Assembly (NCBI GenBank): GCA_020832805.1
Contig: JAFIED010000257.1
Span: 1 to 64,000 of the forward strand
Origin: Pararhodobacter sp.
Lineage (GTDB): Bacteria > Pseudomonadota > Alphaproteobacteria > Rhodobacterales > Rhodobacteraceae
Length of the DNA stretch: 64,000 nucleotides
Direction: 5' to 3'
A program made the translations under genes and the position numbers. Below are positions 1 through 64,000 of the stretch, piece after piece. The notes beneath the pieces were generated by a model, which did not search any database, was not told where the DNA came from, and saw only the letters and a list, made by a program, of their open reading frames with translations. How positions within the stretch are numbered: the first letter of the stretch is position 1; every line of letters starts with the position of its first letter.

Positions 1-1
1 G

Positions 2-481
2 CATCACACGACCGACCGGGGGACCTTCGTGCCGCTGGTGTTCGCACCAGGTGAAGCGTTCCAGTTCGACTGGAGCGAGGACTGGGCCTATGTTGGCGGC
101 GAGCGGATCAAGCTGCAGGTGGCGCATATCAAGCTGTCGCACAGCCGCGCCTTCCTTGTGCGGGCCTATCTCCTGCAGACGCATGAGATGCTGTTCGACG
201 CGCACTGGCATGCTTTCGTTCGGGGCATCCTCGAACCGTGTATGGATGGCTCCCGCGGGGCAAGGGCGCGTGGACAGCTCGAGAAGAATGTCCGCGACGC
301 GCGCCGTCACGCCGAAGGCGTGCTTCCAGCACGACGCATGGCGCAGGCCGTGCAGGACTTGCATGAGCAAGGTTTACCCGCATTCGAGGCTGCCATGCCG
401 ATCCTCTGGCAGCTGCTCAAGGCCAGCTCAGAGACGGCGAAAAAGAAACGGAAGAAGATAGCAGCGTTGACGCCAACATGA
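2..481 (+). pseudogene. istA: IS21-family transposase IstA remnant
   Basis: The reading frame is already open at the window edge, so the 5' part lies outside. The segment with FAPGEAFQFDWSED and the following LxVAHIKLSHSRAFLVRAY stretch is the typical DDE-domain start of IS21 IstA. After HWHAF the normal catalytic-core sequence is missing, and only a short GQLEKNVRDARR block resumes, so there is an internal deletion with altered frame. The last 45 or so codons do not look like IstA. No istB follows. The 480-570 stretch (gggtgggtcag..ggtgacaatcaac) resembles, from memory, the end regions of IS21-type elements. What is seen is a decayed, non-functional element; it may mark the left border of a rearranged region. 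Confidence 0.75.
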
Positions 482-652
482 CGCGCCGAACATGACAACT
501 GGGTGGGTCAGATCTCGGTGACAATCAACAGCGGCGCGGCTGGTTTTGCCGGGCACTCGCCCGGCTTGCCGTGAATGTTGGGCCGTGATTATTGGATTGT
601 CGGTTCTAGAATAAGAAATCTTGTTTGGATTCGATTCAGGAGGGTCGTCCAG

Positions 653-1292
653 ATGCAGGACACAGTCACAAAAACGGATGCGCCGCTGGCCGGAGCACTG
701 CCCTATGCACCGGCGCAGCAGCGCCGCGGCATCCGGTCCCAGCGCAAGCTGCTGCTCGCCGCACAGGCGCAGTTCGCCGAGCATGGCTATGCGCAGACCC
801 GGATCAGCGACATCATCGCCCGGGCCGGCGTGTCGAACGGATCCTTCTACCATCGCTTTTCCGACAAGGCCTCACTGTTCCGGGCGATCACCCAGCGCTA
901 CGCCGCAGAGGCCGCGCGCCAGATCGAGGGGTTCGACACCGTCCCGCCGCCAACGGCTCGGTTGCCGGGCTGTTGCGCAACTTGCCCGGATGGTCGAACA
1001 GGCGGAGACCAAGAATGCCGGCTTCTACCGCGCCTCGCTTGAGCTTAAGGCCGAGATGCCAAAGGTGCGCGACACGCTGAACCGGCTGACCCTGCGCCTG
1101 TGCGACCGGCTGGCCGCGCAGACCGTGATCATGATCGTGCTGCAGGTGCGCAGCGGCACCGGCCCGGCCTTTCCGCGCGACAGCGCCGTGCTGATCGAGG
1201 TCGCCATGCGCGCGGGCTGCGGGCAGCTGGGCATTCTGCCGCCCGAATCCGGCTCTGCCGCCGCCCCTTCTTCCAGCCAGCGGAGCCCATGA
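653..1292 (+). pseudogene. TetR-family transcriptional regulator, frameshifted
   Basis: An AGGAGG box lies 9 nt before the ATG at 653. The first ~95 codons give a clear TetR DNA-binding domain (ISDIIARAGVSNGSFYHRFSDK). The ligand-binding half continues in another frame (MVEQAETKNAGFYRASLELKAEM) to a TGA at 1292. A short stretch in the third frame (ANGSVAGLLRNL) fits between the two. The simplest reading is two single-base deletions, near 951-954 and near 1000, both in C/G runs. The end overlaps the start of the M81 gene by ATGA, so the two were one transcription unit. It would normally have been the local regulator of the peptidase/peptide-uptake genes. Either it is a decayed gene or these are uncorrected sequence errors. 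Confidence 0.75.
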
Positions 1293-2821
1293 TGAAAATT
1301 CTCCTCGCCGGCATCTTTCACGAGACCAACACCTTTTCGCCGATCCCCTGCTCGGGGGCGGATTTCACCCTCGGTTTCACGCTGGACGGTTCGGGCTCGG
1401 TCGAGCACCAGCATGGCCAGCGGGTGATCGACGCAATGCGCGGCACCAAGACCGCGCAGGCCGCGTTCATCGATGCCTGCGAGGGGGCGGGGGCCGAGAT
1501 CATCCTGCCCTTTTTGCGGCACCGCCATTCCGTCCGGGCCCTGCGATGCGGCCTCGTTTCAGGCGATGTGTGACCGGGTGCTGGCCGATCTGGGCGACAG
1601 CGTCGATGCGGTGATGCTGGACCTGCATGGCGCCATGGTTGCCGAAGGCGCCGATGATGCCGAGGGCGCGCTGCTGGAGGCGATCCGCGCCAGGCGCCCC
1701 GGCATTCCCATCGCCGTGGCGCTGGATTTCCACGCCACGATCAGCCGCCAGACGGTTGAAAACGCCGATGTGATCACCGGCTACCGCTCCTTTCCGCATA
1801 CCGACATGCATGAAACCGGCCAGCGCGCCGCAACGACTCTTCCGGCCTGGCTGAACGACGGTCCGCGCCCGGTCATGGTATTCGAATGGCTGCCGATGCT
1901 GCCCGCCACGGCGCTGTGCACGCCTGCAGGCGGCGCGATGAAGCCGGTGATGGACCGCACCATCGCGGCCGAGGCCGGGGGCGAGGTGCTGAATGCCTTG
2001 GTCTTCGGGTCCTTCCCGCTGTCGGATGTGCCACAGGCCGGCGCCTGTGTGATCACCGTGGCGCGGGATGCCGGGGCGGCGGCGGATGTGGCGCAGGAAC
2101 GTGCGGCGATGCTGTGGGACGCGCGCGAAGGTTTCGTGCTGCCGCCACAGGATTTCGGCGCCGTGATCCGGCAGGCCGTGGGCCTGAACGGACACCCGGT
2201 GATCATCGGGGATCCGGGCAACAACGCGGGCTCGGGCGGGTCGGCTGATACGCCGGCGGTGCTGGAGGCGCTACTTGCCGCGGGGGTGGATGGCACCCTG
2301 GCCGGGCCGGTGTACGACCCCGAAAGCGTGCAGGCCATGATCACCGCCGGAACGGGGGCCGAAGTGGAAATCGCGCTGGGGGGCAAGGTCGATCTGTCGG
2401 CGGCGGGAATACCATCGCGGCCGCTGCGCCTGAAAGGCCGCGTGGGCGCCATCACCGATGGGCGTTCACCGTCACCGGGCCGATGCTGACGGGGATGCAG
2501 GTCTCGCTGGGCCCGACCGCGGTGCTGGAAATCCCGCAGGGTCAGGTTGTGGTCAGCAGCGCGCAGATGGAGCTCATCGATACCGGCGTCTTCACCCATG
2601 CCGGGCTGGACCCGGCCAAGGCGCGTTTCATCGCGCTGGCCTCGCGCCAGCATTTCCGCTCAGGCTTCGGCGCCCTGGCAGCCCATATCCTGCTGGCCGA
2701 GGGGCCGGGCGTATGCACATCCGACCTGTCGACGCTGGCGTTCCGGAAACTGCTGCGCTCCACCTACCCGCTGGACCCGGACACCGAATGGACAACGCCC
2801 GGCGCAGACAAGGGCCATTGA
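1289..2821 (+). pseudogene. M81-family metallopeptidase (MlrC-like), two frameshifts
   Basis: Joined over three frames, the sequence gives about 510 residues, the normal size of the M81 (microcystinase C, MlrC) family. The order is: N-terminus MKILLAGIFHETNTFSP (frame 2), LDLHGAM and LDFHATIS with the likely zinc-binding Asp/His residues and IGDPGNNAGSGGSADT (frame 0), then GMQVSLGPTAVLEI to the end (frame 2). The first break is an extra T in the TTTTT run at 1511-1515. The second is a missing base near 2459-2466 just before AFTVTGPM. Family members hydrolyse small or modified peptides and usually sit beside Opp/Dpp-type transporters, as here. As written it cannot give a full protein. Whether this is true decay or assembly error is open. 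Confidence 0.8.
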
Positions 2822-3217
2822 AGAGGGGAAAAGCCATACCGTGCAAGATGATGAACCGCCCGCTGCTGAATCCGGGGTTCTGGACCATGCTGCGGTGAAT
2901 TACCCTGATCAGATCGTGATCTCACGCTCGGGCGAAGGGGCCGTCACGCGCCAAACGCGGCCGGAATTGGCAGGGCGCAGAGTGAACTTCCGGTGCGCGG
3001 CAATGGTCTGATCAGCGGCTGATTCATCATTGACCCCTTTGTCCTTTCAACCGGCCCTGCGGCATTGACGCCCGGCAAGGAGGCCGTTTGCAGGGGCGAC
3101 TGCGGTCCTTGCAGCGCAAGCTTGCGGCGATGCACGAACAAGGCATGAGCAGTTGCCACCTGTGGCACGTGGCGCCCACAAAGGCGCCGTTTCTGCCTTG
3201 GTGCGGGTGTTGCCGTC
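2822..3217. other. 396-bp intergenic stretch, no clear gene
   Basis: The stretch lies between the M81 remnant (plus) and the end of the minus-strand transporter unit. The only plus-strand frame with a plausible ribosome site is a 56-codon GTG-start frame at 2841-3011 preceded by AGAGGGG; I recognise nothing in it. A perfect ggcgcc-cacaaa-ggcgcc hairpin at 3171-3188 has no following T run. It could serve the minus-strand operon ending at 3218, but the evidence is weak. Confidence 0.4.
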
Positions 3218-4141
3218 TCAGCGCAATTGCGGGTTCAAGGCATCGCGCAGCCAGTCGCCGAACAGGTTGACGGCCACCACCAGCACCATCAGCGCCAGCG
3301 CCGGAAAGATCACCAGCCACCATTCTCCGCTGAACAGATAGTTGTATCCAGACCGGATCAGCGTGCCCAGTGACGGCTCGGTCGGCGGCAGGCCAAAGCC
3401 CAGGAAAGACAATGTCGCCTCGCCCATCACCGCAAAGGCGATGTCCAGCGTCGCCAGCACGGCAATGGGGTTGACCACATTGGGTAACAGGTGCCGGCGC
3501 ATGATGGTGAACGGGCCGCGTCCGGCCAGCCGCGCGGCGGCGACATAATCCTTGCTGCGCTCGACCAGCACCGCGCCACGCACCAGACGGGCAAAATGCG
3601 GCCAGTGCGAGATACCAAGTGCCAGAACCACCATGGGAATGGCGAATTGCGCCTGTGCGGTGGGGGTCAGAACACCCTTGGCCAGCCCACCGATCAACAG
3701 CGCCAGAATGATCGCCGGAAAGGTGAACTGAACGTCAGCCGCGCGCATGATGATCGTGCCCGCCCAGCCGCCGTAATAGCCCGAGATCAGGCCCAGAATG
3801 GTGCCGATGGTAACCGACAGCGCCACCGCCAGAACCCCTACCAGCAGCGACGTGCGCATGCCGTACAGGATCAACGAGATCATGTCGCCGCCCTGGCTGT
3901 CGGTACCCAGCACATAGGGCCATTCGCCACCATCGATCCAGACTGGCGGCAAGCGCGAGTTCATCAGGTCCAGCGTGGCCAGGTCATAGGGGTTGGTCAG
4001 CGCGATGAAGGGCGCCAGCAGGACAGCCATGATCAGCAGCGTCAACAGGATAAAGGCGATCATGGCCTGCGTGCTGTCCAGAAATGCGCGCAGCAGTTCG
4101 GAATCGCGCAGGCGGGGGCGGGGTTCGGTCTGGTCTGCCAT
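3218..4141 (-). CDS. Peptide/opine-type ABC transporter permease (DppC-like)
   Basis: This is an inner-membrane permease of the BPD_transp_1 type, about 307 residues. The N-terminus carries the OppC-type first segment (MIAFILLTLLIMAVLLAPF), followed by a periplasmic loop with LGTDSQGGDMISLILYGMRTSL and the typical DppC core FLGFGLPPTEPSLGTLI near the C-terminus. The EAA-type loop is seen as AAARLAGRGPFTIMRRHLLPN. I chose ATG 4141 because AAGGAAACAGG lies just before it; ATG 4156, which overlaps the upstream stop by ATGA, is the alternative. It is the last gene of the minus-strand unit SBP-DppB-DppC; the two ATPases are encoded divergently at 7035-9028. The substrate is probably a small peptide or opine-like compound, an inference from the nearby M81 peptidase and amine-handling enzymes. 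Confidence 0.9.
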   Translation of the reverse strand: MADQTEPRPRLRDSELLRAFLDSTQAMIAFILLTLLIMAVLLAPFIALTNPYDLATLDLMNSRLPPVWIDGGEWPYVLGTDSQGGDMISLILYGMRTSLLVGVLAVALSVTIGTILGLISGYYGGWAGTIIMRAADVQFTFPAIILALLIGGLAKGVLTPTAQAQFAIPMVVLALGISHWPHFARLVRGAVLVERSKDYVAAARLAGRGPFTIMRRHLLPNVVNPIAVLATLDIAFAVMGEATLSFLGFGLPPTEPSLGTLIRSGYNYLFSGEWWLVIFPALALMVLVVAVNLFGDWLRDALNPQLR

Positions 4142-4152
4142 TCCTGTTTCCT

Positions 4153-5145
4153 TCATGCGCCTGCGGGGCGGCCAGTCAGCCCGCCTGCACGCAGCCGTGG
4201 GTCAACCACGGCATAAAGCAGATCGACGATGGTATTGATCGCCACGAAGAAAGCCGCTGTCAGCAGCAGGATCGCCGAAATGACGGGCACATCCGTGGAA
4301 CCCAGCGCCTGCAGGAACAAAAGGCCGATGCCGGGCCACTGGAACACCGCCTCGGCGACCACGGCAAATGCGAACAGAAAACCAAGTTGAATGCCGCTGA
4401 CCGTGATCACCGGGATCAGCGTGTTGCGCAGCGCCAGCGACAGGTGGATCACGCGCGGCTTCAGCCCTCGCGCACGGGCAAAACGAATGTAGTCGGCGCG
4501 CAGGACCTCGATCATCTCGGCGCGCACCAGGCGGGCAACCAGCGCAACCTGGCTGACCGCCAGCGCGGCGGCCGGCATGATCAGTGCCTGCAGGCCGGAA
4601 GGGGTCAGCAGGCCGGTTGTCCACCAGCCCAGCTGCACCACCTGCCCCCGCCCGAACGAGGGAAGCCAGCCCAGGGTGACCGAAAAGACAAAGATCATCA
4701 GGATGGCGATTACGAAGGTGGGTACGGAAACACCGATCACCGACAATGACAGGATTGCATCCGCGCTCCAGTGTCCGCGGTTGATGGCAGCGTAAATGCC
4801 GATTGGCAGGCCCACGCCCAGCGAGAACAGAAGCGCCACGCCCGCCAGTTCGAACGTGGCCGGCAAGCGCTGCACGATCAGTTCGGCGACCGGGCGCTGG
4901 GTGATGTATGAAACACCCAGTTCACCCCGCAGCACATTGCCGACAAAGGTCAGGTATCGCACCGGCCAGGGCTGATCCAGCCCCAGCCGCTCGCGCAGTT
5001 CAAGCCGGTCCGCCGGCGTGGCCTGAAGGCCAAGAATGCTGGCAACCGGATCACCGATCTGGGTAGACAGAACGAATGCCAACACACTGACCACGAACAG
5101 GACGATGATGGCCTGGGCAATCCTCTGCGCGATCAGTGCAGCCAT
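4153..5145 (-). CDS. Peptide/opine-type ABC transporter permease (DppB-like)
   Basis: About 330 residues, the usual length for DppB/OppB. It begins with the family N-terminal membrane segment (RIAQAIIVLFVVSVLAFVLS) and the loop GDPVASILG..LRERLGLDQPWPVRYL, with several further membrane spans. The cytoplasmic EAA loop reads DYIRFARARGLKPRVIHLSLALRN, and it ends with NTIVDLLYAVVDPRLR. It lies 6 nt downstream of the binding-protein gene and its stop is immediately before the DppC gene, so the three are co-translated. It forms the membrane channel with DppC. Confidence 0.92.
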   Translation of the reverse strand: MAALIAQRIAQAIIVLFVVSVLAFVLSTQIGDPVASILGLQATPADRLELRERLGLDQPWPVRYLTFVGNVLRGELGVSYITQRPVAELIVQRLPATFELAGVALLFSLGVGLPIGIYAAINRGHWSADAILSLSVIGVSVPTFVIAILMIFVFSVTLGWLPSFGRGQVVQLGWWTTGLLTPSGLQALIMPAAALAVSQVALVARLVRAEMIEVLRADYIRFARARGLKPRVIHLSLALRNTLIPVITVSGIQLGFLFAFAVVAEAVFQWPGIGLLFLQALGSTDVPVISAILLLTAAFFVAINTIVDLLYAVVDPRLRAGGLTGRPAGA

Positions 5146-5151
5146 GGCGGC

Positions 5152-6744
5152 TTACTCCACGGTGACGTTTTGCAAGGTGACGGTCGCATCCGACCGGATC
5201 GGCGCGGTCACACCGCCCCGCATGCCCCAGATGATCATCGGCTGGTGCAGATAGACGGCATTCACCGCGTCGCGCGCCCTAACCAGCAGATCGCGATACA
5301 GCGCCTCACGCTCGTCTTCGTCAAAGGTTACCGTCAGGGTGCGGGTCAACGCGTCGATCTCGGGGTTGGAAAACAGCGCCCAGTTGAAGAAGCCTTCGTT
5401 CTGATCGGGGTTGCGGGTCATCACATAGCCGGTAAAGGCATCTTGCGTGTCGCGGCTGTCCGGCCCCATGCCGATCAGGTGAAAGCTGGAATCGGGGCCG
5501 TTCACCAGCATCCGGGCGAATTCCGGCCAGACCATGCCGTTGACGCGCACATCAATGCCCACCCGCGCCAGCATCGAGGCAACGGCACGGCAGATGTCAT
5601 CGGTGTTGACATAGCGTTCCAGCGGGCAGTTCATCGTGGTGACAAACCCGTCCGGATAGCCGGCCTCGGCCAGCAACTCGCGGGCACGGTCCAGGTCGGT
5701 TTCCCAGCGCACATCCAGATCTTCCTGGTAGCCGCCAAACCCGGGTATCGACGCCGATCCGACTACCCGCGCATTGCCGCGCATCACGCGTTCGGCGATC
5801 AGGTTCGCATCAACGGCATGGGCGATGGCCTGGCGCACACGCGTATCACGAAAGGGGTTTTCCGGCAGCGGGTTGCCAGCACGGTCAAAGGTCTCCAGCG
5901 CCTGATCGCGGGAGCCGTCAAGTTCCAGTTGCATCCAAAGCATCTGCGGCGCCTCGGCAATGGTATAGCCCGGTGCGGCGGCGATACGCCCGATATCCTG
6001 CAGCGGCAGGTCAACCACCATATCCACTTCACCCGACAACAGCGCGGCCACACGGGTGGGGCCAGAGCCGATGTTCAGGTAGGTTGCGGTGGTCACATTG
6101 CCGGGGGCTTCATCCCAGTAATCGGCAAAGGCCTCGAACCGGGTTTCAACCGACGGATCATGGCTAAGCAACCGCATCGGGCCCGTGCCCATGGCGTTGC
6201 GGATCGAATGCGCCTCGGCCCCTTCTGCACCCAGATCGGGGATATCGACCACGCCATTGGCCTCGGCCCATGCCTGCGACATGATGAACATGCGCGACAT
6301 CTTGCGCGGCAGGATCGGGTCCGGCCCGGCCGAGATGACATCGACGGTCGTTGCATCGACCACCCGGGCCTCCTGGATGCCACCAAAGAGCGAGCGATAG
6401 AACCGGCTGTCCTTCTGGCGCATGATCGAGAACGCAACATCCTCGGCCGTCAGTTCGGAACCGTCGTGAAACTGCACCCCCTCGCGGATGGCAAACCGCC
6501 AGGTGTTGTCGCCGATATACTCCCAGTCGGTGGCCAGTCCCGGCGTCAGCTCCATGTCCAGGCTCAGGCCGATCAGGCTGTCATAGACCTGACGAAAGAT
6601 GGCGGTGGTGGTGAAGTCATTGGTGGCGTGCGGGTCCATCGTCAGGGCCGGCGTAGCGCCCGCGAACCGCAGGTTTTCGGCACTGGCCAGGCCAGCGGTC
6701 AGGGCCAGCGCAGCGACAGCCCCCATAAGTGTCTGTTTCAGCAT
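5152..6744 (-). CDS. Extracellular solute-binding protein, family 5
   Basis: This is a periplasmic substrate receptor of an Opp/Dpp-type ABC system, 530 residues. I chose ATG 6744 because it has GGGGAG about 10 nt upstream and starts a standard Sec signal peptide (MLKQTLMGAVAALALTAGLASA, cut before ENLRF); the longer track frame begins 87 nt earlier without such features. Family-5 signatures are seen: TMDPHATNDFTTT, LATDWEYIGDNTWRFAIREGVQFHDGSELTAEDVAFS, and VRQAIAHAVDANLI. It is the first gene of the minus-strand unit, and a paired TGATCA motif lies about 80 bp upstream. The ligand cannot be read from sequence. Confidence 0.93.
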   Translation of the reverse strand: MLKQTLMGAVAALALTAGLASAENLRFAGATPALTMDPHATNDFTTTAIFRQVYDSLIGLSLDMELTPGLATDWEYIGDNTWRFAIREGVQFHDGSELTAEDVAFSIMRQKDSRFYRSLFGGIQEARVVDATTVDVISAGPDPILPRKMSRMFIMSQAWAEANGVVDIPDLGAEGAEAHSIRNAMGTGPMRLLSHDPSVETRFEAFADYWDEAPGNVTTATYLNIGSGPTRVAALLSGEVDMVVDLPLQDIGRIAAAPGYTIAEAPQMLWMQLELDGSRDQALETFDRAGNPLPENPFRDTRVRQAIAHAVDANLIAERVMRGNARVVGSASIPGFGGYQEDLDVRWETDLDRARELLAEAGYPDGFVTTMNCPLERYVNTDDICRAVASMLARVGIDVRVNGMVWPEFARMLVNGPDSSFHLIGMGPDSRDTQDAFTGYVMTRNPDQNEGFFNWALFSNPEIDALTRTLTVTFDEDEREALYRDLLVRARDAVNAVYLHQPMIIWGMRGGVTAPIRSDATVTLQNVTVE

Positions 6745-6824
6745 TGTTTCCAGTCTCCCCGTCAGAGTGGTCGCAGGTGTTTCTTGTGCTTGATGCACAG
6801 CTACCATTGCATTGTTTGATGTTT

Positions 6825-6837
6825 TGATCAATGATCA
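6825..6837. promoter_or_regulatory. Paired TGATCA operator, divergent promoter
   Basis: TGATCA-a-TGATCA is a perfect inverted repeat in the gap between the binding-protein gene (minus) and the ATPase genes (plus). A near copy lies at 9450-9463, and a single TGATCA lies just before the gntR gene at 12071. Such short palindromes fit GntR/FCD operators; the regulator at 12071-12775 is the natural candidate, which is an inference. Confidence 0.5.
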
Positions 6838-6891
6838 TTTGACAGGAGTTAAGCGCAGCTTTGCCCGCAACCAGGACAGGCACCTGACGAC

Positions 6892-7038
6892 ATGATGAAG
6901 ATTTCCACCTTTCAGCCGCTGGCCATGGCCTCTTTGCGCCTGATGGCCGCTGCGGGTCCGGCGCAGCGGCCCGGTGCCTTGCCGGTACTGGCCAGGGGCG
7001 CAGCCGCGCAGCGGTGCAGGAAAGGAAACCGGCAATGA
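6892..7038 (+). CDS. Possible 48-codon leader ORF, coupled to the ATPase gene
   Basis: An ATGATGAAG start opens a 48-residue frame whose TGA overlaps the ATG of the ATPase gene at 7035 (ATGA). AGGACAGG lies some 10-15 nt upstream of the start. The product would be small, hydrophobic to basic, and I recognise no family. It could be a real small protein, a translational-coupling leader, or chance. Confidence 0.22.
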   Translation: MMKISTFQPLAMASLRLMAAAGPAQRPGALPVLARGAAAQRCRKGNRQ

Positions 7039-8003
7039 CCGCACCGCTGCTGGATATTCGCAACCTCAGTGTGTCGCTGATGCGCGATGTGCCGTTGACG
7101 GTGCTCAGCGATATCAGCCTGCAGTTGGCGCCGGGCGAAATTCTGGGGGTTGTGGGTGAATCCGGGGCCGGAAAATCCGTCACGGGGGCCGCTGTCATGC
7201 GGCTGATGACGCGCCCGTTGCAGCAGACCGGGGGCGAGATCTGGTTTGACGGGGGGCGCATTGACACCGTGCCCGAATCGCACATGCAGAAACTGCGCGG
7301 CAAACAGATCGCCATGATCTTTCAGGACCCGCTGACGGCGCTGAACCCTGTCTTTACCGTTGGCCAGCAATTGGTTCAGACCATTCGTCAGCACCTGCCG
7401 CTGGATCAGGCCGCCGCCCGCGCCCGTGCCGCCGCGCTGCTGGGCGAAGTCGGCATCCCTTCGGCCAGGGAGCGCCTGGACAACTACCCGCACGAATTTT
7501 CCGGCGGCATGCGGCAGCGGGTGGTGATTGCGCTGGCCCTGGCCGGAGAGCCGCGCCTGATCATCGCCGATGAACCCACCACCGCCCTGGACGTATCGAT
7601 ACAGGCGCAGATCATCGCGCTGCTGGTTGAACTGGCGCGCAGCCGCGGCATGGGCGTGATCCTGATTACCCATGACATGGGCGTCATCGCCGAGGCCTGT
7701 GACAGGGTTGCGGTACTGTATGCCGGGCGGCTGGCCGAACTGGGCCCGGTGCGTTCCGTGCTGACCGCGCCGCGGCACCCCTATTCGCGCGGGCTGATTG
7801 CCGCAATCCCGCGGGTGGGCGCGCGGTTGGCGATGCTGCCGCAAATTCCCGGCACCATGCCCCGGCTGGACGCCTTGCCAGCGGGTTGTGCGTTTGCCCC
7901 GCGCTGCCCTTTTGTGATGGAGCACTGCAAGACCCACAGGCCCGAGGCTACACCGCGCGCGGATGGCGTGCAGGTCGCCTGCTGGCTGGAGGAAGGTCAA
8001 TGA
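7035..8003 (+). CDS. Peptide-type ABC transporter ATPase (DppD-like)
   Basis: Cytoplasmic nucleotide-binding subunit of 322 residues. In order it shows the Walker A GESGAGKS, the Q-loop (MIFQDPLTALNP), signature FSGGMRQRV, Walker [13 protein letters not shown] and the switch His in LITHDMGVIAEACD. The C-terminal oligopeptide/dipeptide extension carries the cysteine cluster [24 protein letters not shown] precedes the ATG. The stop overlaps the next ATPase start (ATGA). It should pair with the divergent permeases at 3218-5145, because no other permeases are nearby in this orientation. Confidence 0.93.
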   Translation: MTAPLLDIRNLSVSLMRDVPLTVLSDISLQLAPGEILGVVGESGAGKSVTGAAVMRLMTRPLQQTGGEIWFDGGRIDTVPESHMQKLRGKQIAMIFQDPLTALNPVFTVGQQLVQTIRQHLPLDQAAARARAAALLGEVGIPSARERLDNYPHEFSGGMRQRVVIALALAGEPRLIIADEPTTALDVSIQAQIIALLVELARSRGMGVILITHDMGVIAEACDRVAVLYAGRLAELGPVRSVLTAPRHPYSRGLIAAIPRVGARLAMLPQIPGTMPRLDALPAGCAFAPRCPFVMEHCKTHRPEATPRADGVQVACWLEEGQ

Positions 8004-9028
8004 CGCCAGATCAACTGCTTGCGGATCAAGCGCCCACAGACGCGCCGCTGGTTTCCGTTCAAAACCTCTCGCGCCGTTTCGATGTCTCGCCGCCCTGGAT
8101 CACCCGCGCGCTGTATCGCCAGCCGCGTCGGATCGTGCGCGCGCTTGACGATATCACCTTTGCCATCCAGCCGAAACGCACGCTGGGGCTGGTGGGTGAA
8201 TCCGGTTGCGGAAAGTCAACGCTGGCACGCTGTCTGGCCGGGCTGATGTCGCCCTCGGGCGGGGTCATGCACTATGCCGGCAAACCCGTCGATCTGGCCA
8301 GCAAGAACGATCCAAAGGTGCGCCGCGCCGTACAGATGGTATTCCAGGACCCCTATGCCAGCCTCAATCCGCGCTGGTCGGTCGAGGAAAGCGTGGGTGA
8401 CCCGTTGCTGGCCTTCGGACTGGCAGGATCGCGCGCCGAGATGCGGCAGATGGTGGGCGCGTTGATGGTCGAGGTCGGCCTGTCGCCCCGCGATGCCCAA
8501 AAATATCCGCTCCAGTTTTCCGGCGGTCAGCGCCAGCGCATTGCCGTGGCGCGCGCGCTGGCCTCGCGCCCTGCGTTTCTGATCTGCGACGAACCGACAT
8601 CGGCGCTTGATGTCTCGGTGCAGGCCGCTGTTCTGAACCTGATGCGGCGTTTGCAGGATGAATATGGGCTGACCTATCTTTTCATCAGCCACAACCTGCC
8701 CGTGGTTGACCACATGTCAGACGATGTCGGCGTCATGTATCTGGGCCGCCTGGTGGAACTGCAGCCGACTGAAAGCCTGTTCGACGCGCCCCGCCACCCC
8801 TATACGCAGCTGCTGATCCAGACAGTGCCCAGCCTTGATACCATGGGTCGCGCCTCGGCCCCGCTGAAGGGCGAGGTGCCCAGCCCGTTGAACCCCCCGC
8901 CAGGCTGCGCCTTCAACCCGCGCTGCCCCTTTGCGAACGCGCGCTGCCGGGTAGAACGGCCAGAGCCCACCGCCCTGCCGGGCGGCGGCATGGTGGCCTG
9001 CCATGGTGTGCAGGAGGGCCGGATATGA
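8000..9028 (+). CDS. Peptide-type ABC transporter ATPase (OppF/DppF-like)
   Basis: Second ATPase of the same transporter, 342 residues. It has Walker [25 protein letters not shown], signature FSGGQRQRIAVARAL, Walker B FLICDEPTSALD, and LFISHNLPVVDHMSD, followed by the C-terminal oligopeptide domain (GCAFNPRCPFANARC). The N-terminal region has the OppF-type insert WITRALYRQPRRIVRALDDITF. ATG 8000 overlaps the preceding TGA. It ends six bases before the convergent RidA gene. Confidence 0.93.
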   Translation: MTPDQLLADQAPTDAPLVSVQNLSRRFDVSPPWITRALYRQPRRIVRALDDITFAIQPKRTLGLVGESGCGKSTLARCLAGLMSPSGGVMHYAGKPVDLASKNDPKVRRAVQMVFQDPYASLNPRWSVEESVGDPLLAFGLAGSRAEMRQMVGALMVEVGLSPRDAQKYPLQFSGGQRQRIAVARALASRPAFLICDEPTSALDVSVQAAVLNLMRRLQDEYGLTYLFISHNLPVVDHMSDDVGVMYLGRLVELQPTESLFDAPRHPYTQLLIQTVPSLDTMGRASAPLKGEVPSPLNPPPGCAFNPRCPFANARCRVERPEPTALPGGGMVACHGVQEGRI

Positions 9029-9033
9029 CCCGC

Positions 9034-9423
9034 TCAGCCGCGTTTGCGCGCCACCATCTCAAACTCGACACGAATGTCCTCGACCGGGAAGGCGCAAATG
9101 ATCGTGGTGTTGGTCGGCCGCGGGTCGGCGAACAGCGCGCCCAGCAGTTTCGACACCGGCACCACATCGGCGCGATCAGCCAGATAGCAGCGTACCTGCA
9201 CCACATCCCGCCAGTCCGCGCCCGCCTTCGCCAGTGTCTGCGCAATCACATTCAGCGCGTGACGCGCCTGGGTTTCGGCATCTGGGGCAAAGGCGCCCGT
9301 TTCCGGATCGGCCCCGGCAGTGGCCGAGGTGAAGACCCATTCGCCATCAACCACGGCGCGCGCATAGCCCGCCAGTTCCTCGAATCTCGATCCAGAGCTT
9401 ATCGCCCAGCGTGCGTCTTGCAT
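9034..9423 (-). CDS. RidA/YjgF-family protein
   Basis: A 129-residue Rid-family protein. RidA members hydrolyse reactive enamine/imine intermediates made by PLP enzymes and amino-acid oxidases. The family core is visible (QARHALNVIAQTLAKAGADWRDVVQVRCYLAD), and the segment AFPVEDIRVEFEMVA keeps the arginine before VEF/VEI that binds the carboxylate in active RidA. It is transcribed divergently from a DAO-type flavoenzyme and close to an aminotransferase, which fits imine clean-up for those enzymes. The paired TGATCA motif lies just upstream. Confidence 0.9.
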   Translation of the reverse strand: MQDARWAISSGSRFEELAGYARAVVDGEWVFTSATAGADPETGAFAPDAETQARHALNVIAQTLAKAGADWRDVVQVRCYLADRADVVPVSKLLGALFADPRPTNTTIICAFPVEDIRVEFEMVARKRG

Positions 9424-9449
9424 GAAAACCGCTCCTGCATGTCATTTCT

Positions 9450-9463
9450 TGATCATTTGATCA
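9450..9463. promoter_or_regulatory. Paired TGATCA operator, second copy
   Basis: TGATCA-tt-TGATCA is an inverted repeat between the ridA-like gene (minus, start 9423) and the DAO gene (plus, start 9510). It matches the 6825-6837 motif with one extra spacer base. The two sites together place both divergent promoters of this cluster under what is probably one regulator. Confidence 0.5.
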
Positions 9464-9509
9464 TTCATTGCCGGGCCGGTCAAGGAACCCTCATGAGCCG
9501 GATCATCGC

Positions 9510-10817
9510 ATGAGCACCACACCCGCAACGCTTTGGCACGCCACCACCGCACAACCCGCGCCCCGCGCCGGGCCAACCGCGGGCGACAGCGCTGACATCA
9601 TCATCATCGGTGGCGGCTTTCTGGGGCTGTCCTGCGCCTTGCACCTGGCCCAGGCCGGCGTCAGCGTCCGGTTGCTGGAGGCGCGGCGCATCGGCTGGGG
9701 TGCCAGCGGACGCAATGCAGGCTTTGTGGTTCCGCATTTTTCGCGCGCCGATCCGGCCATGATCAGGGCACGCATGGGGCCGGATGCGGGCGGGCGTTTG
9801 CTGGATCTCATCGCGCAAGGCGGTGATCTGGTGTTCGACCTTGCCCGCCGCGCCGGGCTGGGACAGCAAGCTGAACAGGTAGGGTGGTTGCAGCCGGCCC
9901 ATAGCGCCGAGATGGCAACGGCGCTGCAGGCGCGCGTGCGCGACTGGCAGGCACTGGGGCGTCCGGTGGAATGGCTGGATGCCCGCGCCATCGCTGCGCG
10001 TTCCGGCATGACCCTGTATCACGGTGCCCTGCGCGATGCATCCGGCGGCATGATCAACCCCCTGGCCTATGCGCTGGGGCTGGCCCGCCTGGCTGAAACG
10101 GCGGGCGCCCTGCTGCATGAGGGCACAGCCGTCAAAAGGATCGACCGCGCAGGCGATGGCTGGACGCTGCAAACCAACGCCGGGCCGGTGCATGCCGGGC
10201 GCGTCCTGATGGCCACCAATGCCGAAACCCTGGGCGCCGCCCGCCCGCTGGGCCGCGCGGTTCTGCCGCTGACGGTGCACCAGATTGCCACCGAACCGCT
10301 GGATGACGAAACCGTTGCCCGCATTGCGCCGCACCGCGAACCGGCCTCGGATACGCGCACGAATATCTTTACCTGGCGGCTTGATGCCGACAACCGCCTG
10401 ATCTCTGGCGGCATGGCGCTGGTGCCGCTGGGTGCAGCCAGCCGCATGCCGCAAAAGATCGTGCAACGTGCCATCCGTGAACTGCGCCTGCCGTCGCACA
10501 CCGCGCTGGCCCATGCGTGGCAGGGCACGGCCGCCATGACCACAGATGCCCTGCCCCTGCTGAGCCAGATGGAACCCGGCCTGTTCGGCGCCGTGGGGTG
10601 TAACGGGCGCGGCGTGGCCTTCACCACCGCCCTGGGCCGCGGGCTGGCACAGGCCCTTGCCGGCAGTGCGCCCCTGCCCCTGCCCCTGAACGCCGCGCCC
10701 GCCATCCCGCTGCGCCCGCTTGCCCGCCATGCACCGGCACTGGTGCTGGCGCGTGGTCTTTGGGCCGATGCACGCGCCCTGCGCCAGCCGCCCGGTCGTC
10801 AATCTTCCAGCTTGTGA
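9510..10817 (+). CDS. FAD-dependent amine/amino-acid oxidoreductase (DAO family)
   Basis: A 435-residue protein with the DAO fold. The dinucleotide-binding motif is IIIIGGGFLGLSCALHLAQAG..VRLLEARRIGWGASGRNAGF near residues 30-75, and a C-terminal FAD-closing motif (GLFGAVGCNGRGVAFTTALG) is near residue 370. Close relatives are gamma-glutamylputrescine-oxidase-like and D-amino-acid-dehydrogenase-like enzymes, which oxidise the C-N bond of an amine or imino acid. Context (transporter, RidA, aminotransferase) points to oxidation of an imported amino compound. No strong Shine-Dalgarno is seen; ATG 9510 was chosen because the Rossmann motif begins shortly after it. Confidence 0.88.
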   Translation: MSTTPATLWHATTAQPAPRAGPTAGDSADIIIIGGGFLGLSCALHLAQAGVSVRLLEARRIGWGASGRNAGFVVPHFSRADPAMIRARMGPDAGGRLLDLIAQGGDLVFDLARRAGLGQQAEQVGWLQPAHSAEMATALQARVRDWQALGRPVEWLDARAIAARSGMTLYHGALRDASGGMINPLAYALGLARLAETAGALLHEGTAVKRIDRAGDGWTLQTNAGPVHAGRVLMATNAETLGAARPLGRAVLPLTVHQIATEPLDDETVARIAPHREPASDTRTNIFTWRLDADNRLISGGMALVPLGAASRMPQKIVQRAIRELRLPSHTALAHAWQGTAAMTTDALPLLSQMEPGLFGAVGCNGRGVAFTTALGRGLAQALAGSAPLPLPLNAAPAIPLRPLARHAPALVLARGLWADARALRQPPGRQSSSL

Positions 10818-10843
10818 ACAGCCTTTCCAGAACAGGATCCATC

Positions 10844-12004
10844 ATGCCCCGTTTCGCCCGCCGCATTACCCAGACCTCGGCAAAAAGCTTCGGCATGTTT
10901 GCCCACGCGCTTGGCCATCCCGGCGATCTGATTCACCTTGAACTGGGGCGCCCGGTCGAAGACACGCCCGCCCATATCAAGCAGGCCACCATCGATGCAC
11001 TGCATGCCGGGCATGTGCATTATTCCGACCTGCAGGGCTTGCCGGACCTGCGCGCGGCCATGGCTGCCAAGATGGCGCGTGACAATGGCACCGATTACTC
11101 GGCTGACGAGATCATCGTCACCAACGGCCTGACCCAGGCATCCTTTGCGGCCTTCATGGCGCTGCTGGACGCGGGCGACGAGGCGATCCTGCTGGCCCCC
11201 TACTACCCCCAGCATATCGGCAAGATCGAACTGGCCGGCGCGAAAGCGGTCATTGCCCCACTGGATGGCGACAACAATTTTGCCATCCGCCGCGACCTGA
11301 TCGAGGCGCAGATCACCCCGGCCACCCGCATGATCGTGCTGATCAACCCGTGCAATCCCACCGGCCGCGTCTATTCCCGTGACGAGCTGCAGATCATTGC
11401 CGATCTGGCGATCGACCATGATCTGACCGTGGTCTCTGACGAGGTGTACGAGCGTATCACCTATGACGGCGCCGAGCATGTGTCGATAGCCGCGCTGCCG
11501 GGCATGCGCGCGCGCACCATATCAATGTTCGCCTTCACCAAGGCTTATGCCATGGACGGCTGGCGCCTGGGCTGGCTGGCGGCGGATGCCAGCATGATTG
11601 GCCCGCTGATGAAAATCACCACGAACGAGGTGACGCATGTGAACACCTTTATCCAGCATGGCGCCCTGGCCGCGCTGGATGGCCCGCCAGAGGCGCTGCA
11701 GGCGCTGGTTGCCGGCGACCTGGAGCGGCGCAACCTTGCCGTGCGGCGCCTGAACCAGATGCCGGGCGTGACCTGCACCGCGCCGCAGGGCACCATCTAT
11801 GCCTTTGCCGATATTCGCCAGACCGGCCTGCCGTCGCAACTGGTGGCTGAGCGCCTGCTGAACGAGGCCGGCGTCGTGGTCGAGGCCGGCAGCTTTTACG
11901 GAGCCGTGGGCGAGGGTCATCTGCGCATCTGCTTCGGCTCGGTCACTGAGACCCGCCTGAACGAGGCCATGGACCGCATGCAGGGCTTTTTCAACGCGCT
12001 CTAG
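10844..12004 (+). CDS. PLP-dependent aminotransferase, class I/II
   Basis: A 386-residue fold-type I aminotransferase. It shows the substrate/cofactor segments VHYSDLQGLPDLRAAMA, INPCNPTGRVYSRDEL, VVSDEVYERITYDG and the Schiff-base lysine motif MFAFTKAYAMDGWRLGWL, with the C-terminal carboxylate-binding arginine in HLRICFGS. It acts in the cytoplasm and moves an amino group to a 2-oxo acid; the particular substrate is unknown. It follows the DAO gene by 26 nt on the same strand and probably shares its transcript. Confidence 0.92.
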   Translation: MPRFARRITQTSAKSFGMFAHALGHPGDLIHLELGRPVEDTPAHIKQATIDALHAGHVHYSDLQGLPDLRAAMAAKMARDNGTDYSADEIIVTNGLTQASFAAFMALLDAGDEAILLAPYYPQHIGKIELAGAKAVIAPLDGDNNFAIRRDLIEAQITPATRMIVLINPCNPTGRVYSRDELQIIADLAIDHDLTVVSDEVYERITYDGAEHVSIAALPGMRARTISMFAFTKAYAMDGWRLGWLAADASMIGPLMKITTNEVTHVNTFIQHGALAALDGPPEALQALVAGDLERRNLAVRRLNQMPGVTCTAPQGTIYAFADIRQTGLPSQLVAERLLNEAGVVVEAGSFYGAVGEGHLRICFGSVTETRLNEAMDRMQGFFNAL

Positions 12005-12070
12005 GCGGCGTGGCGGTTGATTTGTGTGACGCGGTATTTCATATGCGCAGGTGATCAAGGAACAGGCATC

Positions 12071-12775
12071 ATGCAGAAAACACTCGCCGATGCAGCGCTT
12101 CGCCCGGTTGCTGCGCGTTCGACAGTCGCCGACAGCGTGTATCGGAACCTGCGTGAGGCGTTGGTGCTGGGCCGGTTCGACCCCGGGCAGGTTCTGACCA
12201 TCGGCGCCCTGGCCGATACGTTTCACACCAGCCACATGCCGGTACGCGAGGCCCTGCGCCGACTGGGCGCGGAAGGCGCGGTGGAAATCCGCGCCAATGG
12301 CTCGGCCTATGTGCCCGATGTGACGCTGAACACGCTGGAAGACATCAGCCGCGCACGGCTTGCGGTAGAGGGGCTGGCCACCGAACTGGCCACCAGCGCG
12401 ATTTCGGAAAGCGACCTGGACGCGCTTGAGGAACTGGAGGCGCGCCACGCCGCCACCGCGCGCCAGCACGATGTCTACGAGATGCTGGAGCGTAACCGCG
12501 ATTTTCATTTCGCCATCTATGCCGCGGCAGAGTCGCCCGTGCTGATCAACCTGATCGAGTCGCTCTGGCTGCGGTATGGCCCGTTCATGCGGCTTCTGTC
12601 GCGGCGTATTGCCCCGCAACTGGAACGCGGCACGCATGAGCCCTTTCAGCAAGGCCACCGCGATATCGTGGAGGCGATCCGGACCCGCGACGCTCTTCGC
12701 GCCCGTGACGCCATCTGCCGGGATATCGAGGGCACCAGGAAACTGCTGGTCGAGATTGTCGCCGCACAGCCGTAG
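12071..12775 (+). CDS. GntR-family regulator, FCD type
   Basis: A 234-residue regulator with an N-terminal winged helix (SVYRNLREALVLGRFDPGQVL..LADTFHTSHMPVREALRRL) and a C-terminal helical FCD ligand domain (ERNRDFHFAIYAAAESPVLINLIESLW, with the metal-binding His residues). AAGGAAC lies upstream of ATG 12071, and a lone TGATCA lies at 12052-12057. It is at the end of the region-1 catabolic genes and is the likely binder of the paired TGATCA sites at 6825 and 9450. Confidence 0.92.
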   Translation: MQKTLADAALRPVAARSTVADSVYRNLREALVLGRFDPGQVLTIGALADTFHTSHMPVREALRRLGAEGAVEIRANGSAYVPDVTLNTLEDISRARLAVEGLATELATSAISESDLDALEELEARHAATARQHDVYEMLERNRDFHFAIYAAAESPVLINLIESLWLRYGPFMRLLSRRIAPQLERGTHEPFQQGHRDIVEAIRTRDALRARDAICRDIEGTRKLLVEIVAAQP

Positions 12776-12801
12776 CAAGATCGCGCAGCCTGACGGTTCA
12801 G

Positions 12802-12817
12802 GCCGGCCAGCGCCGGC
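12802..12817. terminator. Weak hairpin after gntR
   Basis: GCCGGC-cagc-GCCGGC can form a 6-bp GC hairpin 26 nt after the gntR stop and 70 nt before the next gene. No T run follows, so it is at best a high-GC style terminator or pause site. Confidence 0.25.
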
Positions 12818-12887
12818 AATGCGGGATTGCGCGGACAGAGCCCTGCTTTAAGGTACCAGCGGCACACTGCGCCATGACGGGGACACA

Positions 12888-14522
12888 ATGATCCGCAGGT
12901 TCATCGAGGTCGAGGGAAGGCAGGTTCATCTGCGTCAGTGCGGCACCGGCCCGGCGGCGGTGGTTTTGCATCAGACGCCGCAATCATCGGTCACCATGGA
13001 ACCCCTGATGCGGCTGTTGACGGGCTTCACCGTCTTTGCCCCGGACAGCCCCGGGTTTGGCCTGTCCGATCCGTTGCCGGGATCTGAATGGGATATCGGG
13101 CAGCTTGCCGGCGCCCTGGCGGGGCTGCTGGATGCGCTGGGGCTGGAACGGGTTGCCTTGCTGGGCCAGCACACCGGGGCGACAATCGCCACCGAATTTG
13201 CCCGCCGCTGGCCGCAGCGTGTGTGCAGCCTGGCCGCCGATGGCTATACCGCGTTTTCCATCGAAGAGAGGCGGACGATCCTGCCCCATCAGCTGCCCAG
13301 GTTCGAACCCACGACCGATGGCGCACATCTGGCCTGGGCATGGTCGCGCTTTCGCGATGGGTGGATGTTCTTTCCCTGGTCCGATCGCCGACTGGCCCGG
13401 CGGCGCGCGCTTGACATGCCGCCTGCGTCGCTGATCCATGACTGGCAGATCATGGAACTGCTGCGCTCGGGCGAGGCATATCGCGCAGTGTATCCCGGCG
13501 TTTTTGCGTTTGACGGGGTTGCGGCCGCGCGCGCGCTGCGGTGCCCGGCCATGCTGGGCGGCGATGCCGGCGATCAGCTTTACCCGCATCTTGACCGGCT
13601 GGATGCCCTGCCAGACAGCGTGAAGATCGCACGTTTCGCATCGGGTGACCGGGCAGGGCTGTGGCAGGCGATGGCCGATTTCACCAGAACGCATGGCGGC
13701 GGGGCCAGCATACCGCCTGAAACGACATTCCCCCCCGAGACAGGGCCGCGTGCCTATGTCCGCCTGCCCGATGGCCGCCACATCGCCATCCGCCGGCGTC
13801 ATGGGGCCGGGGTGCCGGTTCTGGCCCTGCATGGCGCCGGGGCTTCGGGTCAGGTTGAACTGGCCCGCATGCCAGTTGACGGCCCCGTCATCGCGCCAGA
13901 TCTACCCGGCCACGGCGACAGCGACCCGTCGCCCAACGGCTATGCTCCCGGTGCGCTGGCGGTCGATCTGGCTGCCTGCCTGCGGGCGCTGGGGCTTTCA
14001 CGGGTCAGGCTGCGTGGCAGAGGGCTGGGCGCCGCCGTGGCCGCGGAACTGGCCCGCGCCTGCCCTGATATCGTGGCATCCGTGCGGCTGGGCGAAACCA
14101 TGATGCTGTCAGCCCGGGAAGCAGCCCAGTGGCACGCTGAAATCGTGCCGGATACGACCCCGCGCAATGACGGAACGCATCTGCTGACGCTTTGGCATGC
14201 CCTGCGCGATGGCGACATGTACTGGCCATGGTTTGAAACCAGAGCCAGCAGCGCGCGCACCATAGAGCCGGCACTTGATGCCGGGATCCTGGCGCCCCGG
14301 TTCCACGCTGCGCTGCGCTGTGCCGATCTGCACGCCGCCTTTGCAGCGTGGATAGACTGGGATGCGCGGGCCGGATTGTCAGGGCTTGCCGAAGCTGGCT
14401 TTCCGGTGGAAATTGCCGCCGTGCCGGGCGATGGCTGGTCGCGCGATGCCGGTTTACTGGCCAGGCTGTCAGGCGGCACGGTCATTCCGGCGCGCCCGGA
14501 TGGCGACGGCCTCAGCGACTGA
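12888..14522 (+). CDS. Tandem alpha/beta-hydrolase fold protein, nucleophile-less
   Basis: A 544-residue protein made of two alpha/beta-hydrolase domains, about 1-280 and 285-544. Each half has the usual turn after the oxyanion strand (VLHQTPQSS; ALHGAGAS) and the following PDSPGFGLSD / PDLPGHGDSD. They also share a cap motif, DGxHL..W..xRDGxMxxPW, which proves internal duplication. The nucleophile elbow, normally GxSxG, is GQHTG in half 1 and GRGLG in half 2, so neither half has a serine. It may be an unusual hydrolase or lyase, or a binding protein. The C-terminus overlaps the convergent ATPase gene by 11 bp. No co-transcribed neighbour is evident. Confidence 0.8.
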   Translation: MIRRFIEVEGRQVHLRQCGTGPAAVVLHQTPQSSVTMEPLMRLLTGFTVFAPDSPGFGLSDPLPGSEWDIGQLAGALAGLLDALGLERVALLGQHTGATIATEFARRWPQRVCSLAADGYTAFSIEERRTILPHQLPRFEPTTDGAHLAWAWSRFRDGWMFFPWSDRRLARRRALDMPPASLIHDWQIMELLRSGEAYRAVYPGVFAFDGVAAARALRCPAMLGGDAGDQLYPHLDRLDALPDSVKIARFASGDRAGLWQAMADFTRTHGGGASIPPETTFPPETGPRAYVRLPDGRHIAIRRRHGAGVPVLALHGAGASGQVELARMPVDGPVIAPDLPGHGDSDPSPNGYAPGALAVDLAACLRALGLSRVRLRGRGLGAAVAAELARACPDIVASVRLGETMMLSAREAAQWHAEIVPDTTPRNDGTHLLTLWHALRDGDMYWPWFETRASSARTIEPALDAGILAPRFHAALRCADLHAAFAAWIDWDARAGLSGLAEAGFPVEIAAVPGDGWSRDAGLLARLSGGTVIPARPDGDGLSD

Positions 14523-15459
14523 ACCAGCACGCGGCGCTGTGATCATCGCCGACCGGCATCAGCGCGGGCTCCTGGGCACATGGGCCTTGTGCCAACGCGC
14601 AACGGTCGATCAGGCGACAGGCCGTTGCCGATGCCGCAGGCGCATCGGCCAGGGCATCGGCGGTGCGCGCGGTGGATGCGATACGCGTCTGCCCCGGGAT
14701 CGCGGCGATCAGGGTGCGCGTGTAGGGATGCGCAGGAGCAGCCCAGACACTGTCAGAAGCACCCTCTTCGACAATCCGCCCCCGATACATCACGGCAATA
14801 CGGTCGGCAATGTAGCGGATCACTGACAGATCGTGACTGATGAACAGATAGGCCAGGCCCAGTTCCTTTTGCAGATCGCTCAGCAAGTTCAGCACCTGGG
14901 CCTGAATCGACACATCCAGCGCCGAGACCGGCTCGTCGCAAACCAGAATCCGCGGATCAAGGGCCAGCGCCCGGGCGATGGCCACCCGCTGCCGCTGGCC
15001 GCCTGACAACTCGTGCGGATAACGCCGCCCCTGAGCCGCAGTCAGCCCGACACGGTCCAGCAGATCGGCGACCCGCTTGCCCTGGGCGGTGGCATCGCCA
15101 ATGCCATGTACCATCAGCGGCTCGCCCACGATCCGCGCCACGCTCAGCCGCGGGTTCAACGAACTGAAGGGATCCTGGAACACCATCTGGACCTGCCGCG
15201 CGCGCGCGCGCCGCTCGGCCAGCCGCGCCACGGGCCACACACGCCCGTCAAGGCGCACGGTGCCGCTGCTGGGCTCCATCAACCCGGCAACGGCGCGCGC
15301 CAGCGTGGACTTGCCACAGCCGGATTCGCCAACCAGCCCCAACGTCTGACCAGGCAGCACGTTCAGGGTGACACCGTCCACGGCGCGCAGCGCCTCGGGG
15401 CCGCTGCCATGGATGCAGACAAGGTCAGAGATCTGAAGCACCGGGGCACGGTCAGTCAT
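14512..15459 (-). CDS. Peptide-type ABC transporter ATPase (OppF-like), second system
   Basis: A 315-residue ATPase. Walker [32 protein letters not shown], signature [15 protein letters not shown], Walker B ILVCDEPVSALD and LFISHDLSVIRYIAD are all intact. The C-terminal region has a short oligopeptide-type tail with cysteines (CRLIDRCALAQGPC). The start was moved to ATG 15459, because the longer track frame runs inside the upstream ATPase gene; it overlaps that gene by 8 nt. It is the last gene of a complete five-gene transporter operon running from 19881 down to 14512. Confidence 0.92.
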   Translation of the reverse strand: MTDRAPVLQISDLVCIHGSGPEALRAVDGVTLNVLPGQTLGLVGESGCGKSTLARAVAGLMEPSSGTVRLDGRVWPVARLAERRARARQVQMVFQDPFSSLNPRLSVARIVGEPLMVHGIGDATAQGKRVADLLDRVGLTAAQGRRYPHELSGGQRQRVAIARALALDPRILVCDEPVSALDVSIQAQVLNLLSDLQKELGLAYLFISHDLSVIRYIADRIAVMYRGRIVEEGASDSVWAAPAHPYTRTLIAAIPGQTRIASTARTADALADAPAASATACRLIDRCALAQGPCAQEPALMPVGDDHSAACWFSR

Positions 15460-16411
15460 GCAACACACAGGCACATCCGTGCCCCTCTGCTGTACCTCGC
15501 CAGGCAGGCGGCCGGTCATGACACCGTGGCTTAACCTGCGGACAGCGCGGCGCAAAGGCACACCCGGGAGGCATTGCATCGGGTGATGGCACACTGCCGG
15601 CGATCTCGACCAGCCTTTTCCCGCGTCCGGCATCAGCGTCCGGCCGGGCGGCCATCAGCATGCGTGTATACGGGTGGCGGGGGCCATCCAGCACCTGTTC
15701 CACGCGGCCTTCTTCGATCTTGACGCCGGCATACAGCACCGCCACGCGGTCTGCCATCGCTTCCACAACGCCCAGGTCATGGGTAATCAGCATCAGCGCC
15801 GTGCCGTGATCGCGGCGCAGCTCGTCCAGCAGTCGCAACACCTCGGCCTGGATGGTGACATCCAGCGCCGTTGTCGGCTCGTCGGCGATGATCAGGTCCG
15901 GCCCACAGGCAAGGGCCGCGGCGATCATCACCCGCTGGCGCTGCCCGCCCGAAAGCTGGTGCGGAAAGGCATCGATCCGCCGCGCGGCATCGGGCAACTT
16001 GACGCGGTTCATCATCTCCAGCGCGCGGGCACGGGCAGCACGATGCGACACGCCTTCGTGCTGACGCACAACCTCGGCAATCTGCTCTCCGACCGTCAGA
16101 ACCGGATTCAGCGAGGTCATCGGTTCCTGAAAGATCATCGCAATCCGCTTGCCGCGTATCGCCCTGAGGCGCCGGGCAGACAGCGATGTCAAGGCGATGC
16201 CATCCAGCGTGACAGAGCCGCTCTTGCGGGTCACCCCGTCCGGCAAAAGCCCCATCACCGCCAGCGCGGTCATGGATTTGCCGCAACCGCTTTCGCCAAC
16301 CACGGCCAGCACCTCGCCGCGGTTCACATGCAGATCAAGGCCGCGCACCAGATCGGCGCCCATGCGCAGACCAAGAGTTAGCGATGAGAGGGCAAGCAGC
16401 GGTTCGGTCAT
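15452..16411 (-). CDS. Peptide-type ABC transporter ATPase (OppD-like), second system
   Basis: A 319-residue ATPase with Walker [33 protein letters not shown], signature [15 protein letters not shown], Walker [13 protein letters not shown] and [15 protein letters not shown]. The C-terminal domain shows [15 protein letters not shown], the cysteine-bearing oligopeptide/dipeptide tail. It overlaps the permease gene upstream by ATGA and the partner ATPase downstream by 8 nt, as expected for a tightly coupled transporter operon. Confidence 0.92.
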
Positions 16412-17244
16412 TTGCGGCGGTGCAATCTTGTGTTGAGGGCGTCATTCAGGCCGTCGCCCAGCAGATTGAGCGCCAGCACGGTCAGCACGACCGCCATGCC
16501 GGGGATCGCCACCAGATACCAGGCCGCGCGAAAATCCGACCGCCCCATGCCGATCATCGTGCCCCAGGAAATGACATTGGGATCGCCCAGACCCAGAAAG
16601 CTGAGCCCTGCTTCGGTCAGAATGGCCGTGGCCGTCAGGATTGACGCCGTGACAATGATGGGCGGCAAGGCATTTGGCAGGATCTGGGTCAGGATGATGC
16701 GCGTATTGCCCATGCCGATCAGCCTGCACGAGGCCACGAAATCCATCTCGCGCAGCCTGAGGAACTCGGCACGCACCAGACGGGCAATGGCAGGCCATGA
16801 AATGGCGGCAATGGCCAGGATGATCGTGCTGACCGACGGATTGACGATGACCACGATCACGATGGCCAGGATAAAGGGCGGAATGGTCTGAAAGGCATCG
16901 GTAATGCGCATCAGGACATCATCGACCCAACCGCCGAAAAAGCCCGCCACTGCCCCGACGGCCACGCCGATGCACAGGGCTGCGGCCGTCGCCGCCAGGC
17001 CGATCAGCAACGAAATGCGCGCACCATGAAAGATGCCCGCCATGATGTCCCGGCCCAGGGCGTCGGTGCCCAGCGGCAGGCCTGCCACCTGACCGGGCCA
17101 TTGCATGGGCTGGCCGACCATGGCCCAGGGCCCGGCGGGGTACAGCAGTGGTGCTGCCACCGCAATTGCCGCCACAGCCAGCAGGATGAAAAGCCCGATC
17201 ACCGCCGAAGGGCTGCGAAACAATCTGCCGATAAACTCTGCCAC
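16408..17244 (-). CDS. Peptide-type ABC transporter permease (OppC/DppC-like), second system
   Basis: A 278-residue inner-membrane protein. It has a first membrane segment (VIGLFILLAVAAIAVAAPLLYP), the loop LGTDALGRDIMAGIFHGARISLLIG, the EAA-type loop ASCRLIGMGNTRIILTQILPN and the core SFLGLGDPNVISWGTMIG. These are DppC hallmarks, although the protein lacks part of the usual N-terminal tail. It lies 4 nt after the DppB gene. It forms the channel with the next gene's product. Confidence 0.92.
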   Translation of the reverse strand: MAEFIGRLFRSPSAVIGLFILLAVAAIAVAAPLLYPAGPWAMVGQPMQWPGQVAGLPLGTDALGRDIMAGIFHGARISLLIGLAATAAALCIGVAVGAVAGFFGGWVDDVLMRITDAFQTIPPFILAIVIVVIVNPSVSTIILAIAAISWPAIARLVRAEFLRLREMDFVASCRLIGMGNTRIILTQILPNALPPIIVTASILTATAILTEAGLSFLGLGDPNVISWGTMIGMGRSDFRAAWYLVAIPGMAVVLTVLALNLLGDGLNDALNTRLHRRK

Positions 17245-17248
17245 GGCG

Positions 17249-18262
17249 CTACCTCAGCACGATACGCGGATCAAGCCGCGTATAAAGCAGGTCCACCAGC
17301 AGGTTGACCATCAGCACCAGAACCGAGCTGAAAAACAGAATTCCCAGCACCAGCGGCACATCACGGCGAAACACCGCCTCGAACGCCAGTCGCCCGATGC
17401 CGGGCCAGCCGAACACCGTTTCGACCAGCACCGCCCCACCCAGCAGCGAGCCGACCTGAAGCCCCAGCATGGTGACCATCGGCAAAAGCGCATTGCGCGC
17501 GGCATGGCGCAGCACCACGCGCGAGGGGGACAGCCCCTTTGCCCAGGCGGTGCGCACATAGTCCTGCGACAGCACCTCCAGCATGGTTGCCCGCATCAGG
17601 CGCGTGTAGATGGCAACAAAGAACAGCGACAGCGACACCGCCGGCATGATCAGATGGCGTGCGATATCGACGGCAAGGCTCCACCAGGTGTGTTGAACCC
17701 AGGTCACATACATGCCGCTCATCGGCAGCCAGCGCAGCCAGACGGTAAAGATCAGGATAAGCCCTATGCCGACCAGAAATACCGGCGTGGCGTAGAACAG
17801 CAATGCCGAGATGGTCACCAGCACATCCGGCCAGCGCCCGCGGAACGCCGCCGCAATCGTTCCCAGGGCCGCGCCAGCCACAAAGGCCAGTGCGATGGCC
17901 GAAAACATCAGCAGCAGCGTGGCCGGCAAGCGGTCCAGGATCAGGGTCAGAACCGGCATGTTGAACGCATGCGACGTGCCCAGATCAAGTGTCAGCAGAC
18001 GCCCCACATAAAACGCGAACTGGATCGGAAGCGGCTGATCAAGCCCCAGATCGCGGCGCAACTGGATAATGAATTCGGGGTCATCCGATTGCACGTCGCC
18101 GGCGATCACATCGGCAATGTCACCCGGTGCCAGGTGGATCAGCGTGAACTGCAACAACAGCACGATACCCAGCACGATGGCCGACTGGCCAAGCCGGCGC
18201 AGCAGATACCTGCCGCGCCGACGCCGGGCGCCGGTGGCGCCTGTCGTCAGACCTGTGCTCAT
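17249..18262 (-). CDS. Peptide-type ABC transporter permease (OppB/DppB-like), second system
   Basis: A 337-residue permease. A basic cytoplasmic start (GARRRRGRYLLRRLGQ) precedes the first membrane span, then LIHLAPGDIADVIAGD, LRRDLGLDQPLPIQFAFYVGRLLTLDLGTS and the EAA-type loop DYVRTAWAKGLSPSRVVLRHAARN. The end NLLVDLLYTRLDPRIVLR is typical. Its start overlaps the stop of the binding-protein gene by ATGA. Substrate preference is not readable; the neighbours are catabolic rather than peptidases. Confidence 0.92.
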   Translation of the reverse strand: MSTGLTTGATGARRRRGRYLLRRLGQSAIVLGIVLLLQFTLIHLAPGDIADVIAGDVQSDDPEFIIQLRRDLGLDQPLPIQFAFYVGRLLTLDLGTSHAFNMPVLTLILDRLPATLLLMFSAIALAFVAGAALGTIAAAFRGRWPDVLVTISALLFYATPVFLVGIGLILIFTVWLRWLPMSGMYVTWVQHTWWSLAVDIARHLIMPAVSLSLFFVAIYTRLMRATMLEVLSQDYVRTAWAKGLSPSRVVLRHAARNALLPMVTMLGLQVGSLLGGAVLVETVFGWPGIGRLAFEAVFRRDVPLVLGILFFSSVLVLMVNLLVDLLYTRLDPRIVLR

Positions 18263-19881
18263 CCCTCCAGCCAGGCGTCGGCAAAGCCGGCATAGACGCC
18301 ATCAGACAACTGGTCGTAGTTGTTCAGCCGGCGCGTGGCGATGGTGAACTGGTCGATCGCCACCAGCGGGATCACCGGCAGGTCGGTCATCAGGATCTGC
18401 TGGATCTCGACGAATTGCGCGCGCCGCGCCTCGGGGTCGTTTTCCTGCGCGGCCGCGACGAACAGCGCGTCAAGATCAGCGTTCGAATAGTGGGTAGAGT
18501 TGGTGAACGGGGTGCCGGGGCGAATGTTTTCTGTCCAATAGGCGCGCTGAACGCCGATTGTGGGGTCGGATGCATTGGTGATCGCCGAAACGTTGATATC
18601 CCAATCGCGGTCTGTCCAGATACGGCGCACCCATCCCGGGAAATCCTGGCTGCGTACCTCTGCCACCACACCGATCTGCGCGAGTTGCTGGCGAATGTAC
18701 TGGGCCATCCGGTTGTACTGGTCCCCGAAGGGTGTGAATTCGATAGTGACACGAAAGCGCACGCCGTCAGAACCGCGTGGATAGCCCGCCTCATCCAGCC
18801 GGCGTCCGGCTTCTTCCAGGTCCAGCGGGTAGCTGGGCGCATCGTCGGTATGGGCATGCGTCAGGTTTCTGTGAATCGGGGTATTCGCCACCCCGCCAAA
18901 GCCCATCCAGATGTTGTCCAGGATGAACTGCTTGTCGATCACATGCGCAATGGCCTGACGCACTTCGGTCTTGCCAAGAATGGGGTGCGCCATGTTGAAT
19001 TCGGCAAAGCAGACAGTCGAATCAAACAGATAACCGTCTGTGGACAGGGACAGATGCGGCAGATCGCCCAGCCGCCGGGCATCCGAGGCAGCGGCAGTGG
19101 AATGATAGACCATGTCGATCTGCCCGGCCTCGATCGCCGCACCGCGTGACTGGCTGTCAGGAATCAGCGCAAAGACGATCCTGTCCAGATAGGGCAAGCC
19201 GGGTTCGAAATAGTCGGGGTTCCGCTCCAGGATGACGGCATTGCCACGCTGCCATTCGACAAAGCGGAACGGGCCGGTGCCGATGGGCGCCTGATTGGCC
19301 GGATTCTCGCGGATATTGCCGCCATTATCATAGATATGCGCCGGCAGGATGGTGGCGGTGGCCACCGGCAGCGCCATCATGATGGCCGGCGAAGGCACCG
19401 ACAGGCGCAGAATGGCGGTGTGGTCGTCGGGCGTTTCAACCTCTGTCACCGGCGCAAAGACCGACCGCACCAGCCCGTTGTTCTGGCCGAACCCGCGCAT
19501 GACCGAATACTCGACATCACGCGCGGTGAAGGGCGTGCCATCATGCCATTTTACACCCTGGCGCAGATTGAAGGTGATCGACAACCCGTCGTCGGCCACT
19601 TCCCAGCTTTCGGCAAGATCGGGCAGCGGGTTCATGTCCAGATCATAGCGCAGCAATCCGCTGAAGATCTTGCCCGCAATGATCTTGACCTGCTGGGTCG
19701 AATCCATCGCCGAGTTGAAGTGCTGCGGTTCGGTGGGCAAGGCGATGGTCAGGGTACCGCCCGATACCGGCGATTGCGCAAAGGCGCCGCGCGGCAACGG
19801 CAACAATGCCGCAACAGAGGCAACCGCAGCGCCGCGCAGGATCGCCCGGCGCGATAGGGTGTGCAAGACGGGTTTAGTCAT
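18259..19881 (-). CDS. Solute-binding protein family 5, Tat signal
   Basis: A 540-residue periplasmic receptor. The N-terminus carries a twin-arginine signal (SRRAILRGAAVASVAALL, cut near AFA-QSP), so it is probably exported folded by Tat, unlike the Sec-type paralog at 5152. Family signatures follow: LAESWEVADDGLSITFNLRQGVKWHDGTPFTARDVEYS and VRQAIAHVIDKQFILDNI. It heads the operon SBP-permease-permease-ATPase-ATPase. Gene order and completeness suggest a functional peptide or glycan/opine uptake system. Confidence 0.93.
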   Translation of the reverse strand: MTKPVLHTLSRRAILRGAAVASVAALLPLPRGAFAQSPVSGGTLTIALPTEPQHFNSAMDSTQQVKIIAGKIFSGLLRYDLDMNPLPDLAESWEVADDGLSITFNLRQGVKWHDGTPFTARDVEYSVMRGFGQNNGLVRSVFAPVTEVETPDDHTAILRLSVPSPAIMMALPVATATILPAHIYDNGGNIRENPANQAPIGTGPFRFVEWQRGNAVILERNPDYFEPGLPYLDRIVFALIPDSQSRGAAIEAGQIDMVYHSTAAASDARRLGDLPHLSLSTDGYLFDSTVCFAEFNMAHPILGKTEVRQAIAHVIDKQFILDNIWMGFGGVANTPIHRNLTHAHTDDAPSYPLDLEEAGRRLDEAGYPRGSDGVRFRVTIEFTPFGDQYNRMAQYIRQQLAQIGVVAEVRSQDFPGWVRRIWTDRDWDINVSAITNASDPTIGVQRAYWTENIRPGTPFTNSTHYSNADLDALFVAAAQENDPEARRAQFVEIQQILMTDLPVIPLVAIDQFTIATRRLNNYDQLSDGVYAGFADAWLEG

Positions 19882-19899
19882 GGCCGAAACTCCTGAGGT

Positions 19900-20727
19900 T
19901 CAAGATACCGGAACAAACCGAATGATGGCGCCAAAGGCATCGCCCGGGCCTATCCAGACCCCGCCAGCATCGTGTTGCGGAGACAGGCCAGCGCGTGCAG
20001 GTGCCTCCATGTCGTCAAGGGCGATTTCCACCGCGGCAACCGAGGGGGCCGCGGGCGGCATGGCGCCGGGAAAGGCGGCTTTCAGCGCGTCAGTATCGGC
20101 AAGACGCAGCCAGGTGCCGTCGGAAAACCGAAAGGTTGCCCTGTCATCCGGCTGCTGCCCCAGCAATCGTGCATAGCGGGCCAGCCCGGCCTGCAGGTCG
20201 GTCACATGCAGGGTAACGCCGTTCAGCGCCGTCGCACCGTTGGCATGCGACAACAGATTTCCCGGGCGCAGGGCATCGGGGGTCAGATGCTGTACGACGC
20301 ACAGCACCGATTCATCAGCACTGTCATCGGTGTACAGGAAGAAACGGAACCGCGCTTCGCCACCTCCGGCCACGCTGCGCCCCCAGGTCATGCAAGGTGT
20401 CACGCCCACCCCAGCCGCTGCCAGGCGCGCATGAACGGCGTCGACATCATCGCTGCCCAGAACCACGATATGCAGCCCCATGTAGCGCGCCAGTCTGGGA
20501 ACCAGCATATGCCCCGAATCCGGGTCGGTAACGGCAATCAACTCGACATAACCCTTGTTCAGCATGAACACATGGTTGTCGGCGCCGCTGTTCACATGCG
20601 TCCCATCCTCTCCCGGCCGGGTCAGGGTTTCGCGCGGGGTCAGGGTAAAGCCAAGCGACGCAAACAAAGCCCGTGCCGGCTCCAGGTCTGCAACGGCAAG
20701 GCCGCAATGATCCAGCCTGTCGATCAT
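19900..20727 (-). CDS. Glyoxalase-like (VOC superfamily) protein
   Basis: A 275-residue protein with two betaalphabetabetabeta halves. The first begins IDRLDHCGLAVADLEPARALFASLGF and includes NHVFMLNKGYVELIAV; the second begins LNGVTLHVTDLQAGLARYARLLG and ends with GPGDAFGAIIRFVPV. The layout matches the glyoxalase-like domain (Glyoxalase_3 type). VOC proteins bind a metal through His/Glu residues and act as dioxygenases, isomerases or lyases; the exact reaction cannot be named. It lies 18 nt upstream of the Tat-dependent binding protein on the same strand, so it may be the first gene of that transporter operon. Confidence 0.82.
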   Translation of the reverse strand: MIDRLDHCGLAVADLEPARALFASLGFTLTPRETLTRPGEDGTHVNSGADNHVFMLNKGYVELIAVTDPDSGHMLVPRLARYMGLHIVVLGSDDVDAVHARLAAAGVGVTPCMTWGRSVAGGGEARFRFFLYTDDSADESVLCVVQHLTPDALRPGNLLSHANGATALNGVTLHVTDLQAGLARYARLLGQQPDDRATFRFSDGTWLRLADTDALKAAFPGAMPPAAPSVAAVEIALDDMEAPARAGLSPQHDAGGVWIGPGDAFGAIIRFVPVS

Positions 20728-20745
20728 GTGCCGGTCTCCTGTTGA

Positions 20746-20803
20746 GCGCGGGAGATTTTCCCCGCGCGTGCCTTGCTGTACACGGGCGGTTCACCGCCCC
20801 GTG
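20746..20803. terminator. Two successive hairpins between gntR and the VOC gene
   Basis: GCGCGGG-agattttc-CCCGCGC (20746-20767) and CAC-GGGCGG-ttca-CCGCCC-(c)-GTG (20781-20803) fill the 115-nt gap. They lie between the end of the GntR gene and the start of the VOC gene, both minus strand. They could end the gntR transcript or protect its end. Only the plus-strand side is followed by a CCCTTTT tract. Confidence 0.4.
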
Positions 20804-20842
20804 CCCTTTTGGCCACGCCGGTTGGTGTGCCGGCGGCGGCGA

Positions 20843-21502
20843 TCATGGCTCTTCCTTCCTGCGTTCCGCCAGCAGCGGCTCATCCAGCGCGCGCGACGCC
20901 TTGATATGGGTCTGCATGATCGACCGCGCCCAATCGCGGTCATGCTCGCGCAGGGCCACGGTGATCTCGCGATGATGGCTCAGCGTGCGGTTCAGCCTTT
21001 CACTGGTGAAAAGCGCAAATTTGCGTTCCACCAGCGAAAAATTCCAAAGCGGCTCGATCGAGGCCAGCAGACGCGCATTGTTCGCCGCCACGGCGACCTC
21101 ACGATGAAATGTCAGGTTGTTGCGCGACAATGCGTTCAGATCGATCCTGGATGCGCCCAGGATCGACTGCATCTCGTCGCACAGCCGGTCAAGCCGTTCC
21201 AGCGCAGGCGCGCCGATCTTGTGGGCGGCAAGCTCTGCCGCATATCCTTCGAGCATGGCGCGCAACCGGGCAAGTTCGGACAGGGATTCCGGCGTCCATT
21301 GCGCCACCCGGCCACCGGAATTCGGCACGATCTCGACCAGCCCGTCTGCCTGCAAGCGGCGCAGCGCATCGCGCACCGGTGTGCGCGACAGGCCAAGGTC
21401 AGCCGCAATCATGTCTTCCGGCAAACGCTGACCGGCATCAAAGTCGCCGGTCAGGATGCGGTGCTTGATCGATTCATACACCTTGTCGGATGACGCACTC
21501 AT
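20843..21502 (-). CDS. GntR-family regulator, FCD type
   Basis: A 219-residue regulator: winged helix KVYESIKHRILTGDFDAGQRLPEDMIAADLGLSRTPVRDALRRLQADGLVEI, then an FCD domain (NNLTFHREVAVAANNARLLASIEPLW, later HHREITVAL). ATG 21502 overlaps the YrdC-domain gene stop (ATGA), so the two are co-expressed. The pair is divergent from the long plus-strand catabolic operon at 22413, with a perfect 12-bp GntR-style palindrome between them; this is the probable regulator of that operon. Confidence 0.92.
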   Translation of the reverse strand: MSASSDKVYESIKHRILTGDFDAGQRLPEDMIAADLGLSRTPVRDALRRLQADGLVEIVPNSGGRVAQWTPESLSELARLRAMLEGYAAELAAHKIGAPALERLDRLCDEMQSILGASRIDLNALSRNNLTFHREVAVAANNARLLASIEPLWNFSLVERKFALFTSERLNRTLSHHREITVALREHDRDWARSIMQTHIKASRALDEPLLAERRKEEP

Positions 21503-22221
21503 GCCGCCCTCACGGCTTGCGGGATGTCGATGCCGCATTCGCGTCGCGCAATATCCCGGATAGCGTCAAAATGGATACCGATGCGAAACGGCTCCATGCT
21601 ATCCAGATCGATGATGGTAGAGCCAAGCCCGGCCGGGTGGGCATAGCGCGTCGGCCCGGAATCGACCGCCAGATCGACACCCGAACGGACCTCTGGCTCG
21701 ATATCCTGAAACCGGAATTTGGACCCGGCCAACGAAGCGTTGGCCGAAGAACCGAATACAGCCATGCCCGCATCCAGCGACAAGCGCGCAATCTCGTCAT
21801 GGATGGGCCCGGCATTCATCAGCAGGTCGATGGTTTCGCCCTTTGTAGCCAGCGGGCGCACCGCCGCGGGCGCACCGGAGATCAAAGGGTGGCCGGCATC
21901 ATAACGCCCCACCACCGACAGCGGCAAATCGTGACGCCCCACCACTGCCTGCACCAACGCATCCGCGCGGGCATCGCGCATGATCAGGGAATCAAGAATG
22001 GCGCGGCTGGCGAAACAACCGCAGGGCTTGGCCGCACTACGCTTCTTCAGGCGATAGATTCGCGCGATGGCATCGGGGCCATGGCCGACGATCGCATAGC
22101 CCACATCGGTGCGAAAGATCGCCACGCCGCCGCGCCGCACGGTATCGAATACTGCCCGCGCCGCCTGGATCGGGTCGTCGATCAGGCATGTGGGGTCTGC
22201 ACTTTCGGGGATCGTCGTCAC
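21499..22221 (-). CDS. Sua5/YciO/YrdC-domain protein
   Basis: A 240-residue YrdC-fold protein. The start RRGGVAIFRTDVGYAIVGHGPDAIARIYRLKKRSAAKP matches the YrdC nucleotide-binding region with its KxR motif, and VFGSSANASLAGS carries the SxN motif. The C-terminus (DLAVDSGPTRYAHPAGLGSTIIDLD) matches the family end. TsaC/Sua5 makes threonylcarbamoyl-AMP for tRNA modification; this copy sits in an accessory catabolic locus with a GntR gene, so it is likely a paralog with another job (perhaps a carbamoyl or acyl adenylate), which is inference. It starts close to the operator region at 22360. Confidence 0.82.
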   Translation of the reverse strand: MTTIPESADPTCLIDDPIQAARAVFDTVRRGGVAIFRTDVGYAIVGHGPDAIARIYRLKKRSAAKPCGCFASRAILDSLIMRDARADALVQAVVGRHDLPLSVVGRYDAGHPLISGAPAAVRPLATKGETIDLLMNAGPIHDEIARLSLDAGMAVFGSSANASLAGSKFRFQDIEPEVRSGVDLAVDSGPTRYAHPAGLGSTIIDLDSMEPFRIGIHFDAIRDIARRECGIDIPQAVRAA

Positions 22222-22359
22222 CTGGGCCCGCCTTCTGCACCGCTATCCCAAATCGGATACAATTTCATCGATCTTGCGTACTTCATCTGAAGCTGTCAAA
22301 GGAAAAATACCAGTCATAGACAGAAATAGTGGCGCCATTGTCTGCTTGACTCAATTCAG

Positions 22360-22371
22360 ATTGTGCACAAT
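22360..22371. promoter_or_regulatory. GntR-type operator ATTGTGCACAAT
   Basis: A perfect 12-bp palindrome of the TTGTnnACAA kind known for GntR regulators. It lies in the 190-bp gap between the yrdC-gntR unit (minus) and the catabolic operon (plus), 41 bp before the GTG start I chose. A TTGACT box at 22346-22351 could be a -35 element, which would place the operator over the -10 region. Confidence 0.55.
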
Positions 22372-22412
22372 GGTTGATGCAGGGGAACATCATCAGGCAT
22401 TGGGGGGTGCGT

Positions 22413-23234
22413 GTGCCGATAGCACAGATCAATGGACACCAGATGTACTACGAGGTGCATGGCAGCGGGCCGCCAGCCGTCGTGATGGGCGGCTGGGGCA
22501 GCTACTGCCACGGCAACCACCACCATATTCCAAAGGGCCTGACCGATCGCTATTCGGTGCTGATCTTCGATCACCGGGGGCTGTGCAGTTCGGATGACGA
22601 ACCGGAAAGGGCGCCCACGATGGCGCTTTATGCACAGGATGTGGCCGAACTGCTGGACCACCTTGGCATGCACAGCGCGCATGTCGTCGGCCTTGTCGGC
22701 ATGGGCGCGTGCATCGCCCAGGAACTGGCAATCCGCTATCCGGCCAAGGTACGCAGCATGGTGAACATGAACACCTGGGCAAAGCCTGACGCCCTGATGA
22801 CCCATCAGCTGCAGATGCTGCGCGATGTGCACCGGCAGATGGGCTGGGCGGCCTTTCAGAAACTGGTCTGCCTGTGGTCGTTTGACGAGGATTTCTATCT
22901 GGAAAACCACGCGCGGCTGCTGGGTCCGGTCGGGCCCTGGCGCGAACTGGATGGCCGGTACGAGGCCCACGCCCGCCTGATCGATGCCTGCCTGAGCCAT
23001 GACACCACAGACCGGCTGCACCTGATACGGGCGCCAACGCTGATCATTCACTGCCCGCTTGACCTGGTGAACGGGCCGCGCCTGACCCGCCCGATAGAGG
23101 CGGCAATCCCCGGCGCTCGGGGGCTGGTGCTGGACGGCGCGGCGCATGTCGTCGCCGGGCGCGCGATGCGCGCCAGATTTGCCGAGGCGGTTCACGGCTT
23201 TCTCAAGGATGTGGAAGCGGCCGAGGCGGCATGA
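22413..23234 (+). CDS. Alpha/beta-hydrolase fold protein, atypical nucleophile elbow
   Basis: About 273 residues. I chose GTG 22413 (GGGGGG just upstream; protein begins PIAQINGHQMYYEVHGSG). The upstream ATG 22377 is in frame but would lie almost on the operator. The core is alpha/beta-hydrolase: GGWGSYCHGN, VLIFDHRGLCSSD, a late acid (HCPLDLV) and a late His (DGAAHVVAG). At the nucleophile elbow, LVGMGACIAQELA aligns with GHSMGGMIAQELA of typical members, putting Gly where Ser should be. It is the first gene of the 22413-37445 operon, directly before the CoA-transferase gene. It may be a lyase or non-serine hydrolase, or may not be catalytic. Confidence 0.8.
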   Translation: MPIAQINGHQMYYEVHGSGPPAVVMGGWGSYCHGNHHHIPKGLTDRYSVLIFDHRGLCSSDDEPERAPTMALYAQDVAELLDHLGMHSAHVVGLVGMGACIAQELAIRYPAKVRSMVNMNTWAKPDALMTHQLQMLRDVHRQMGWAAFQKLVCLWSFDEDFYLENHARLLGPVGPWRELDGRYEAHARLIDACLSHDTTDRLHLIRAPTLIIHCPLDLVNGPRLTRPIEAAIPGARGLVLDGAAHVVAGRAMRARFAEAVHGFLKDVEAAEAA

Positions 23235-23246
23235 GGAGGACCAAAC

Positions 23247-24482
23247 TTGAACACCGACACAGCTGAAAACCCGCCTCGCAACGGTCCGCTGACAGGGCTG
23301 CGCATTGTAGAGATGGGTCAACTTCTGGCCGGCCCTTTCGTGGGTAGCCGATGCGCCGATTTCGGTGCAGAGGTGATCAAGGTCGAACCGCCGGGCAAGG
23401 GTGACCCGATGCGCCAATGGGGGCATCACCGGTACAATGGTGAATGTCTTTGGTGGCCCGTTCTGGCCCGCAACAAGAAATGCGTCACCGCTGACCTGCG
23501 CACTGACGAAGGGCGCCAGAAGGTGCGCGCCCTGCTGGCTTCAGCCGATGCGCTGATCGAGAATTTCAAGCCCGGAACACTGGAAAACTGGGGCATGTCC
23601 CCGGCTGAACTGCATGCGATCAACCCTCGGCTGGTGATCGTGCGGGTGTCCGGTTTCGGCCAGACCGGCCCCTACCGCGAACGCCCCGGCTTTGCCAGCG
23701 TGGGCGAGGCGATGGGCGGCATTCGCCATATCAATGGCTACCCCGACCAGCCGCCACCCCGATTTGGCATCTCCTTGGGGGATACGGTGACGGCACTGTT
23801 TGCCTTCGAGGGGTTGTTGATGGCGCTGTACTGGCGGGATGCCCTTGGCGGGGGCAAGGGGCAGGTGGTTGATGCCTCGATTGCGGAATCGTGTTTTTCG
23901 CTGCTGGAAGGCGCGTTGCCGGAATACGACAAGACCGGCATCGTTCGGCGCCCGTCCGGCACCGGGCTTGCGAATGTGGCGCCGTCGAACATCTATCCCA
24001 CCTCGGACGGCGGGTATGTGGTGATTGCCGCCAATCTGGACCCGATGTTCCGCCGGCTGTGCATCACGATGGGGCAGCCGGAACTGGCCGATGACCCGCA
24101 GTACAGCGACCACAAGGCCCGAGGCGAGAACGCCGAGAAGCTGGACGCGCTGATCGGCGAATGGACGCGTGGTTTCACGGCTGCCGATCTGATGGCGCAT
24201 CTGGATGCCGGCGGCGTGGTGTGCGGGCCGATCTATTCGATCGCCGACATTGCCGCAGACCCGCATTTCAACGCCCGCAACATGATCTGCGATGTCCCCG
24301 ACCCCAGGTTCGGCACGCTGAAGGTTCCGGGCATCGCGCCTGTGCTCAGCGATACGCCGGGTGGCATCAGATGGCTTGGGCCTGACCACCCCGGCAGCCA
24401 TGACGCAGAAATCTGGGGGCATGCGGCGAAAGAGGGCGAAACGGAGGGAAAGGCCCATGGCGACCGATCTTCTCGTCTGTGA
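23247..24482 (+). CDS. CoA-transferase family III (CaiB/BaiF)
   Basis: A 411-residue CoA transferase that would move CoA from a donor acyl-CoA to a carboxylic acid. It has the N-terminal GLRIVEMGQLLAGPFVGSRCADFGAEVIKVEPP, the middle SGFGQTGPYRERPGF and the segment ISLGDTVTALFA, where Asp179 matches the catalytic aspartate of formyl-CoA transferase. The C-terminal swap region (DLMAHLDAGGVVCGPIYSIADI) is complete. Gene order (before an HMG-CoA-lyase-like gene) suggests it activates a branched or hydroxylated dicarboxylate that is then cleaved. AGGAGGAC precedes the start. Confidence 0.93.
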   Translation: MNTDTAENPPRNGPLTGLRIVEMGQLLAGPFVGSRCADFGAEVIKVEPPGKGDPMRQWGHHRYNGECLWWPVLARNKKCVTADLRTDEGRQKVRALLASADALIENFKPGTLENWGMSPAELHAINPRLVIVRVSGFGQTGPYRERPGFASVGEAMGGIRHINGYPDQPPPRFGISLGDTVTALFAFEGLLMALYWRDALGGGKGQVVDASIAESCFSLLEGALPEYDKTGIVRRPSGTGLANVAPSNIYPTSDGGYVVIAANLDPMFRRLCITMGQPELADDPQYSDHKARGENAEKLDALIGEWTRGFTAADLMAHLDAGGVVCGPIYSIADIAADPHFNARNMICDVPDPRFGTLKVPGIAPVLSDTPGGIRWLGPDHPGSHDAEIWGHAAKEGETEGKAHGDRSSRL

Positions 24483-25380
24483 TGTCACCCCGCGCGACGG
24501 ATTGCAGCTTTTGCCCGAAGCATGGAGCGTGGTCGAGCGCGTTGCGCTGATCGACCGGCTGTCGTCAGCAGGGGTTCGGCGGGTAGAGGCGGTGAGTTTC
24601 GTCAACCCCGCCCGCGTGCCCCAGATGGCCGATGCCGAGGCGGTACTGCAAGCCATCGCCCGTCCGGCCGGGCTGGAGGTTGCCGGGCTGGTGATGAACG
24701 CTCGCGGGGTCGAGCGGGCACTGGCCACGGAACTGGACGAAATCCGGTTCGTCATCGTCGCCTCCGAGACATTCTCACAGCGCAATCAGGGCGCGGGAAT
24801 AGACGCGACGATGCGCGCCTTCACGGATTCGGCGGCGCGTATCCGGCAGGCCGGGCGCCGGTGCACGGCGGTGATTGCCGTCGCCTTTGGCTGCCCGTTC
24901 GAAGGCGAGATCGACCCGGCAAACGTGGCCGCCCTGGTGGAAGCCAGTGTGCATGCCGGCGCTGACGAGGTGTTGTTGGCCGATACCATCGGTGTAGCCG
25001 TGCCCATGCAGGTGCTTGGTCTGGCCAGGCGCATCTCTCCCCATCTGAAAGGGCGCCGCTGGGGGCTGCATCTGCATAACACACGCAATACCGGTTATGC
25101 GAATGCGCTTTTCGGGCTGGTTGCCGGGGCCTCGGTGCTGGACGCGGCAACCGGCGGGCTTGGCGGTTGCCCCTTTGCGCCGCGCGCCACCGGCAACATA
25201 GCCACCGAAGATCTGGTCTGGATGCTGAAGCGCGAGCAGCATGATACCGGCATCGACCTGGCTGCCCTGACGGACCTGTCCCAGGAACTGCGCGCGCGTG
25301 TTCCCGCCGCACATACCGGACAGGTGGCGCGGGCAGGGTTGTTCCCCGAAGGCATCGCACCAGACGGGGTTGCCGCATGA
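24457..25380 (+). CDS. HMG-CoA-lyase-like enzyme
   Basis: A 307-residue TIM-barrel protein of the HMGL family. Metal-binding DVTPRDGLQ lies at the N-terminus, HLHNTRNTGYAN carries the HxHN metal ligands, and ATGGLGGCPFAPRATGNIATED holds the catalytic Cys region. These enzymes split 3-hydroxy-acyl-CoAs such as HMG-CoA to acetyl-CoA and a 3-oxo acid. GGAGGGAAAGG precedes ATG 24457, which overlaps the CoA-transferase gene by 26 nt. With that transferase it forms an activate-then-cleave pair. Confidence 0.92.
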   Translation: MATDLLVCDVTPRDGLQLLPEAWSVVERVALIDRLSSAGVRRVEAVSFVNPARVPQMADAEAVLQAIARPAGLEVAGLVMNARGVERALATELDEIRFVIVASETFSQRNQGAGIDATMRAFTDSAARIRQAGRRCTAVIAVAFGCPFEGEIDPANVAALVEASVHAGADEVLLADTIGVAVPMQVLGLARRISPHLKGRRWGLHLHNTRNTGYANALFGLVAGASVLDAATGGLGGCPFAPRATGNIATEDLVWMLKREQHDTGIDLAALTDLSQELRARVPAAHTGQVARAGLFPEGIAPDGVAA

Positions 25381-26762
25381 GCGCCGGTGTCTCAACCCTT
25401 CGTACTGCCCGGGCAGAGGGGGCGGCAACCGATCCCGCCGCCATGACTGGGGCCGAGGCTGCTGCGCAGATCGCCCGCGGCGCCCTGTCTGTCGAGGAGC
25501 TGGCAAGGGCCGCCCTGGCGCGGACTGACCGGCTGGAACCGATGGTCAGGGCCTTTTCATGGCTCGACCGCGACCGGATTCTTCGGCGCGCGCGCGAGGC
25601 TGACAAGCCCCGCGCCGGTAAAGGGCCCCGCGGGGGGCTGCACGGGTTGATGCTGGCGGTCAAGGACATGATCGACACCGCCGACATGCCAACCCAGCAC
25701 AACAGCCCCCTTTACATCGATCACCGCCCCGGCCAGGACGCGGCTGTGGTAGCCATATGCCGGGCGGAAGAGGCGCTGATTGTCGGCAAGGCCGATACGC
25801 ATGAATTTGCCTCGGGCGGGCGGCTGGCTGCCAGCCGCAACCCTCATGATCTGGCCCATACGCCTGGTGGCTCGTCCTCGGGTTCGGGCGCGGCAATAGC
25901 GGCCGGCTTTGCCCATCTGGCACTTGGCACGCAAACCGGGGGATCGGTGCTGCGCCCGGCGTCGTTCTGCGGCATTTTCGGCATGAAGCCGACCTGGGGC
26001 ACGGTCAGCCAGGAGGGGGCCAAGCTTTACGCCGTATCGCTGGACACCATGGGCTGGTACGGGCGATCTGTCGGTGATCTCGCCCTGATGGCCCAGGCCA
26101 CGCGCGCCGTGCGCCGCCCTGTCAAACCACGAAAGACCCTGCGGGGAACGCGGATCGGGCTGTGCCGGACGCCATGGTGGGAAACCGGTTCGGACGCGAT
26201 GAAGGCCGCCACCGAACGCGCCGCGGTCCTGTTGCGCGATGCGGGCGCAACGGTCGTGGATTTCGATCTGCCCGAGGGGTTCGAACAACTGAACGACATG
26301 CAGAACAAGGTCATGCGCGGCGAGGGGCGCGCGGCCTTTCTGGCCGATTACCTGCGTCACGGCACACGGTTGCACCAGGATTTCCGTGACCGGGTCGAGG
26401 ATGCCGACGCCATCGGATGGGAGGGGTTGCGCAGGGCGCAGGATTTCTGTGCCGCCTGCCGGCCTCGGTTCGATGCCGCCATGCAGGGCTGGGATGCCCT
26501 GTTGGTGCCCGGCGCACTGGGCGCGGCACCACGCGATCTGACCACGACCGGAGACCCCATGTTCCAGCGTGCCTGGACAGCGCTGCATGTGCCCTGCATC
26601 GGCCTGCCCGGCTTTGCCGATGCAAACGGCATGCCGCTGGGTGTGCAGCTGATCGGCCCGCGCCATGCCGATGCCGAACTTCTGGAACTGGCCGCCGCTG
26701 CCGCAAGGGCGCTGGGGGCCGCTGCGGTAAACCCGGTCGATCCGACGGAGCCGCGCCCATGA
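25377..26762 (+). CDS. Amidase, amidase-signature family
   Basis: A 461-residue AS-family amidohydrolase. The Ser-cisSer-Lys triad is visible: Lys in LMLAVKDMIDT, cis-Ser in TPGGSSSGSGAAIAAG, and nucleophile Ser in LGTQTGGSVLRPA. It hydrolyses an amide to acid plus ammonia or amine in the cytoplasm. The start overlaps the preceding stop (ATGA). Next to the two imidase-like proteins it could act as the half-amidase that opens the product of ring hydrolysis; this role is inferred. Confidence 0.92.
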   Translation: MSAGVSTLRTARAEGAATDPAAMTGAEAAAQIARGALSVEELARAALARTDRLEPMVRAFSWLDRDRILRRAREADKPRAGKGPRGGLHGLMLAVKDMIDTADMPTQHNSPLYIDHRPGQDAAVVAICRAEEALIVGKADTHEFASGGRLAASRNPHDLAHTPGGSSSGSGAAIAAGFAHLALGTQTGGSVLRPASFCGIFGMKPTWGTVSQEGAKLYAVSLDTMGWYGRSVGDLALMAQATRAVRRPVKPRKTLRGTRIGLCRTPWWETGSDAMKAATERAAVLLRDAGATVVDFDLPEGFEQLNDMQNKVMRGEGRAAFLADYLRHGTRLHQDFRDRVEDADAIGWEGLRRAQDFCAACRPRFDAAMQGWDALLVPGALGAAPRDLTTTGDPMFQRAWTALHVPCIGLPGFADANGMPLGVQLIGPRHADAELLELAAAAARALGAAAVNPVDPTEPRP

Positions 26763-27466
26763 GCACCGCGACGATTCTGATCCTTGCCTTTCCGAATGTC
26801 ACGCAACTGGACCTGACAGGCCCTTACGAGGTGTTCTCCAGGCTGCCGGGCGCGCAGGTGGACATGGTATGGAAAACCACCGATCCGATCGTCTCGGACA
26901 CCGGGTTTGTCCTGACGCCGGCGCACAGCTTTGACAGCGCCCCCTTGGCCGATGTGATCGTGGTGCCGGGCGGGCCGGGCCAGGCAGTATTGATGGACGA
27001 TGAAGAGACATTGTCGTTTCTGCGCAGCCGTGCCGCGGCTGCGCAATGGGTGATGTCGGTCTGCACCGGCTCGCTGGTTCTGGGCGCGGCAGGACTGATC
27101 AAGGGCAAGCGCGCATCGTGCCACTGGCTGTCACTGCCGCTGATATCCATGCTGGGTGGCATCCCTGCCGATGAACGCGTGGTGTTCGATGGCACGCTGT
27201 GCACCACCGCCGGCGTTTCTGCAGGCATCGACGGGGCGCTGGCGCTGGTGGAAAAGCTGGCCGGACGCGACACCGCTGAATTCATCCAGCTTGCCATCGA
27301 ATACGACCCCAGGCCGCTGTTCAACGCCGGCTCGCCCCGAACCGCACCCCCCGAACTGGTGGCGCGCGTCACCGAAATGGCCGCACCGATGATTGCCAGC
27401 CGCACCGAGGGCGTGCGTGCCATTGCCGCCAAACTGGGCCTGACAAGCGAAGGACCGCATCAATGA
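26759..27466 (+). CDS. DJ-1/PfpI family protein (isonitrile-hydratase-like)
   Basis: A 235-residue glutamine-amidotransferase-like protein: VTQLDLTGPYEVFSRLPG at the start, then VVPGGPGQAVLMDDEE, the nucleophile-elbow Cys in MSVCTGSLVLGAAGLIKGKRASCHW, and the end TTAGVSAGIDGALALVEKLAG. This is the DJ-1/PfpI subgroup that includes isonitrile hydratase. The lone domain has no AraC-type DNA-binding part. Translationally coupled to genes on both sides. It may act on a nitrogenous intermediate of the same pathway. Confidence 0.88.
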   Translation: MSTATILILAFPNVTQLDLTGPYEVFSRLPGAQVDMVWKTTDPIVSDTGFVLTPAHSFDSAPLADVIVVPGGPGQAVLMDDEETLSFLRSRAAAAQWVMSVCTGSLVLGAAGLIKGKRASCHWLSLPLISMLGGIPADERVVFDGTLCTTAGVSAGIDGALALVEKLAGRDTAEFIQLAIEYDPRPLFNAGSPRTAPPELVARVTEMAAPMIASRTEGVRAIAAKLGLTSEGPHQ

Positions 27467-28404
27467 GCTATCCCGTTCCCGCCGACCAGCAACAGCCGGC
27501 GCCCGATCTTTACGCCTGGAACCCCTGGCGAAACCGGCCGCGCATCGAATGGCCAGACGGCAAGCGCCTGGCGTTCTGGGTGGCGCCGAATGTCGAATTC
27601 TATGAACTGGCCCCCCCGCGCGGACCGGCACGCGCCTCGTGGTTCCGGCCTGAACCGGACGTGCTGCATTATGGTATCCGCGATTACGGCAACCGCGTCG
27701 GTTTCTGGCGCATGGCGGACATGTTCGATGAACTGGGCGTGCGCGCCTCGATTTCACTGAACGTGGCGGTGCTGGACCATTTCCCCGAGATCGGGCGCGC
27801 GATGGCAGACCGCAACTGGGAATTGTTCAGCCACGGCGTCTACAACACGCGCTATCAGTACGGCATGTCGCCCGAACAGGAACGGGCCTTCATCCGCGAT
27901 GTGCGCGACAGCATCCACCGGGTTTCCGGCCAGGAACTGGCGGGCTGGCTCTCGCCGGCGTTGACCAACACGCCAGAGACCCTGAACATGCTGGCCGAAG
28001 AAGGTGTGGTCTACACGCTGGATCTGTTTCATGACGACCAGCCACAGCCCGTGCGGGTGCGCAGCGGCAAGTTGATGAGCCTGCCCTATTCCCTTCAGGT
28101 CAATGACTGGACAGGGTTGCACACCGGCGCGGGCACCGCGCGGGATTATGCGCGCATGATCCGCGACCAGTTCGACCGGCTTTATGCCGAGGGCGAAACC
28201 CTCGGCACTGTCATGGCCTTGCCACTGCATCCCTGGATGATCGGCTATCCGCATCGCTGGCAACCGCTGGCGGATGCCATCGAATATATCCTGGGCCATG
28301 AGGGCGTCTGGCACGCCACCGGGCGCGAGATCGCGGCGCATTACATGACCCATTATCATGACCGCGATGTCGCGCGTCTGTTCGGAGGCACCGATGGCCG
28401 TTGA
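27463..28404 (+). CDS. Polysaccharide-deacetylase-fold hydrolase (PuuE/imidase-like)
   Basis: A 313-residue NodB-fold protein with the features of allantoinase PuuE and cyclic-imide hydrolases rather than sugar deacetylases: RDYGNRVGFWRMADMFDELGVRASISLN, NWELFSHGVYNTRY, AGWLSPALTNTPET, and MALPLHPWMIGYPHR. It overlaps the DJ-1-type gene before it and its paralog after it. Its pair with the next gene suggests either two subunits or two steps on related ring amides. The substrate is inferred, not shown. Confidence 0.85.
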   Translation: MSYPVPADQQQPAPDLYAWNPWRNRPRIEWPDGKRLAFWVAPNVEFYELAPPRGPARASWFRPEPDVLHYGIRDYGNRVGFWRMADMFDELGVRASISLNVAVLDHFPEIGRAMADRNWELFSHGVYNTRYQYGMSPEQERAFIRDVRDSIHRVSGQELAGWLSPALTNTPETLNMLAEEGVVYTLDLFHDDQPQPVRVRSGKLMSLPYSLQVNDWTGLHTGAGTARDYARMIRDQFDRLYAEGETLGTVMALPLHPWMIGYPHRWQPLADAIEYILGHEGVWHATGREIAAHYMTHYHDRDVARLFGGTDGR

Positions 28405-29320
28405 CCCGTCCTACATGACCTATGCCCACCGCCGCCCCGGCATGGATCACGATCTTTATGAGCCCGGCTATCTGCCGGACCGCGCGCCTGTGCTCTGGCC
28501 GGGGGGCCGTCGGCTGGCAGTATGGATCGTGCCGGTGGTCGAGGTGTTTCCGCTGAACATGGCACCGCAACCGCTGGTCCCGCCCGGCGGCATGACCCGG
28601 CCTTACCCGGATTACTGGAACTATACCTTGCAGGACTATGGCAACCGGGTTGGCATCTATCGCATTCTGGATGCTTTGGTTGCGCGTGGCATGCAGTCCA
28701 GCGCGGCGGTCAGCGCGGTGCTGGCAGACCGGTATCCGGACCTGTTGCGCGACCTGCTGTCCGCGGGTTGCGAGATCATCGCCCATGGCCGCGACATGGG
28801 CACGCTGCACGCCCCGCATCTGAACATTGCCGACGAGGCTGCGATCATCGCCTCGGTCCGTGACCGGTTGGCGCAGGCAACCGGACAGGCGCCGCGCGGC
28901 TGGCTGTCGCCGGCGATGGTACTGTCACACGAAACCACGCGTCTGGTGGCCGAGGCCGGGTTTGCCTACACCTGCGACTGGGTGAATGACGAGCTGCCCT
29001 ACCGGATGACCGGCCCTGCCAAAGGGCTGACCGCCATGCCGCTGGGGTATGAATTGTCGGACCTGCGCCTGATGCTGGACTACAGGCATATGGCCTGGGA
29101 ATACGAACGTCAGGTTCAGGACGCCCTTGTCTTTCTGCTGGCCGAGGCACGCCGGGTCAACGCCGGTCGAATTCTGGCGCTGCCCTTGCACCCATGGCTG
29201 GTCGGCACGCCTCAGCGCATCAGTGCACTGGAGCGCCTGCTGGACATGATCGCCGCCGAACCCGACGTCTGGGTGGCAAGCGGCGATGACATCCTTTCTG
29301 CCTGGGAGGCCGGTCAATGA
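28394..29320 (+). CDS. Polysaccharide-deacetylase-fold hydrolase, paralog of preceding gene
   Basis: A 308-residue relative of the preceding protein with the same landmarks: LQDYGNRVGIYRILDALVARGMQSSAAVS, CEIIAHGRDMGTLHAP, RGWLSPAMVLSHET, ILALPLHPWLVGTPQR. The catalytic-loop residues around the HG motif differ (HGRDMGT versus HGVYNTR), so the two probably have different substrates or only one is active. The start overlaps the upstream gene by 11 nt and the end overlaps the MmgE/PrpD gene by ATGA. Confidence 0.85.
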   Translation: MAVDPSYMTYAHRRPGMDHDLYEPGYLPDRAPVLWPGGRRLAVWIVPVVEVFPLNMAPQPLVPPGGMTRPYPDYWNYTLQDYGNRVGIYRILDALVARGMQSSAAVSAVLADRYPDLLRDLLSAGCEIIAHGRDMGTLHAPHLNIADEAAIIASVRDRLAQATGQAPRGWLSPAMVLSHETTRLVAEAGFAYTCDWVNDELPYRMTGPAKGLTAMPLGYELSDLRLMLDYRHMAWEYERQVQDALVFLLAEARRVNAGRILALPLHPWLVGTPQRISALERLLDMIAAEPDVWVASGDDILSAWEAGQ

Positions 29321-30702
29321 CCACTGCACCCATCACGCGCGCCGCCGGCCGATTTGTCGCCCAGACCCGCTTTGGCGATCTGCCGCCCGAGGCCGCCGAG
29401 GTGGCGCGGCTTGGTTTTGCCGATACCTTTGCCGTCATGCTGGCCGGTCGAAACGAGCCCGTAACACGCGTTGTTTCCGCCTATGCCAGGGCCGGCCTGG
29501 CACCCGGCGACGCGCCGTGGCTGTTCGGTCAGGGGCATGCGGCACCCGAGGCCAGCGCCCTGATCGACGCGACCGCCGCCCATGCCCTGGATTTCGACGA
29601 TTACGCCTTTTCCAACCATGTCAGCGCCGTGCTGGTGCCCGTGGTGCTGGCCTGTGCGCCGCTTTCGCCTGACCCGTCAGGGCGGCGGATGGTAACGGCC
29701 TATGCCGTCGCCTACGAGGTGTGGGCCGACCTGATGGGCCGCGAGCCGGATCATCTGCACTCCAAGGGCTGGCACCCCACCGCGGTTTTCGGACCCGTCG
29801 CAGCGGCCGCGGCGGCGGCCCATATGCTGGGGCTGGACGCGGCAGACGCCACGAACGCGCTTGCCCTGGCGGCCAGCCACGCGGGCGGGCTGATGGCCAA
29901 TTTCGGGTCCATGACCAAGCCCTATCACGCGGGCCTTGCGGCAGAAATGGGGGTGCGCGCGGTGCGCCTGACCCAGGCGGGCATGACCGCCCAGCCGATC
30001 GCGCTGGAAAGCCCGGTTGGCCTGCTGGCGGCGCTGTCGCCGGATCGCGCGGTGGACTTGACCCGCGAAACGACCTTTGGCGCACGCTGGAAGATCGCCG
30101 AGGCGCGTATCAACATCAAGAAATACCCCACGGTCGGCGCCTCTCAGCGCATTATAGACGCGCTGGTCGCGCTGCATGCCGAAGGCCGCATGCCTGACCC
30201 GGCGCAGATTGCGAAACTGATACCGCGTGTGTCGGTGAAACACGCCGCGGTGATGCCCTTTGCCGACCCGCGGGATGCCGCCGAGGCCAAGTTCAGCCTG
30301 AGTTTCGTCACGGCCGCAGCGGTCTTGTGGGGGCGCGTGGGTTTTGCCGAAATGACACCCGCGCGACTGGCCGACCCGGTGCTGCGCGCCCTGATTGCGC
30401 AGGTACAGGTGGATGCCCATGAAGACTATGACCCGGAATATCCCGTGGCGGCGGTATGGGACATGGTCACGCTGGTGCTGAAGGACGGCACAACGGTAGA
30501 AAGCCCGAAAATTCACCATTTCACCGGCCATGCCAAGGCGCCCCTGACCAAACGGCAGCACTGGGACAAGTTTGCCGACTGCGCCTCTTACGGCGGGGTC
30601 GATCCGGCCATCGCCCGGGCGCTGTTCGACCTTGCCGCAACGATCGACACCAACGACCGGCCAGCCGAGGCCCTGGCCCGGCTGGCACTGCATCCCGCAT
30701 GA
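29317..30702 (+). CDS. MmgE/PrpD family protein
   Basis: A 461-residue member of the family of 2-methylcitrate dehydratase and cis-aconitate/itaconate-type decarboxylases. It shows ARLGFADTFAVMLAG, ATAAHALDFDDYAF, HSKGWHPTAVFGPVAAAAAAAHMLGLDA, GGLMANFGSMTKPYHAGLAAEMG and a late RINIKKYPTVGASQR. It removes or adds water (or CO2) on a branched tricarboxylate or similar acid. In this operon it could make the alkene or hydroxy acid that the CoA-transferase and lyase then handle. The plain family call is strong; the reaction is not certain. Confidence 0.9.
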   Translation: MTTAPITRAAGRFVAQTRFGDLPPEAAEVARLGFADTFAVMLAGRNEPVTRVVSAYARAGLAPGDAPWLFGQGHAAPEASALIDATAAHALDFDDYAFSNHVSAVLVPVVLACAPLSPDPSGRRMVTAYAVAYEVWADLMGREPDHLHSKGWHPTAVFGPVAAAAAAAHMLGLDAADATNALALAASHAGGLMANFGSMTKPYHAGLAAEMGVRAVRLTQAGMTAQPIALESPVGLLAALSPDRAVDLTRETTFGARWKIAEARINIKKYPTVGASQRIIDALVALHAEGRMPDPAQIAKLIPRVSVKHAAVMPFADPRDAAEAKFSLSFVTAAAVLWGRVGFAEMTPARLADPVLRALIAQVQVDAHEDYDPEYPVAAVWDMVTLVLKDGTTVESPKIHHFTGHAKAPLTKRQHWDKFADCASYGGVDPAIARALFDLAATIDTNDRPAEALARLALHPA

Positions 30703-30714
30703 CGCGTGCGGGCA

Positions 30715-30766
30715 ATACCCTGCGGGTATGATCCCGCGCACAAGCGGCCCCTGGAAAAAGGGCCGC
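30715..30766. other. Two intercistronic hairpins before the TRAP genes
   Basis: ATACCC-tgc-GGGTAT (30715-30729) and GCGGCCC-ctggaaaaa-GGGCCGC (30744-30766) sit in the 82-nt gap between the MmgE/PrpD gene and dctP. There is no T run, so they look like RNA stabilisers or processing sites that raise expression of the abundant binding protein, rather than a full stop. Confidence 0.45.
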
Positions 30767-30784
30767 GCAACAGGGAGAAAAACC

Positions 30785-31822
30785 ATGACTGACAGAAGGA
30801 AGTCTCCGATTTTCCCGCTGACCAAGCGGGGTTTCCTGGCAGGCTCGGTTGCGGCTGCCAGCGTTCTGGCGTCCCCCTCGATCTTGCGGGCACAGGGCCG
30901 GCGCGGCTGGGACAGGCCGATCATAGCCGCGCTGAACGCGCGCGAGGGCGATCCGACCGACATTTCCATCCGGCGGATCCCTGAAATCCTGGCCGAACAA
31001 TACGACATCGACATCACCATCGAGATCTACCCGTCCTCGCAGCTTGCGGCGGATATCGGCCAGCTTGAAGGGGTGCAGAACGGTTTATGGGATATCGCCT
31101 CGAACGCTACCGCGGCATTCTTCGGCTTCACCCGCGCCTTTCATTTCATGGACCTGCCGTTCCTGTACCCAACCTGGGACGACGCGCTGGAGGCGGTCAG
31201 ATCCGACTTCATGCTGGAACGGTTCGCCGCTGCCGAAGCCGAGATGCCCCTGAAGATCCTACCGATCGTGGGGGCTGGCGGTTATCGCCTGCTGTCGAAC
31301 AAGCTGCGCGAGGTGCGCATCCCGTCGGATATGGCCGGGATCAAGTTCCGCTCGTCCTTTGGGGGTTCGGTCGTGGACCAGAACACGATCACCGCCTGGG
31401 GTGGCGTGCCTGTGCCGCTGGGTTGGTCCGAAAGCTATACCGGCGCGCAGCAGGGCATCATCGAGGGCATGTTCGTTCAGCCAATCTGGACCTATATTGC
31501 CCGTTTCCACGAGATCATGGGTCATGCCACGCGCGTGCCTTCCAACTGGGTGGGCCAGTTGCAGGTCATGCATCATCAGACCTGGGCCGATATGCCCGAT
31601 GACATCAAGGGCCCTTTCATGGAAGCCGCGCAAATGGCCGCCGACGAAGGCAACGCACTGGATCGCGCGCTGGAAGACGATTTTGTGGCGCAGCTCAACG
31701 ACAACGGCATGACCGTCTATGAACCGAATGCCGACGAAATGGCCGAGTGGCGCGAACTTGCACTGGCCACATGGGGCGACTCGGGCGTCGATGCAGAGCT
31801 GATCGCACGGCTGCAAGGCTAG
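30785..31822 (+). CDS. dctP: TRAP transporter solute-binding protein (DctP)
   Basis: A 345-residue periplasmic receptor. The N-terminus (LTKRGFLAGSVAAASVLASPSILRAQG) is a signal peptide with a Lys-Arg variant of the Tat motif. The DctP fold is seen in ITIEIYPSSQLAADIGQLEGVQNGLWDIASNATA and MAGIKFRSSFGGSVVDQNTITAWGGVPVPLGWSESYTGAQQGIIEG. AGGGAGAAAAACC precedes ATG 30785. TRAP receptors bind organic acids, so the operon's starting compound is probably a carboxylate. It is followed at once by both membrane subunits. Confidence 0.92.
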   Translation: MTDRRKSPIFPLTKRGFLAGSVAAASVLASPSILRAQGRRGWDRPIIAALNAREGDPTDISIRRIPEILAEQYDIDITIEIYPSSQLAADIGQLEGVQNGLWDIASNATAAFFGFTRAFHFMDLPFLYPTWDDALEAVRSDFMLERFAAAEAEMPLKILPIVGAGGYRLLSNKLREVRIPSDMAGIKFRSSFGGSVVDQNTITAWGGVPVPLGWSESYTGAQQGIIEGMFVQPIWTYIARFHEIMGHATRVPSNWVGQLQVMHHQTWADMPDDIKGPFMEAAQMAADEGNALDRALEDDFVAQLNDNGMTVYEPNADEMAEWRELALATWGDSGVDAELIARLQG

Positions 31823-31827
31823 AAAGG

Positions 31828-32352
31828 ATGACCGCGCTTGCCAGGGTTGCGCGCGTCTTCGAGACCGCCGCCTATGCGGTGGCGGTTCTGGCCCTGCTGA
31901 TCATCACCTGCGCGATGGTCGCGCAGGTGATCTTTCGCTACGCATTGTCACTGCCACTGCAATGGTCGGAAACGGTTTCCGTATACGCACTGGTCTGGGT
32001 GGTGTTCATCGGGGCCGGGGCGCTGGCATTCCAGCCCGGCGGGCATGTGTCGATTCCATCCCTGACAGATCGGCTTCCTGTGGCAATCAGGGCACTGACC
32101 ACGGTGCTGGGACGGGTCGGCATCGTGGCCTTTGCGCTGGTTATCATCTGGATCAGCCTGCAATGGCTGACCCGTGGTGCACATCAGATGTCACCAGTGC
32201 TGGGCCTGTCAACGCGCTGGGTCAAGCTTTGCCTGCCGTTGGGCATTGGTCTGTTGGGCGTTGCGGCACTGTTCCGTCTGGCCGAGGAATTGCCGGCACT
32301 GATCCGGCGGGACTGGACCCGGTTCCCGCGCGAGTTTTCAGAGGAGCCCTGA
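31828..32352 (+). CDS. dctQ: TRAP transporter small permease (DctQ)
   Basis: A 174-residue membrane protein with four predicted spans: AAYAVAVLALLIITCAMVAQVIFRY, ETVSVYALVWVVFIGAGALAF, GRVGIVAFALVIIWISLQWL and WVKLCLPLGIGLLGVAALFRLAEEL. The pattern RY..W.ET..Y.LvW is the DctQ hallmark. ATG 31828 is five bases after the dctP stop. It forms the membrane complex with DctM. Confidence 0.92.
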   Translation: MTALARVARVFETAAYAVAVLALLIITCAMVAQVIFRYALSLPLQWSETVSVYALVWVVFIGAGALAFQPGGHVSIPSLTDRLPVAIRALTTVLGRVGIVAFALVIIWISLQWLTRGAHQMSPVLGLSTRWVKLCLPLGIGLLGVAALFRLAEELPALIRRDWTRFPREFSEEP

Positions 32353-32357
32353 AAACA

Positions 32358-33656
32358 GTGGACATCATCGGTCCCTATCTCTTGTTGCCCTTCTTCGTTC
32401 TGCTGCTGGCCAATCTGCCGGTTGCCGTGTGTCTGGGGCTGTCGTCGCTGGTTTTCCTGTTTTTCTCCGGTACGCGCCTGCCACCGCTGCTGATCGTGTC
32501 GGAAATGTACGATTCGGTCGCAAAGTTCGCCCTGCTGGCACTGCCGATGTTCGTACTGGCGGGCGAATTGATGAACCGCCTGCAATTGACCGACCGCCTG
32601 ATCGACTTTGCACGCCTGCTGGTGGGCTGGGTTCGTGGCGGGCTGGCCCATGTGAATATTGCCGCATCGATGCTGTTTGCGGGCGTTTCGGGGTCGATCT
32701 TCGGTGATCTCGCCTCCATCGGCACCATCCTGATTCCCTCGATGATCAGGGAACGCTATGGCGCGGCCTTTTCGGCGGCGGTGACGGCATCAAGCGGGCT
32801 GATCGGCGCAATCATCCCGCCATCCACCATCATGATCATCCTCGGGGCGCATCTGAACCTGTCCATCGGAGGGCTGTTCGCCGCCGGAATCGTGCCGGGC
32901 CTGCTGATCGGCCTGGCGCTGATGGTCGTGGCCTTTGTCGAAAGCTGGCGCAAGGGCTATGGCGCGGTCTGGCGACCCGAAGGCATGGGGCATGCCAGCC
33001 GCATCACGCTGCGTGCCCTGCCGGTGCTGACGGTGCCCGTGTTCCTGATCGGCGGCATCATCGGCGGTGTGTTCACCCCGACCGAAGCCGGGGCGGCGGC
33101 CGTGGCCTATACCTTTGTGCTGGGGCTGATCTATCGGCGCATCGATCTGCCGCTGTTGCTGACGGCATTGCGCGAAACCGTGCGCATAACCGCCTCGGCG
33201 TTGCTGATCGTCTCTACCGCCTTTGTCTTTTCACGCATCCTGACCTTTCACCGCATCCCGCAGGAACTGCTGGACCTGTTGCTGGCCGTTTCGGAAAATC
33301 CGTTGATGCTGATCTTGTTGATGACGCTGGTGCTGGTGATCGTCGGTACCTTCATGGATGCGCTGGCCAACATGATCATCATGGGCCCCCTGTTGATGCC
33401 GGTCATGGTGGGCGGGCTGGACATGCACCCGATCCAGTTCGGTATCTGGTTGATGATCGGGCTTTTGCTGGGCCTGCTGACCCCGCCACTGGGGTTGGCA
33501 CTGTTCATGGTTGCGCCCATTGCAAAAGTGCCCGTCTTGCGGGTGGCAATGGCCGTTGTGCCGTTTCTTGCCGCGCAACTGGTCGTGCTGCTGGCGGTGG
33601 CGCTGGTGCCGGCCATCACCCTGACCCTTCCCCGAATGACAGGATTGATCCCTTGA
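32358..33656 (+). CDS. dctM: TRAP transporter large permease (DctM)
   Basis: A 432-residue, 12-span permease. It starts at GTG 32358 (GAGGAG 12 nt before); the long track frame is out of register with the true start. Signatures: ALPMFVLAGELMNRLQLTDRLIDFARLLVGWVRGGLAHVNIAASMLFAGVSGS, SGLIGAIIPPSTIMIILG, FTPTEAGAAAVAY and MDALANMIIMGPLL. The end overlaps the TTG start of the Old Yellow Enzyme gene. Ion-coupled import of an acid is the expected role. Confidence 0.93.
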   Translation: MDIIGPYLLLPFFVLLLANLPVAVCLGLSSLVFLFFSGTRLPPLLIVSEMYDSVAKFALLALPMFVLAGELMNRLQLTDRLIDFARLLVGWVRGGLAHVNIAASMLFAGVSGSIFGDLASIGTILIPSMIRERYGAAFSAAVTASSGLIGAIIPPSTIMIILGAHLNLSIGGLFAAGIVPGLLIGLALMVVAFVESWRKGYGAVWRPEGMGHASRITLRALPVLTVPVFLIGGIIGGVFTPTEAGAAAVAYTFVLGLIYRRIDLPLLLTALRETVRITASALLIVSTAFVFSRILTFHRIPQELLDLLLAVSENPLMLILLMTLVLVIVGTFMDALANMIIMGPLLMPVMVGGLDMHPIQFGIWLMIGLLLGLLTPPLGLALFMVAPIAKVPVLRVAMAVVPFLAAQLVVLLAVALVPAITLTLPRMTGLIP

Positions 33657-34711
33657 CCCCACCCGATGACGTGGCCGCGCTTTTCCGGCCGTTCGACCTG
33701 ACACCCCGCCTACGGCTGCCCAACCGCATCGTACTGGCCCCGTGCACCCGCAACCGTGCCGAGCACGACCTGTCACCCACCCCGGGCGCAATCGATCACT
33801 ATGCCGACCGCGCGGCGGCCGGGTTGCTGATTACCGAGGCGGTGCTGATCAGTCACGGCATTCAGGGCTATGTCGACACGCCCGGAATCTTTACCGATGC
33901 ACATCAGGCTGCATGGGCAAAGGTTGCCACCGCCGTACATGAGCGGGGCGGGCGCATCTTCATGCAATTGTGGCACCCGGGGCGCATGGCGCATTCGCAT
34001 TTTCACGGTGTGCCGCCGCGCGCGCCCTCTGCCGTGTTCGATCCCGGGCCGCGCCGGCAGACCCGCGTTTCCCTGGAACATGAACCCCCCGTGCCATTAA
34101 GCGAGGGCGAGATCAGCGGCATTCTCTGCGATTACGAACAGGCGGCGCAGCGCGCCATTGCCGCCGGCTTCGACGGGGTGGAGATTCATGGCGCCAATGG
34201 CTATCTGCCAGAGCAGTTCTGGCGCATGCATACCAACCGGCGCACCGATGGCTGGGGCGGTACGCCCGAACGCCGCGCGCGATTTTGCCTGGCGCTTTGC
34301 AGCCGTGTGGCCGCCGCCATCGGCCCTGACCGCGTGGGCCTGCGCCTGTCGCCAATGGCCTATTTCAGCGAGATGAAATATATGCCGGGTGACAATCTTG
34401 CGCTTGATGTGATCCTGTCACGCTTGTCCGGCGTGGGGCTGGCCTATGTCCATACAGGCATTATCGACGACAAACCCGAGGCCGTGCTGGGCGGCACCTG
34501 CACGCAGTATCTGCGCGCACGCTGGCCGGGCGTGCTGGTGACAAACGGGGCGCTGACACCTGAAAAGGGCGCGGCCCTCGTCGCGGCCGGCGAGGCAGAG
34601 CTGGCGGCCTTTGGCAAGCTGTTCCTGGCCAATGCCGATCTTGTCGCGCGCTTGTCGCAGGGCATGCCCCTGGAACCCTATTCGCGCGCGGTGCTGGACC
34701 GGTTCACCTGA
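33653..34711 (+). CDS. NADH:flavin oxidoreductase, Old Yellow Enzyme type
   Basis: A 352-residue FMN TIM barrel. A TTG start overlaps the dctM stop (TTGA); no in-frame ATG is near. OYE features: RLPNRIVLAPCTRNRAEHD, FMQLWHPGRMAHSHFH, GFDGVEIHGANGYLPEQF with the His/Asn pair, TDGWGGTPERRARF and ANADLVARL. OYEs reduce activated C=C bonds or nitro groups using NAD(P)H. Within this operon it could reduce an unsaturated acid or imide intermediate before hydration or cleavage. Confidence 0.9.
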   Translation: MTPPDDVAALFRPFDLTPRLRLPNRIVLAPCTRNRAEHDLSPTPGAIDHYADRAAAGLLITEAVLISHGIQGYVDTPGIFTDAHQAAWAKVATAVHERGGRIFMQLWHPGRMAHSHFHGVPPRAPSAVFDPGPRRQTRVSLEHEPPVPLSEGEISGILCDYEQAAQRAIAAGFDGVEIHGANGYLPEQFWRMHTNRRTDGWGGTPERRARFCLALCSRVAAAIGPDRVGLRLSPMAYFSEMKYMPGDNLALDVILSRLSGVGLAYVHTGIIDDKPEAVLGGTCTQYLRARWPGVLVTNGALTPEKGAALVAAGEAELAAFGKLFLANADLVARLSQGMPLEPYSRAVLDRFT

Positions 34712-34747
34712 TCACCCCCGGGGGCCCGCGCCGACAAGGAAACGATC

Positions 34748-34777
34748 ATGGATACTGCGTGCGCTGATGACAGGTAA
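34748..34777 (+). promoter_or_regulatory. Nine-codon leader ORF before the CoA-ligase fusion gene
   Basis: AAGGAAA lies 6-8 nt before ATG 34748, the best ribosome site in the gap, but it opens only MDTACADDR followed by TAA at 34775. The first in-frame ATG of the big gene (34767) lies inside this mini-ORF. This looks like start by reinitiation or coupling, or else a one-base error that hides the true start. Confidence 0.35.
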
Positions 34778-37445
34778 TCTGAAAACCACCCGACCGATCA
34801 TGCCCGTGCGCACGATCGAGGATATCCGCGCCATCGAGGCGCAGCGCTATGACGACCTGGTCACGGCACGAAACCTGTACGATCTGCTGCTGGCCACGGC
34901 GCGGCATGGCGGCGCGCGCCAGGCCCTGACAGTGCTGCGCAGCCCCGATCCCGCCGATATCGGCCTGTCGCTGACCCATCATGACCTGCTGGGCCATGTG
35001 ACCCGCGCGGCCAACATGTTCCGCGCGCATGGCCTGCAGCCCGGCGCGGGCGTTGCGGCTTTTCTGACACCCACGCTGCCCGATCTGCCGGCGCTGCATC
35101 TGGGCGCGCAGGTGGCGGGTGTCGCCAGCACCATCAACTATCTGCTCAGCCGCGAGGCCATCATCGACCTGCTGAACGCCGAGAAGGCAACGCTGCTGAT
35201 CATTCCCGCCCCCACGCAGGATGCCGCGTGCTGGGCAAAGGCACAGGGAATGATGCAGGCGGTGCCGACCCTTGAAAAGGTGCTGGTCATCGGCGGCGCG
35301 GGGGCGTTGCCGGACAACCATCTTGCCCTGGAGGCCGCGCTGGCACCCTTTGGCGCCAAGGCGCTGGATTTCACCCCCACCGATGACCGCCAGACCGTCT
35401 GCGCGCTGTTCCACACCGGCGGCACCACCGGGCGGCCAAAGCTGGTGCCGCTGACCCATGGCAACCAGATTCATGCCGCTTTCGGTTTTGGGCAGGTGTT
35501 CGGCTATTGCGAGACCGACACGGTCATCAATGGCTTTCCCTTCTTTCATGTCGGCGGCACCATGACCGTGGGGCTGGCGGTGCTGGCTGCGGGCGGGCAT
35601 ATGGTGGTGCCTTCGCCCCATGCGCTGCGCCCGCCAGAGGTGATTGCGAATTACTGGCGTCTCGTTCAGCATTTCCGCGCCAGCGTCATCGGTGCCGTAC
35701 CGACCTCTCTTGCCGCGCTGACCACGGCCTGGGTGCCGGGCACCGATGTGTCCAGCATCCGCATGGCCGCCACGGGCGGCGCGGTTCTGCCTGCCGCTGT
35801 GGGCGAGCGGTTTCAGGCCGCAACCGGTATCGCCCTGCTGGAAACCTATGGCATGACCGAGGCGGCGGCAGCCATCGCCTTCAACCCCGCGCATGGCCGG
35901 GCCGTGGCGGGCAGCGTGGGGTTTCGCGCCCCGTTTTCGGAAACACGCATCCTGCGAATCGGCACGGATGATGCGCTGTGCGCCCCGGGGGAAAGCGGCG
36001 TGGTGCAGGTGCGCGGCCCGCAGGTATTTCCCGGCTATCTGGACGCAGCGCATGACGCCGGCACCCTGTCGCCAGACGGTTGGCTGAATACCGGCGATGT
36101 GGGCTACCTGACCGATGACGAAAGGCTGTTTCTGACCGGGCGCGAGAAAGACCTGATCGTGCGCAGCGGCCACAACATCGACCCCGCCGCCATCGAGGAA
36201 GTGGCCAACCGCCACCCCCAGGTACAGATCAGCGCGGCTGTGGGCATGCCGGATCAATATGCCGCAGAGGTGCCCGCGCTGTTCGTGGTGCCCCGGCCGG
36301 ATACCACCATCGATCTGGCAGACCTGCGCGCCTTTCTTGACGCCAGGGTGCACGAGCCGCCAGCGCGGCCCCGCCACATTCTGGTCATCGACGCGCTGCC
36401 GGTCACGGCGGTTGGCAAGGTGTTCAAACCGGCCTTGCGGGATATGGCCCTGCGCGAAAAGCTGCGGCTGGAGGTGGCCCGCATCTGCGGCGATGACGTT
36501 ACCGCAACGGTCAGTATCAGCCGCGATGATCAGCAACGCGTCACGGTGCATGCCCTGCTTGCGGGCGCAACGCAGGCACAGCTCGAGGCCTTGCAGACCG
36601 CGCTGCAGCCCCTGCCACAGACCTGTGTGCTGACCGCCAGGCCGCGCGCCGATGTCTTGCTGGACCACGAGGGGGCGATTGCCATCCTGACCCTGAACAG
36701 CCCGGACAGCCTGAACGCGGCATCGCAGTCGCTGATGCAATCACTGCAGGCGCGACTTGAAGAACTTGCCTCCCTGCCAGACCTGCGCGCCGTCATCCTG
36801 ACCGGTGCGGGCAGGGCCTTTTGTGCCGGGGGTGATCTGATCGAATTCAACGCGGCACTGAAAGCCGGCGGCAGCGTGCTGGTTGATACATTGCGCTACA
36901 ACCAGGATGTGATCCAGATGCTTGAAGACCTGCCAGTGCCGGTGATCGGCGCGGTCAATGGTGTGGCCATTGCGGGCGGGCTGGAACTGCTTTTGTGCTG
37001 TGACATCCTGCTGGCCGCCGACGACGCGCGCCTGGGCGACGGGCATGCCAGATACGGGGTGCTGCCCGGGGGCGGTGCAACCGTGCGCCTGAGCGAACGG
37101 ATCGGCCCCGCCCGCGCAGCCCAGCTGTTTTACACGGCCGGCACGATTGATGCCCAGACGGCCCTTGCCTGGGGCCTGGTCAACGAAACCGTGCCACGCG
37201 ACCAGCTGATGATCCGCGCACGCGCGCTGGCGTCGGAAATCGCCCGCTGCAGCCCCGAGGTGCTGCGCCGTGTCAAGCAACTGACCGGCCCCGAGGCCCG
37301 GTCGCCAGAGCGTCAGGCACGCCTGCGCGCCGAACTCGGCCATTTCGCAGAACATGTAAAAGGCGCCGACCTGCGCGAGGGGTTGGCAGCCTTTGGCGAA
37401 AAGCGGCAGCCACGGTACGGCGGCCAAGGCGGCGGAACCGCCTGA
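34767..37445 (+). CDS. Acyl-CoA synthetase / enoyl-CoA hydratase fusion
   Basis: About 892 residues in two parts. Residues ~1-610 are an ANL-family AMP-forming acyl-CoA ligase: P-loop FHTGGTTGRPKLVPLTH, LLETYGMTEAAAA, GWLNTGDVGYLTDDERLFLTGREKDLIVRSGHNI and the late lysine in VTAVGKVFKPAL. Residues ~630-892 are a crotonase: ILTGAGRAFCAGGDLIEF (oxyanion loop), AVNGVAIAGGLELLLCCDILLA with the first Glu kept, and GDGHARYGVLPGGG where the second catalytic Glu of rat enoyl-CoA hydratase is replaced by His, as in some actinobacterial crotonases. The fusion would activate an acid and process the enoyl-CoA without release. It is the last gene of the operon. The true start is uncertain (34767 or 34800). 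Confidence 0.9.
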   Translation: MTGNLKTTRPIMPVRTIEDIRAIEAQRYDDLVTARNLYDLLLATARHGGARQALTVLRSPDPADIGLSLTHHDLLGHVTRAANMFRAHGLQPGAGVAAFLTPTLPDLPALHLGAQVAGVASTINYLLSREAIIDLLNAEKATLLIIPAPTQDAACWAKAQGMMQAVPTLEKVLVIGGAGALPDNHLALEAALAPFGAKALDFTPTDDRQTVCALFHTGGTTGRPKLVPLTHGNQIHAAFGFGQVFGYCETDTVINGFPFFHVGGTMTVGLAVLAAGGHMVVPSPHALRPPEVIANYWRLVQHFRASVIGAVPTSLAALTTAWVPGTDVSSIRMAATGGAVLPAAVGERFQAATGIALLETYGMTEAAAAIAFNPAHGRAVAGSVGFRAPFSETRILRIGTDDALCAPGESGVVQVRGPQVFPGYLDAAHDAGTLSPDGWLNTGDVGYLTDDERLFLTGREKDLIVRSGHNIDPAAIEEVANRHPQVQISAAVGMPDQYAAEVPALFVVPRPDTTIDLADLRAFLDARVHEPPARPRHILVIDALPVTAVGKVFKPALRDMALREKLRLEVARICGDDVTATVSISRDDQQRVTVHALLAGATQAQLEALQTALQPLPQTCVLTARPRADVLLDHEGAIAILTLNSPDSLNAASQSLMQSLQARLEELASLPDLRAVILTGAGRAFCAGGDLIEFNAALKAGGSVLVDTLRYNQDVIQMLEDLPVPVIGAVNGVAIAGGLELLLCCDILLAADDARLGDGHARYGVLPGGGATVRLSERIGPARAAQLFYTAGTIDAQTALAWGLVNETVPRDQLMIRARALASEIARCSPEVLRRVKQLTGPEARSPERQARLRAELGHFAEHVKGADLREGLAAFGEKRQPRYGGQGGGTA

Positions 37446-37473
37446 CGCTGTCCGGGTCATGGCGCCCGCCCTG

Positions 37474-37490
37474 TGCCCGGACACCGGGCA
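37474..37490. terminator. Hairpin after the CoA-ligase fusion gene
   Basis: TGCCCGG-aca-CCGGGCA, a perfect 7-bp stem, 29 nt after the stop codon. It has no T run but is the only candidate end signal for the 15-kb operon before the amide-uptake cluster. Confidence 0.35.
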
Positions 37491-37625
37491 GCCACCAGCT
37501 TGAACAGGGCGGAACCCGCCGATCTGGCGGCGCGGATTGATGCATCTGCATCATATCCGGCTCTTTGGAAACATGCTTTCGTAACTCTCAATAACAAATC
37601 GTCAAGATAACCGGGAGAGTTCAAC

Positions 37626-38867
37626 ATGTCACCATGGCTGCCGCGCGTGGCGCTTTGTCTGTCGCTTGCCTTTGGCACGCAAGCCATCGCCGATGATATC
37701 CTGATCGGCATCCCCACTGCCCAATCCACCGCTGCCGGGGTTGCCGACCACGCCGACTGGCTGAACGGCGCCACCATGGCGATCGAGGCGATCAACCAGG
37801 CCGGCGGCGTGAATGGCCGGATGCTGCGCGCCGAGGTGGTGGACATCGATGTGCTGTCGCCCGAAGGCACCGTGGGCGCCTTTCAGACACTGACCGGGCG
37901 CGGCGTGCATGCCATTGCCTCGTCCTTCGTGCTGATCCCGCAACCGGCGATGGATGCCGCTGCGGCGGCCGGCGTGCCCTACATGCATGGCAACACGCAG
38001 CTGGCATCGGTCGAACTGGTGGAACAGCAGCCACAGCGCTATCGCAACATCTTCATGATCGACCCCGATGAAACCTGGTATGGCTATGGTTTCGTGCGCT
38101 ATCTGGACCGCCTGATCGACAGCGGCCAATGGGAGCCGGCGAACCGCCGCATCCATATCGTGCAGGAACAGATCGCCTATACCCAGATGATCAGCCAGGC
38201 CGCACAGCGCGCCATTGCCGAAAGCGAAGGCGCATGGGAACTGGCGGCCGTCACGGACATCCAGTTTCCGGTGCAGGACTGGACCCCGGTGATCAACGCG
38301 CTGCGCGCCGAAGGCGCCGGCGTGATCTTCATCAGCCACTGGGTCGCCGCAGAACTGGCGGCGTTTGCGCAGCAATTCGCGTTCAACCCGGTGCCTGACA
38401 GCCTTGTCTATCTGCAATACGGCCCCAGCCAGCCAGAGTTTCTGGATCTGGCGCGCGGCGCCGGCGAAGGCATGATCTGGGGGACCGTGCTGGGCACGCC
38501 GCGCAGCGAGGCCGGTATCGCCTTCCGCGAGGCCTATATGGCGCGCCATGGTGACAACATGGGCGAAGTCTACACCGCCTCGGCCTGGGACACGATCCAC
38601 ATGCTGGCCCGTGTCTGGGAAGAGGTGGACCCAAGCGATTTCGACGCGGTGGGCGATGCCATCCGCACGCTGCGCCACGAGGGAATCGCGGGCACCTATA
38701 CCTTTGACCGCCCGCAGCAGCGCCCGTTGGGCTACCCCTGGGAAACCGACGATCTGGCAGAGGGGATGCCGCATCTGATCTATCAGGTGCAGGACAACCG
38801 CCACACCATCATCCTGCCCGAACAGTTGGCCGAGTCCGAATACCGCGCGCCGCATTGGGCACGCTGA
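37626..38867 (+). CDS. Branched-chain-type ABC substrate-binding protein (amide uptake)
   Basis: A 413-residue periplasmic type-I binding protein. It has a short Sec signal (PRVALCLSLAFGTQAIA, cut before DDILIG), then ILIGIPTAQSTAAGVADHADWLNGATMAIEAINQAGGVNG and further family landmarks. GGGAGAG precedes ATG 37626. The family includes receptors for amides and urea (FmdD, AmiC, UrtA) besides LivK. Because dimethylformamidase is encoded in the same operon, I infer that the ligand is a small amide. Confidence 0.9.
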   Translation: MSPWLPRVALCLSLAFGTQAIADDILIGIPTAQSTAAGVADHADWLNGATMAIEAINQAGGVNGRMLRAEVVDIDVLSPEGTVGAFQTLTGRGVHAIASSFVLIPQPAMDAAAAAGVPYMHGNTQLASVELVEQQPQRYRNIFMIDPDETWYGYGFVRYLDRLIDSGQWEPANRRIHIVQEQIAYTQMISQAAQRAIAESEGAWELAAVTDIQFPVQDWTPVINALRAEGAGVIFISHWVAAELAAFAQQFAFNPVPDSLVYLQYGPSQPEFLDLARGAGEGMIWGTVLGTPRSEAGIAFREAYMARHGDNMGEVYTASAWDTIHMLARVWEEVDPSDFDAVGDAIRTLRHEGIAGTYTFDRPQQRPLGYPWETDDLAEGMPHLIYQVQDNRHTIILPEQLAESEYRAPHWAR

Positions 38868-38903
38868 GGCCCGGCGCATCACCCCATGCACTGACATGAC
38901 AAT

Positions 38904-38934
38904 GCCGGGGCAAGGCACAATGCCCTGCCCCGGC
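38904..38934. other. Strong intercistronic hairpin after the binding-protein gene
   Basis: GCCGGGGCA and TGCCCCGGC form a perfect 9-bp outer stem with an inner GGC-acaat-GCC stem. It lies 37 nt after the binding-protein stop and 92 nt before the ATPase gene. Such elements commonly stabilise the receptor mRNA and partly stop transcription into the rest of an ABC operon. Confidence 0.55.
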
Positions 38935-39026
38935 GCCCAGGGCCCTGCTTCAGGCGCTGAAAACAGCCCCGCCGGGCGTGCCTTTCATCCACCCACCAGA
39001 CAGATACCGAACGGAGCGCCAGAGAC

Positions 39027-39749
39027 ATGAGCGCGGGGACTTTCTTTGCCTGCAACGGCATTTCCTTGACCCTTGGCGGCAGGCAGATCCTGCGTGATGT
39101 GGCGCTGCAGGTTTCGCGTGGCGAGGTTCTGGGGTTGATCGGCCCCAACGGTGCCGGCAAGACCAGCCTGTTCGAGGTGCTGTCCGGCCGCTATCGGCCG
39201 CAGGCTGGCCGGGTGCTGCTGGATGGGGTCGATATCACCCGGCTGGATACCGTGCGCCGGGCACGGGCCGGCGTCGGGCGCACCTATCAAAGCCCGGTGG
39301 TGCCCGATGCGCTGAGCGTGGCCGAGACCTTTCGCGCCGCGCGCAAGGCCCATGCCCCCTTTCGATCACGGCACGAAGCCGAATGGGCCGCCCGCCTGGT
39401 GAACCTGACCGTGCCCTGGGACAGGATCGCCGGAACGCTGGACACGTTCGACCGGCGCAAGCTGTTGATGGCCTGCCTGCTGATGCGGCGGCCAAAGGTG
39501 CTGTTGATGGACGAACCGGCTTCCGGCCTGATCAACACCGAAATCGACGAACTGGACCTGCTGCTGCGCACGCTTGTCGATGAATACCACCTGGCGGTCA
39601 TCGTGATCGAGCACCGGCTGGAACTGCTGGAAGCCCTGGCAGACCGCGTCACCGTGCTGAATCTGGGCGAAGTGATCGCCGAGAACACGCCCGAGGCCGT
39701 CTTCCGTGATCCGGCTGTACGCGCCGCATATTTCGAGGGGGCTGATTGA
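39027..39749 (+). CDS. livG: Branched-chain-type ABC transporter ATPase (LivG-like), atypical signature
   Basis: A 240-residue ATPase. Walker A GPNGAGKTS, Q-loop VGRTYQSP, Walker B VLLMDEPASGL and switch VIVIEHRLELLEALADRV are normal. The ABC signature, usually LSGGQ or LSYGQ, reads LDTFDRRKLLMA, so the two key glycines are gone. The C-terminal LivG tail (GEVIAENTPEAVFRDPAVRAAYFEGAD) is present. LivG-LivF form a heterodimer, so one degenerate composite site may be tolerated. Confidence 0.88.
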   Translation: MSAGTFFACNGISLTLGGRQILRDVALQVSRGEVLGLIGPNGAGKTSLFEVLSGRYRPQAGRVLLDGVDITRLDTVRRARAGVGRTYQSPVVPDALSVAETFRAARKAHAPFRSRHEAEWAARLVNLTVPWDRIAGTLDTFDRRKLLMACLLMRRPKVLLMDEPASGLINTEIDELDLLLRTLVDEYHLAVIVIEHRLELLEALADRVTVLNLGEVIAENTPEAVFRDPAVRAAYFEGAD

Positions 39750-39859
39750 TGACAAGGCCGCTTTACGTTTTCGCCATCGCAGACATGCCGGGCATGCCCC
39801 GTGCAAAGGCCGCCGGCGGCGGTGCTGGCGCGGCCTGGTTGACACGGGGCCGGGCATGA
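39749..39859 (+). CDS. Candidate 36-residue ORF filling the livG-livF gap
   Basis: The ATG at 39749 overlaps the livG stop (TGATG) and the TGA at 39857 overlaps the livF start (ATGA), so this frame exactly fills the only non-coding gap. The predicted peptide starts MTRPLYVFAIADMPG and is rich in Gly/Ala/Arg. I recognise no family. It may be a real microprotein or simply a coupling device for livF translation. Confidence 0.35.
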   Translation: MTRPLYVFAIADMPGMPRAKAAGGGAGAAWLTRGRA

Positions 39860-40554
39860 GTGCGATTCTGGAAATCCGCGATCTGTCGGCGGGCTATGGC
39901 GCGCTGAGGGTCTTGCACGAGATCAACCTGACGGTCGAACGTGGTGAACGCCTGGCCATTGTCGGGCTGAACGGCCATGGCAAGACCACGCTGTTTCGCG
40001 CCATCACCCATCTGGTTGGCTGGCAGCGCGGTTCCATCCGCTTTGACACGCACGAGATCGGCGGCGCGCGCTCGCTTGGCGAGGGGCGGCGCACGCCCGG
40101 CATTGTCCGGTTGGGGGTCGCCATGACCCCGCAGGGCGACGCCATCTTTCCGGGCCTGACGGTGCGCCAGCATCTGGATTGCGGCGCCTGGTCGCGCCGG
40201 GCATGGCGCGAGCGCGCACGCCGGCGGGCGCTGATCTTTGAAATGTTCCCCCCCTTGCGAAAGCTGGAAAACACCACTGTCGGCACGCTTTCGGGCGGCG
40301 AGCGGCGCATGGTCAGCGTGGGGCGCGCGCTGATGACCGAGGCGCGCCTGTATCTGATCGACGAACCCAGCCTGGGGCTGGCGCCCGTGATCAGCAAGCG
40401 GGTGGTGGATGCGCTACGCCAGATCGATGTGCGCGATGGCGCAATGATCATCGCCGAACAGAATGTCAGCCTGCTGGATGGTCAGGTTGACAGGATGATC
40501 GGCATGCATGCCGGGCGATTGCGCGGCGATGTCGGACATGTGGAGTTGGGCTGA
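39856..40554 (+). CDS. livF: Branched-chain-type ABC transporter ATPase (LivF-like)
   Basis: A 232-residue ATPase: LSAGYGALRVLHEINLTVERGE, Walker A GLNGHGKTT, signature LSGGERRMVSVGRALM, Walker B LYLIDEPSLGLAP and the switch in MIIAEQNVSLLDG. The start was set at ATG 39856 since the longer frame runs back into livG. It pairs with the LivG-like protein. The stop is overlapped by the permease start (TGATGG). Confidence 0.92.
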   Translation: MSAILEIRDLSAGYGALRVLHEINLTVERGERLAIVGLNGHGKTTLFRAITHLVGWQRGSIRFDTHEIGGARSLGEGRRTPGIVRLGVAMTPQGDAIFPGLTVRQHLDCGAWSRRAWRERARRRALIFEMFPPLRKLENTTVGTLSGGERRMVSVGRALMTEARLYLIDEPSLGLAPVISKRVVDALRQIDVRDGAMIIAEQNVSLLDGQVDRMIGMHAGRLRGDVGHVELG

Positions 40555-41480
40555 TGGATGCCTCATTGATCGTCTACGCCCTGAACCTCAGCGCTATCTA
40601 TGCGCTGATGGCCATCGGGATTTCGCTGCTCTGGTCCTCTATCGGCATGCTGAACATGGCCCATGGCGCCACCTTTGCGGTCTCGGGCTATGGCGCGTTG
40701 GTCATTGGCGGGGCGGTGCTGCCCACGGTGGACGCCTTGCTGCAGGGATCGATGCTGCTGAGCTATGCGCGCTTTGTCGTGCTGCTGGCTGCCGGGGCCG
40801 GGGTGGGGGCGCTTTGTGGCGGCGTCATCTATCTGCTGGCCTTCCTGCCCATTCATGACAAGGCCAATTTCGCGGTTCGCGGGTTGATCGTGACCCTGGC
40901 CATCAATCTGGCCACGGTGCAGGGGTTGTTGTGGTGGTTCGGCCCGCGGCAACAGGCCCTGCCCCAGATATTCGGTTTCGGGCGGCTGGAGGTGCTGGGC
41001 ATTCCCTTGCGCTATGATCAGGCCGCCACGATAGGCGCCACGGCCGTGCTGCTGGTGGCGGTGCTGGCCTGGCTGAAACTCAGCCGCAAGGGCCTGGAAA
41101 TACGCGCCATGATGCAAAACCCCGAGGGCGCCGCGCTGTCCGGCATCTCGGTGCGGCGCGCGGCGATGCCTGTCATGGCAATTACCGGCGCAATGGCCGG
41201 TGCTGCGGCCGTGTTGCTGTCGCAAAGCGTGTTCGTCAGCCCCACTGCGGGCGCCATGCCCCTGATCAAGGGCATGATCATCGCGCTGCTGGGCGGGCTT
41301 GGTTCGGTGCCCGGCGCCGCCATCGCCGCGCTGCTGATCGGTGTGCTGGAGGCCGCGACGGGCGCCATACCGTTCCTGGGTCAGCGCATGGTGCTGCTGG
41401 TGCAGTTCGGCTTCATCATTCTGGTGCTGATCATCCGCCCGCGCGGGATCGGCGGATTGCTTGACGAGACGCGGAAATGA
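40554..41480 (+). CDS. livH: Branched-chain-type ABC transporter permease (LivH-like)
   Basis: A 308-residue membrane protein with about eight spans. Hallmarks: LNLSAIYALMAIGISLLWSSIGMLNMAHGATFAVSGYGA, the cytoplasmic RKGLEIRAMMQNPEGAALSGISVRRAAMPVMAITGAMAGAAAVL and MIIALLGGLGSVPGAAIAALLIGVLEA. It is coupled to livF and to livM through start-stop overlaps. Confidence 0.93.
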   Translation: MDASLIVYALNLSAIYALMAIGISLLWSSIGMLNMAHGATFAVSGYGALVIGGAVLPTVDALLQGSMLLSYARFVVLLAAGAGVGALCGGVIYLLAFLPIHDKANFAVRGLIVTLAINLATVQGLLWWFGPRQQALPQIFGFGRLEVLGIPLRYDQAATIGATAVLLVAVLAWLKLSRKGLEIRAMMQNPEGAALSGISVRRAAMPVMAITGAMAGAAAVLLSQSVFVSPTAGAMPLIKGMIIALLGGLGSVPGAAIAALLIGVLEAATGAIPFLGQRMVLLVQFGFIILVLIIRPRGIGGLLDETRK

Positions 41481-43006
41481 ACGAACCCATCGCCCCGGTT
41501 TTGCACAAGGTCGGCAACCGCCGTCATGAATGGATGCTGCGGCCCGAAGGCCGCAAGACCTGGCAGCGCAGGCGCCTGCCCCTGATTGGCCGACACTGGC
41601 TGACATGGCGCGGCGGGCACAACCCCAGGACGCTGGAACGCGAGCGCCGCCTGGCCGACAAGCGGCCGCTATGGTGGCTGGTCGGGCTGGCCGGGCTGGT
41701 CGCCACGGCCCCCTTTCTGTCAGATGCCATGCTGCAGATTGCGATCGTGTTCTGCGTCTTCGCCGCCATCAATGTGATCTGGACCCTGATCATCGGTGCC
41801 GCCGGCATCCTGTCGCTGGCAACCATGGCCACGGTGGGGCTGGGCGCCTATGCCGCGGCGGCGGCCAATGTGTATCTGGGCGTGCCCTGGCCGCTGATGT
41901 TTCCTGTCGGGCTGCTGGTGGGGTTGATGGCCGGCGGCCTGCTGGCCTTGCCGTCAACCCGCATCGACGGGCTGTATTATGCGCTGCTGACCATCGGCGT
42001 GGCCGAAATCTGCCGGGTCTCCATCAGCCAGATTCGCGCATTGGCGCCGCAGAATTCGTCCATCAACAATGTTGACAGCTTCATCCCGCAGGACTGGTTC
42101 CTGCAACGCCCGGGCCTGCTGCTGGGCTTTGCCAGTGCCTTTGTCCTGCTGCTGCTGGCCTTGCTGCTGTTTCGCCTGGTCAATTCGGAACGTCTGGGCC
42201 TGCAGTTGCAGGCCGCGCGCGAGGACGAGGAATTTTCCGAGGCCGTGGGTATCGATTACAAGCGCGCGCGGCTGCTGGTCTTTCTGATCGCCTCCGGGGC
42301 TCTGGGGGTGATCGGCGCCTATTACGCCATGCTTTACCGTTCGATATCGCTGAACATCTTTTCCCTTGATCAGCTTTTGCTGATGTTTGCGATGATCGTC
42401 ATCGGCGGCATGGGCCGTGCCGAAGGCGCGGTGATCGGCACGGCCATTGTCGTGCTTATCGACCGGGCGCTGATCGACCTGGGGCCGCTGCGCATCATCC
42501 TGATTGCCGCTGTCGTCATCATCGTGACCCTGACCACCCATCGCGGGCTGGCCGATGCGCGCAGCCAGTTTCGCGCCTATCGCAACCGCATCAAATCTGA
42601 ACGCCGTGCCGCCCGCACCCGAAAAGGGGGAGAGGTCATGCCAGAAGAAGCCACCGAAATCGCCGACAAGCAACTGATCGCCTATCGCCGCTTTGACAAA
42701 CGCCTGCGCGACCGCCTGAAGGCGCTGATAACGCCCGAACTGATCGAGGAACACAGGCGCGCGCCCCTGGGCCCTCATTCAGACGCATTGGCCCGGGTAA
42801 TGAACTATTTCCGGCGCGGCGAGATGTCTGACAAGTACGCCATCCTGCAAGAAGGTGATCCGGGCAGCTGGACCTATTCGGTCATGGCGCTGTCGGGCGA
42901 GCCGGGCAAGCCGCCGCGCGTCGTCGATGACCGCCACTATGGCTCGCGCGATGAAGCGTATCACGCTGTTTTCCTGCTGCGTGTGAACGATCTGCTTGAA
43001 AGCTGA
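41477..43006 (+). CDS. livM: LivM-like permease fused to dimethylformamidase small subunit
   Basis: A 509-residue protein in three parts. Residues 1-65 form a basic cytoplasmic extension (RRRLPLIGRHW..NPRTLERERRLADK). Residues 66-360 are a LivM permease (AAINVIWTLIIGAAGILSLATMATVGLGAYAAA, STRIDGLYYALLTIGVAEICR, LLMFAMIVIGGMGRAEGAVIG). Residues ~388-509 resemble the N,N-dimethylformamidase alpha subunit as I recall it: LITPELIEEHRRAPLG, then a block ending in VMNYFRR, and SRDEAYHAVFLLRVNDLL. No stop codon separates the parts. An internal ribosome site suggests the last part is also made separately (next entry). The large subunit follows by 16 nt. The permease call is firm; the fusion reading is strong. 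Confidence 0.87.
   Translation: MNEPIAPVLHKVGNRRHEWMLRPEGRKTWQRRRLPLIGRHWLTWRGGHNPRTLERERRLADKRPLWWLVGLAGLVATAPFLSDAMLQIAIVFCVFAAINVIWTLIIGAAGILSLATMATVGLGAYAAAAANVYLGVPWPLMFPVGLLVGLMAGGLLALPSTRIDGLYYALLTIGVAEICRVSISQIRALAPQNSSINNVDSFIPQDWFLQRPGLLLGFASAFVLLLLALLLFRLVNSERLGLQLQAAREDEEFSEAVGIDYKRARLLVFLIASGALGVIGAYYAMLYRSISLNIFSLDQLLLMFAMIVIGGMGRAEGAVIGTAIVVLIDRALIDLGPLRIILIAAVVIIVTLTTHRGLADARSQFRAYRNRIKSERRAARTRKGGEVMPEEATEIADKQLIAYRRFDKRLRDRLKALITPELIEEHRRAPLGPHSDALARVMNYFRRGEMSDKYAILQEGDPGSWTYSVMALSGEPGKPPRVVDDRHYGSRDEAYHAVFLLRVNDLLES
42638..43006 (+). CDS. dmfA1: N,N-dimethylformamidase small subunit, nested in-frame start
   Basis: AAAAGGGGGAGAGG sits directly before an in-frame ATG (MPEEATEIADKQLIAYRR), an excellent start site within the livM frame. 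The product would be 122 residues; the known alpha subunit of Alcaligenes/Paracoccus DMFase is about 130. Shared features are an EEHxxxPxG stretch, a NYFR motif and an EA.HAVFLxR end. It would pair with the large subunit encoded next. Whether it is made free, only as the LivM fusion, or both, cannot be decided from sequence. Confidence 0.65.
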   Translation: MPEEATEIADKQLIAYRRFDKRLRDRLKALITPELIEEHRRAPLGPHSDALARVMNYFRRGEMSDKYAILQEGDPGSWTYSVMALSGEPGKPPRVVDDRHYGSRDEAYHAVFLLRVNDLLES

Positions 43007-43022
43007 AACGAAGGGCTGAATC

Positions 43023-45338
43023 ATGGCGAAACACCGCATCTTCGGGTATTGCACCCCCTGGTCGGTCAAACCCGGCGATCATATGCAATTCATGGTTTCA
43101 GCCGAGGGCGTGACCGAAGCGCGCGCCATGCTGGTGCGCCTGATCCACGGAGACGAGAGCCCGGAAGGTCCGGGTTTTGTCGAAGAGGAAGTGCCTGGCG
43201 CCCTGCCCGATCTGCTGCATGTGCACCGGCAGTTCACACAGAAAGGCAGCTATGCCGTGGCAGCGGGCTTTGAAACCCGTGACCCCGCATCAGGCGGCAG
43301 TTTCACCATTGCCGGTTTCATATGCCCCACTGCACCCGGAAAGCGGCGTCAGACCATGCTGGGGCGGTGGGATATTCACCATAGCCGCGGCTGGGGTCTG
43401 GGCATGAATCCGGATGGCCATCTGGAATTCTGGGTTGGCAATGGCCATGACGTGGACCAGATCACCGCCGAGGTGCCACTGGTGCCGCGCACCTGGTATT
43501 TCGTTGCCGCCAGCTTTGACGCCGCCACGCGCAGCGCGCGGCTGGTGCAACTGGGCAAGGTGGGCCGCTATAATGGCCGGCATGGGCCGGTCGTGCCCTA
43601 TGACCATGACAGCATCGTGGCCTCGACCCTGAAACTGGCGCCCATGCCGGCCGGGGCGGAAGTGCCGCTTTTGTGGGCCGGCGCATCTGACTGGAACGAC
43701 ATGCGCGGCCGTTTCGTGGCCACGCTGTACAACGGCAAGATCGACCGCTGCGGCATCTGGCAGCACCTGGTCCAAGAAGACGAATTGCGCGCCATGGCCA
43801 GCGACGGCGATTTTTCCACCGAGGGGGCGCTGGCGCTGTGGGACACCACGGCGGGCTATACCGACCAGGGCATCGGTGACCGGATTGTCGATACCGGCCC
43901 CTACGGGTTGCATGCACAGGGCGTCAACCGGCCGGTGCGGGCCATGACCGGCTGGAACTGGGCCGGGCGCGATGACTGCTTTCGCCTTGATCCCGGGCAA
44001 TATGGCGGCGTGCATTTCCACGATGATGCGCTGACCGATTGCCGCTGGGCGCCCACCGTGGAATGGACAGTGCCGCAGGGGCTGAAAAGCGGCGTCTATG
44101 CCCTGCGCCTGACCAGCGATGGCACCGAAGATCATGTGCCCTTTTTCGTGCGCGCCGAGAAACCGAAAGCACCCATTGCGGTGCTGATGTCCACCTTTAC
44201 CTATCTGGCCTATGCCAACGAACATCTGGCCTATGAGGCGCCGATTGCCCAGGCGATCACGGCGCATACGCCGATCCTGACCACCCGCGATATTGATTTC
44301 GTCAAGCTGAACGAGTTCGGCCTCAGCACCTATGATCATCATTCCGATGGCGCGGGCTGCTGCTACAGTTCGTGGCTGCGCCCCATTCTGAACATCCGGC
44401 CGAAGTACCGCAGCTCGGCAATGGGTTTCCCCTGGGCATTGCCCGCCGACCTGTCGCTGATCTGGTGGCTTGAAAACGCGGGCTATGACTATGAAATCCT
44501 GACGGACCACGATCTTCACGCCGAGGGTGTCGCCGCCTTGGACCCCTATCGCGTCGTGATCAATGTCACCCATCCGGAATACTATTCCGAAGCCATGATG
44601 GACGCCACCGAAGATTATCTGACCCGGGGCGGGCGCGTGATCTACCCCGGTGGGAACGGCTATTACTGGGTTTCCGGCCTGCGCGACGGGGCACCAGAGA
44701 TTCTGGAGGTTCGCAAGCTCGACGCGGGCTCGCGCGCCTGGCAGGCCGAAGCCGGCGAGGGGTATCTGGCCTCGACGGGCGAGCGTTCGGGCCTTTGGCG
44801 CTCGCGCGGGCGGGCGCCGCAAAAGATCGTCGGCATCGGCTTCACTGCCGAGGGGATGGACCGCTCGACCCATTTCGAGCGTATGCCCGACAGCTTTCAC
44901 AAACGGGTCTCCTGGCTGTTCGAGGGGATCGGCGACACCGAGAAGATTGGCGATTTCGGCCTGGGCCTGGGCGGTGCGGCCGGGATCGAGATCGACCGCT
45001 ATGACCTGGAACTGGGCACGCCGCCGCATACCCTGTTGCTGGGCATGGCCGAGGGGTTTTCAGACAACTACCCCCTGGTATCGGAAGAGATCACCTACGC
45101 CTTTCCCGGCCGCGGCGGCACACAGGACCCCCAGGTGCGCGCCGACATCACCTGGTTCACCACGGCCAATGACGGCGCCTGCCTGTCGATCGGGTCGATC
45201 GCGTGGTCGATGGCACTGCCGGTGAACAACGGCCAGAACAGTGCCGCGCGCTTCATGCGCAATGCGCTGGATGCGCTGATCAGGCCCGGGCCCCTGCCCG
45301 GTGCCCAATGGGCAGGGCAGGAAAAACTGTGGCGTTGA
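43023..45338 (+). CDS. dmfA2: N,N-dimethylformamidase large subunit
   Basis: A 771-residue catalytic subunit; the enzyme splits N,N-dimethylformamide and related amides to formate and the amine. It begins with the family's N-terminal sandwich (GYCTPWSVKPGDHMQFMVSAEG), continues through a LamG/concanavalin-like section (FTIAGFICPTAP..LGRWDIHHSRGWGLGMN..HLEFWVGNG) and enters the C-terminal DMFase domain with TYLAYANEHLAYEAP, STYDHHSDGAGCCYSSWLRP and NVTHPEYYSEAM. The Tyr residues and the H517-P-E519 motif match, by position, the iron-binding Tyr/His/Glu set described for Paracoccus DMFase. Length is as expected. The true substrate could be another N-substituted amide. Confidence 0.9.
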   Translation: MAKHRIFGYCTPWSVKPGDHMQFMVSAEGVTEARAMLVRLIHGDESPEGPGFVEEEVPGALPDLLHVHRQFTQKGSYAVAAGFETRDPASGGSFTIAGFICPTAPGKRRQTMLGRWDIHHSRGWGLGMNPDGHLEFWVGNGHDVDQITAEVPLVPRTWYFVAASFDAATRSARLVQLGKVGRYNGRHGPVVPYDHDSIVASTLKLAPMPAGAEVPLLWAGASDWNDMRGRFVATLYNGKIDRCGIWQHLVQEDELRAMASDGDFSTEGALALWDTTAGYTDQGIGDRIVDTGPYGLHAQGVNRPVRAMTGWNWAGRDDCFRLDPGQYGGVHFHDDALTDCRWAPTVEWTVPQGLKSGVYALRLTSDGTEDHVPFFVRAEKPKAPIAVLMSTFTYLAYANEHLAYEAPIAQAITAHTPILTTRDIDFVKLNEFGLSTYDHHSDGAGCCYSSWLRPILNIRPKYRSSAMGFPWALPADLSLIWWLENAGYDYEILTDHDLHAEGVAALDPYRVVINVTHPEYYSEAMMDATEDYLTRGGRVIYPGGNGYYWVSGLRDGAPEILEVRKLDAGSRAWQAEAGEGYLASTGERSGLWRSRGRAPQKIVGIGFTAEGMDRSTHFERMPDSFHKRVSWLFEGIGDTEKIGDFGLGLGGAAGIEIDRYDLELGTPPHTLLLGMAEGFSDNYPLVSEEITYAFPGRGGTQDPQVRADITWFTTANDGACLSIGSIAWSMALPVNNGQNSAARFMRNALDALIRPGPLPGAQWAGQEKLWR

Positions 45339-45347
45339 CAGACGGCA

Positions 45348-45406
45348 AGACCCCCCGCTACGCTTACGCTGCGTCAGATAGCGTTGCCGCGGTTTCCGGG
45401 GGGTCT
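45348..45406 (+). promoter_or_regulatory. Inverted repeat covering the luxR-type ribosome site
   Basis: AGACCCCCCG (45348-45357) and CGGGGGGTCT (45397-45406) are perfect 10-bp complements, extended by GGC/GCC with one bulge. The right arm contains the only Shine-Dalgarno (GGGGGG) of the gene starting at 45410. In mRNA the arms would pair and hide the ribosome site. As DNA it could instead be an operator for the LuxR-type protein itself. Confidence 0.5.
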
Positions 45407-45409
45407 GCC

Positions 45410-46363
45410 ATGCGCGACAGCACGGAACTTCGCGCACTCAGCCAGTTCATCGGCGCCCTGCACGAAGTTCGAAGCGACCTTGACGGCCCGGCGCTGCTGG
45501 AATGGTCTGCTGATCAGCTGTCCGGTCTGGTGGGGTTTGATGCTGCCTGGTGCGGCTGGGCTGATATGCTGCCGCCGGCGGTCGACATCATCGGCACCAC
45601 GCTGTTCAACCTGCCGCCGGATTACATCGCGTTCTGGTCGGACATCAAGCATGACGATGTGCTGGCCGATGACGTCATGTCCTCGACCGCCGATCAGGGC
45701 AGGCAATGGGCGCAATACGACCGCGGTGGCGGGCGGCAGACCGAAGGCATGATCGCCCTGGCCGACCGCTATGGCCTGCGCAAGCTGTCGGTTGTCACCC
45801 GTCCGTTCAGTCGGCTGCGCCCACAGTTGTTTCTGTCTGCCTATCGCGGCAGTACACGGGCGCGGCCCCTGAATCCGGGCGAGTTGACCTTTCTGGCCTG
45901 TGCACTGGATCACATGCAGGCGGTTCTTGATCAGGCAGCCGATGCCGATGATGCCGGGCTCAGGCTGCTAGTCGACAGGCGTGGCCGGCCGGTGGCAGGC
46001 AGCGCGGCGGCGCTTGAACTCTGGATGGGTACCCGTGCGCAGACGGATGCGCCCCATTCATCGACCCGGTTCACCCGGGAACTGCGCAGCCGGGGCCTGC
46101 GGGCGATCACCAGCCCCACGTCCCTGGCAGGCGGCCATGTTCTGACCGAGTTGCGGATCATGCCAGAGCGCGCATCCGACGCGCTGACCGCACGCGAGCG
46201 CGAGATTGCCGATCTGATTGCCGAGGGTCTGACCCACAAGGAAATCGCGCGGAATCTTGGCCTTGCACCCGCGACGATACGCAATCAGACCGCGCGCATC
46301 TATGCCAAGACAGGCGTATCCAGCCGCGCCGCGCTGACCCGGGCACTGTTCACCACGGGCTGA
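45410..46363 (+). CDS. LuxR-family transcriptional regulator
   Basis: A 317-residue regulator. I started it at ATG 45410; the track frame begins inside the DMFase gene. The N-terminal ~230 residues show no named domain I am sure of (ALHEVRSDLDGPALLEWSADQLSGLVGFDAAWCGWAD), probably a sensor. The C-terminus is a clear LuxR HTH: LTAREREIADLIAEGLTHKEIARNLGLAPATIRNQTARIYAKTGVSSRAALTRAL. It follows the dimethylformamidase genes by 71 bp and is the likely regulator of the amide operon. A good terminator follows. Confidence 0.88.
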   Translation: MRDSTELRALSQFIGALHEVRSDLDGPALLEWSADQLSGLVGFDAAWCGWADMLPPAVDIIGTTLFNLPPDYIAFWSDIKHDDVLADDVMSSTADQGRQWAQYDRGGGRQTEGMIALADRYGLRKLSVVTRPFSRLRPQLFLSAYRGSTRARPLNPGELTFLACALDHMQAVLDQAADADDAGLRLLVDRRGRPVAGSAAALELWMGTRAQTDAPHSSTRFTRELRSRGLRAITSPTSLAGGHVLTELRIMPERASDALTAREREIADLIAEGLTHKEIARNLGLAPATIRNQTARIYAKTGVSSRAALTRALFTTG

Positions 46364-46414
46364 CCCTGGCGCACCGGGCGGAATGCGCGCTTGCAGTCAG
46401 GGCAAGCAACAGGA

Positions 46415-46440
46415 AACACCTGCCTTTTCTGGCAGGTGTT
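46415..46440. terminator. Bidirectional terminator between convergent genes
   Basis: AACACCTGCC-ttttct-GGCAGGTGTT is a perfect 10-bp stem-loop between the luxR-type gene (plus) and glxD (minus). It is AT-tailed on both sides (GGAAAC before, GTTCTG after), fitting a shared terminator. Confidence 0.7.
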
Positions 46441-46480
46441 CTGATCTGGCGGCGCCAGGGGCAGGGCCGGCAAAGCTTGT

Positions 46481-47920
46481 TCAGCCCTGCCGGGACATGC
46501 CCCAGTCAAACGGCCGGTCAATGCCCGCCATCTTGACACCGGTAAAGGCCGAAGCCTCGAAACTCAGCGCGCGCAGGTCCTCTGGCTCCAGGTTGTGCAC
46601 CGACGACTTGCCGCAGGCCTTGGCCAGCGCTGTCACTTCCATGGTCATGGCCGTCAGGAACCGGGCAACGCGTTCGGCCCCGGCCGCAACATTCATCCGC
46701 GGCTCCAGGTCCGGGCTCTGGGTGGCAATGCCTACCGGACATCTGCCGGTGTGACAGTGATGGCAGGCGCCGGGGCTGGTGCCAAGCTTGCGGTAATCCT
46801 CTTCGTAGCGGGGCGAATTGCAGCCAAGCGCCATCATCGCACCATTGCCGATCATCACGGCATCGGCCCCCAGGGCCAGCGCCTTGGCGACATCCGTGCC
46901 GGTGCGAATGCCTCCCGCCACCACCAGCGAAACCTTGCCGGACATGCCGCATTCGTCCAGCGCCTCGCGCGCGGCACGGATCGCGGTCAACGTGGGAATG
47001 CCGGTGTGGTTCAACAGCATTTCGGGCGAGGCCCCGGTGCCGCCCTCTGCCCCGTCGACAACCACCACATCGGCCCCGGCCTTGGCCGCCACCGCCACAT
47101 CATAGCGCGGCCGCGTGGCCCCCATCTTGATGAAGATCGGCACCTTGTAATCGGTCGCGATGCGCAACTCCTCGATCTTGACGGCCAGATCGTCTGCGCC
47201 CAGCCAGTCGGGGTGGCGGATGGTCGAGCGTTGATCGACCCCTTCAGGCAGCGTGCGCATCTTCGACACCCGCGGGCTGACCTTCATGCCCAGCAGCAGC
47301 CCGCCGGTGCCGGGCTTGGCGCCCTGCCCCACCACCAGTTCCAGCCCGTCGGCCCGGCGCAGGTGATCAAGATCAAGCCCGTATCGCGCCGGTGACATCT
47401 GATAGACCAGCGTTCTTGACGCCGCGCGCTCTTCCTCCAGCATGCCGCCTTCGCCCGTGCAGGTCATCGTGCCGACCTTGGATGCACCATGCCCCAACGC
47501 CTCCTTGGCGCTGGCGGATAGCGCACCGAACGACATCGAGGCAATGTAGATCGGAATATCCAGCACGATGGGGTTTTCCACCAGTCCCCGGCCGCCGCCC
47601 AGAACCGTGCGGGTGGTGCAGCTTTCGCGGTACCCCTCCAGCGGCAGGCGGGTCAGCGTGGCGGGTACGAAAGTCAGGTCGTCAAAGGTGGGCAGGCGCT
47701 GGTTGAAACTGTTGTACCCGCGCACCTGATACCGGCCCAACTGGGCCAGGGCATGCGCCTCGGAAATCGATTCAGGCGTCCAGCGCGCCGAACCGCCCTG
47801 GTCATAGGATGCCGGCACGCCGGCCGGCCGGCCCTCGATGGCCCCGTCGCCGAACTGCACCAGGTCCTCTGCCGCATCGTCAAAGGGAAAACGATAGGGG
47901 GTGTTCAGATCATCAGCCAT
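46481..47920 (-). CDS. glxD: Glutamate-synthase-like FMN/Fe-S subunit (GlxD/MgsC type)
   Basis: A 479-residue stand-alone GOGAT central/FMN domain. Key parts: IYIASMSFGALSASAKEALGHGASKVGTMTCTGEGGM, MGATRPRYDVAVAAKAGADVVVVDGAEGGTGASPEMLLNHTGIPTL, VVAGGIRTGTDVAKALALGADAVMIGNGAMMALGC and CHHCHTGRCPVGIATQ, whose cysteines would hold an iron-sulfur cluster. In methylotrophs the same three-part set (MgsABC) makes N-methylglutamate. ATG 47920 overlaps the glxC-type gene by 16 nt. It completes the GlxB-C-D unit driven from the operator at 49596. Confidence 0.9.
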   Translation of the reverse strand: MADDLNTPYRFPFDDAAEDLVQFGDGAIEGRPAGVPASYDQGGSARWTPESISEAHALAQLGRYQVRGYNSFNQRLPTFDDLTFVPATLTRLPLEGYRESCTTRTVLGGGRGLVENPIVLDIPIYIASMSFGALSASAKEALGHGASKVGTMTCTGEGGMLEEERAASRTLVYQMSPARYGLDLDHLRRADGLELVVGQGAKPGTGGLLLGMKVSPRVSKMRTLPEGVDQRSTIRHPDWLGADDLAVKIEELRIATDYKVPIFIKMGATRPRYDVAVAAKAGADVVVVDGAEGGTGASPEMLLNHTGIPTLTAIRAAREALDECGMSGKVSLVVAGGIRTGTDVAKALALGADAVMIGNGAMMALGCNSPRYEEDYRKLGTSPGACHHCHTGRCPVGIATQSPDLEPRMNVAAGAERVARFLTAMTMEVTALAKACGKSSVHNLEPEDLRALSFEASAFTGVKMAGIDRPFDWGMSRQG

Positions 47921-48621
47921 GCTTTTGCATCCCTGCTCTGGAAATACCACAGCCGCTGCCCGGCCACGATTCGCCGCCATTCGCGCGAGCGGTCGGCAAG
48001 ACCCAGCGGGTCAAGGATCGCCTCGACCTCGGCCACCTGTTCGGCGGTGGGTTCGGTGATCACCGCATCGACGCCCAGATCATCGACATCGCCGCAGACC
48101 CAGACCTCGCCCTGCCACAGCGCATCGGCACAACTGGGCCCGGCGCCGCCAAGCGCGATGATCTTGCCGCCATGCGCCATGAAGCCCGACTGATAGCCAA
48201 GCCTGCCTTCGACAACGATGGTGCCGCCCTTCATGGCGACCCCGGCACGCGGCCCGCAGTCGCCGCGCACGTGGATCAGCCCACCCAGCATGGCCGCGCC
48301 CACCGACATGCCGGCATAACCACCGATCGTGATATGACCCGCCGACATCGCCTCGCCGCAGCCCCAGCCGGCATTGCGCTGGATGGTAATCCGCGCCCCG
48401 GTATTCAGCCCGCCGCAGTAGTACCCAACCGAGCCTTCGGCATGCAGCGTGCATCCCGGCGGCAGCCCCACGCCCAGATTGTGCCGGGACAGCGTGTTGC
48501 GCAGCACGACATGCCCCCCGGCCCTGGCCGCCTGCTGGATGTCTGCATGCACATCGCGGATGGGTCGGTCGCCCACCTCGATGATTGTTTCGACCACCGT
48601 GTCAGACAGCGCCTGTGTCAT
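47905..48621 (-). CDS. glxC: GXGXG-motif subunit (GlxC/MgsB type)
   Basis: A 238-residue protein made of the GOGAT C-terminal right-handed beta-helix: LHAEGSVGYYCGGLNTGARITIQRNAGWGCGEAMSAGHITIGGYAGMSVGAAMLGGLIHVRGDCGPRAGVAMKGGTIVVEG. It contains the repeated G-x-G-x-x-G pattern. In glutamate and N-methylglutamate synthases this part is structural and helps couple the glutaminase to the FMN site. ATG 48621 overlaps the glxB-type stop (ATGA). Confidence 0.9.
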   Translation of the reverse strand: MTQALSDTVVETIIEVGDRPIRDVHADIQQAARAGGHVVLRNTLSRHNLGVGLPPGCTLHAEGSVGYYCGGLNTGARITIQRNAGWGCGEAMSAGHITIGGYAGMSVGAAMLGGLIHVRGDCGPRAGVAMKGGTIVVEGRLGYQSGFMAHGGKIIALGGAGPSCADALWQGEVWVCGDVDDLGVDAVITEPTAEQVAEVEAILDPLGLADRSREWRRIVAGQRLWYFQSRDAKAWLMI

Positions 48622-49565
48622 GCTGCTACCCTCCGGTTGCCGACCGTCCAGATGCCGTGCAGGCTGGGACCGTCGTGATTGATCACGTCGACAGCATCGT
48701 CGCGATATACCCGCCTGACCGCCTGCTCCTCGGTTCCGGCGGCAATGGCGCCGTTCTGGTCGATCAACACCAATGGCTTCATGGCGAAGCGGTCCTTGGC
48801 AAAGCCGATCGCGCCCGGGGTGGCAATCATGTAGGTGAACACACCGTCGATTTCCCTGATGGAGAGAGTCAGCGCCTCTTCCATGCTGAGGCCCTGTTTC
48901 ATGCGATCCGAAACCCACACCGCAATCAGCTCGCTGTCATTCCAGGTCAGAAAGCGATAGCCCTTTCGCTCCAGCTTTTCGCGCCAGGTGTAGTAATCGG
49001 TGATCTGGCCGTTATGGACGATCGCCACATCGGGAAAGGGGCGCGCCCAGAAGGGGTGGCTGGCATTGGGGCGCACATCGCTTTCGGTGGCCAGGCGGGC
49101 ATGACCCAGCCCGTGGGTGCCATTCATCTGGCGCACGCCGTGCTTGTCGGCTACCGCATCGGCGCCACCGACATCCTTGATGATCTCCAGCGAGCGACCA
49201 ACCGACTGGACCTCGAAGCGATCGGTCATCGCATCGGCAGCTTGCACCCAGGCGGGCAGGTCATCCGGGTCGGTGATCACCAGCCGGGCCAGGTAGTGGC
49301 GGGTGGTACCGCTGTCCCAGCTGGGTTCTTCGGCGAAATCAGCACCGTGATCACGCAGGATGGCGCGGAAATCCGCCAGATCACGCTCAAGCCGCGCGCG
49401 GTCAAAACCCATGGCACGAACGCGGTAACCGCTCTCACGCGGGGTGCCGTAGACGGCAAAACCGGTCGAGTCGGCGCCGCGATGTTCCTGCGCAGCCATC
49501 AACGCCACCAGATCGCGGCCAACCGGCCCTGGCGCCCCCAGTATGCGCCCGGCGATTCCACACAT
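48618..49565 (-). CDS. glxB: Class II glutamine amidotransferase (GlxB/MgsA type)
   Basis: A 315-residue N-terminal-nucleophile amidotransferase. The start MCGIAGRILG places the catalytic Cys at residue 2; HRGADSTGFAVYG, GLGHARLATESDVRPNASHPF and VIVHNGQI-type AIVHNGQITDYY follow as in GOGAT/PurF glutaminase domains. AGGAGG lies upstream of ATG 49565. It would release ammonia from glutamine (or a gamma-glutamylamide) for GlxC/GlxD. First gene of the minus-strand unit; the CTGTATACAG operator lies about 31 bp upstream. Confidence 0.92.
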   Translation of the reverse strand: MCGIAGRILGAPGPVGRDLVALMAAQEHRGADSTGFAVYGTPRESGYRVRAMGFDRARLERDLADFRAILRDHGADFAEEPSWDSGTTRHYLARLVITDPDDLPAWVQAADAMTDRFEVQSVGRSLEIIKDVGGADAVADKHGVRQMNGTHGLGHARLATESDVRPNASHPFWARPFPDVAIVHNGQITDYYTWREKLERKGYRFLTWNDSELIAVWVSDRMKQGLSMEEALTLSIREIDGVFTYMIATPGAIGFAKDRFAMKPLVLIDQNGAIAAGTEEQAVRRVYRDDAVDVINHDGPSLHGIWTVGNRRVAA

Positions 49566-49591
49566 GACAGGCCTCCTGTTCAATCTCTATG

Positions 49592-49609
49592 TATTCTGTA
49601 TACAGTATT
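49592..49609. promoter_or_regulatory. GntR-type operator, glxB/gntR divergent promoter
   Basis: The core CTGTATACAG (49596-49605) is a perfect palindrome with imperfect flanks (TATT..TATT). It lies between glxB (minus, start 49565) and the gntR gene (plus, start 49698). The same core occurs at 57316-57325. The TGTATACA pattern fits GntR/FCD operators. Confidence 0.65.
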
Positions 49610-49697
49610 CATCATTTGGCAACCCCAATTCGGTCTTTGTCTCTGCTTCGGCGAACCGATATAGAGAGTGACCGCCCAGAAAGCAGGACACGGCGCC

Positions 49698-50372
49698 ATG
49701 CCATTCAGATCCTTGTCCAGACCACGCGAGCGTTTGGCAGATCAGATCTACGACCAGATCATGAACGCGATCCGCAGTGGCGAGATCTCGACGACAGATC
49801 GCATCGTCCAGGAAAAGCTGGCCGAACAGTTCCAGATCAGCCGAACGCCCGTGCGCGAGGCTCTTTTCCGGATGGAGCAGGAGGGGATTCTGGTGGTCGA
49901 AGGGCGGGGCGGGTTCCGCATTCGCGCGCTTGGTCCAAAGGAAATAGCCGAACTCTATGGCGCCCGCTGCGCCATAGAGGGGCATGCCGCCCGGCTGCTG
50001 GCCGAACGCAACGACCCCGCGCGGAACGATCAGTTGCGCGATGTGATCAACCGGGCCGAAGACCTGAAAAACGACACCGTCGAGGCGTATTTTCAGGCCA
50101 ACATGACAGTGCATCGCGCCTTTGTCGAAGCAACTGATAACCGCTTCCTGCTTGAATTCTTTGATAATCTCTGGAACCGCGGTGCGTCGTTCACGCTTTT
50201 CGCCACAATCGAGTCGGTCGATCTGGCCAAATCGCTGGGCGACCATCTGGGGCTTGTCGATGCCATTGCCAGCGGCGACGCCGCGCGCGCCTGCGAGCGC
50301 ATGATTGCCCATATCAACGACGGCTACGCTTTGCAGATTGAGGCCGGACGGCTGCGCGGAACGATCCCCTGA
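49698..50372 (+). CDS. GntR-family regulator, FCD type
   Basis: A 224-residue regulator: ADQIYDQIMNAIRSGEISTTDRIVQEKLAEQFQISRTPVREALFRMEQEGILVV (winged helix), then an FCD domain (EAYFQANMTVHRAFVEATDNRFLLEFFDNLW; later GDHLGLVDAIASGDA). ATG 49698 has an AGGA box about 10 nt before; GTG 49668 is an alternative. It is divergent from glxBCD and convergent with the microcompartment operon. The matching palindromes at both ends of the locus make it the likely master regulator. Confidence 0.92.
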   Translation: MPFRSLSRPRERLADQIYDQIMNAIRSGEISTTDRIVQEKLAEQFQISRTPVREALFRMEQEGILVVEGRGGFRIRALGPKEIAELYGARCAIEGHAARLLAERNDPARNDQLRDVINRAEDLKNDTVEAYFQANMTVHRAFVEATDNRFLLEFFDNLWNRGASFTLFATIESVDLAKSLGDHLGLVDAIASGDAARACERMIAHINDGYALQIEAGRLRGTIP

Positions 50373-50395
50373 CAGGCGCTCGTGCACGCTGACTT

Positions 50396-50435
50396 GTTGC
50401 CTGTGGCACCGCCTGCGCGCAGTGCAGGGGGCAAC
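50396..50435. terminator. Hairpin between convergent gntR and RidA genes
   Basis: GTTGCC (50396-50401) pairs with GGCAAC (50430-50435), with an inner CCTGC/GCAGG stem. It lies in the 70-bp gap between the gntR stop and the end of the microcompartment operon. No T run is present on either side. Confidence 0.4.
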
Positions 50436-50442
50436 GACATGC

Positions 50443-50856
50443 TCACGGCAAATCGATCTTGCCAGACTCGTCGTGGATCACGGCATCGACAAGAATTTCA
50501 ACGGTCATTCCCGGCGTCGCAAGCCCGGCCTCGACCGCTGACATGACGGGTTCGATACCGGCAAAGACCTCGCCATGGGCACGCACAAAGCCGGCGGCAT
50601 CGGTCTTCAGGCAGCGCAGAAAGGCAGTGGTGCGCACGACATGATGCATCTCTGCCCCAACCTCGTTCAGTGCAAGCCGGATACGGCGCAGCGCGTACTG
50701 TGTCTGGGCATAGGCATCGCCGGGCGCATGCAACTGCCCGCTGGGTTCGACGGCCGTTGTGCCGGCCACCCAGACAAACGGGCCCACGCGCACCGCGCGG
50801 GCATAGGATGCCGCTTTCTCGAACCGGCCGCCGCCGTGATGCCGCCGCTTGACCAT
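50443..50856 (-). CDS. RidA-family protein of the microcompartment operon
   Basis: A 137-residue Rid-family protein: RFEKAASYARAVRVGPFVWVAGTTAVEPSG, AYAQTQYALRRIRLALNEVGAEMHHVVRTTAFL, and the end ATPGMTVEILVDAVI. The Arg that precedes VEI in active RidA (kept in the 9034-9423 paralog) is Thr here, so plain imine deaminase activity is doubtful. The basic start (VKRRHHGGGRF) is unusual. Its ATG overlaps the stop of the malate-dehydrogenase-like gene. Last gene of the operon. Confidence 0.87.
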   Translation of the reverse strand: MVKRRHHGGGRFEKAASYARAVRVGPFVWVAGTTAVEPSGQLHAPGDAYAQTQYALRRIRLALNEVGAEMHHVVRTTAFLRCLKTDAAGFVRAHGEVFAGIEPVMSAVEAGLATPGMTVEILVDAVIHDESGKIDLP

Positions 50857-52043
50857 CAGCCTGCCAACCGTTTGCGGATTGCCTGCGCGGCGGCCTGCAG
50901 CGCGTCACGCTCGGCCGGGGTCAGCGCGATCTCGGCCACCTCGACCAGCCCGCCTGTACCCAGATGGCAGGGCACGCCCAGCACCACATCGGTAATGCCG
51001 AACTCGCCCTGCAGCAGGACAGACACCGGCACCGGGCCCGCGCGGGCACCGCGCAGATGGTCCATCACCTCAACCGAGGCATGGGCGGGCGCAATCACGG
51101 CCGAACCCGTGCGCTTCAGCGCCACCACTTGCCCGCCCCCGGTCACGGCATCGCGCACACAGGCGGCAATCTGTTCCGGCGACAGGAAGAAAGCCAGCGG
51201 CCTGCCCTTTATGGTCGATGCCGAAGGAATGGGCGCCATCTCCTCGCCATGACTGCCCAGGGTCAGAGCCTCGACATCGCCGGGATCGACATTGGCCGCC
51301 CGGGCCAGGGCGTGGCGAAAGCGGCTGCTGTCCAGCGTACCGGCCATGCCCAGCACCTGGCCGCGCGGAAAGCCGGTGGCGCGCAACATCTCGAAGGTCA
51401 TTTCGTCCAGCGGGTTGGTCACCACAATGACCACCGCCTGCGGCGCGTGCGCCGCTATCGCTGCGGCGGTGGCGTGGACCACACGCCGGTTGACCTCGAT
51501 CAGATCGGCGCGCGTCATGCCCGGTGCGCGCGGGCGCCCGGCAGTAACCAGCACCACATCGGCCCCGTCGACCAGCGCCAGCGAGGCCCCCCCCCGCACA
51601 CGGCAGCGGCTGCGCGTGATGCCAGAGGCATGCGCGATATCCAGTGCCATCGCCTCGGCCAAGCCGGGGGTAATGTCGATCAGCACGATTTCCTCGGCCA
51701 TGTCGGCCATGGCACACAGATGCGCGGCGTGACTACCCACCCCACCGGCACCGACAAAGGCTATCCGCCCGAAGCGGCGCGGTTGCCGCGCCCGGCGCGC
51801 CGACGGCGCGACCCAGCGCGGCGAGCGCCGCCACAGTGCCCGCCGCAAGGCAGTGGCGCCATCGGTGACAATCGGTTCAGGCCGCGGCAAGGGACCATCG
51901 CGCAGCGCGATGCCCAGCCGTTCGGCCTGATCGCGGGCTTCGGCCGTGACGATATCGCCGGGCAGCACCTCCAGCTGGGTACGCTGCCGGCGCCGGGCTT
52001 CGACAACATGTTCGGCCCCGATGACACGGCGCGGCGGTTTCAT
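50856..52043 (-). CDS. Lactate/malate-dehydrogenase-like protein with N-terminal extension
   Basis: A 395-residue protein. Residues ~92-395 are an LDH/MDH: RIAFVGAGGVGSHAAHLCAMADMAEEIVLIDI (NAD fold), AGRPRAPGMTRADLIEVN (Arg at the specificity loop, malate-type), VTNPLDEMTFEMLRATGFPRGQVLGMAGTLDSSRFRHALA and the catalytic His in TLGSHGEEMAPIPSAS. Residues 1-90 are extra: a basic start, then LEVLPGDIVTAEARDQAERLGIALRDG, then an Arg-rich linker. The VTxxARDxAxxxGI pattern recalls segments in other microcompartment proteins, so it may be for encapsulation. A cofactor-recycling role (NADH to NAD+) is inferred. It overlaps the shell gene by ATGA. Confidence 0.88.
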   Translation of the reverse strand: MKPPRRVIGAEHVVEARRRQRTQLEVLPGDIVTAEARDQAERLGIALRDGPLPRPEPIVTDGATALRRALWRRSPRWVAPSARRARQPRRFGRIAFVGAGGVGSHAAHLCAMADMAEEIVLIDITPGLAEAMALDIAHASGITRSRCRVRGGASLALVDGADVVLVTAGRPRAPGMTRADLIEVNRRVVHATAAAIAAHAPQAVVIVVTNPLDEMTFEMLRATGFPRGQVLGMAGTLDSSRFRHALARAANVDPGDVEALTLGSHGEEMAPIPSASTIKGRPLAFFLSPEQIAACVRDAVTGGGQVVALKRTGSAVIAPAHASVEVMDHLRGARAGPVPVSVLLQGEFGITDVVLGVPCHLGTGGLVEVAEIALTPAERDALQAAAQAIRKRLAG

Positions 52044-52663
52044 GCCGGATGCGCCCCCTCGATCGCCTCGATGGCAGCGGTTGCCGCCTGGATGGCCGTT
52101 GCGACGTCATCTTCGGCACCGCAGATGAACAGGCGGCCAAACCGGCCGACCGCGCGCACCTCGACGATGTCGATGCGGGCCGCCTTTTCGGCCTCGTTGG
52201 CGGCATGCGCGATATAGGCGGCAGGCGCGCATTCAACGATGCCCAGCGTCTGCCCCGGCACCACCAGCGCGCCCTTGCGCCATTTGTTCAGCAACTGGGC
52301 CTGATACGGCTCGACTGACGTGATGATCTGGGTTGATGCCACCTCGGGGCGCAGGCGATCATGCAACCCCTTGCCAAGGGCGGCCAGAATGGCCTCGCGC
52401 GCCGCAGAAACCTCGGCGTTCGACGGGCTGCGCAGGATGAAGAAACCGAACTCGCGTTCGACAAGCTGTGTCGTCGCCTCGACCGAACTGGCCTTCAGTG
52501 CCCGGTCGATCAGCGTGAAAACCCCGTTGCCCGGCGCAAACTCACCGATCAGGACGGTGTCGCCGGCCAATGGCACCGAGCCCTGCACCGTGGCACCGTT
52601 GAAAGCCGCAAATTTCGGCTGCAGGTTGTCGATCTGGACAAGGGCGCGAATGATGGTCGACAT
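52040..52663 (-). CDS. Microcompartment shell protein, tandem BMC domain (BMC-T)
   Basis: A 207-residue shell protein with two BMC repeats. The second is clear (TLGIVECAPAAYIAHAANEAEKAARIDIVEVRAVGRFGRLFICGAEDDVATAIQAATAAIEA). The first (GDTVLIGEFAPGNGVFTLIDRALKASSVEATTQLVEREFGFFIL) is more divergent. BMC-T proteins form pseudohexameric trimers that can carry a larger central pore. ATG 52663 is two bases from the aldehyde-dehydrogenase stop. It is one of only three shell genes seen in the locus. Confidence 0.9.
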   Translation of the reverse strand: MSTIIRALVQIDNLQPKFAAFNGATVQGSVPLAGDTVLIGEFAPGNGVFTLIDRALKASSVEATTQLVEREFGFFILRSPSNAEVSAAREAILAALGKGLHDRLRPEVASTQIITSVEPYQAQLLNKWRKGALVVPGQTLGIVECAPAAYIAHAANEAEKAARIDIVEVRAVGRFGRLFICGAEDDVATAIQAATAAIEAIEGAHPA

Positions 52664-52665
52664 GG

Positions 52666-54045
52666 TCAGCCTCCGTAGACTTCGTAGATGTCGCGCCAAG
52701 GCCGGTTTTCCCAGGCAACGCGCTTGATGTTGATAAGATGCAGTGCGGTCACGTTGTCTGATGTGATCGAGCCGGACCAGGTGCCGGTGCCCAGCATGAA
52801 CGACGGCTCAAGGTCGGTGGAAAAACCCATGCCCCCCATGATGCCCGGCGTATTGACCAGAACACGCCCTACCGGCAGGCGGGAATATTCGGCCACCACG
52901 GCGGGGTCATCGGCATGGATCACCGCCGAATGACCCCAGCCCTCGAACCGGGCAATGCGTTCGGCCAGCGTGATGCCGGCGGCACTGTCAGGCGCTTCGT
53001 AGAAGGCCAGAACCGGGTTCAGCTTTTCGGCCGACAGCGGGCGCTGCCAGCCGATTTCGGTTTCCTCGCTGATCAGGCAACGAATGCGCGGCGGCAAGGC
53101 AAATCCGGCCTTTTCGGCCAGTGCCTGCGGGCTTTGGCCAACATTGGCCGGGTCCATGGCCCTGCGGCCCTGAAAGATGACCTGTGCCACGCGGTCAGCC
53201 TCGGCCCGGGTCATGAAATAGGCGCCGGCCAGCTTCAATTCGTGGCGCAACGCACGGGCGATGGCAGCATCGGTGACGACCGCCTGTTCGGAAACGCAGG
53301 CCGTGCCGTAGTCAAAGCATTTCGAGGTGATGATCTGCTCGGCCACCTCGGCCAGCTGGCTGGTCTTGGAGGCATGCACATAGCACGGCACATTGCCCGC
53401 CCCGACAGCCAGCGTGGGCTTGCCTGAACTGTAGGCCGCGCGCACCATTGCCGGGCCACCCGTAGCCATCACCACCGAGGTGCGGCGGTGGCGCATCAGT
53501 TCGGCCGTGCCCTCGATCGTCACGTCTTCCAGACACTGGATAAGGCCTTTCGGCGCGCCCATCCCTTCGGCCACTTCGGCCATGACACGCACGGTTTCCA
53601 TCCCGCAGCGCAGCCCGCGCGGATGGGGCGCGCAGACGATCGCATTGCCGGCCTTCACCGCGCTCAGAACCTTGTAGATGATGGTCGAGGTGGGATTTGT
53701 CACCGGTATCAGCGCCGCCACCACGCCCATCGGCTCGCCAATGGCGGCGATCTTCGCGCGCTCGTCGCGCCACAGTACGCCAAGCGTGGTAACGTCGCGC
53801 AGCCAATCGGCCACCGACAGGGCGTTGAACAGGTTTTTCACCCGCTTGTCGGCGATATTGCCATAGCCTGTTTCCTCGACTGCCAGCCGGCCCAACGGCT
53901 CGGCCTCGGGCTCGATGGCGCGCGCCTTCGCATCGACCATGGCATGGATATGGGCGGGGTCGGTGCCCAGAAAACGCCGATAGGCGGCAAAGGCCTTTTC
54001 GGCGCTGGCCCTGGCGGCGGCGATCGACTTCAGATCCTTATCCAT
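52666..54045 (-). CDS. CoA-acylating aldehyde dehydrogenase (microcompartment type)
   Basis: A 459-residue NAD-dependent aldehyde dehydrogenase of the EutE/PduP/SauS kind, which turns an aldehyde plus CoA into acyl-CoA. Seen: DLKSIAAARASAEKAFAAYRRF at the N-terminus, PVTNPTSTIIYKVLSAVKAGNAIVCAPHPR, MATGGPAMVRAAYSSGKPTLAVGAGNVP, the catalytic Cys in CFDYGTACVSEQAVV and SAEKLNPVLAFY. This is the core enzyme of metabolosome microcompartments. No phosphotransacylase (PduL/EutD) is seen in the window, so the acyl-CoA probably leaves the shell or is used by another route. Confidence 0.92.
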   Translation of the reverse strand: MDKDLKSIAAARASAEKAFAAYRRFLGTDPAHIHAMVDAKARAIEPEAEPLGRLAVEETGYGNIADKRVKNLFNALSVADWLRDVTTLGVLWRDERAKIAAIGEPMGVVAALIPVTNPTSTIIYKVLSAVKAGNAIVCAPHPRGLRCGMETVRVMAEVAEGMGAPKGLIQCLEDVTIEGTAELMRHRRTSVVMATGGPAMVRAAYSSGKPTLAVGAGNVPCYVHASKTSQLAEVAEQIITSKCFDYGTACVSEQAVVTDAAIARALRHELKLAGAYFMTRAEADRVAQVIFQGRRAMDPANVGQSPQALAEKAGFALPPRIRCLISEETEIGWQRPLSAEKLNPVLAFYEAPDSAAGITLAERIARFEGWGHSAVIHADDPAVVAEYSRLPVGRVLVNTPGIMGGMGFSTDLEPSFMLGTGTWSGSITSDNVTALHLINIKRVAWENRPWRDIYEVYGG

Positions 54046-55240
54046 GCACGCCCCCGTTCAGGATTGCCGCGAACTGCCGCCGCGCATCGCTGACATCGCC
54101 CGCCGAAATGCCGATCGTTTCCAGCCGCCGACCGGCGCCGCCAAGATCGCGTTTCAGCAAGACCTGCGCCAACTCGATCATGGCCTGCGTTGCCGGCACT
54201 GCCCTGCCAGAACGGGCAGCCGCCGAAACCAGTGGAACAAGCGAACCGACGACACCGGCGCGGACAGCCTCGCGCGATGCGGCGGCGTCGGGCACGGGGC
54301 GGCTGCCTGTGCCGCGTGCCGCCCCGGCGACACGGTCGATGGCGCCGCCGACATCGGGCAGGTCGCGTACGCCGAAATCAGCCGCCACCGCGCAGCGTTC
54401 ATCCCAAAGCCGGGCGATCAATGCCTCGTGCGCGGGGCCGATCAGGGCGCGGAACGTGGCATTGCCGGCAAGTGGCACACCACCCTCTGGCACCAGAGGT
54501 GCACCATCGGCGGCAGCCGGCCCACCGATCATCAATGCCGGCAGTTCGACCGCGGCGCTGGCATCGTCAAAGCCGGAATGCACGCAGGAAAGCACCGCGC
54601 GCCCGTTCGGCATCAAGCCGGACACCGCCGCCAGCGCCGCGTCCTGCCCCGGCGCCAGGCTGGCCAGAGGGACAGGCGGGCAGGCAGACAATACCAGCGC
54701 CCCCCCGTCAGCCGTTATCCAGTACGGCGCGCCGCCAGCCTCGACCAGAGCCAGATCGGCCTGCGCACCCCCGCATTGCAGCAGCCATGCCACCTCGACC
54801 GCGCCAAGCGAGCGGGCATCGGGCAACAGGACCACCTGCCCGGCAGCCAGCTGATCGGCAAGCACCTGGGCATAGGTGCGCTGTTTGTGCAGCGGGCCGC
54901 TGAGAACCACCAGCTCGGCGCCGTCCAGCGCCTCGTCCAGCGCTGCGGTGGTCTGAATGGAAGGACCAGCCGGTTGATCGACATGAAACGATCCCACCGG
55001 CCCCTCGCCCCGCAGCGTGATCGACCCGGCTGCCCTGATCGCCGCCAGTTCGGCCCCGTAGGCCGAGAACAGCCGCACCTCTGCCCCGCCGGCCAGGGCC
55101 AGCGCGGCATACATCTGCCCGTCAGGCGCTGCACCCAGCACCGCCACCCGCCCTGCCGGCTGGCCCTTGTGCCGTGCTGGCGCCTGCGCCCGGTTTCGGG
55201 TCAGTGCCTGGGCGAAATCCTCAAAGCCTGAGCTGGTCAT
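54038..55240 (-). CDS. Opine/octopine-dehydrogenase-like protein in the microcompartment operon
   Basis: A 400-residue protein. Residues ~1-27 (GFEDFAQALTRNRAQAP) could form an amphipathic helix like an encapsulation peptide. Residues ~28-180 resemble the N-terminal domain of opine dehydrogenases: GRVAVLGAAPDGQMYAALALAGGAEVRLFSAYGAELAAIRAAGSITLRGEGPVG, then AALDEALDGAELVVLSGPLHKQRTYAQVLADQLAAGQVVLLPDARSLGAVEVAWLL. The second Gly of the usual GxGxxG is Ala. The C-terminal domain is helical and fits the ODH layout, but the expected catalytic His near AAVELPALMIGG is not obvious. It could split an N-alkyl amino acid to aldehyde and amino acid, which is inference. Confidence 0.65.
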   Translation of the reverse strand: MTSSGFEDFAQALTRNRAQAPARHKGQPAGRVAVLGAAPDGQMYAALALAGGAEVRLFSAYGAELAAIRAAGSITLRGEGPVGSFHVDQPAGPSIQTTAALDEALDGAELVVLSGPLHKQRTYAQVLADQLAAGQVVLLPDARSLGAVEVAWLLQCGGAQADLALVEAGGAPYWITADGGALVLSACPPVPLASLAPGQDAALAAVSGLMPNGRAVLSCVHSGFDDASAAVELPALMIGGPAAADGAPLVPEGGVPLAGNATFRALIGPAHEALIARLWDERCAVAADFGVRDLPDVGGAIDRVAGAARGTGSRPVPDAAASREAVRAGVVGSLVPLVSAAARSGRAVPATQAMIELAQVLLKRDLGGAGRRLETIGISAGDVSDARRQFAAILNGGVHG

Positions 55241-55316
55241 CTGTTGCCTGTCGCTTGCGGTCGCGGCGGGCGGCATGCCCGGCCACGGTGCTGCGGTTCA
55301 GCCGAAATCCGGCGGC

Positions 55317-55628
<312 letters not shown>

Positions 55629-55676
55629 CGTGTTGTTCCTTCCTTGCGACATGTTGAGATGAGTGTGCGATACGGG

Positions 55677-55943
55677 TCAGAGCGAAATGCGGTCGACAAC
55701 GGCAATCAGCGCGGCGTCGACCGGCAGGCCGGCGGCGCCCCGCACAATGCGTGCAGCCGACCCCGAGACCATCAGGCACAGGTCCCCGCGCCCTGCCCCC
55801 ACGGCATCGACGGCAACACAGGCTGTCTCGGCGGTTGGCGCGCCATCGGGGGCAACAGGCTGGACCACCATGAACTTCTGCCCCGAAAGACCTGCCTCTT
55901 TCAGCGTGGCGGTGGCCGTGCCGATGACGCGAACGATTTTCAT
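55677..55943 (-). CDS. Microcompartment vertex protein, EutN/CcmL type (BMC-P)
   Basis: An 88-residue pentamer-forming vertex protein: MKIVRVIGTATATLKEAGLSGQKFMVVQPV, then ACVAVDAVGAGRGDLCLMVSGSAARIVRG and a hydrophobic end. The AVDAVGAG..GDLVL..GSSAR pattern is the EutN/CcmL signature. ATG 55943 overlaps the ligase stop (TGATG). It caps the twelve vertices of a closed shell, so a complete minimal shell set (H, T, P) exists here. Confidence 0.95.
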   Translation of the reverse strand: MKIVRVIGTATATLKEAGLSGQKFMVVQPVAPDGAPTAETACVAVDAVGAGRGDLCLMVSGSAARIVRGAAGLPVDAALIAVVDRISL

Positions 55944-57244
55944 CACATGGTTCCCAGATAGCGGTCACGCTCGACCGGGGTGATCTGCGTTTCGACAAAG
56001 GCGATTTCGCGTTCCGCCTGCTGGATCAGGATTTCCAGACGATGTTCGCCAAGTGCGCGGGTCATGAGTTCGGAGTCCCGCGCCGCAGCGACGGCCGCGG
56101 CCAGGGTCAGGGGCAAGGGCTCTGACCCCTCGCCGGCGTCACCATAGGCGTTGCCCGAGCATGGCGCACCGGGCTCCAGCCCCTGCTCGATCCCGTCAAG
56201 CCCGGCGGCAATGTCGCAGGCGAGCAGAAAATAGGGGTTGCAATCGGCCGATGCGTCACGCCTCTCTACACGCACGGCGCTATCCTGCCCCTCGATCACG
56301 CGCAGACCGACGGTGCGGTTGTCATAGCCCCAGGTGTTGTTGACCGGGCAAAAGGTATAGGGCTGGCGCCGGCGATAGGCATTCGGCGTGGTTGACCCCG
56401 CCAGCGCCGTTTCGGCCATGTGGCGGCGCAACCCGGCGGTAAAGGCCTTGCCGGTTGCATTCAACCTGCCATCGGCGGCGAACTGGTTGCGCCCGTTTTG
56501 CCACAGCGAATAATGCGTATGAAACCCGCTGCCCGCCTGATCGATAAAGGGTTTGGCCATGAACGTGGCCAGATACCCGTGCTTGTGCGCCAATTGCTTG
56601 ACCAGCGAGCGGAACATGACCACCCGGTCGGCCGCCAGCAGGGCGTCGTCATAGCGGATGTTCACCTCTACCTGCCCCGGCGCATATTCCGGGTTCGACT
56701 GCTCGATGGGAATGCCCATCTCGTTCAGGTGCTGGCGGATCGGCCCCAGCACATGCTCCATCTCGGCAGCACGCGCCAGGCTGTAGACCTGAATGCCGTT
56801 ATCCCTGGGCATCAGGGTTTCGGGATCCAGCAGGTAGAATTCCAGCTCGGTACCGCATTGCACCTGATAGCCCATCGCGCTTGCGCGTTCGAGCTGATCA
56901 ACAAGGGCGCCGCGGGGGTCCAGCGGGACCGGGCCATGATCCATGCCCTCGGCACGGGCCAGGCAAAAGGCAACCCCCGGCTCCCACGGCTGGGCCACGG
57001 GCGCGGTCAGGGGGAACATGTGCATGTCAGGATAGCCGTTGTCGAAATTGACATAGGGCGTGTCCCAGACATCGCATGTCATGTCTATGGCCAGCAAGGC
57101 AATCGACAGGGCGTTGCCGCGCTCGCATGTGGCCGCCCAATGGCTGGCAGGAATGCGCTTTCCGCGAAGGATGCCGTTCAGGTCACCCATGCCCATCGCC
57201 ACGGTATGGGTGCCCGGCGGCAAGGCGAAGTCTTCGTGCTGCAT
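55943..57244 (-). CDS. Glutamine-synthetase-family ligase (gamma-glutamylamide synthetase-like)
   Basis: A 433-residue GS-fold enzyme. GTELEFYLLD, EQSNPEYAPGQVEVNIRYDDALLAADRVVMFR, ATFMAKPFIDQAGSGFHTHYSLW, TPNAYRRRQPYTFCPVNNTWGYDNR and RRDASADCNPYFLLACDIAAGL carry the ATP/metal/glutamate-binding elements. It is shorter than GlnA and resembles the PuuA/GmaS class, which join glutamate to an amine. It heads the microcompartment operon and shares an operator core with glxBCD; GmaS plus MgsABC is the known start of N-methylglutamate pathways. The particular amine is unknown. ATG 57244 was chosen for GGGACAGGG upstream. Confidence 0.88.
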   Translation of the reverse strand: MQHEDFALPPGTHTVAMGMGDLNGILRGKRIPASHWAATCERGNALSIALLAIDMTCDVWDTPYVNFDNGYPDMHMFPLTAPVAQPWEPGVAFCLARAEGMDHGPVPLDPRGALVDQLERASAMGYQVQCGTELEFYLLDPETLMPRDNGIQVYSLARAAEMEHVLGPIRQHLNEMGIPIEQSNPEYAPGQVEVNIRYDDALLAADRVVMFRSLVKQLAHKHGYLATFMAKPFIDQAGSGFHTHYSLWQNGRNQFAADGRLNATGKAFTAGLRRHMAETALAGSTTPNAYRRRQPYTFCPVNNTWGYDNRTVGLRVIEGQDSAVRVERRDASADCNPYFLLACDIAAGLDGIEQGLEPGAPCSGNAYGDAGEGSEPLPLTLAAAVAAARDSELMTRALGEHRLEILIQQAEREIAFVETQITPVERDRYLGTM

Positions 57245-57311
57245 GTGAAACCCTGTCCCTGTTGGCGTCTTTCGTGATCGCTTTGCGGCCTTGCATGGCG
57301 GCTTATTTATG

Positions 57312-57329
57312 TATACTGTATACAGTATA
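57312..57329. promoter_or_regulatory. GntR-type operator, perfect 18-bp palindrome
   Basis: TATACTGTATACAGTATA is perfectly self-complementary and lies between the ligase/microcompartment operon (minus, start 57244) and the DAO gene (plus, start 57357). Its core CTGTATACAG is identical to the site at 49596-49605. It is AT-rich within GC-rich DNA and would overlap promoter elements for both directions. Confidence 0.72.
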
Positions 57330-57356
57330 TTTCGTATTGCAACAGGAAAGATCGTC

Positions 57357-58496
57357 ATGGCCCGTTCCGAAATCGTCGTTGCAGGGGGCGGGATTGCCGG
57401 GTTGATGACTGCCATCTCACTGGCCCGGCGCGGGCATGGGGTCAGCCTGGTCGATCGCTGGGAACCGGGTCACGCGCGCGCCTCGTCCTCGGATTACAAC
57501 CGGGTCATTCGTGCCATCCACGGGCGTGATCAGTTCTATACGCGTTGGGCACGAGAGGCCCGGCTGCGCTGGCTGGAGCTGGAACAGGAAACCGGCGCCA
57601 GCCTTTACCACGAATGCGGCGCCCTGATCCTGGCAACCCAGGGGCACTGCCAATGGGAAGATGACACCGCCCATACCTTTGATGCGCTTGGCGTGCCCTA
57701 TCACCGCTACAGCCCTGACGACATTCGCGCATTTTTCCCCCAGTTCGACCCGCAGGGCATCAGCTATGCGCTGCATGAGCCGGAAGCCGGCATGATCATG
57801 GCGCATCGCGCGCTGATCACGGGCGTTGCCTTGCTGCGCAGGCTTGGTGGCAAGATCCTGCGGGGACGGGTGACAACCGATGCCAACGAACGGCCCATGC
57901 TGGACGGCAAGCCGCTGGAGGCCGACCTGATCGTCATTGCCACCGGCCCCTGGATGGCCGAGATGTTCCCCCGGACGGTGAAACCCATCAGCAATGTGGT
58001 GGGCGTCAACGTGCTTTATACATCGACCCCGGATGGATCAGAGGCCTTTGACCACACCCACATGCCCTGCTGGATCGATCATGGCGAGGGCTCGTTCGGG
58101 CTGCCATCGGTCGAAGGGTCAGGGATCAAGGCTGCCGTGGTGATTCCGGATCAGATCGATCTGGACAATGACGAGCGGCTGATCCGGCAGAAAACGCTGG
58201 CGCGCACCCGGCGTTATATCGACAAACGCCTGCCGGGACTGAGCGGGCAACGCGTGGTTGACAGCAAGTTCAATCAGATCGTGCTGACACCTGACACGCA
58301 TTTCATCATCGATTTTCACCCCGAACACCGCAACGTCCTGCTGGCCGGGGGCTGTTCCGGCCATCTTTTCAAGCATGGCCCCGTATTTGGCGAATTCGCT
58401 GCGGGGGTAGGCCTGCGCGATTTCGGCACCCCGGACCGGTTCAGACTGGGACCACGGCGCAAGCTGACTCCGGCCGAAAGCCCCTCGGGGCGCTGA
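57357..58496 (+). CDS. FAD-dependent oxidoreductase, sarcosine-oxidase-like
   Basis: A 379-residue DAO-fold enzyme of the monomeric sarcosine/N-methyltryptophan oxidase group: EIVVAGGGIAGLMTAISLARRGHGVSLVDR, HARASSSDYNRVIRAIHG, a LIVIATGPWMAEMFP segment, and near the C-terminus TPDTHFIIDFHPEHRNVLLAGGCSGHLFKHGPVFGEFAAG. The Cys that binds FAD covalently in MSOX (just before TPD) appears to be absent (FNQIVLTPD). AGGAAAG precedes ATG 57357. Sharing the operator with the microcompartment operon suggests it oxidises an N-alkyl amino acid made by the Glx route, releasing an aldehyde. Confidence 0.9.
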   Translation: MARSEIVVAGGGIAGLMTAISLARRGHGVSLVDRWEPGHARASSSDYNRVIRAIHGRDQFYTRWAREARLRWLELEQETGASLYHECGALILATQGHCQWEDDTAHTFDALGVPYHRYSPDDIRAFFPQFDPQGISYALHEPEAGMIMAHRALITGVALLRRLGGKILRGRVTTDANERPMLDGKPLEADLIVIATGPWMAEMFPRTVKPISNVVGVNVLYTSTPDGSEAFDHTHMPCWIDHGEGSFGLPSVEGSGIKAAVVIPDQIDLDNDERLIRQKTLARTRRYIDKRLPGLSGQRVVDSKFNQIVLTPDTHFIIDFHPEHRNVLLAGGCSGHLFKHGPVFGEFAAGVGLRDFGTPDRFRLGPRRKLTPAESPSGR

Positions 58497-58724
58497 ACCG
58501 GCGCGCGCACGGCAAGGCAACCATTCTTGCCTTTGCCCGATCCAGCACGCCTTCCCGTGCCGGCGTTGCAGGCGTGGTCCTTGATGCATCGTCCCGCACG
58601 GTGCACAGTGGCACCGCCGTCCCGGCCTGCCTGACCGACCAGGGGAATAGCCACCCGCCGCGACGGCGGTGCCCGGCTGGCCGGCCCACACCCGCCATGC
58701 CTGATGCTTGCCAAAGGATCCGTC

Positions 58725-60770
58725 ATGCCAGATGACCCCCTGTTGCAGCCCTACCAGCTGAAGCACCTGACCCTGCGCAACCGCATCATGACCACGGCAC
58801 ACGAACCGGCCTATCCAGAGGACGGCATGCCAAAGGCGCGCTATGTGTCCTATCACGCCGAACGCGCCCGGGCCGGGGTTGCGCTGGCAATGACAGCGGG
58901 CTCGGCCACGGTATCGCGCGACAGTCCACCCGCGTTCAACAACATCCTGGCATGGAACGACGCGGTGGTGCCCCATATCCGGCAACTGACCGATGCCTGC
59001 CATGATCACGGCTGCGCGGTAATGATCCAGCTGACCCATCTGGGCCGTCGCACCGGCTGGAACAAGGGCGACTGGTTGCCCTCGATTTCTTCCAGCAAGC
59101 ACCGCGAACCGGCGCATCGGGCATTCCCGAAGCTGGCAGAAGATTGGGATATCGAACGCATCATCGCCGATTTCGCCGATGCCACAGAGCGGATGCAGGC
59201 CGGTGGCATGGATGGGGTGGAATTGCAGGTCTATGGCCATCTGCTGGATCAGTTCTGGTCGCCGCTGACCAATGATCTGGACGGGCCATATGGGGGCCAA
59301 AGCCTTGAGACACGCATGCAGCTTCTGATGGACGTGTTGCGCGGAATTCGCGCGCGCGTGGGTGACGGGTTCATCGTGGGCGTGCGCTATACGGCGGATG
59401 AAGCCGCAGCCGGCGGGATCGATGCGGCCGAGGGGCTGGAGATTTCCAGACGGCTGGCCGATTGCGGCATGGTTGATTTCCTCAATGTCATACGCGGACG
59501 CATCCATACCGATCCGGCCATGACCGATGTGATCCCGGTTCAGGGCATGAAAAGCGCCCCGCATCTGGATTTCGCGGGTGCCGTGCGGGCGGCCACCGGC
59601 ATGCCAACCTTCCACGCGGCGCGTATCCCCGATGTGGCAACCGCGCGCCATGCCGTGGCGGCGGGGTTGCTGGACATGGTCGGCATGACCCGCGCGCATA
59701 TGGCCGATCCCCATATCGTGCAGAAGATCGTTGAAGGCCGCGAAGCTGACATCCGCCCCTGTGTCGGCGCCACCTATTGCCTGGACCGGATCTATCAGGC
59801 GGGCGAAGCGCTGTGCATCCACAACGCCGCCACCGGGCGCGAGCTGACCCTGCCGCATGTGGTCACGCCGGCCGAAACGCGCAGGAAAATCGTGATCGTG
59901 GGCGCTGGCCCCGCCGGGCTGGAAGCGGCGCGCGTGGCCGCCGAGCGCGGCCATGAAGTGGTAGTGTTCGAGGCCCAGCCCGACCCCGGCGGCCAGATCC
60001 GCCTGACCGCGCAGAACCCGCGTCGGCGCGAGATGATCGGCATCATCGACTGGCGCATGGCCCAATGCGCCGCGCGCGATGTGGTGTTCCATTTCAACAC
60101 CTATGCCGAGGCCAAGGACGTGACCGCCCTGTCGCCGGATGTGGTGATCGTGGCCACCGGCGGGTTGCCCAATACGCAACTGTTCGAAAACAGCGCAGAC
60201 AATCCGCATGTGATCAGCGCCTGGGACATCATTGCAGGCGATGTGAAACCCGCGGGCCATGTGCTGGTCTATGACGAGGCGGGCGATCATCCGGCGCTGA
60301 TGGCGGCAGAAGTCATCGCCAATGCAGGCGCCTCGGTCGAGGTGATGACCCCCGACCGCAGCCTTGCCCCCGAGATCATGGGCATGAATCTGGTGCCCTA
60401 CATGCGCGCGTTGCAGCATCGGGACGTCACCTTTACCGTTGCCCGGCGCCTGCTGGATGTCAGACGCGACGGCAATCGCCTGCGGGCCTCCATAGGCACC
60501 GATTACAGCTATTTCATGCGCGATCAGCACTATGATCAGGTGGTGGTCAATTATGGAACCATGCCACTGGATGATCTGTATTTCGCCCTGAAACCCCTTT
60601 CATCGAACGGCGGCGCGACAGACCACGATGCGCTGATCGCCAGCAGGCCGCAGGCCCTGACCCGCAACCCGGATGGCCGCTTTCAGCTGTTCCGGATCGG
60701 CGACGCTGTCAGCGCACGCAACACCCATGCTGCCATCCATGATGCGCTGCGGCTGATGAAGGATATCTGA
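58725..60770 (+). CDS. TMADH/dienoyl-CoA-reductase-like flavoprotein (putative N-demethylase)
   Basis: A 681-residue two-domain enzyme. Residues 1-~330 form the FMN barrel (LRNRIMTTAHEPAYPEDGMPKARYVSYHAERARAGVALAMTAG; GMDGVELQVYGHLLDQFWSPLTNDLDGPYGG). The cysteine stretch CVGATYCLDRIYQAGEALC keeps three Cys where TMADH (CxxCxxC..C) has four. Residues ~390-681 hold an FAD/NAD fold (RRKIVIVGAGPAGLEAARVAAERGHEVVVFEAQPDPGGQIRL). Relatives remove N-methyl groups (trimethylamine, N-methylproline) or reduce dienoyl-CoAs. AAAGGATC precedes the ATG. It is 228 bp after the DAO gene on the same strand; that gap shows no clear feature. Confidence 0.85.
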   Translation: MPDDPLLQPYQLKHLTLRNRIMTTAHEPAYPEDGMPKARYVSYHAERARAGVALAMTAGSATVSRDSPPAFNNILAWNDAVVPHIRQLTDACHDHGCAVMIQLTHLGRRTGWNKGDWLPSISSSKHREPAHRAFPKLAEDWDIERIIADFADATERMQAGGMDGVELQVYGHLLDQFWSPLTNDLDGPYGGQSLETRMQLLMDVLRGIRARVGDGFIVGVRYTADEAAAGGIDAAEGLEISRRLADCGMVDFLNVIRGRIHTDPAMTDVIPVQGMKSAPHLDFAGAVRAATGMPTFHAARIPDVATARHAVAAGLLDMVGMTRAHMADPHIVQKIVEGREADIRPCVGATYCLDRIYQAGEALCIHNAATGRELTLPHVVTPAETRRKIVIVGAGPAGLEAARVAAERGHEVVVFEAQPDPGGQIRLTAQNPRRREMIGIIDWRMAQCAARDVVFHFNTYAEAKDVTALSPDVVIVATGGLPNTQLFENSADNPHVISAWDIIAGDVKPAGHVLVYDEAGDHPALMAAEVIANAGASVEVMTPDRSLAPEIMGMNLVPYMRALQHRDVTFTVARRLLDVRRDGNRLRASIGTDYSYFMRDQHYDQVVVNYGTMPLDDLYFALKPLSSNGGATDHDALIASRPQALTRNPDGRFQLFRIGDAVSARNTHAAIHDALRLMKDI

Positions 60771-60797
60771 AGGTGTATCGCCCTGGCCGCGCCGGCA

Positions 60798-63700
60798 TCA
60801 ACCGGCGGGCGCCGGTTGTGCCCCACCGGCAGGGTCGGCAAGGCGATCAGCGGGCAGGTTCCGGCGCGCGATCAGGACATAGAACGCGGGCACCACGAAC
60901 AGCGTGAATACCGTGCCGACCGAGATGCCTGCGAAGATCACCAGACCCATGGCGAACCGGGCTGCCGCGCCGGCACCATCGGCCAGCATCAGGGGCACCA
61001 CGCCAAGCGCTGTTGCCGCCGTGGTCATCAGGATGGGGCGCAGGCGCAGGCGCGCGGCGGCGATCATGGCCTCGGCCCGGTCCGGCAGGCGCTGCGCCCG
61101 CAACTGGTTGGCAAACTCCACCAGCAATATCCCGTGTTTGGTGATCAGCCCGATCAGCGTGATCAGCCCGACCTGTGTATAGATGTTCAGGGTTCCCAGC
61201 CCCAGATTCAGCGGCACGATCACGCCGAATATCGCCAGCGGCACCGACATCAGCACGATCAGCGGATCGCGCAGGCTTTCGAACTGTGCCGCCAACACCA
61301 GATAGATCACCACGATGGCCAGGAAAAAGGCGATGACAATCGTGTTGCCCTCGGCCTTCTCGAGGCGCGACTGGCCTTCGTAATCGATGAAAAACCCGTC
61401 CGGCAGTTCGGCCCGTGCCATTTCTTCCAGCGCGGCAAGCCCGTCGCCGGTCGAGGTGCCGATCATGGGCAGCGCAGTCAGGGTGGCCGAGTTCAACTGG
61501 TTGAACTGCTCGATCGCCTGCGGCGCCACGACACTTTCGAAACGTGCCACGGCAGAAAGCGGCACCAGATCGCCCGACCGCGCGCGCAGATGAATTTCGC
61601 CCAGCCGTTCGGGGTTGTCGCGGTATTCGGCCGGCACCTGAACGATCACGTCATAGCTTTGGCTGTCGCGGTCGAACCGGGCCGTCGCCCCGTCGCCCAC
61701 CAGCGCCCCCAGCGTCTGCCCGATCTGGTTGGCCGGCAGGTTCAGGGCGGCGGCGCGGTCACGGTCGATGGTGACCACGATCTGCGTTGTGTCAAATGAC
61801 ATAGAATTCTGGACGAACAGAAAGCGGCCGGAATCAGTGGCCGCCTGATGAATGCGCGCCGCCACCTCGTAGACCTCGGCCGGGGTGCCGGTTGACTGGA
61901 TCACCAGCCCGATGGGCAAACCACCGCCCGCACCCGGCAGCGAGGGGGGCGCAAAGACAAAGGCCTGCACACCCGCCACAGGGGCAAGACGCGCCTGCAG
62001 GTCCTGCTGGATCTGCGCCTGCGTTCGGGTTCTGTTTGCCCAGTCGTCAAAGGCCCACAGCATGATGCCGCTGTTGGTCTGCCCGCCGAAACCGACGATC
62101 GAGAAATTGGCGCTGAGTTCCGGCAGATCCTGCGTCAGCGCGCGCATCTGCGCAACATAGTGGCTGGTGTATTCGGTGGTGGCATAGGCGGGTGCATTGA
62201 TGAACGAGAAAAGCGCGCCCGAATCCTCTTCCGGGGCCAGTTCAGAGGCCGTGTTGACGAACAGGAACCCCGTCAACGCCATCAGCCCGGCAACCATGGT
62301 CACCGTGACCGGAATGAAACGCAGCGATGAGGTCAGGCGGCGGGCATACCAGCCTTCAAGCCACTCGAAACTGCGGTTGAGTTGCCTTTGAAACCGGTTT
62401 TCGCCCCCGCCGGGCACCAGTACCCGCGCCGCCATCATCGGCGAGATGGTCAGCGCCACCACGCCAGAGATGAACACGGCGCCTGCCAGGGCTGTGGCAA
62501 ATTCCCGAAACAGGGCGCCGGTCAGGCCGCCGACAAAGAACAGGGGCAGGAAGACCGCAAACAACGTGGTCAGCATGGCGATGATCGCCACCGACAGTTC
62601 GCGCATGGCGGTAAAGGCCGCCGCCATCGGCGTCTGGCCTTCCTCGATATGGCGCTGCACGTTCTCTACCACGATGATCGCATCATCGACCACCAGCCCG
62701 ATGGCAAGCACCATCGCCAGCAGGGTCAGCAGGTTGATGGAATAGCCCATCACGAACAGGATAAACAGCGTGCCCACCAGCGACAGCGGAATCGCCACCA
62801 GCGGCACCGAGACCGACCGCAGGGAGCCAAGGAACAGCAGGATGATCAACGCCACGATGGCAGTGGCCTGGATGATCGTCACCAGCACCTCGTCGATAGA
62901 GGCAGCGATCTGTTCGGTCGCATCATACATCAGTTCCATGGTCATGCCATCGGGCAGACTGGCCTGCAGCGCCGGCAACGCCGCCAGCACATTGGCCGAA
63001 ACATCCAGCGGGTTGGCGCCGGGGCTGGGAAAGACACCGATGAACGTGCCGGGCCGGCCATCAAAGCTGACCACCATGTCAGTGGAAGCGGCCGCCAGTT
63101 CGACCCTGGCGACATCGCGCAGCCGCACCACATCGGCGCCCGAACCCGCTATCGGCAAGGCGCCGAATGCCTCGGGGGTCTGCAGCGTCGAATCCATCCT
63201 GATGGCATAGCCCACCAATTCGCCGCGCGTGCGGCCCGGGGCCGCCAGAAAATTCGCCTCGTTGATCGCCTGCACGACTTCGCCCGCTGTCAGCCCCTGC
63301 CCCGCCAGCCGCACCGGATCGATCCAGACCCGCATGGCGAAACTGGCCGCGCCCATGACCTGGCTTTCGGCCACCCCCTCGATGGTGGACATGCGCGGCA
63401 CGATCACACGCTCGATGTATTCGGTGACCTGCTCGGCGCTCATGGCGGGGTTCTGAACCGCAAGATACATCGTGGCAAAGGTCTGCCCCGTGCCCTTGAC
63501 TATGCTGGGGTCCTGCGCGTCGGACGGCAGGCGCGCGCGGACCTCCTGCACCTTTGACATGACCTCGGTCAGCGCAACATCGGGGTTCTGGCCCAACCGC
63601 ATGTGCACCGTGATCACCGAGGCCGACGGGCGCGACTGGCTGGTGACATAATCCACCCCTTCGGCCGAGGCGACGGCGGCGGCGATGGGGGCAGTGACAA

Positions 63701-63884
63701 AGCCCTGGATCAGTTCCGCCGAGGCACCGGGATAGACGGTGGTCACGGTAATCACCGTCTCGTCTACCTGCGGATATTGCCGGGTTTGCAGGCCGAACGC
63801 CCCCATCAGCCCCAGCAGAACGATCATCAGCCCCAGAACGGTCGAGCCCACCGGGCGCCTGATGAAGGGGGCAGACAGGTTCAT
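60798..63884 (-). CDS. RND efflux transporter, inner-membrane pump
   Basis: A 1028-residue RND permease of the AcrB/MexB-like HAE family. It begins MNLSAPFIRRPVGSTVLGLMIVLLGLMGAFGL and contains the proton-relay motif AIGLVVDDAIIVVENVQRHIEEG in TM4, a FFVGGLTGALFREFA segment and the second-half VYLVLAAQFESLRDPLIVLMSVPLAIFG with LITLIGLITKHGILLVEFANQLR. Two large periplasmic loops are present. Length is standard. It is coupled to the membrane-fusion gene by ATGA and unrelated to the catabolic clusters. Substrates are unknown. Confidence 0.95.
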   Translation of the reverse strand: MNLSAPFIRRPVGSTVLGLMIVLLGLMGAFGLQTRQYPQVDETVITVTTVYPGASAELIQGFVTAPIAAAVASAEGVDYVTSQSRPSASVITVHMRLGQNPDVALTEVMSKVQEVRARLPSDAQDPSIVKGTGQTFATMYLAVQNPAMSAEQVTEYIERVIVPRMSTIEGVAESQVMGAASFAMRVWIDPVRLAGQGLTAGEVVQAINEANFLAAPGRTRGELVGYAIRMDSTLQTPEAFGALPIAGSGADVVRLRDVARVELAAASTDMVVSFDGRPGTFIGVFPSPGANPLDVSANVLAALPALQASLPDGMTMELMYDATEQIAASIDEVLVTIIQATAIVALIILLFLGSLRSVSVPLVAIPLSLVGTLFILFVMGYSINLLTLLAMVLAIGLVVDDAIIVVENVQRHIEEGQTPMAAAFTAMRELSVAIIAMLTTLFAVFLPLFFVGGLTGALFREFATALAGAVFISGVVALTISPMMAARVLVPGGGENRFQRQLNRSFEWLEGWYARRLTSSLRFIPVTVTMVAGLMALTGFLFVNTASELAPEEDSGALFSFINAPAYATTEYTSHYVAQMRALTQDLPELSANFSIVGFGGQTNSGIMLWAFDDWANRTRTQAQIQQDLQARLAPVAGVQAFVFAPPSLPGAGGGLPIGLVIQSTGTPAEVYEVAARIHQAATDSGRFLFVQNSMSFDTTQIVVTIDRDRAAALNLPANQIGQTLGALVGDGATARFDRDSQSYDVIVQVPAEYRDNPERLGEIHLRARSGDLVPLSAVARFESVVAPQAIEQFNQLNSATLTALPMIGTSTGDGLAALEEMARAELPDGFFIDYEGQSRLEKAEGNTIVIAFFLAIVVIYLVLAAQFESLRDPLIVLMSVPLAIFGVIVPLNLGLGTLNIYTQVGLITLIGLITKHGILLVEFANQLRAQRLPDRAEAMIAAARLRLRPILMTTAATALGVVPLMLADGAGAAARFAMGLVIFAGISVGTVFTLFVVPAFYVLIARRNLPADRLADPAGGAQPAPAG

Positions 63885-64000
63885 GGTATGGTCCCTGGTG
63901 TCCGGGTTTCGGCCAGCGTGACCGGTGCACGGTTCGTCAACCTGTTCTGGCCGGCAGTGACCACCCTGTCACCCGGCGCCACCCCGTCTGTGATCTCGAC
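63881..64000 (-). CDS. RND periplasmic adaptor (membrane-fusion protein), C-terminal end
   Basis: The minus strand from the window edge reads VEITDGVAPGDRVVTAGQNR, then LTNRAPVTLAETRTPGTIP and a stop, which is the usual C-terminus of a HlyD/AcrA-type adaptor (IxxGLxxGDxVVTAGQxKLxxGxxV). Only the last 39 codons lie in the window. The stop overlaps the start of the RND pump gene. Too short for the ORF track. Confidence 0.8.
   Translation of the reverse strand, partial: VEITDGVAPGDRVVTAGQNRLTNRAPVTLAETRTPGTIP

Follow-up and report, generated by a model that had tools for sequence, protein, structure and literature searches.

The N-methylglutamate pathway loads an amine onto glutamate by means of GmaS and the N-methylglutamate synthase (NMGS), after which the N-methylglutamate (NMG) dehydrogenase acts (PMC7948447). 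Among bacterial microcompartments (BMCs), NAD+ recycling has been predicted for the malate/lactate dehydrogenase (MDH/LDH)-type proteins of the PVM loci (PMC4207490), and many cryptic metabolosome loci hold an aldehyde dehydrogenase while no enzyme for making its aldehyde is recognized in them (PMC8217296). Opine dehydrogenases conserve a His-Asp dyad whatever the organism, and the swap A111R/N198G turns one from Phe to Asp, the pair described for acidic-amino-acid preference being Arg and Gly; metagenomic enzymes (mODHs) with Arg at position 111 (CENDH numbering) convert Asp and Glu, mostly prefer NADPH, and have Ser in place of Asp34 (PMC10787698). Descriptions and uses of these enzymes generally concern the reductive reaction, and R292V is present in a CENDH engineered to take ketones that have no carboxylate (PMC6033044). 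Among the papers covered by our literature search, none was found that links opine or octopine dehydrogenases with microcompartments.

Gene content and conservation of the locus

The window, by which we mean the whole 64,000-nucleotide stretch of Pararhodobacter sp. DNA analyzed here, contains a locus that is probably an amine metabolosome, digesting small amines (Table 1). The opine-like protein encoded within it is best started at the M at 55240, because the alignment of its orthologs begins there and because L007, from a Natronohydrobacter MAG, has no earlier start. A previous reading of this DNA from sequence only (hereafter the sequence-only reading) had given the ORF its correct limits and left out its strand, which is minus. 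The family alignment has 13 members (the window protein, L007, L008 and L030-L039); the protein of L007 is 81% identical to that of the window, and the others are 43-63% identical to it. Eight components are found in 13/13 loci: the glutamine-synthetase (GS)-like ligase, BMC-H, BMC-T, the opine-like protein, the aldehyde dehydrogenase (AldDH), the MDH-family protein with its EutQ-like N-terminus, RidA, and the divergent flavoprotein of the DAO family (hereafter DAO), the last by tblastn without composition adjustment, as the default pass lacked L030, L036 and L038. BMC-P was found in all loci except L037 in a first search and in all 13 in a second, and the first tblastn pass did not pick up MgsB in several loci. 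The GS-like ligase has Phe at the Glu-flap position in all six loci read there (the window, L030, L031, L032, L039 and L008).

Table 1. Features of the locus; positions are those of the window.
Feature	Position	Strand	Evidence
N-methylglutamate-synthase-like MgsA/MgsB/MgsC	46481..49583	-	GATase, GXGXG and Glu_synthase domains of L007 orthologs
Palindromic operator CTGTATACAG, GntR/MgsA promoter region	49596..49605	.	motif search
GntR/FCD regulator	49668..50372	+	PF00392 + PF07729
RidA-family imine/enamine hydrolase-like protein	50443..50856	-	PF01042
Malate/lactate-dehydrogenase-family protein with N-terminal EutQ-like extension	50856..52043	-	domain matches; PVM/MIC1 precedent (PMC4207490)
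BMC-T (CcmP-like tandem BMC) shell protein	52040..52699	-	PF00936 in two stretches; NF053796
CoA-acylating aldehyde dehydrogenase (EutE/acetaldehyde-dehydrogenase type)	52666..54045	-	TIGR02518 E=2.2e-145; 5j78 E=1e-123
Opine-dehydrogenase-fold protein, 400 aa	54038..55240	-	homology searches; AldDH ATG overlaps stop (ATGGATAA)
Putative encapsulation peptide (MTSSGFEDFAQA)	55205..55240	-	F6/F9 invariant 13/13; hydrophobic moment
BMC-H shell protein	55317..55652	-	PF00936
BMC-P vertex protein	55677..55946	-	PF03319
Glutamine-synthetase-like amine ligase (gamma-glutamyl-amide synthetase type)	55943..57244	-	PF00120
Palindromic operator CTGTATACAG, GS/DAO divergent promoter region	57316..57325	.	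motif search
DAO-family flavoprotein, monomeric sarcosine oxidase relative, divergently transcribed	57357..58496	+	1zov E=1.2e-30

The opine-like protein and the locus AldDH occur one-to-one, in the same 12 of 397 genomes of the Rhodobacteraceae, a name used here for the family group of our genome sample (NCBI places Natronohydrobacter in the Paracoccaceae). Orthologs of MgsC, the large NMGS subunit, are present in 15/397 genomes, 12 of which are all of the BMC genomes, with the gene in the locus or elsewhere. Relatives of the opine-like protein were detected neither in a plasmid search nor, at E<=1e-20, in the other 384 genomes of the class sample (n=385). Purifying selection acts on the opine-like gene (dN/dS 0.12-0.21), though less strongly than on those for AldDH (0.04-0.14) and DAO (0.05-0.09); GS and BMC-T values were disregarded for some pairs as frame artefacts. 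The opine-like protein has also diverged more quickly than AldDH (0.44 versus 0.24 in mean pairwise distance), and its identity to distant orthologs is below that of the other locus enzymes. No phosphotransacylase or alcohol dehydrogenase was found among the scanned locus proteins, the MDH-family protein, likely the NAD+ recycler by analogy, being present instead; nor was a heterotetrameric NMG dehydrogenase recognized among the locus genes, where DAO takes its place.

A shared operator and the proposed pathway

The palindrome CTGTATACAG is matched twice in the window, against 0.01 matches expected, and ACTGTATACAGTA, allowing at most one mismatch, occurs only at those two promoter sites in the 3.7-Mb genome. 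In a second genome (G372, two contigs), CTGTATACAGTA is found at three places only, the promoters of a remote NMGS, of an ABC transporter and of GS/DAO, and the same pattern is seen in G256; the operator is absent from L008 and L069, both of G032. ACTGTATACAGT is a candidate target sequence for the GntR protein. This distribution ties amine loading onto glutamate, the shell, DAO and the transporter into one pathway, even when the genes are distant. Since this 12-bp element, nearly unique in the genome, is shared by the shell operon, the flavoprotein and the NMGS-like genes, a route from amine through N-alkylglutamate and aldehyde to acyl-CoA, as read from the gene content and the named families, is well supported.

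Along this route, the GS-like ligase and the NMGS-like synthase would load a primary amine onto glutamate, giving a gamma-glutamylamide and an N-alkylglutamate; the presence of both enzymes bears out the sequence-only reading in that the locus plausibly makes N-alkylglutamate. The alkyl group would then depart as an aldehyde, to be converted by the acylating AldDH to acyl-CoA, with the MDH-family enzyme returning NADH to NAD+ and RidA perhaps hydrolyzing imines. The transporter, the DMFase neighbors and the acyl-CoA ligases of loci that have no shell gave no firm answer as to the identity of the amine.

Homology of the opine-like protein to opine dehydrogenases

The opine-like protein is homologous to opine dehydrogenases along its whole length, across both domains, as judged by sequence comparison. 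The window protein alone matches CENDH (1bg6) by phmmer over residues 44-393 (E=4e-6), and the family profile matches it end to end (352 profile positions, 345 residues; E=2.7e-22); the match of the profile to octopine dehydrogenase is weak. Comparison by hhalign of the family with five genuine opine dehydrogenases of the Rhodobacteraceae gives E=8e-26. Chance similarity is ruled out by the last two profile values, and the likeness extends beyond the N-terminal half for which it had previously been claimed. Every one of the 13 members matches PF02317 at E<=0.1 (5.4e-7 in the best case), the window protein itself scoring 16.7 bits, below the gathering score of 30. The segment ITLxGxGxxG, listed earlier among the opine-dehydrogenase features, is indeed a conserved segment of the family (LRGxGPVG), but it aligns with a loop of CENDH and not with the dinucleotide fingerprint. 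An AlphaFold2 model built from two sequences (pLDDT 41, pTM 0.44) is too poor to serve as evidence, even though Foldseek ranked 1bg6 first against it (E=0.012), and the evidence for the fold is therefore taken from the profile comparisons.

The N-terminus preceding the homologous region has the features of an encapsulation helix, as had been proposed: F6 and F9 never vary among the 13 members, the mean hydrophobic moment is 0.54 as compared with 0.26 in shuffled sequences (0/2000 as high), and a variable A/P/S-rich linker follows, to about residue 29. We infer that this helix directs the protein to the shell lumen. Inspection by eye of the termini of DAO, GS and AldDH recognized no such helix. 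Two things favor a role of the opine-like protein as a lumen enzyme: in no other cargo was an encapsulation helix recognized, and its gene directly precedes that for AldDH, with overlapping stop and start.

A possibly rebuilt active site

The altered fingerprint noticed earlier in the window protein (GAAPDG) is real and specific to its clade: GxGxxG/A is found in 10/13 members, GxAxxG in the window protein and L007, and GxGxxS in L008. The window clade, in which the second Gly of the fingerprint is missing, also lacks the active-site Trp258 of CENDH, in our own reading the 'key tryptophan' of PMC10787698; the position is Ala in the window protein and Trp in 8/13 members. A nucleotide site is plausible, and the putative nucleotide-contact columns, an approximate choice, are better conserved than the remainder (permutation P=0.018).

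The catalytic residues have been replaced throughout the family. The missing catalytic His of the sequence-only reading is a property of all members: the position of His202 of CENDH is Glu in 12/13 and Asp in 1/13. The position of Asp297 is Gly in 12/13 and Ala in 1/13, and that of Arg292, the keto-acid-side Arg, is E/A/I/S/Q/R/G across the 13 members; the genuine opine dehydrogenases have His, Asp and Arg at these positions in 5/5 cases. To our knowledge, none of the opine dehydrogenases tested is active in the absence of the His-Asp dyad. Other positions are uniform, that of Ala111 being Arg, that of Asn198 Ser or Thr, and that of Asp34 Ser, each in 13/13 members. Because the dyad is described as conserved in all opine dehydrogenases (PMC10787698), we do not class the window family as catalytic opine dehydrogenases. 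Thus, although the homology to CENDH and the family-wide match to PF02317 would suit an ordinary opine dehydrogenase joining an amino acid and a 2-oxo acid, the replacement of His, Asp and the keto-acid Arg in every member, together with the sub-threshold Pfam score of the window protein, makes such an enzyme very improbable.

As a set, the cleft positions known from the literature are no better conserved than the remainder (P=0.72, as opposed to P=0.0003 in the genuine opine dehydrogenases), in a test of 18 positions only, with the alignment of the C-domain uncertain at several of those in the cleft. The segments around the former His (residues 222-234, conservation 0.81) and the former Asp (326-338, 0.84) are above the C-domain average of 0.71, however, as expected of a rebuilt and not a decayed site; 17/183 windows reach 0.81. 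The uniform Arg at position 111 and Ser/Thr at 198 also speak against simple decay: a pair of this kind has been shown by experiment to make opine dehydrogenases prefer Asp/Glu (PMC10787698), which gives the sequence-only reading support independent of its own grounds. The loss of Arg292 would likewise agree with an aldehyde as the carbonyl partner. In such a site, the invariant Arg143 (CENDH 111) and Ser/Thr228 (CENDH 198) would hold an acidic amino acid and Glu/Asp232 would stand in for the catalytic His, with no Arg kept for the carboxylate of a keto acid, and the enzyme would interconvert N-alkylglutamate plus NAD(P)+ and glutamate, aldehyde and NAD(P)H. NAD(P)-linked chemistry on N-alkylglutamate is, on these residues, plausible, and we put it forward tentatively.

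Which protein releases the aldehyde

The DAO-family flavoprotein, overlooked in the sequence-only reading, is a serious competitor for aldehyde release. Aligned with 1zov, it keeps R49, R52, K265 and K348, which we take to be the substrate-carboxylate and O2-site residues of monomeric sarcosine oxidase, and has Asn for C315, presumably the FAD-linking residue. Moreover, among three NMGS loci that have no shell, in L066 and L067 an orthologous NMGS is accompanied by a non-acylating aldehyde dehydrogenase and by an unrelated DAO-family flavoprotein (there are acyl-CoA ligases as well in L066, and a malonyl-CoA-synthase-like ligase lies nearby in L067), and L068 has NMGS, GS and RidA, with no DAO found within 12.9 kb. 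The opine-like protein is absent from all three (0/3), and the finding of a DAO-family flavoprotein in 2/3 of them favors DAO as the aldehyde releaser. With the dyad gone, the cleft set unenriched and DAO in every locus, the earlier assignment of aldehyde release to the opine-like protein is not supported in the form in which it was made.

A rather doubtful alternative is that DAO is an N-alkylglutamate oxidase that frees the aldehyde, and that the opine-like protein, with its encapsulation peptide, catalyzes nothing but carries AldDH into the shell as an adaptor or structural cargo. Besides the conservation of DAO, its presumed active-site residues and the shell-less loci, it draws on the loss of the dyad, on the cleft test and on two features of AldDH: its match to TIGR02518 stops at 449/488, the C-terminal extension of the model being absent, and its start is overlapped by the stop of the opine-like gene, which lies between those for BMC-H and AldDH. 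However, the former catalytic positions hold specific conserved residues (E/D232, D226, S/T228 and R143) and show no drift, and the nucleotide-site columns are enriched for conservation, both of which speak against an adaptor. In addition, as DAO has no recognized encapsulation helix, aldehyde and H2O2 would be made outside the shell unless the flavoprotein is otherwise carried.

Alternatively, DAO may free the aldehyde and the opine-like enzyme work mainly in reverse, using NAD(P)H to rejoin escaped aldehyde and glutamate. This would buffer the aldehyde and recycle the cofactor in the stead of the alcohol dehydrogenase, which is not recognized in the locus; the determinant for an acidic amino acid is present, and the reductive direction is that in which opine dehydrogenases are usually described (PMC6033044). 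Against this, the MDH-family protein would already supply NAD+ recycling, as predicted in the PVM loci, the reaction would form a futile cycle with DAO, and the catalytic residues are changed; we consider it quite improbable.

The opine-like cargo may release or recapture a toxic aldehyde contained by the shell, and the best single reading, held tentatively, is that of a lumen NAD(P)-dependent enzyme with a rebuilt active site, acting on the C-N bond of N-alkylglutamate, for which release, drawn by AldDH, would be favored over recapture. The stronger claim, that the signature enzyme of the compartment is an NAD(P)-dependent dehydrogenase of N-alkylglutamate, built on the opine-dehydrogenase fold and with a Glu replacing the His-Asp dyad, and that with it come a new chemistry and a new alkylamine type of BMC, is rather unlikely. 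The flavoprotein, the cargo with the opine-dehydrogenase fold, the aldehyde dehydrogenase and the activation of amines on glutamate are tied together by one coherent regulon, so that the source of the aldehyde and the enzyme that releases it become a matter for a direct assay of two enzymes. An active opine-like protein would take the chemistry of opine dehydrogenases to aldehydes without the His-Asp dyad, a goal of engineered opine dehydrogenases.

Comparison with known systems

CENDH of Arthrobacter sp. 1C (1bg6, PF02317) shares with the opine-like family two-domain homology throughout, the GxGxxG/A of most orthologs, and the landmarks Glu-Arg (E281/R282), Pro and Gly. In contrast, His202 has become Glu/Asp and Asp297 Gly/Ala, Arg292 is unconserved and Pro203 is lost; moreover, unlike CENDH, the opine-like protein has an N-terminal encapsulation-type extension and is encoded in a shell operon. 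The mODHs resemble it in the Arg at position 111, the small residue at 198 and the replacement of Asp34 by Ser, but they retain the dyad, which the opine-like family lacks, and use pyruvate (PMC10787698). DAO is homologous to monomeric sarcosine oxidase (1zov, 1l9c) and keeps its carboxylate-binding and O2-site residues, but Asn replaces the covalent-FAD Cys315, and hydrophobic residues replace His269, Tyr254 and Tyr317. Like the N-methylglutamate pathway (PMC7948447), the locus has a GS-like ligase and a three-subunit NMGS-like synthase, here under one operator; in place of an NMG dehydrogenase, which was not recognized here, it has a sarcosine-oxidase-like DAO, the opine-like protein, an acylating AldDH and a shell. 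Finally, it shares with the PVM and MIC1 metabolosomes (PMC4207490) an AldDH and a lactate/malate dehydrogenase family protein replacing alcohol dehydrogenase, but it has GS, NMGS, DAO and opine-like genes instead of an aldolase.

A shared operator and shell-less loci

Two palindromic sites in the window share a ACTGTATACAGT core that is almost unique genome-wide, and in related genomes the same operator lies 5' of the N-methylglutamate-synthase-like (NMGS), shell/sarcosine-oxidase-like flavoprotein (DAO) and transporter genes. The GntR/FCD regulator is probably the protein that binds this putative site. Three loci (L066, L067 and L068) are variants of the regulon with orthologous NMGS but no shell: the glutamine-synthetase-like ligase accompanies NMGS in two of the three, two also encode a DAO-family flavoprotein unrelated to the window's DAO together with an aldehyde dehydrogenase of non-acylating type, and the shell genes, the acylating aldehyde dehydrogenase and the opine-like protein are absent from all.

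Features of the window and of a second contig of the same genome
Feature	Position	Strand
Amide/urea-type ABC transporter genes, then N,N-dimethylformamidase-like (DMFase) large subunit (PF20254)	37626-45338	+
Transporter permease	41477-43006	
Palindromic operator	49596-49605; 57316-57325	
MDH-family protein fused to EutQ-like N-terminal extension	50856-52043	-
DAO	57357-58496	+
OYE/trimethylamine-dehydrogenase-like flavoprotein (TIGR03997-like), directly 3' of DAO	58704-60770	+
Genuine opine dehydrogenase	L009:5958-7076 (G000 contig C29)	-

Conserved and accessory genes

The MDH-family/EutQ-like fusion, with Arg at the MDH/LDH specificity position as read by eye, is kept in all 13 loci. The C-terminal tail of DAO, ESPSGR, is identical in these loci (13/13); no TIGR03997-like flavoprotein was recognised 3' of DAO in the other loci examined. 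A class-I glutamine-amidotransferase-like gene adjoins MgsC in six loci (L031-L035 and L039), lying between MgsC and DAO, and occurs beside the remote NMGS genes of L070 and L071; none was seen in the window or L007.

By eye, the C-terminus of the transporter permease is apparently fused to a small-subunit-like domain. The DMFase cluster also adjoins NMGS in another genome (G256, locus L071), and N-alkylformamides may therefore feed into the amine pathway.

Elsewhere in the genome that encodes the opine-like protein, a genuine opine dehydrogenase has its catalytic His and Asp intact; genes for a hydroxyacyl-CoA-dehydrogenase-like protein and a TRAP-type solute-binding protein adjoin it.
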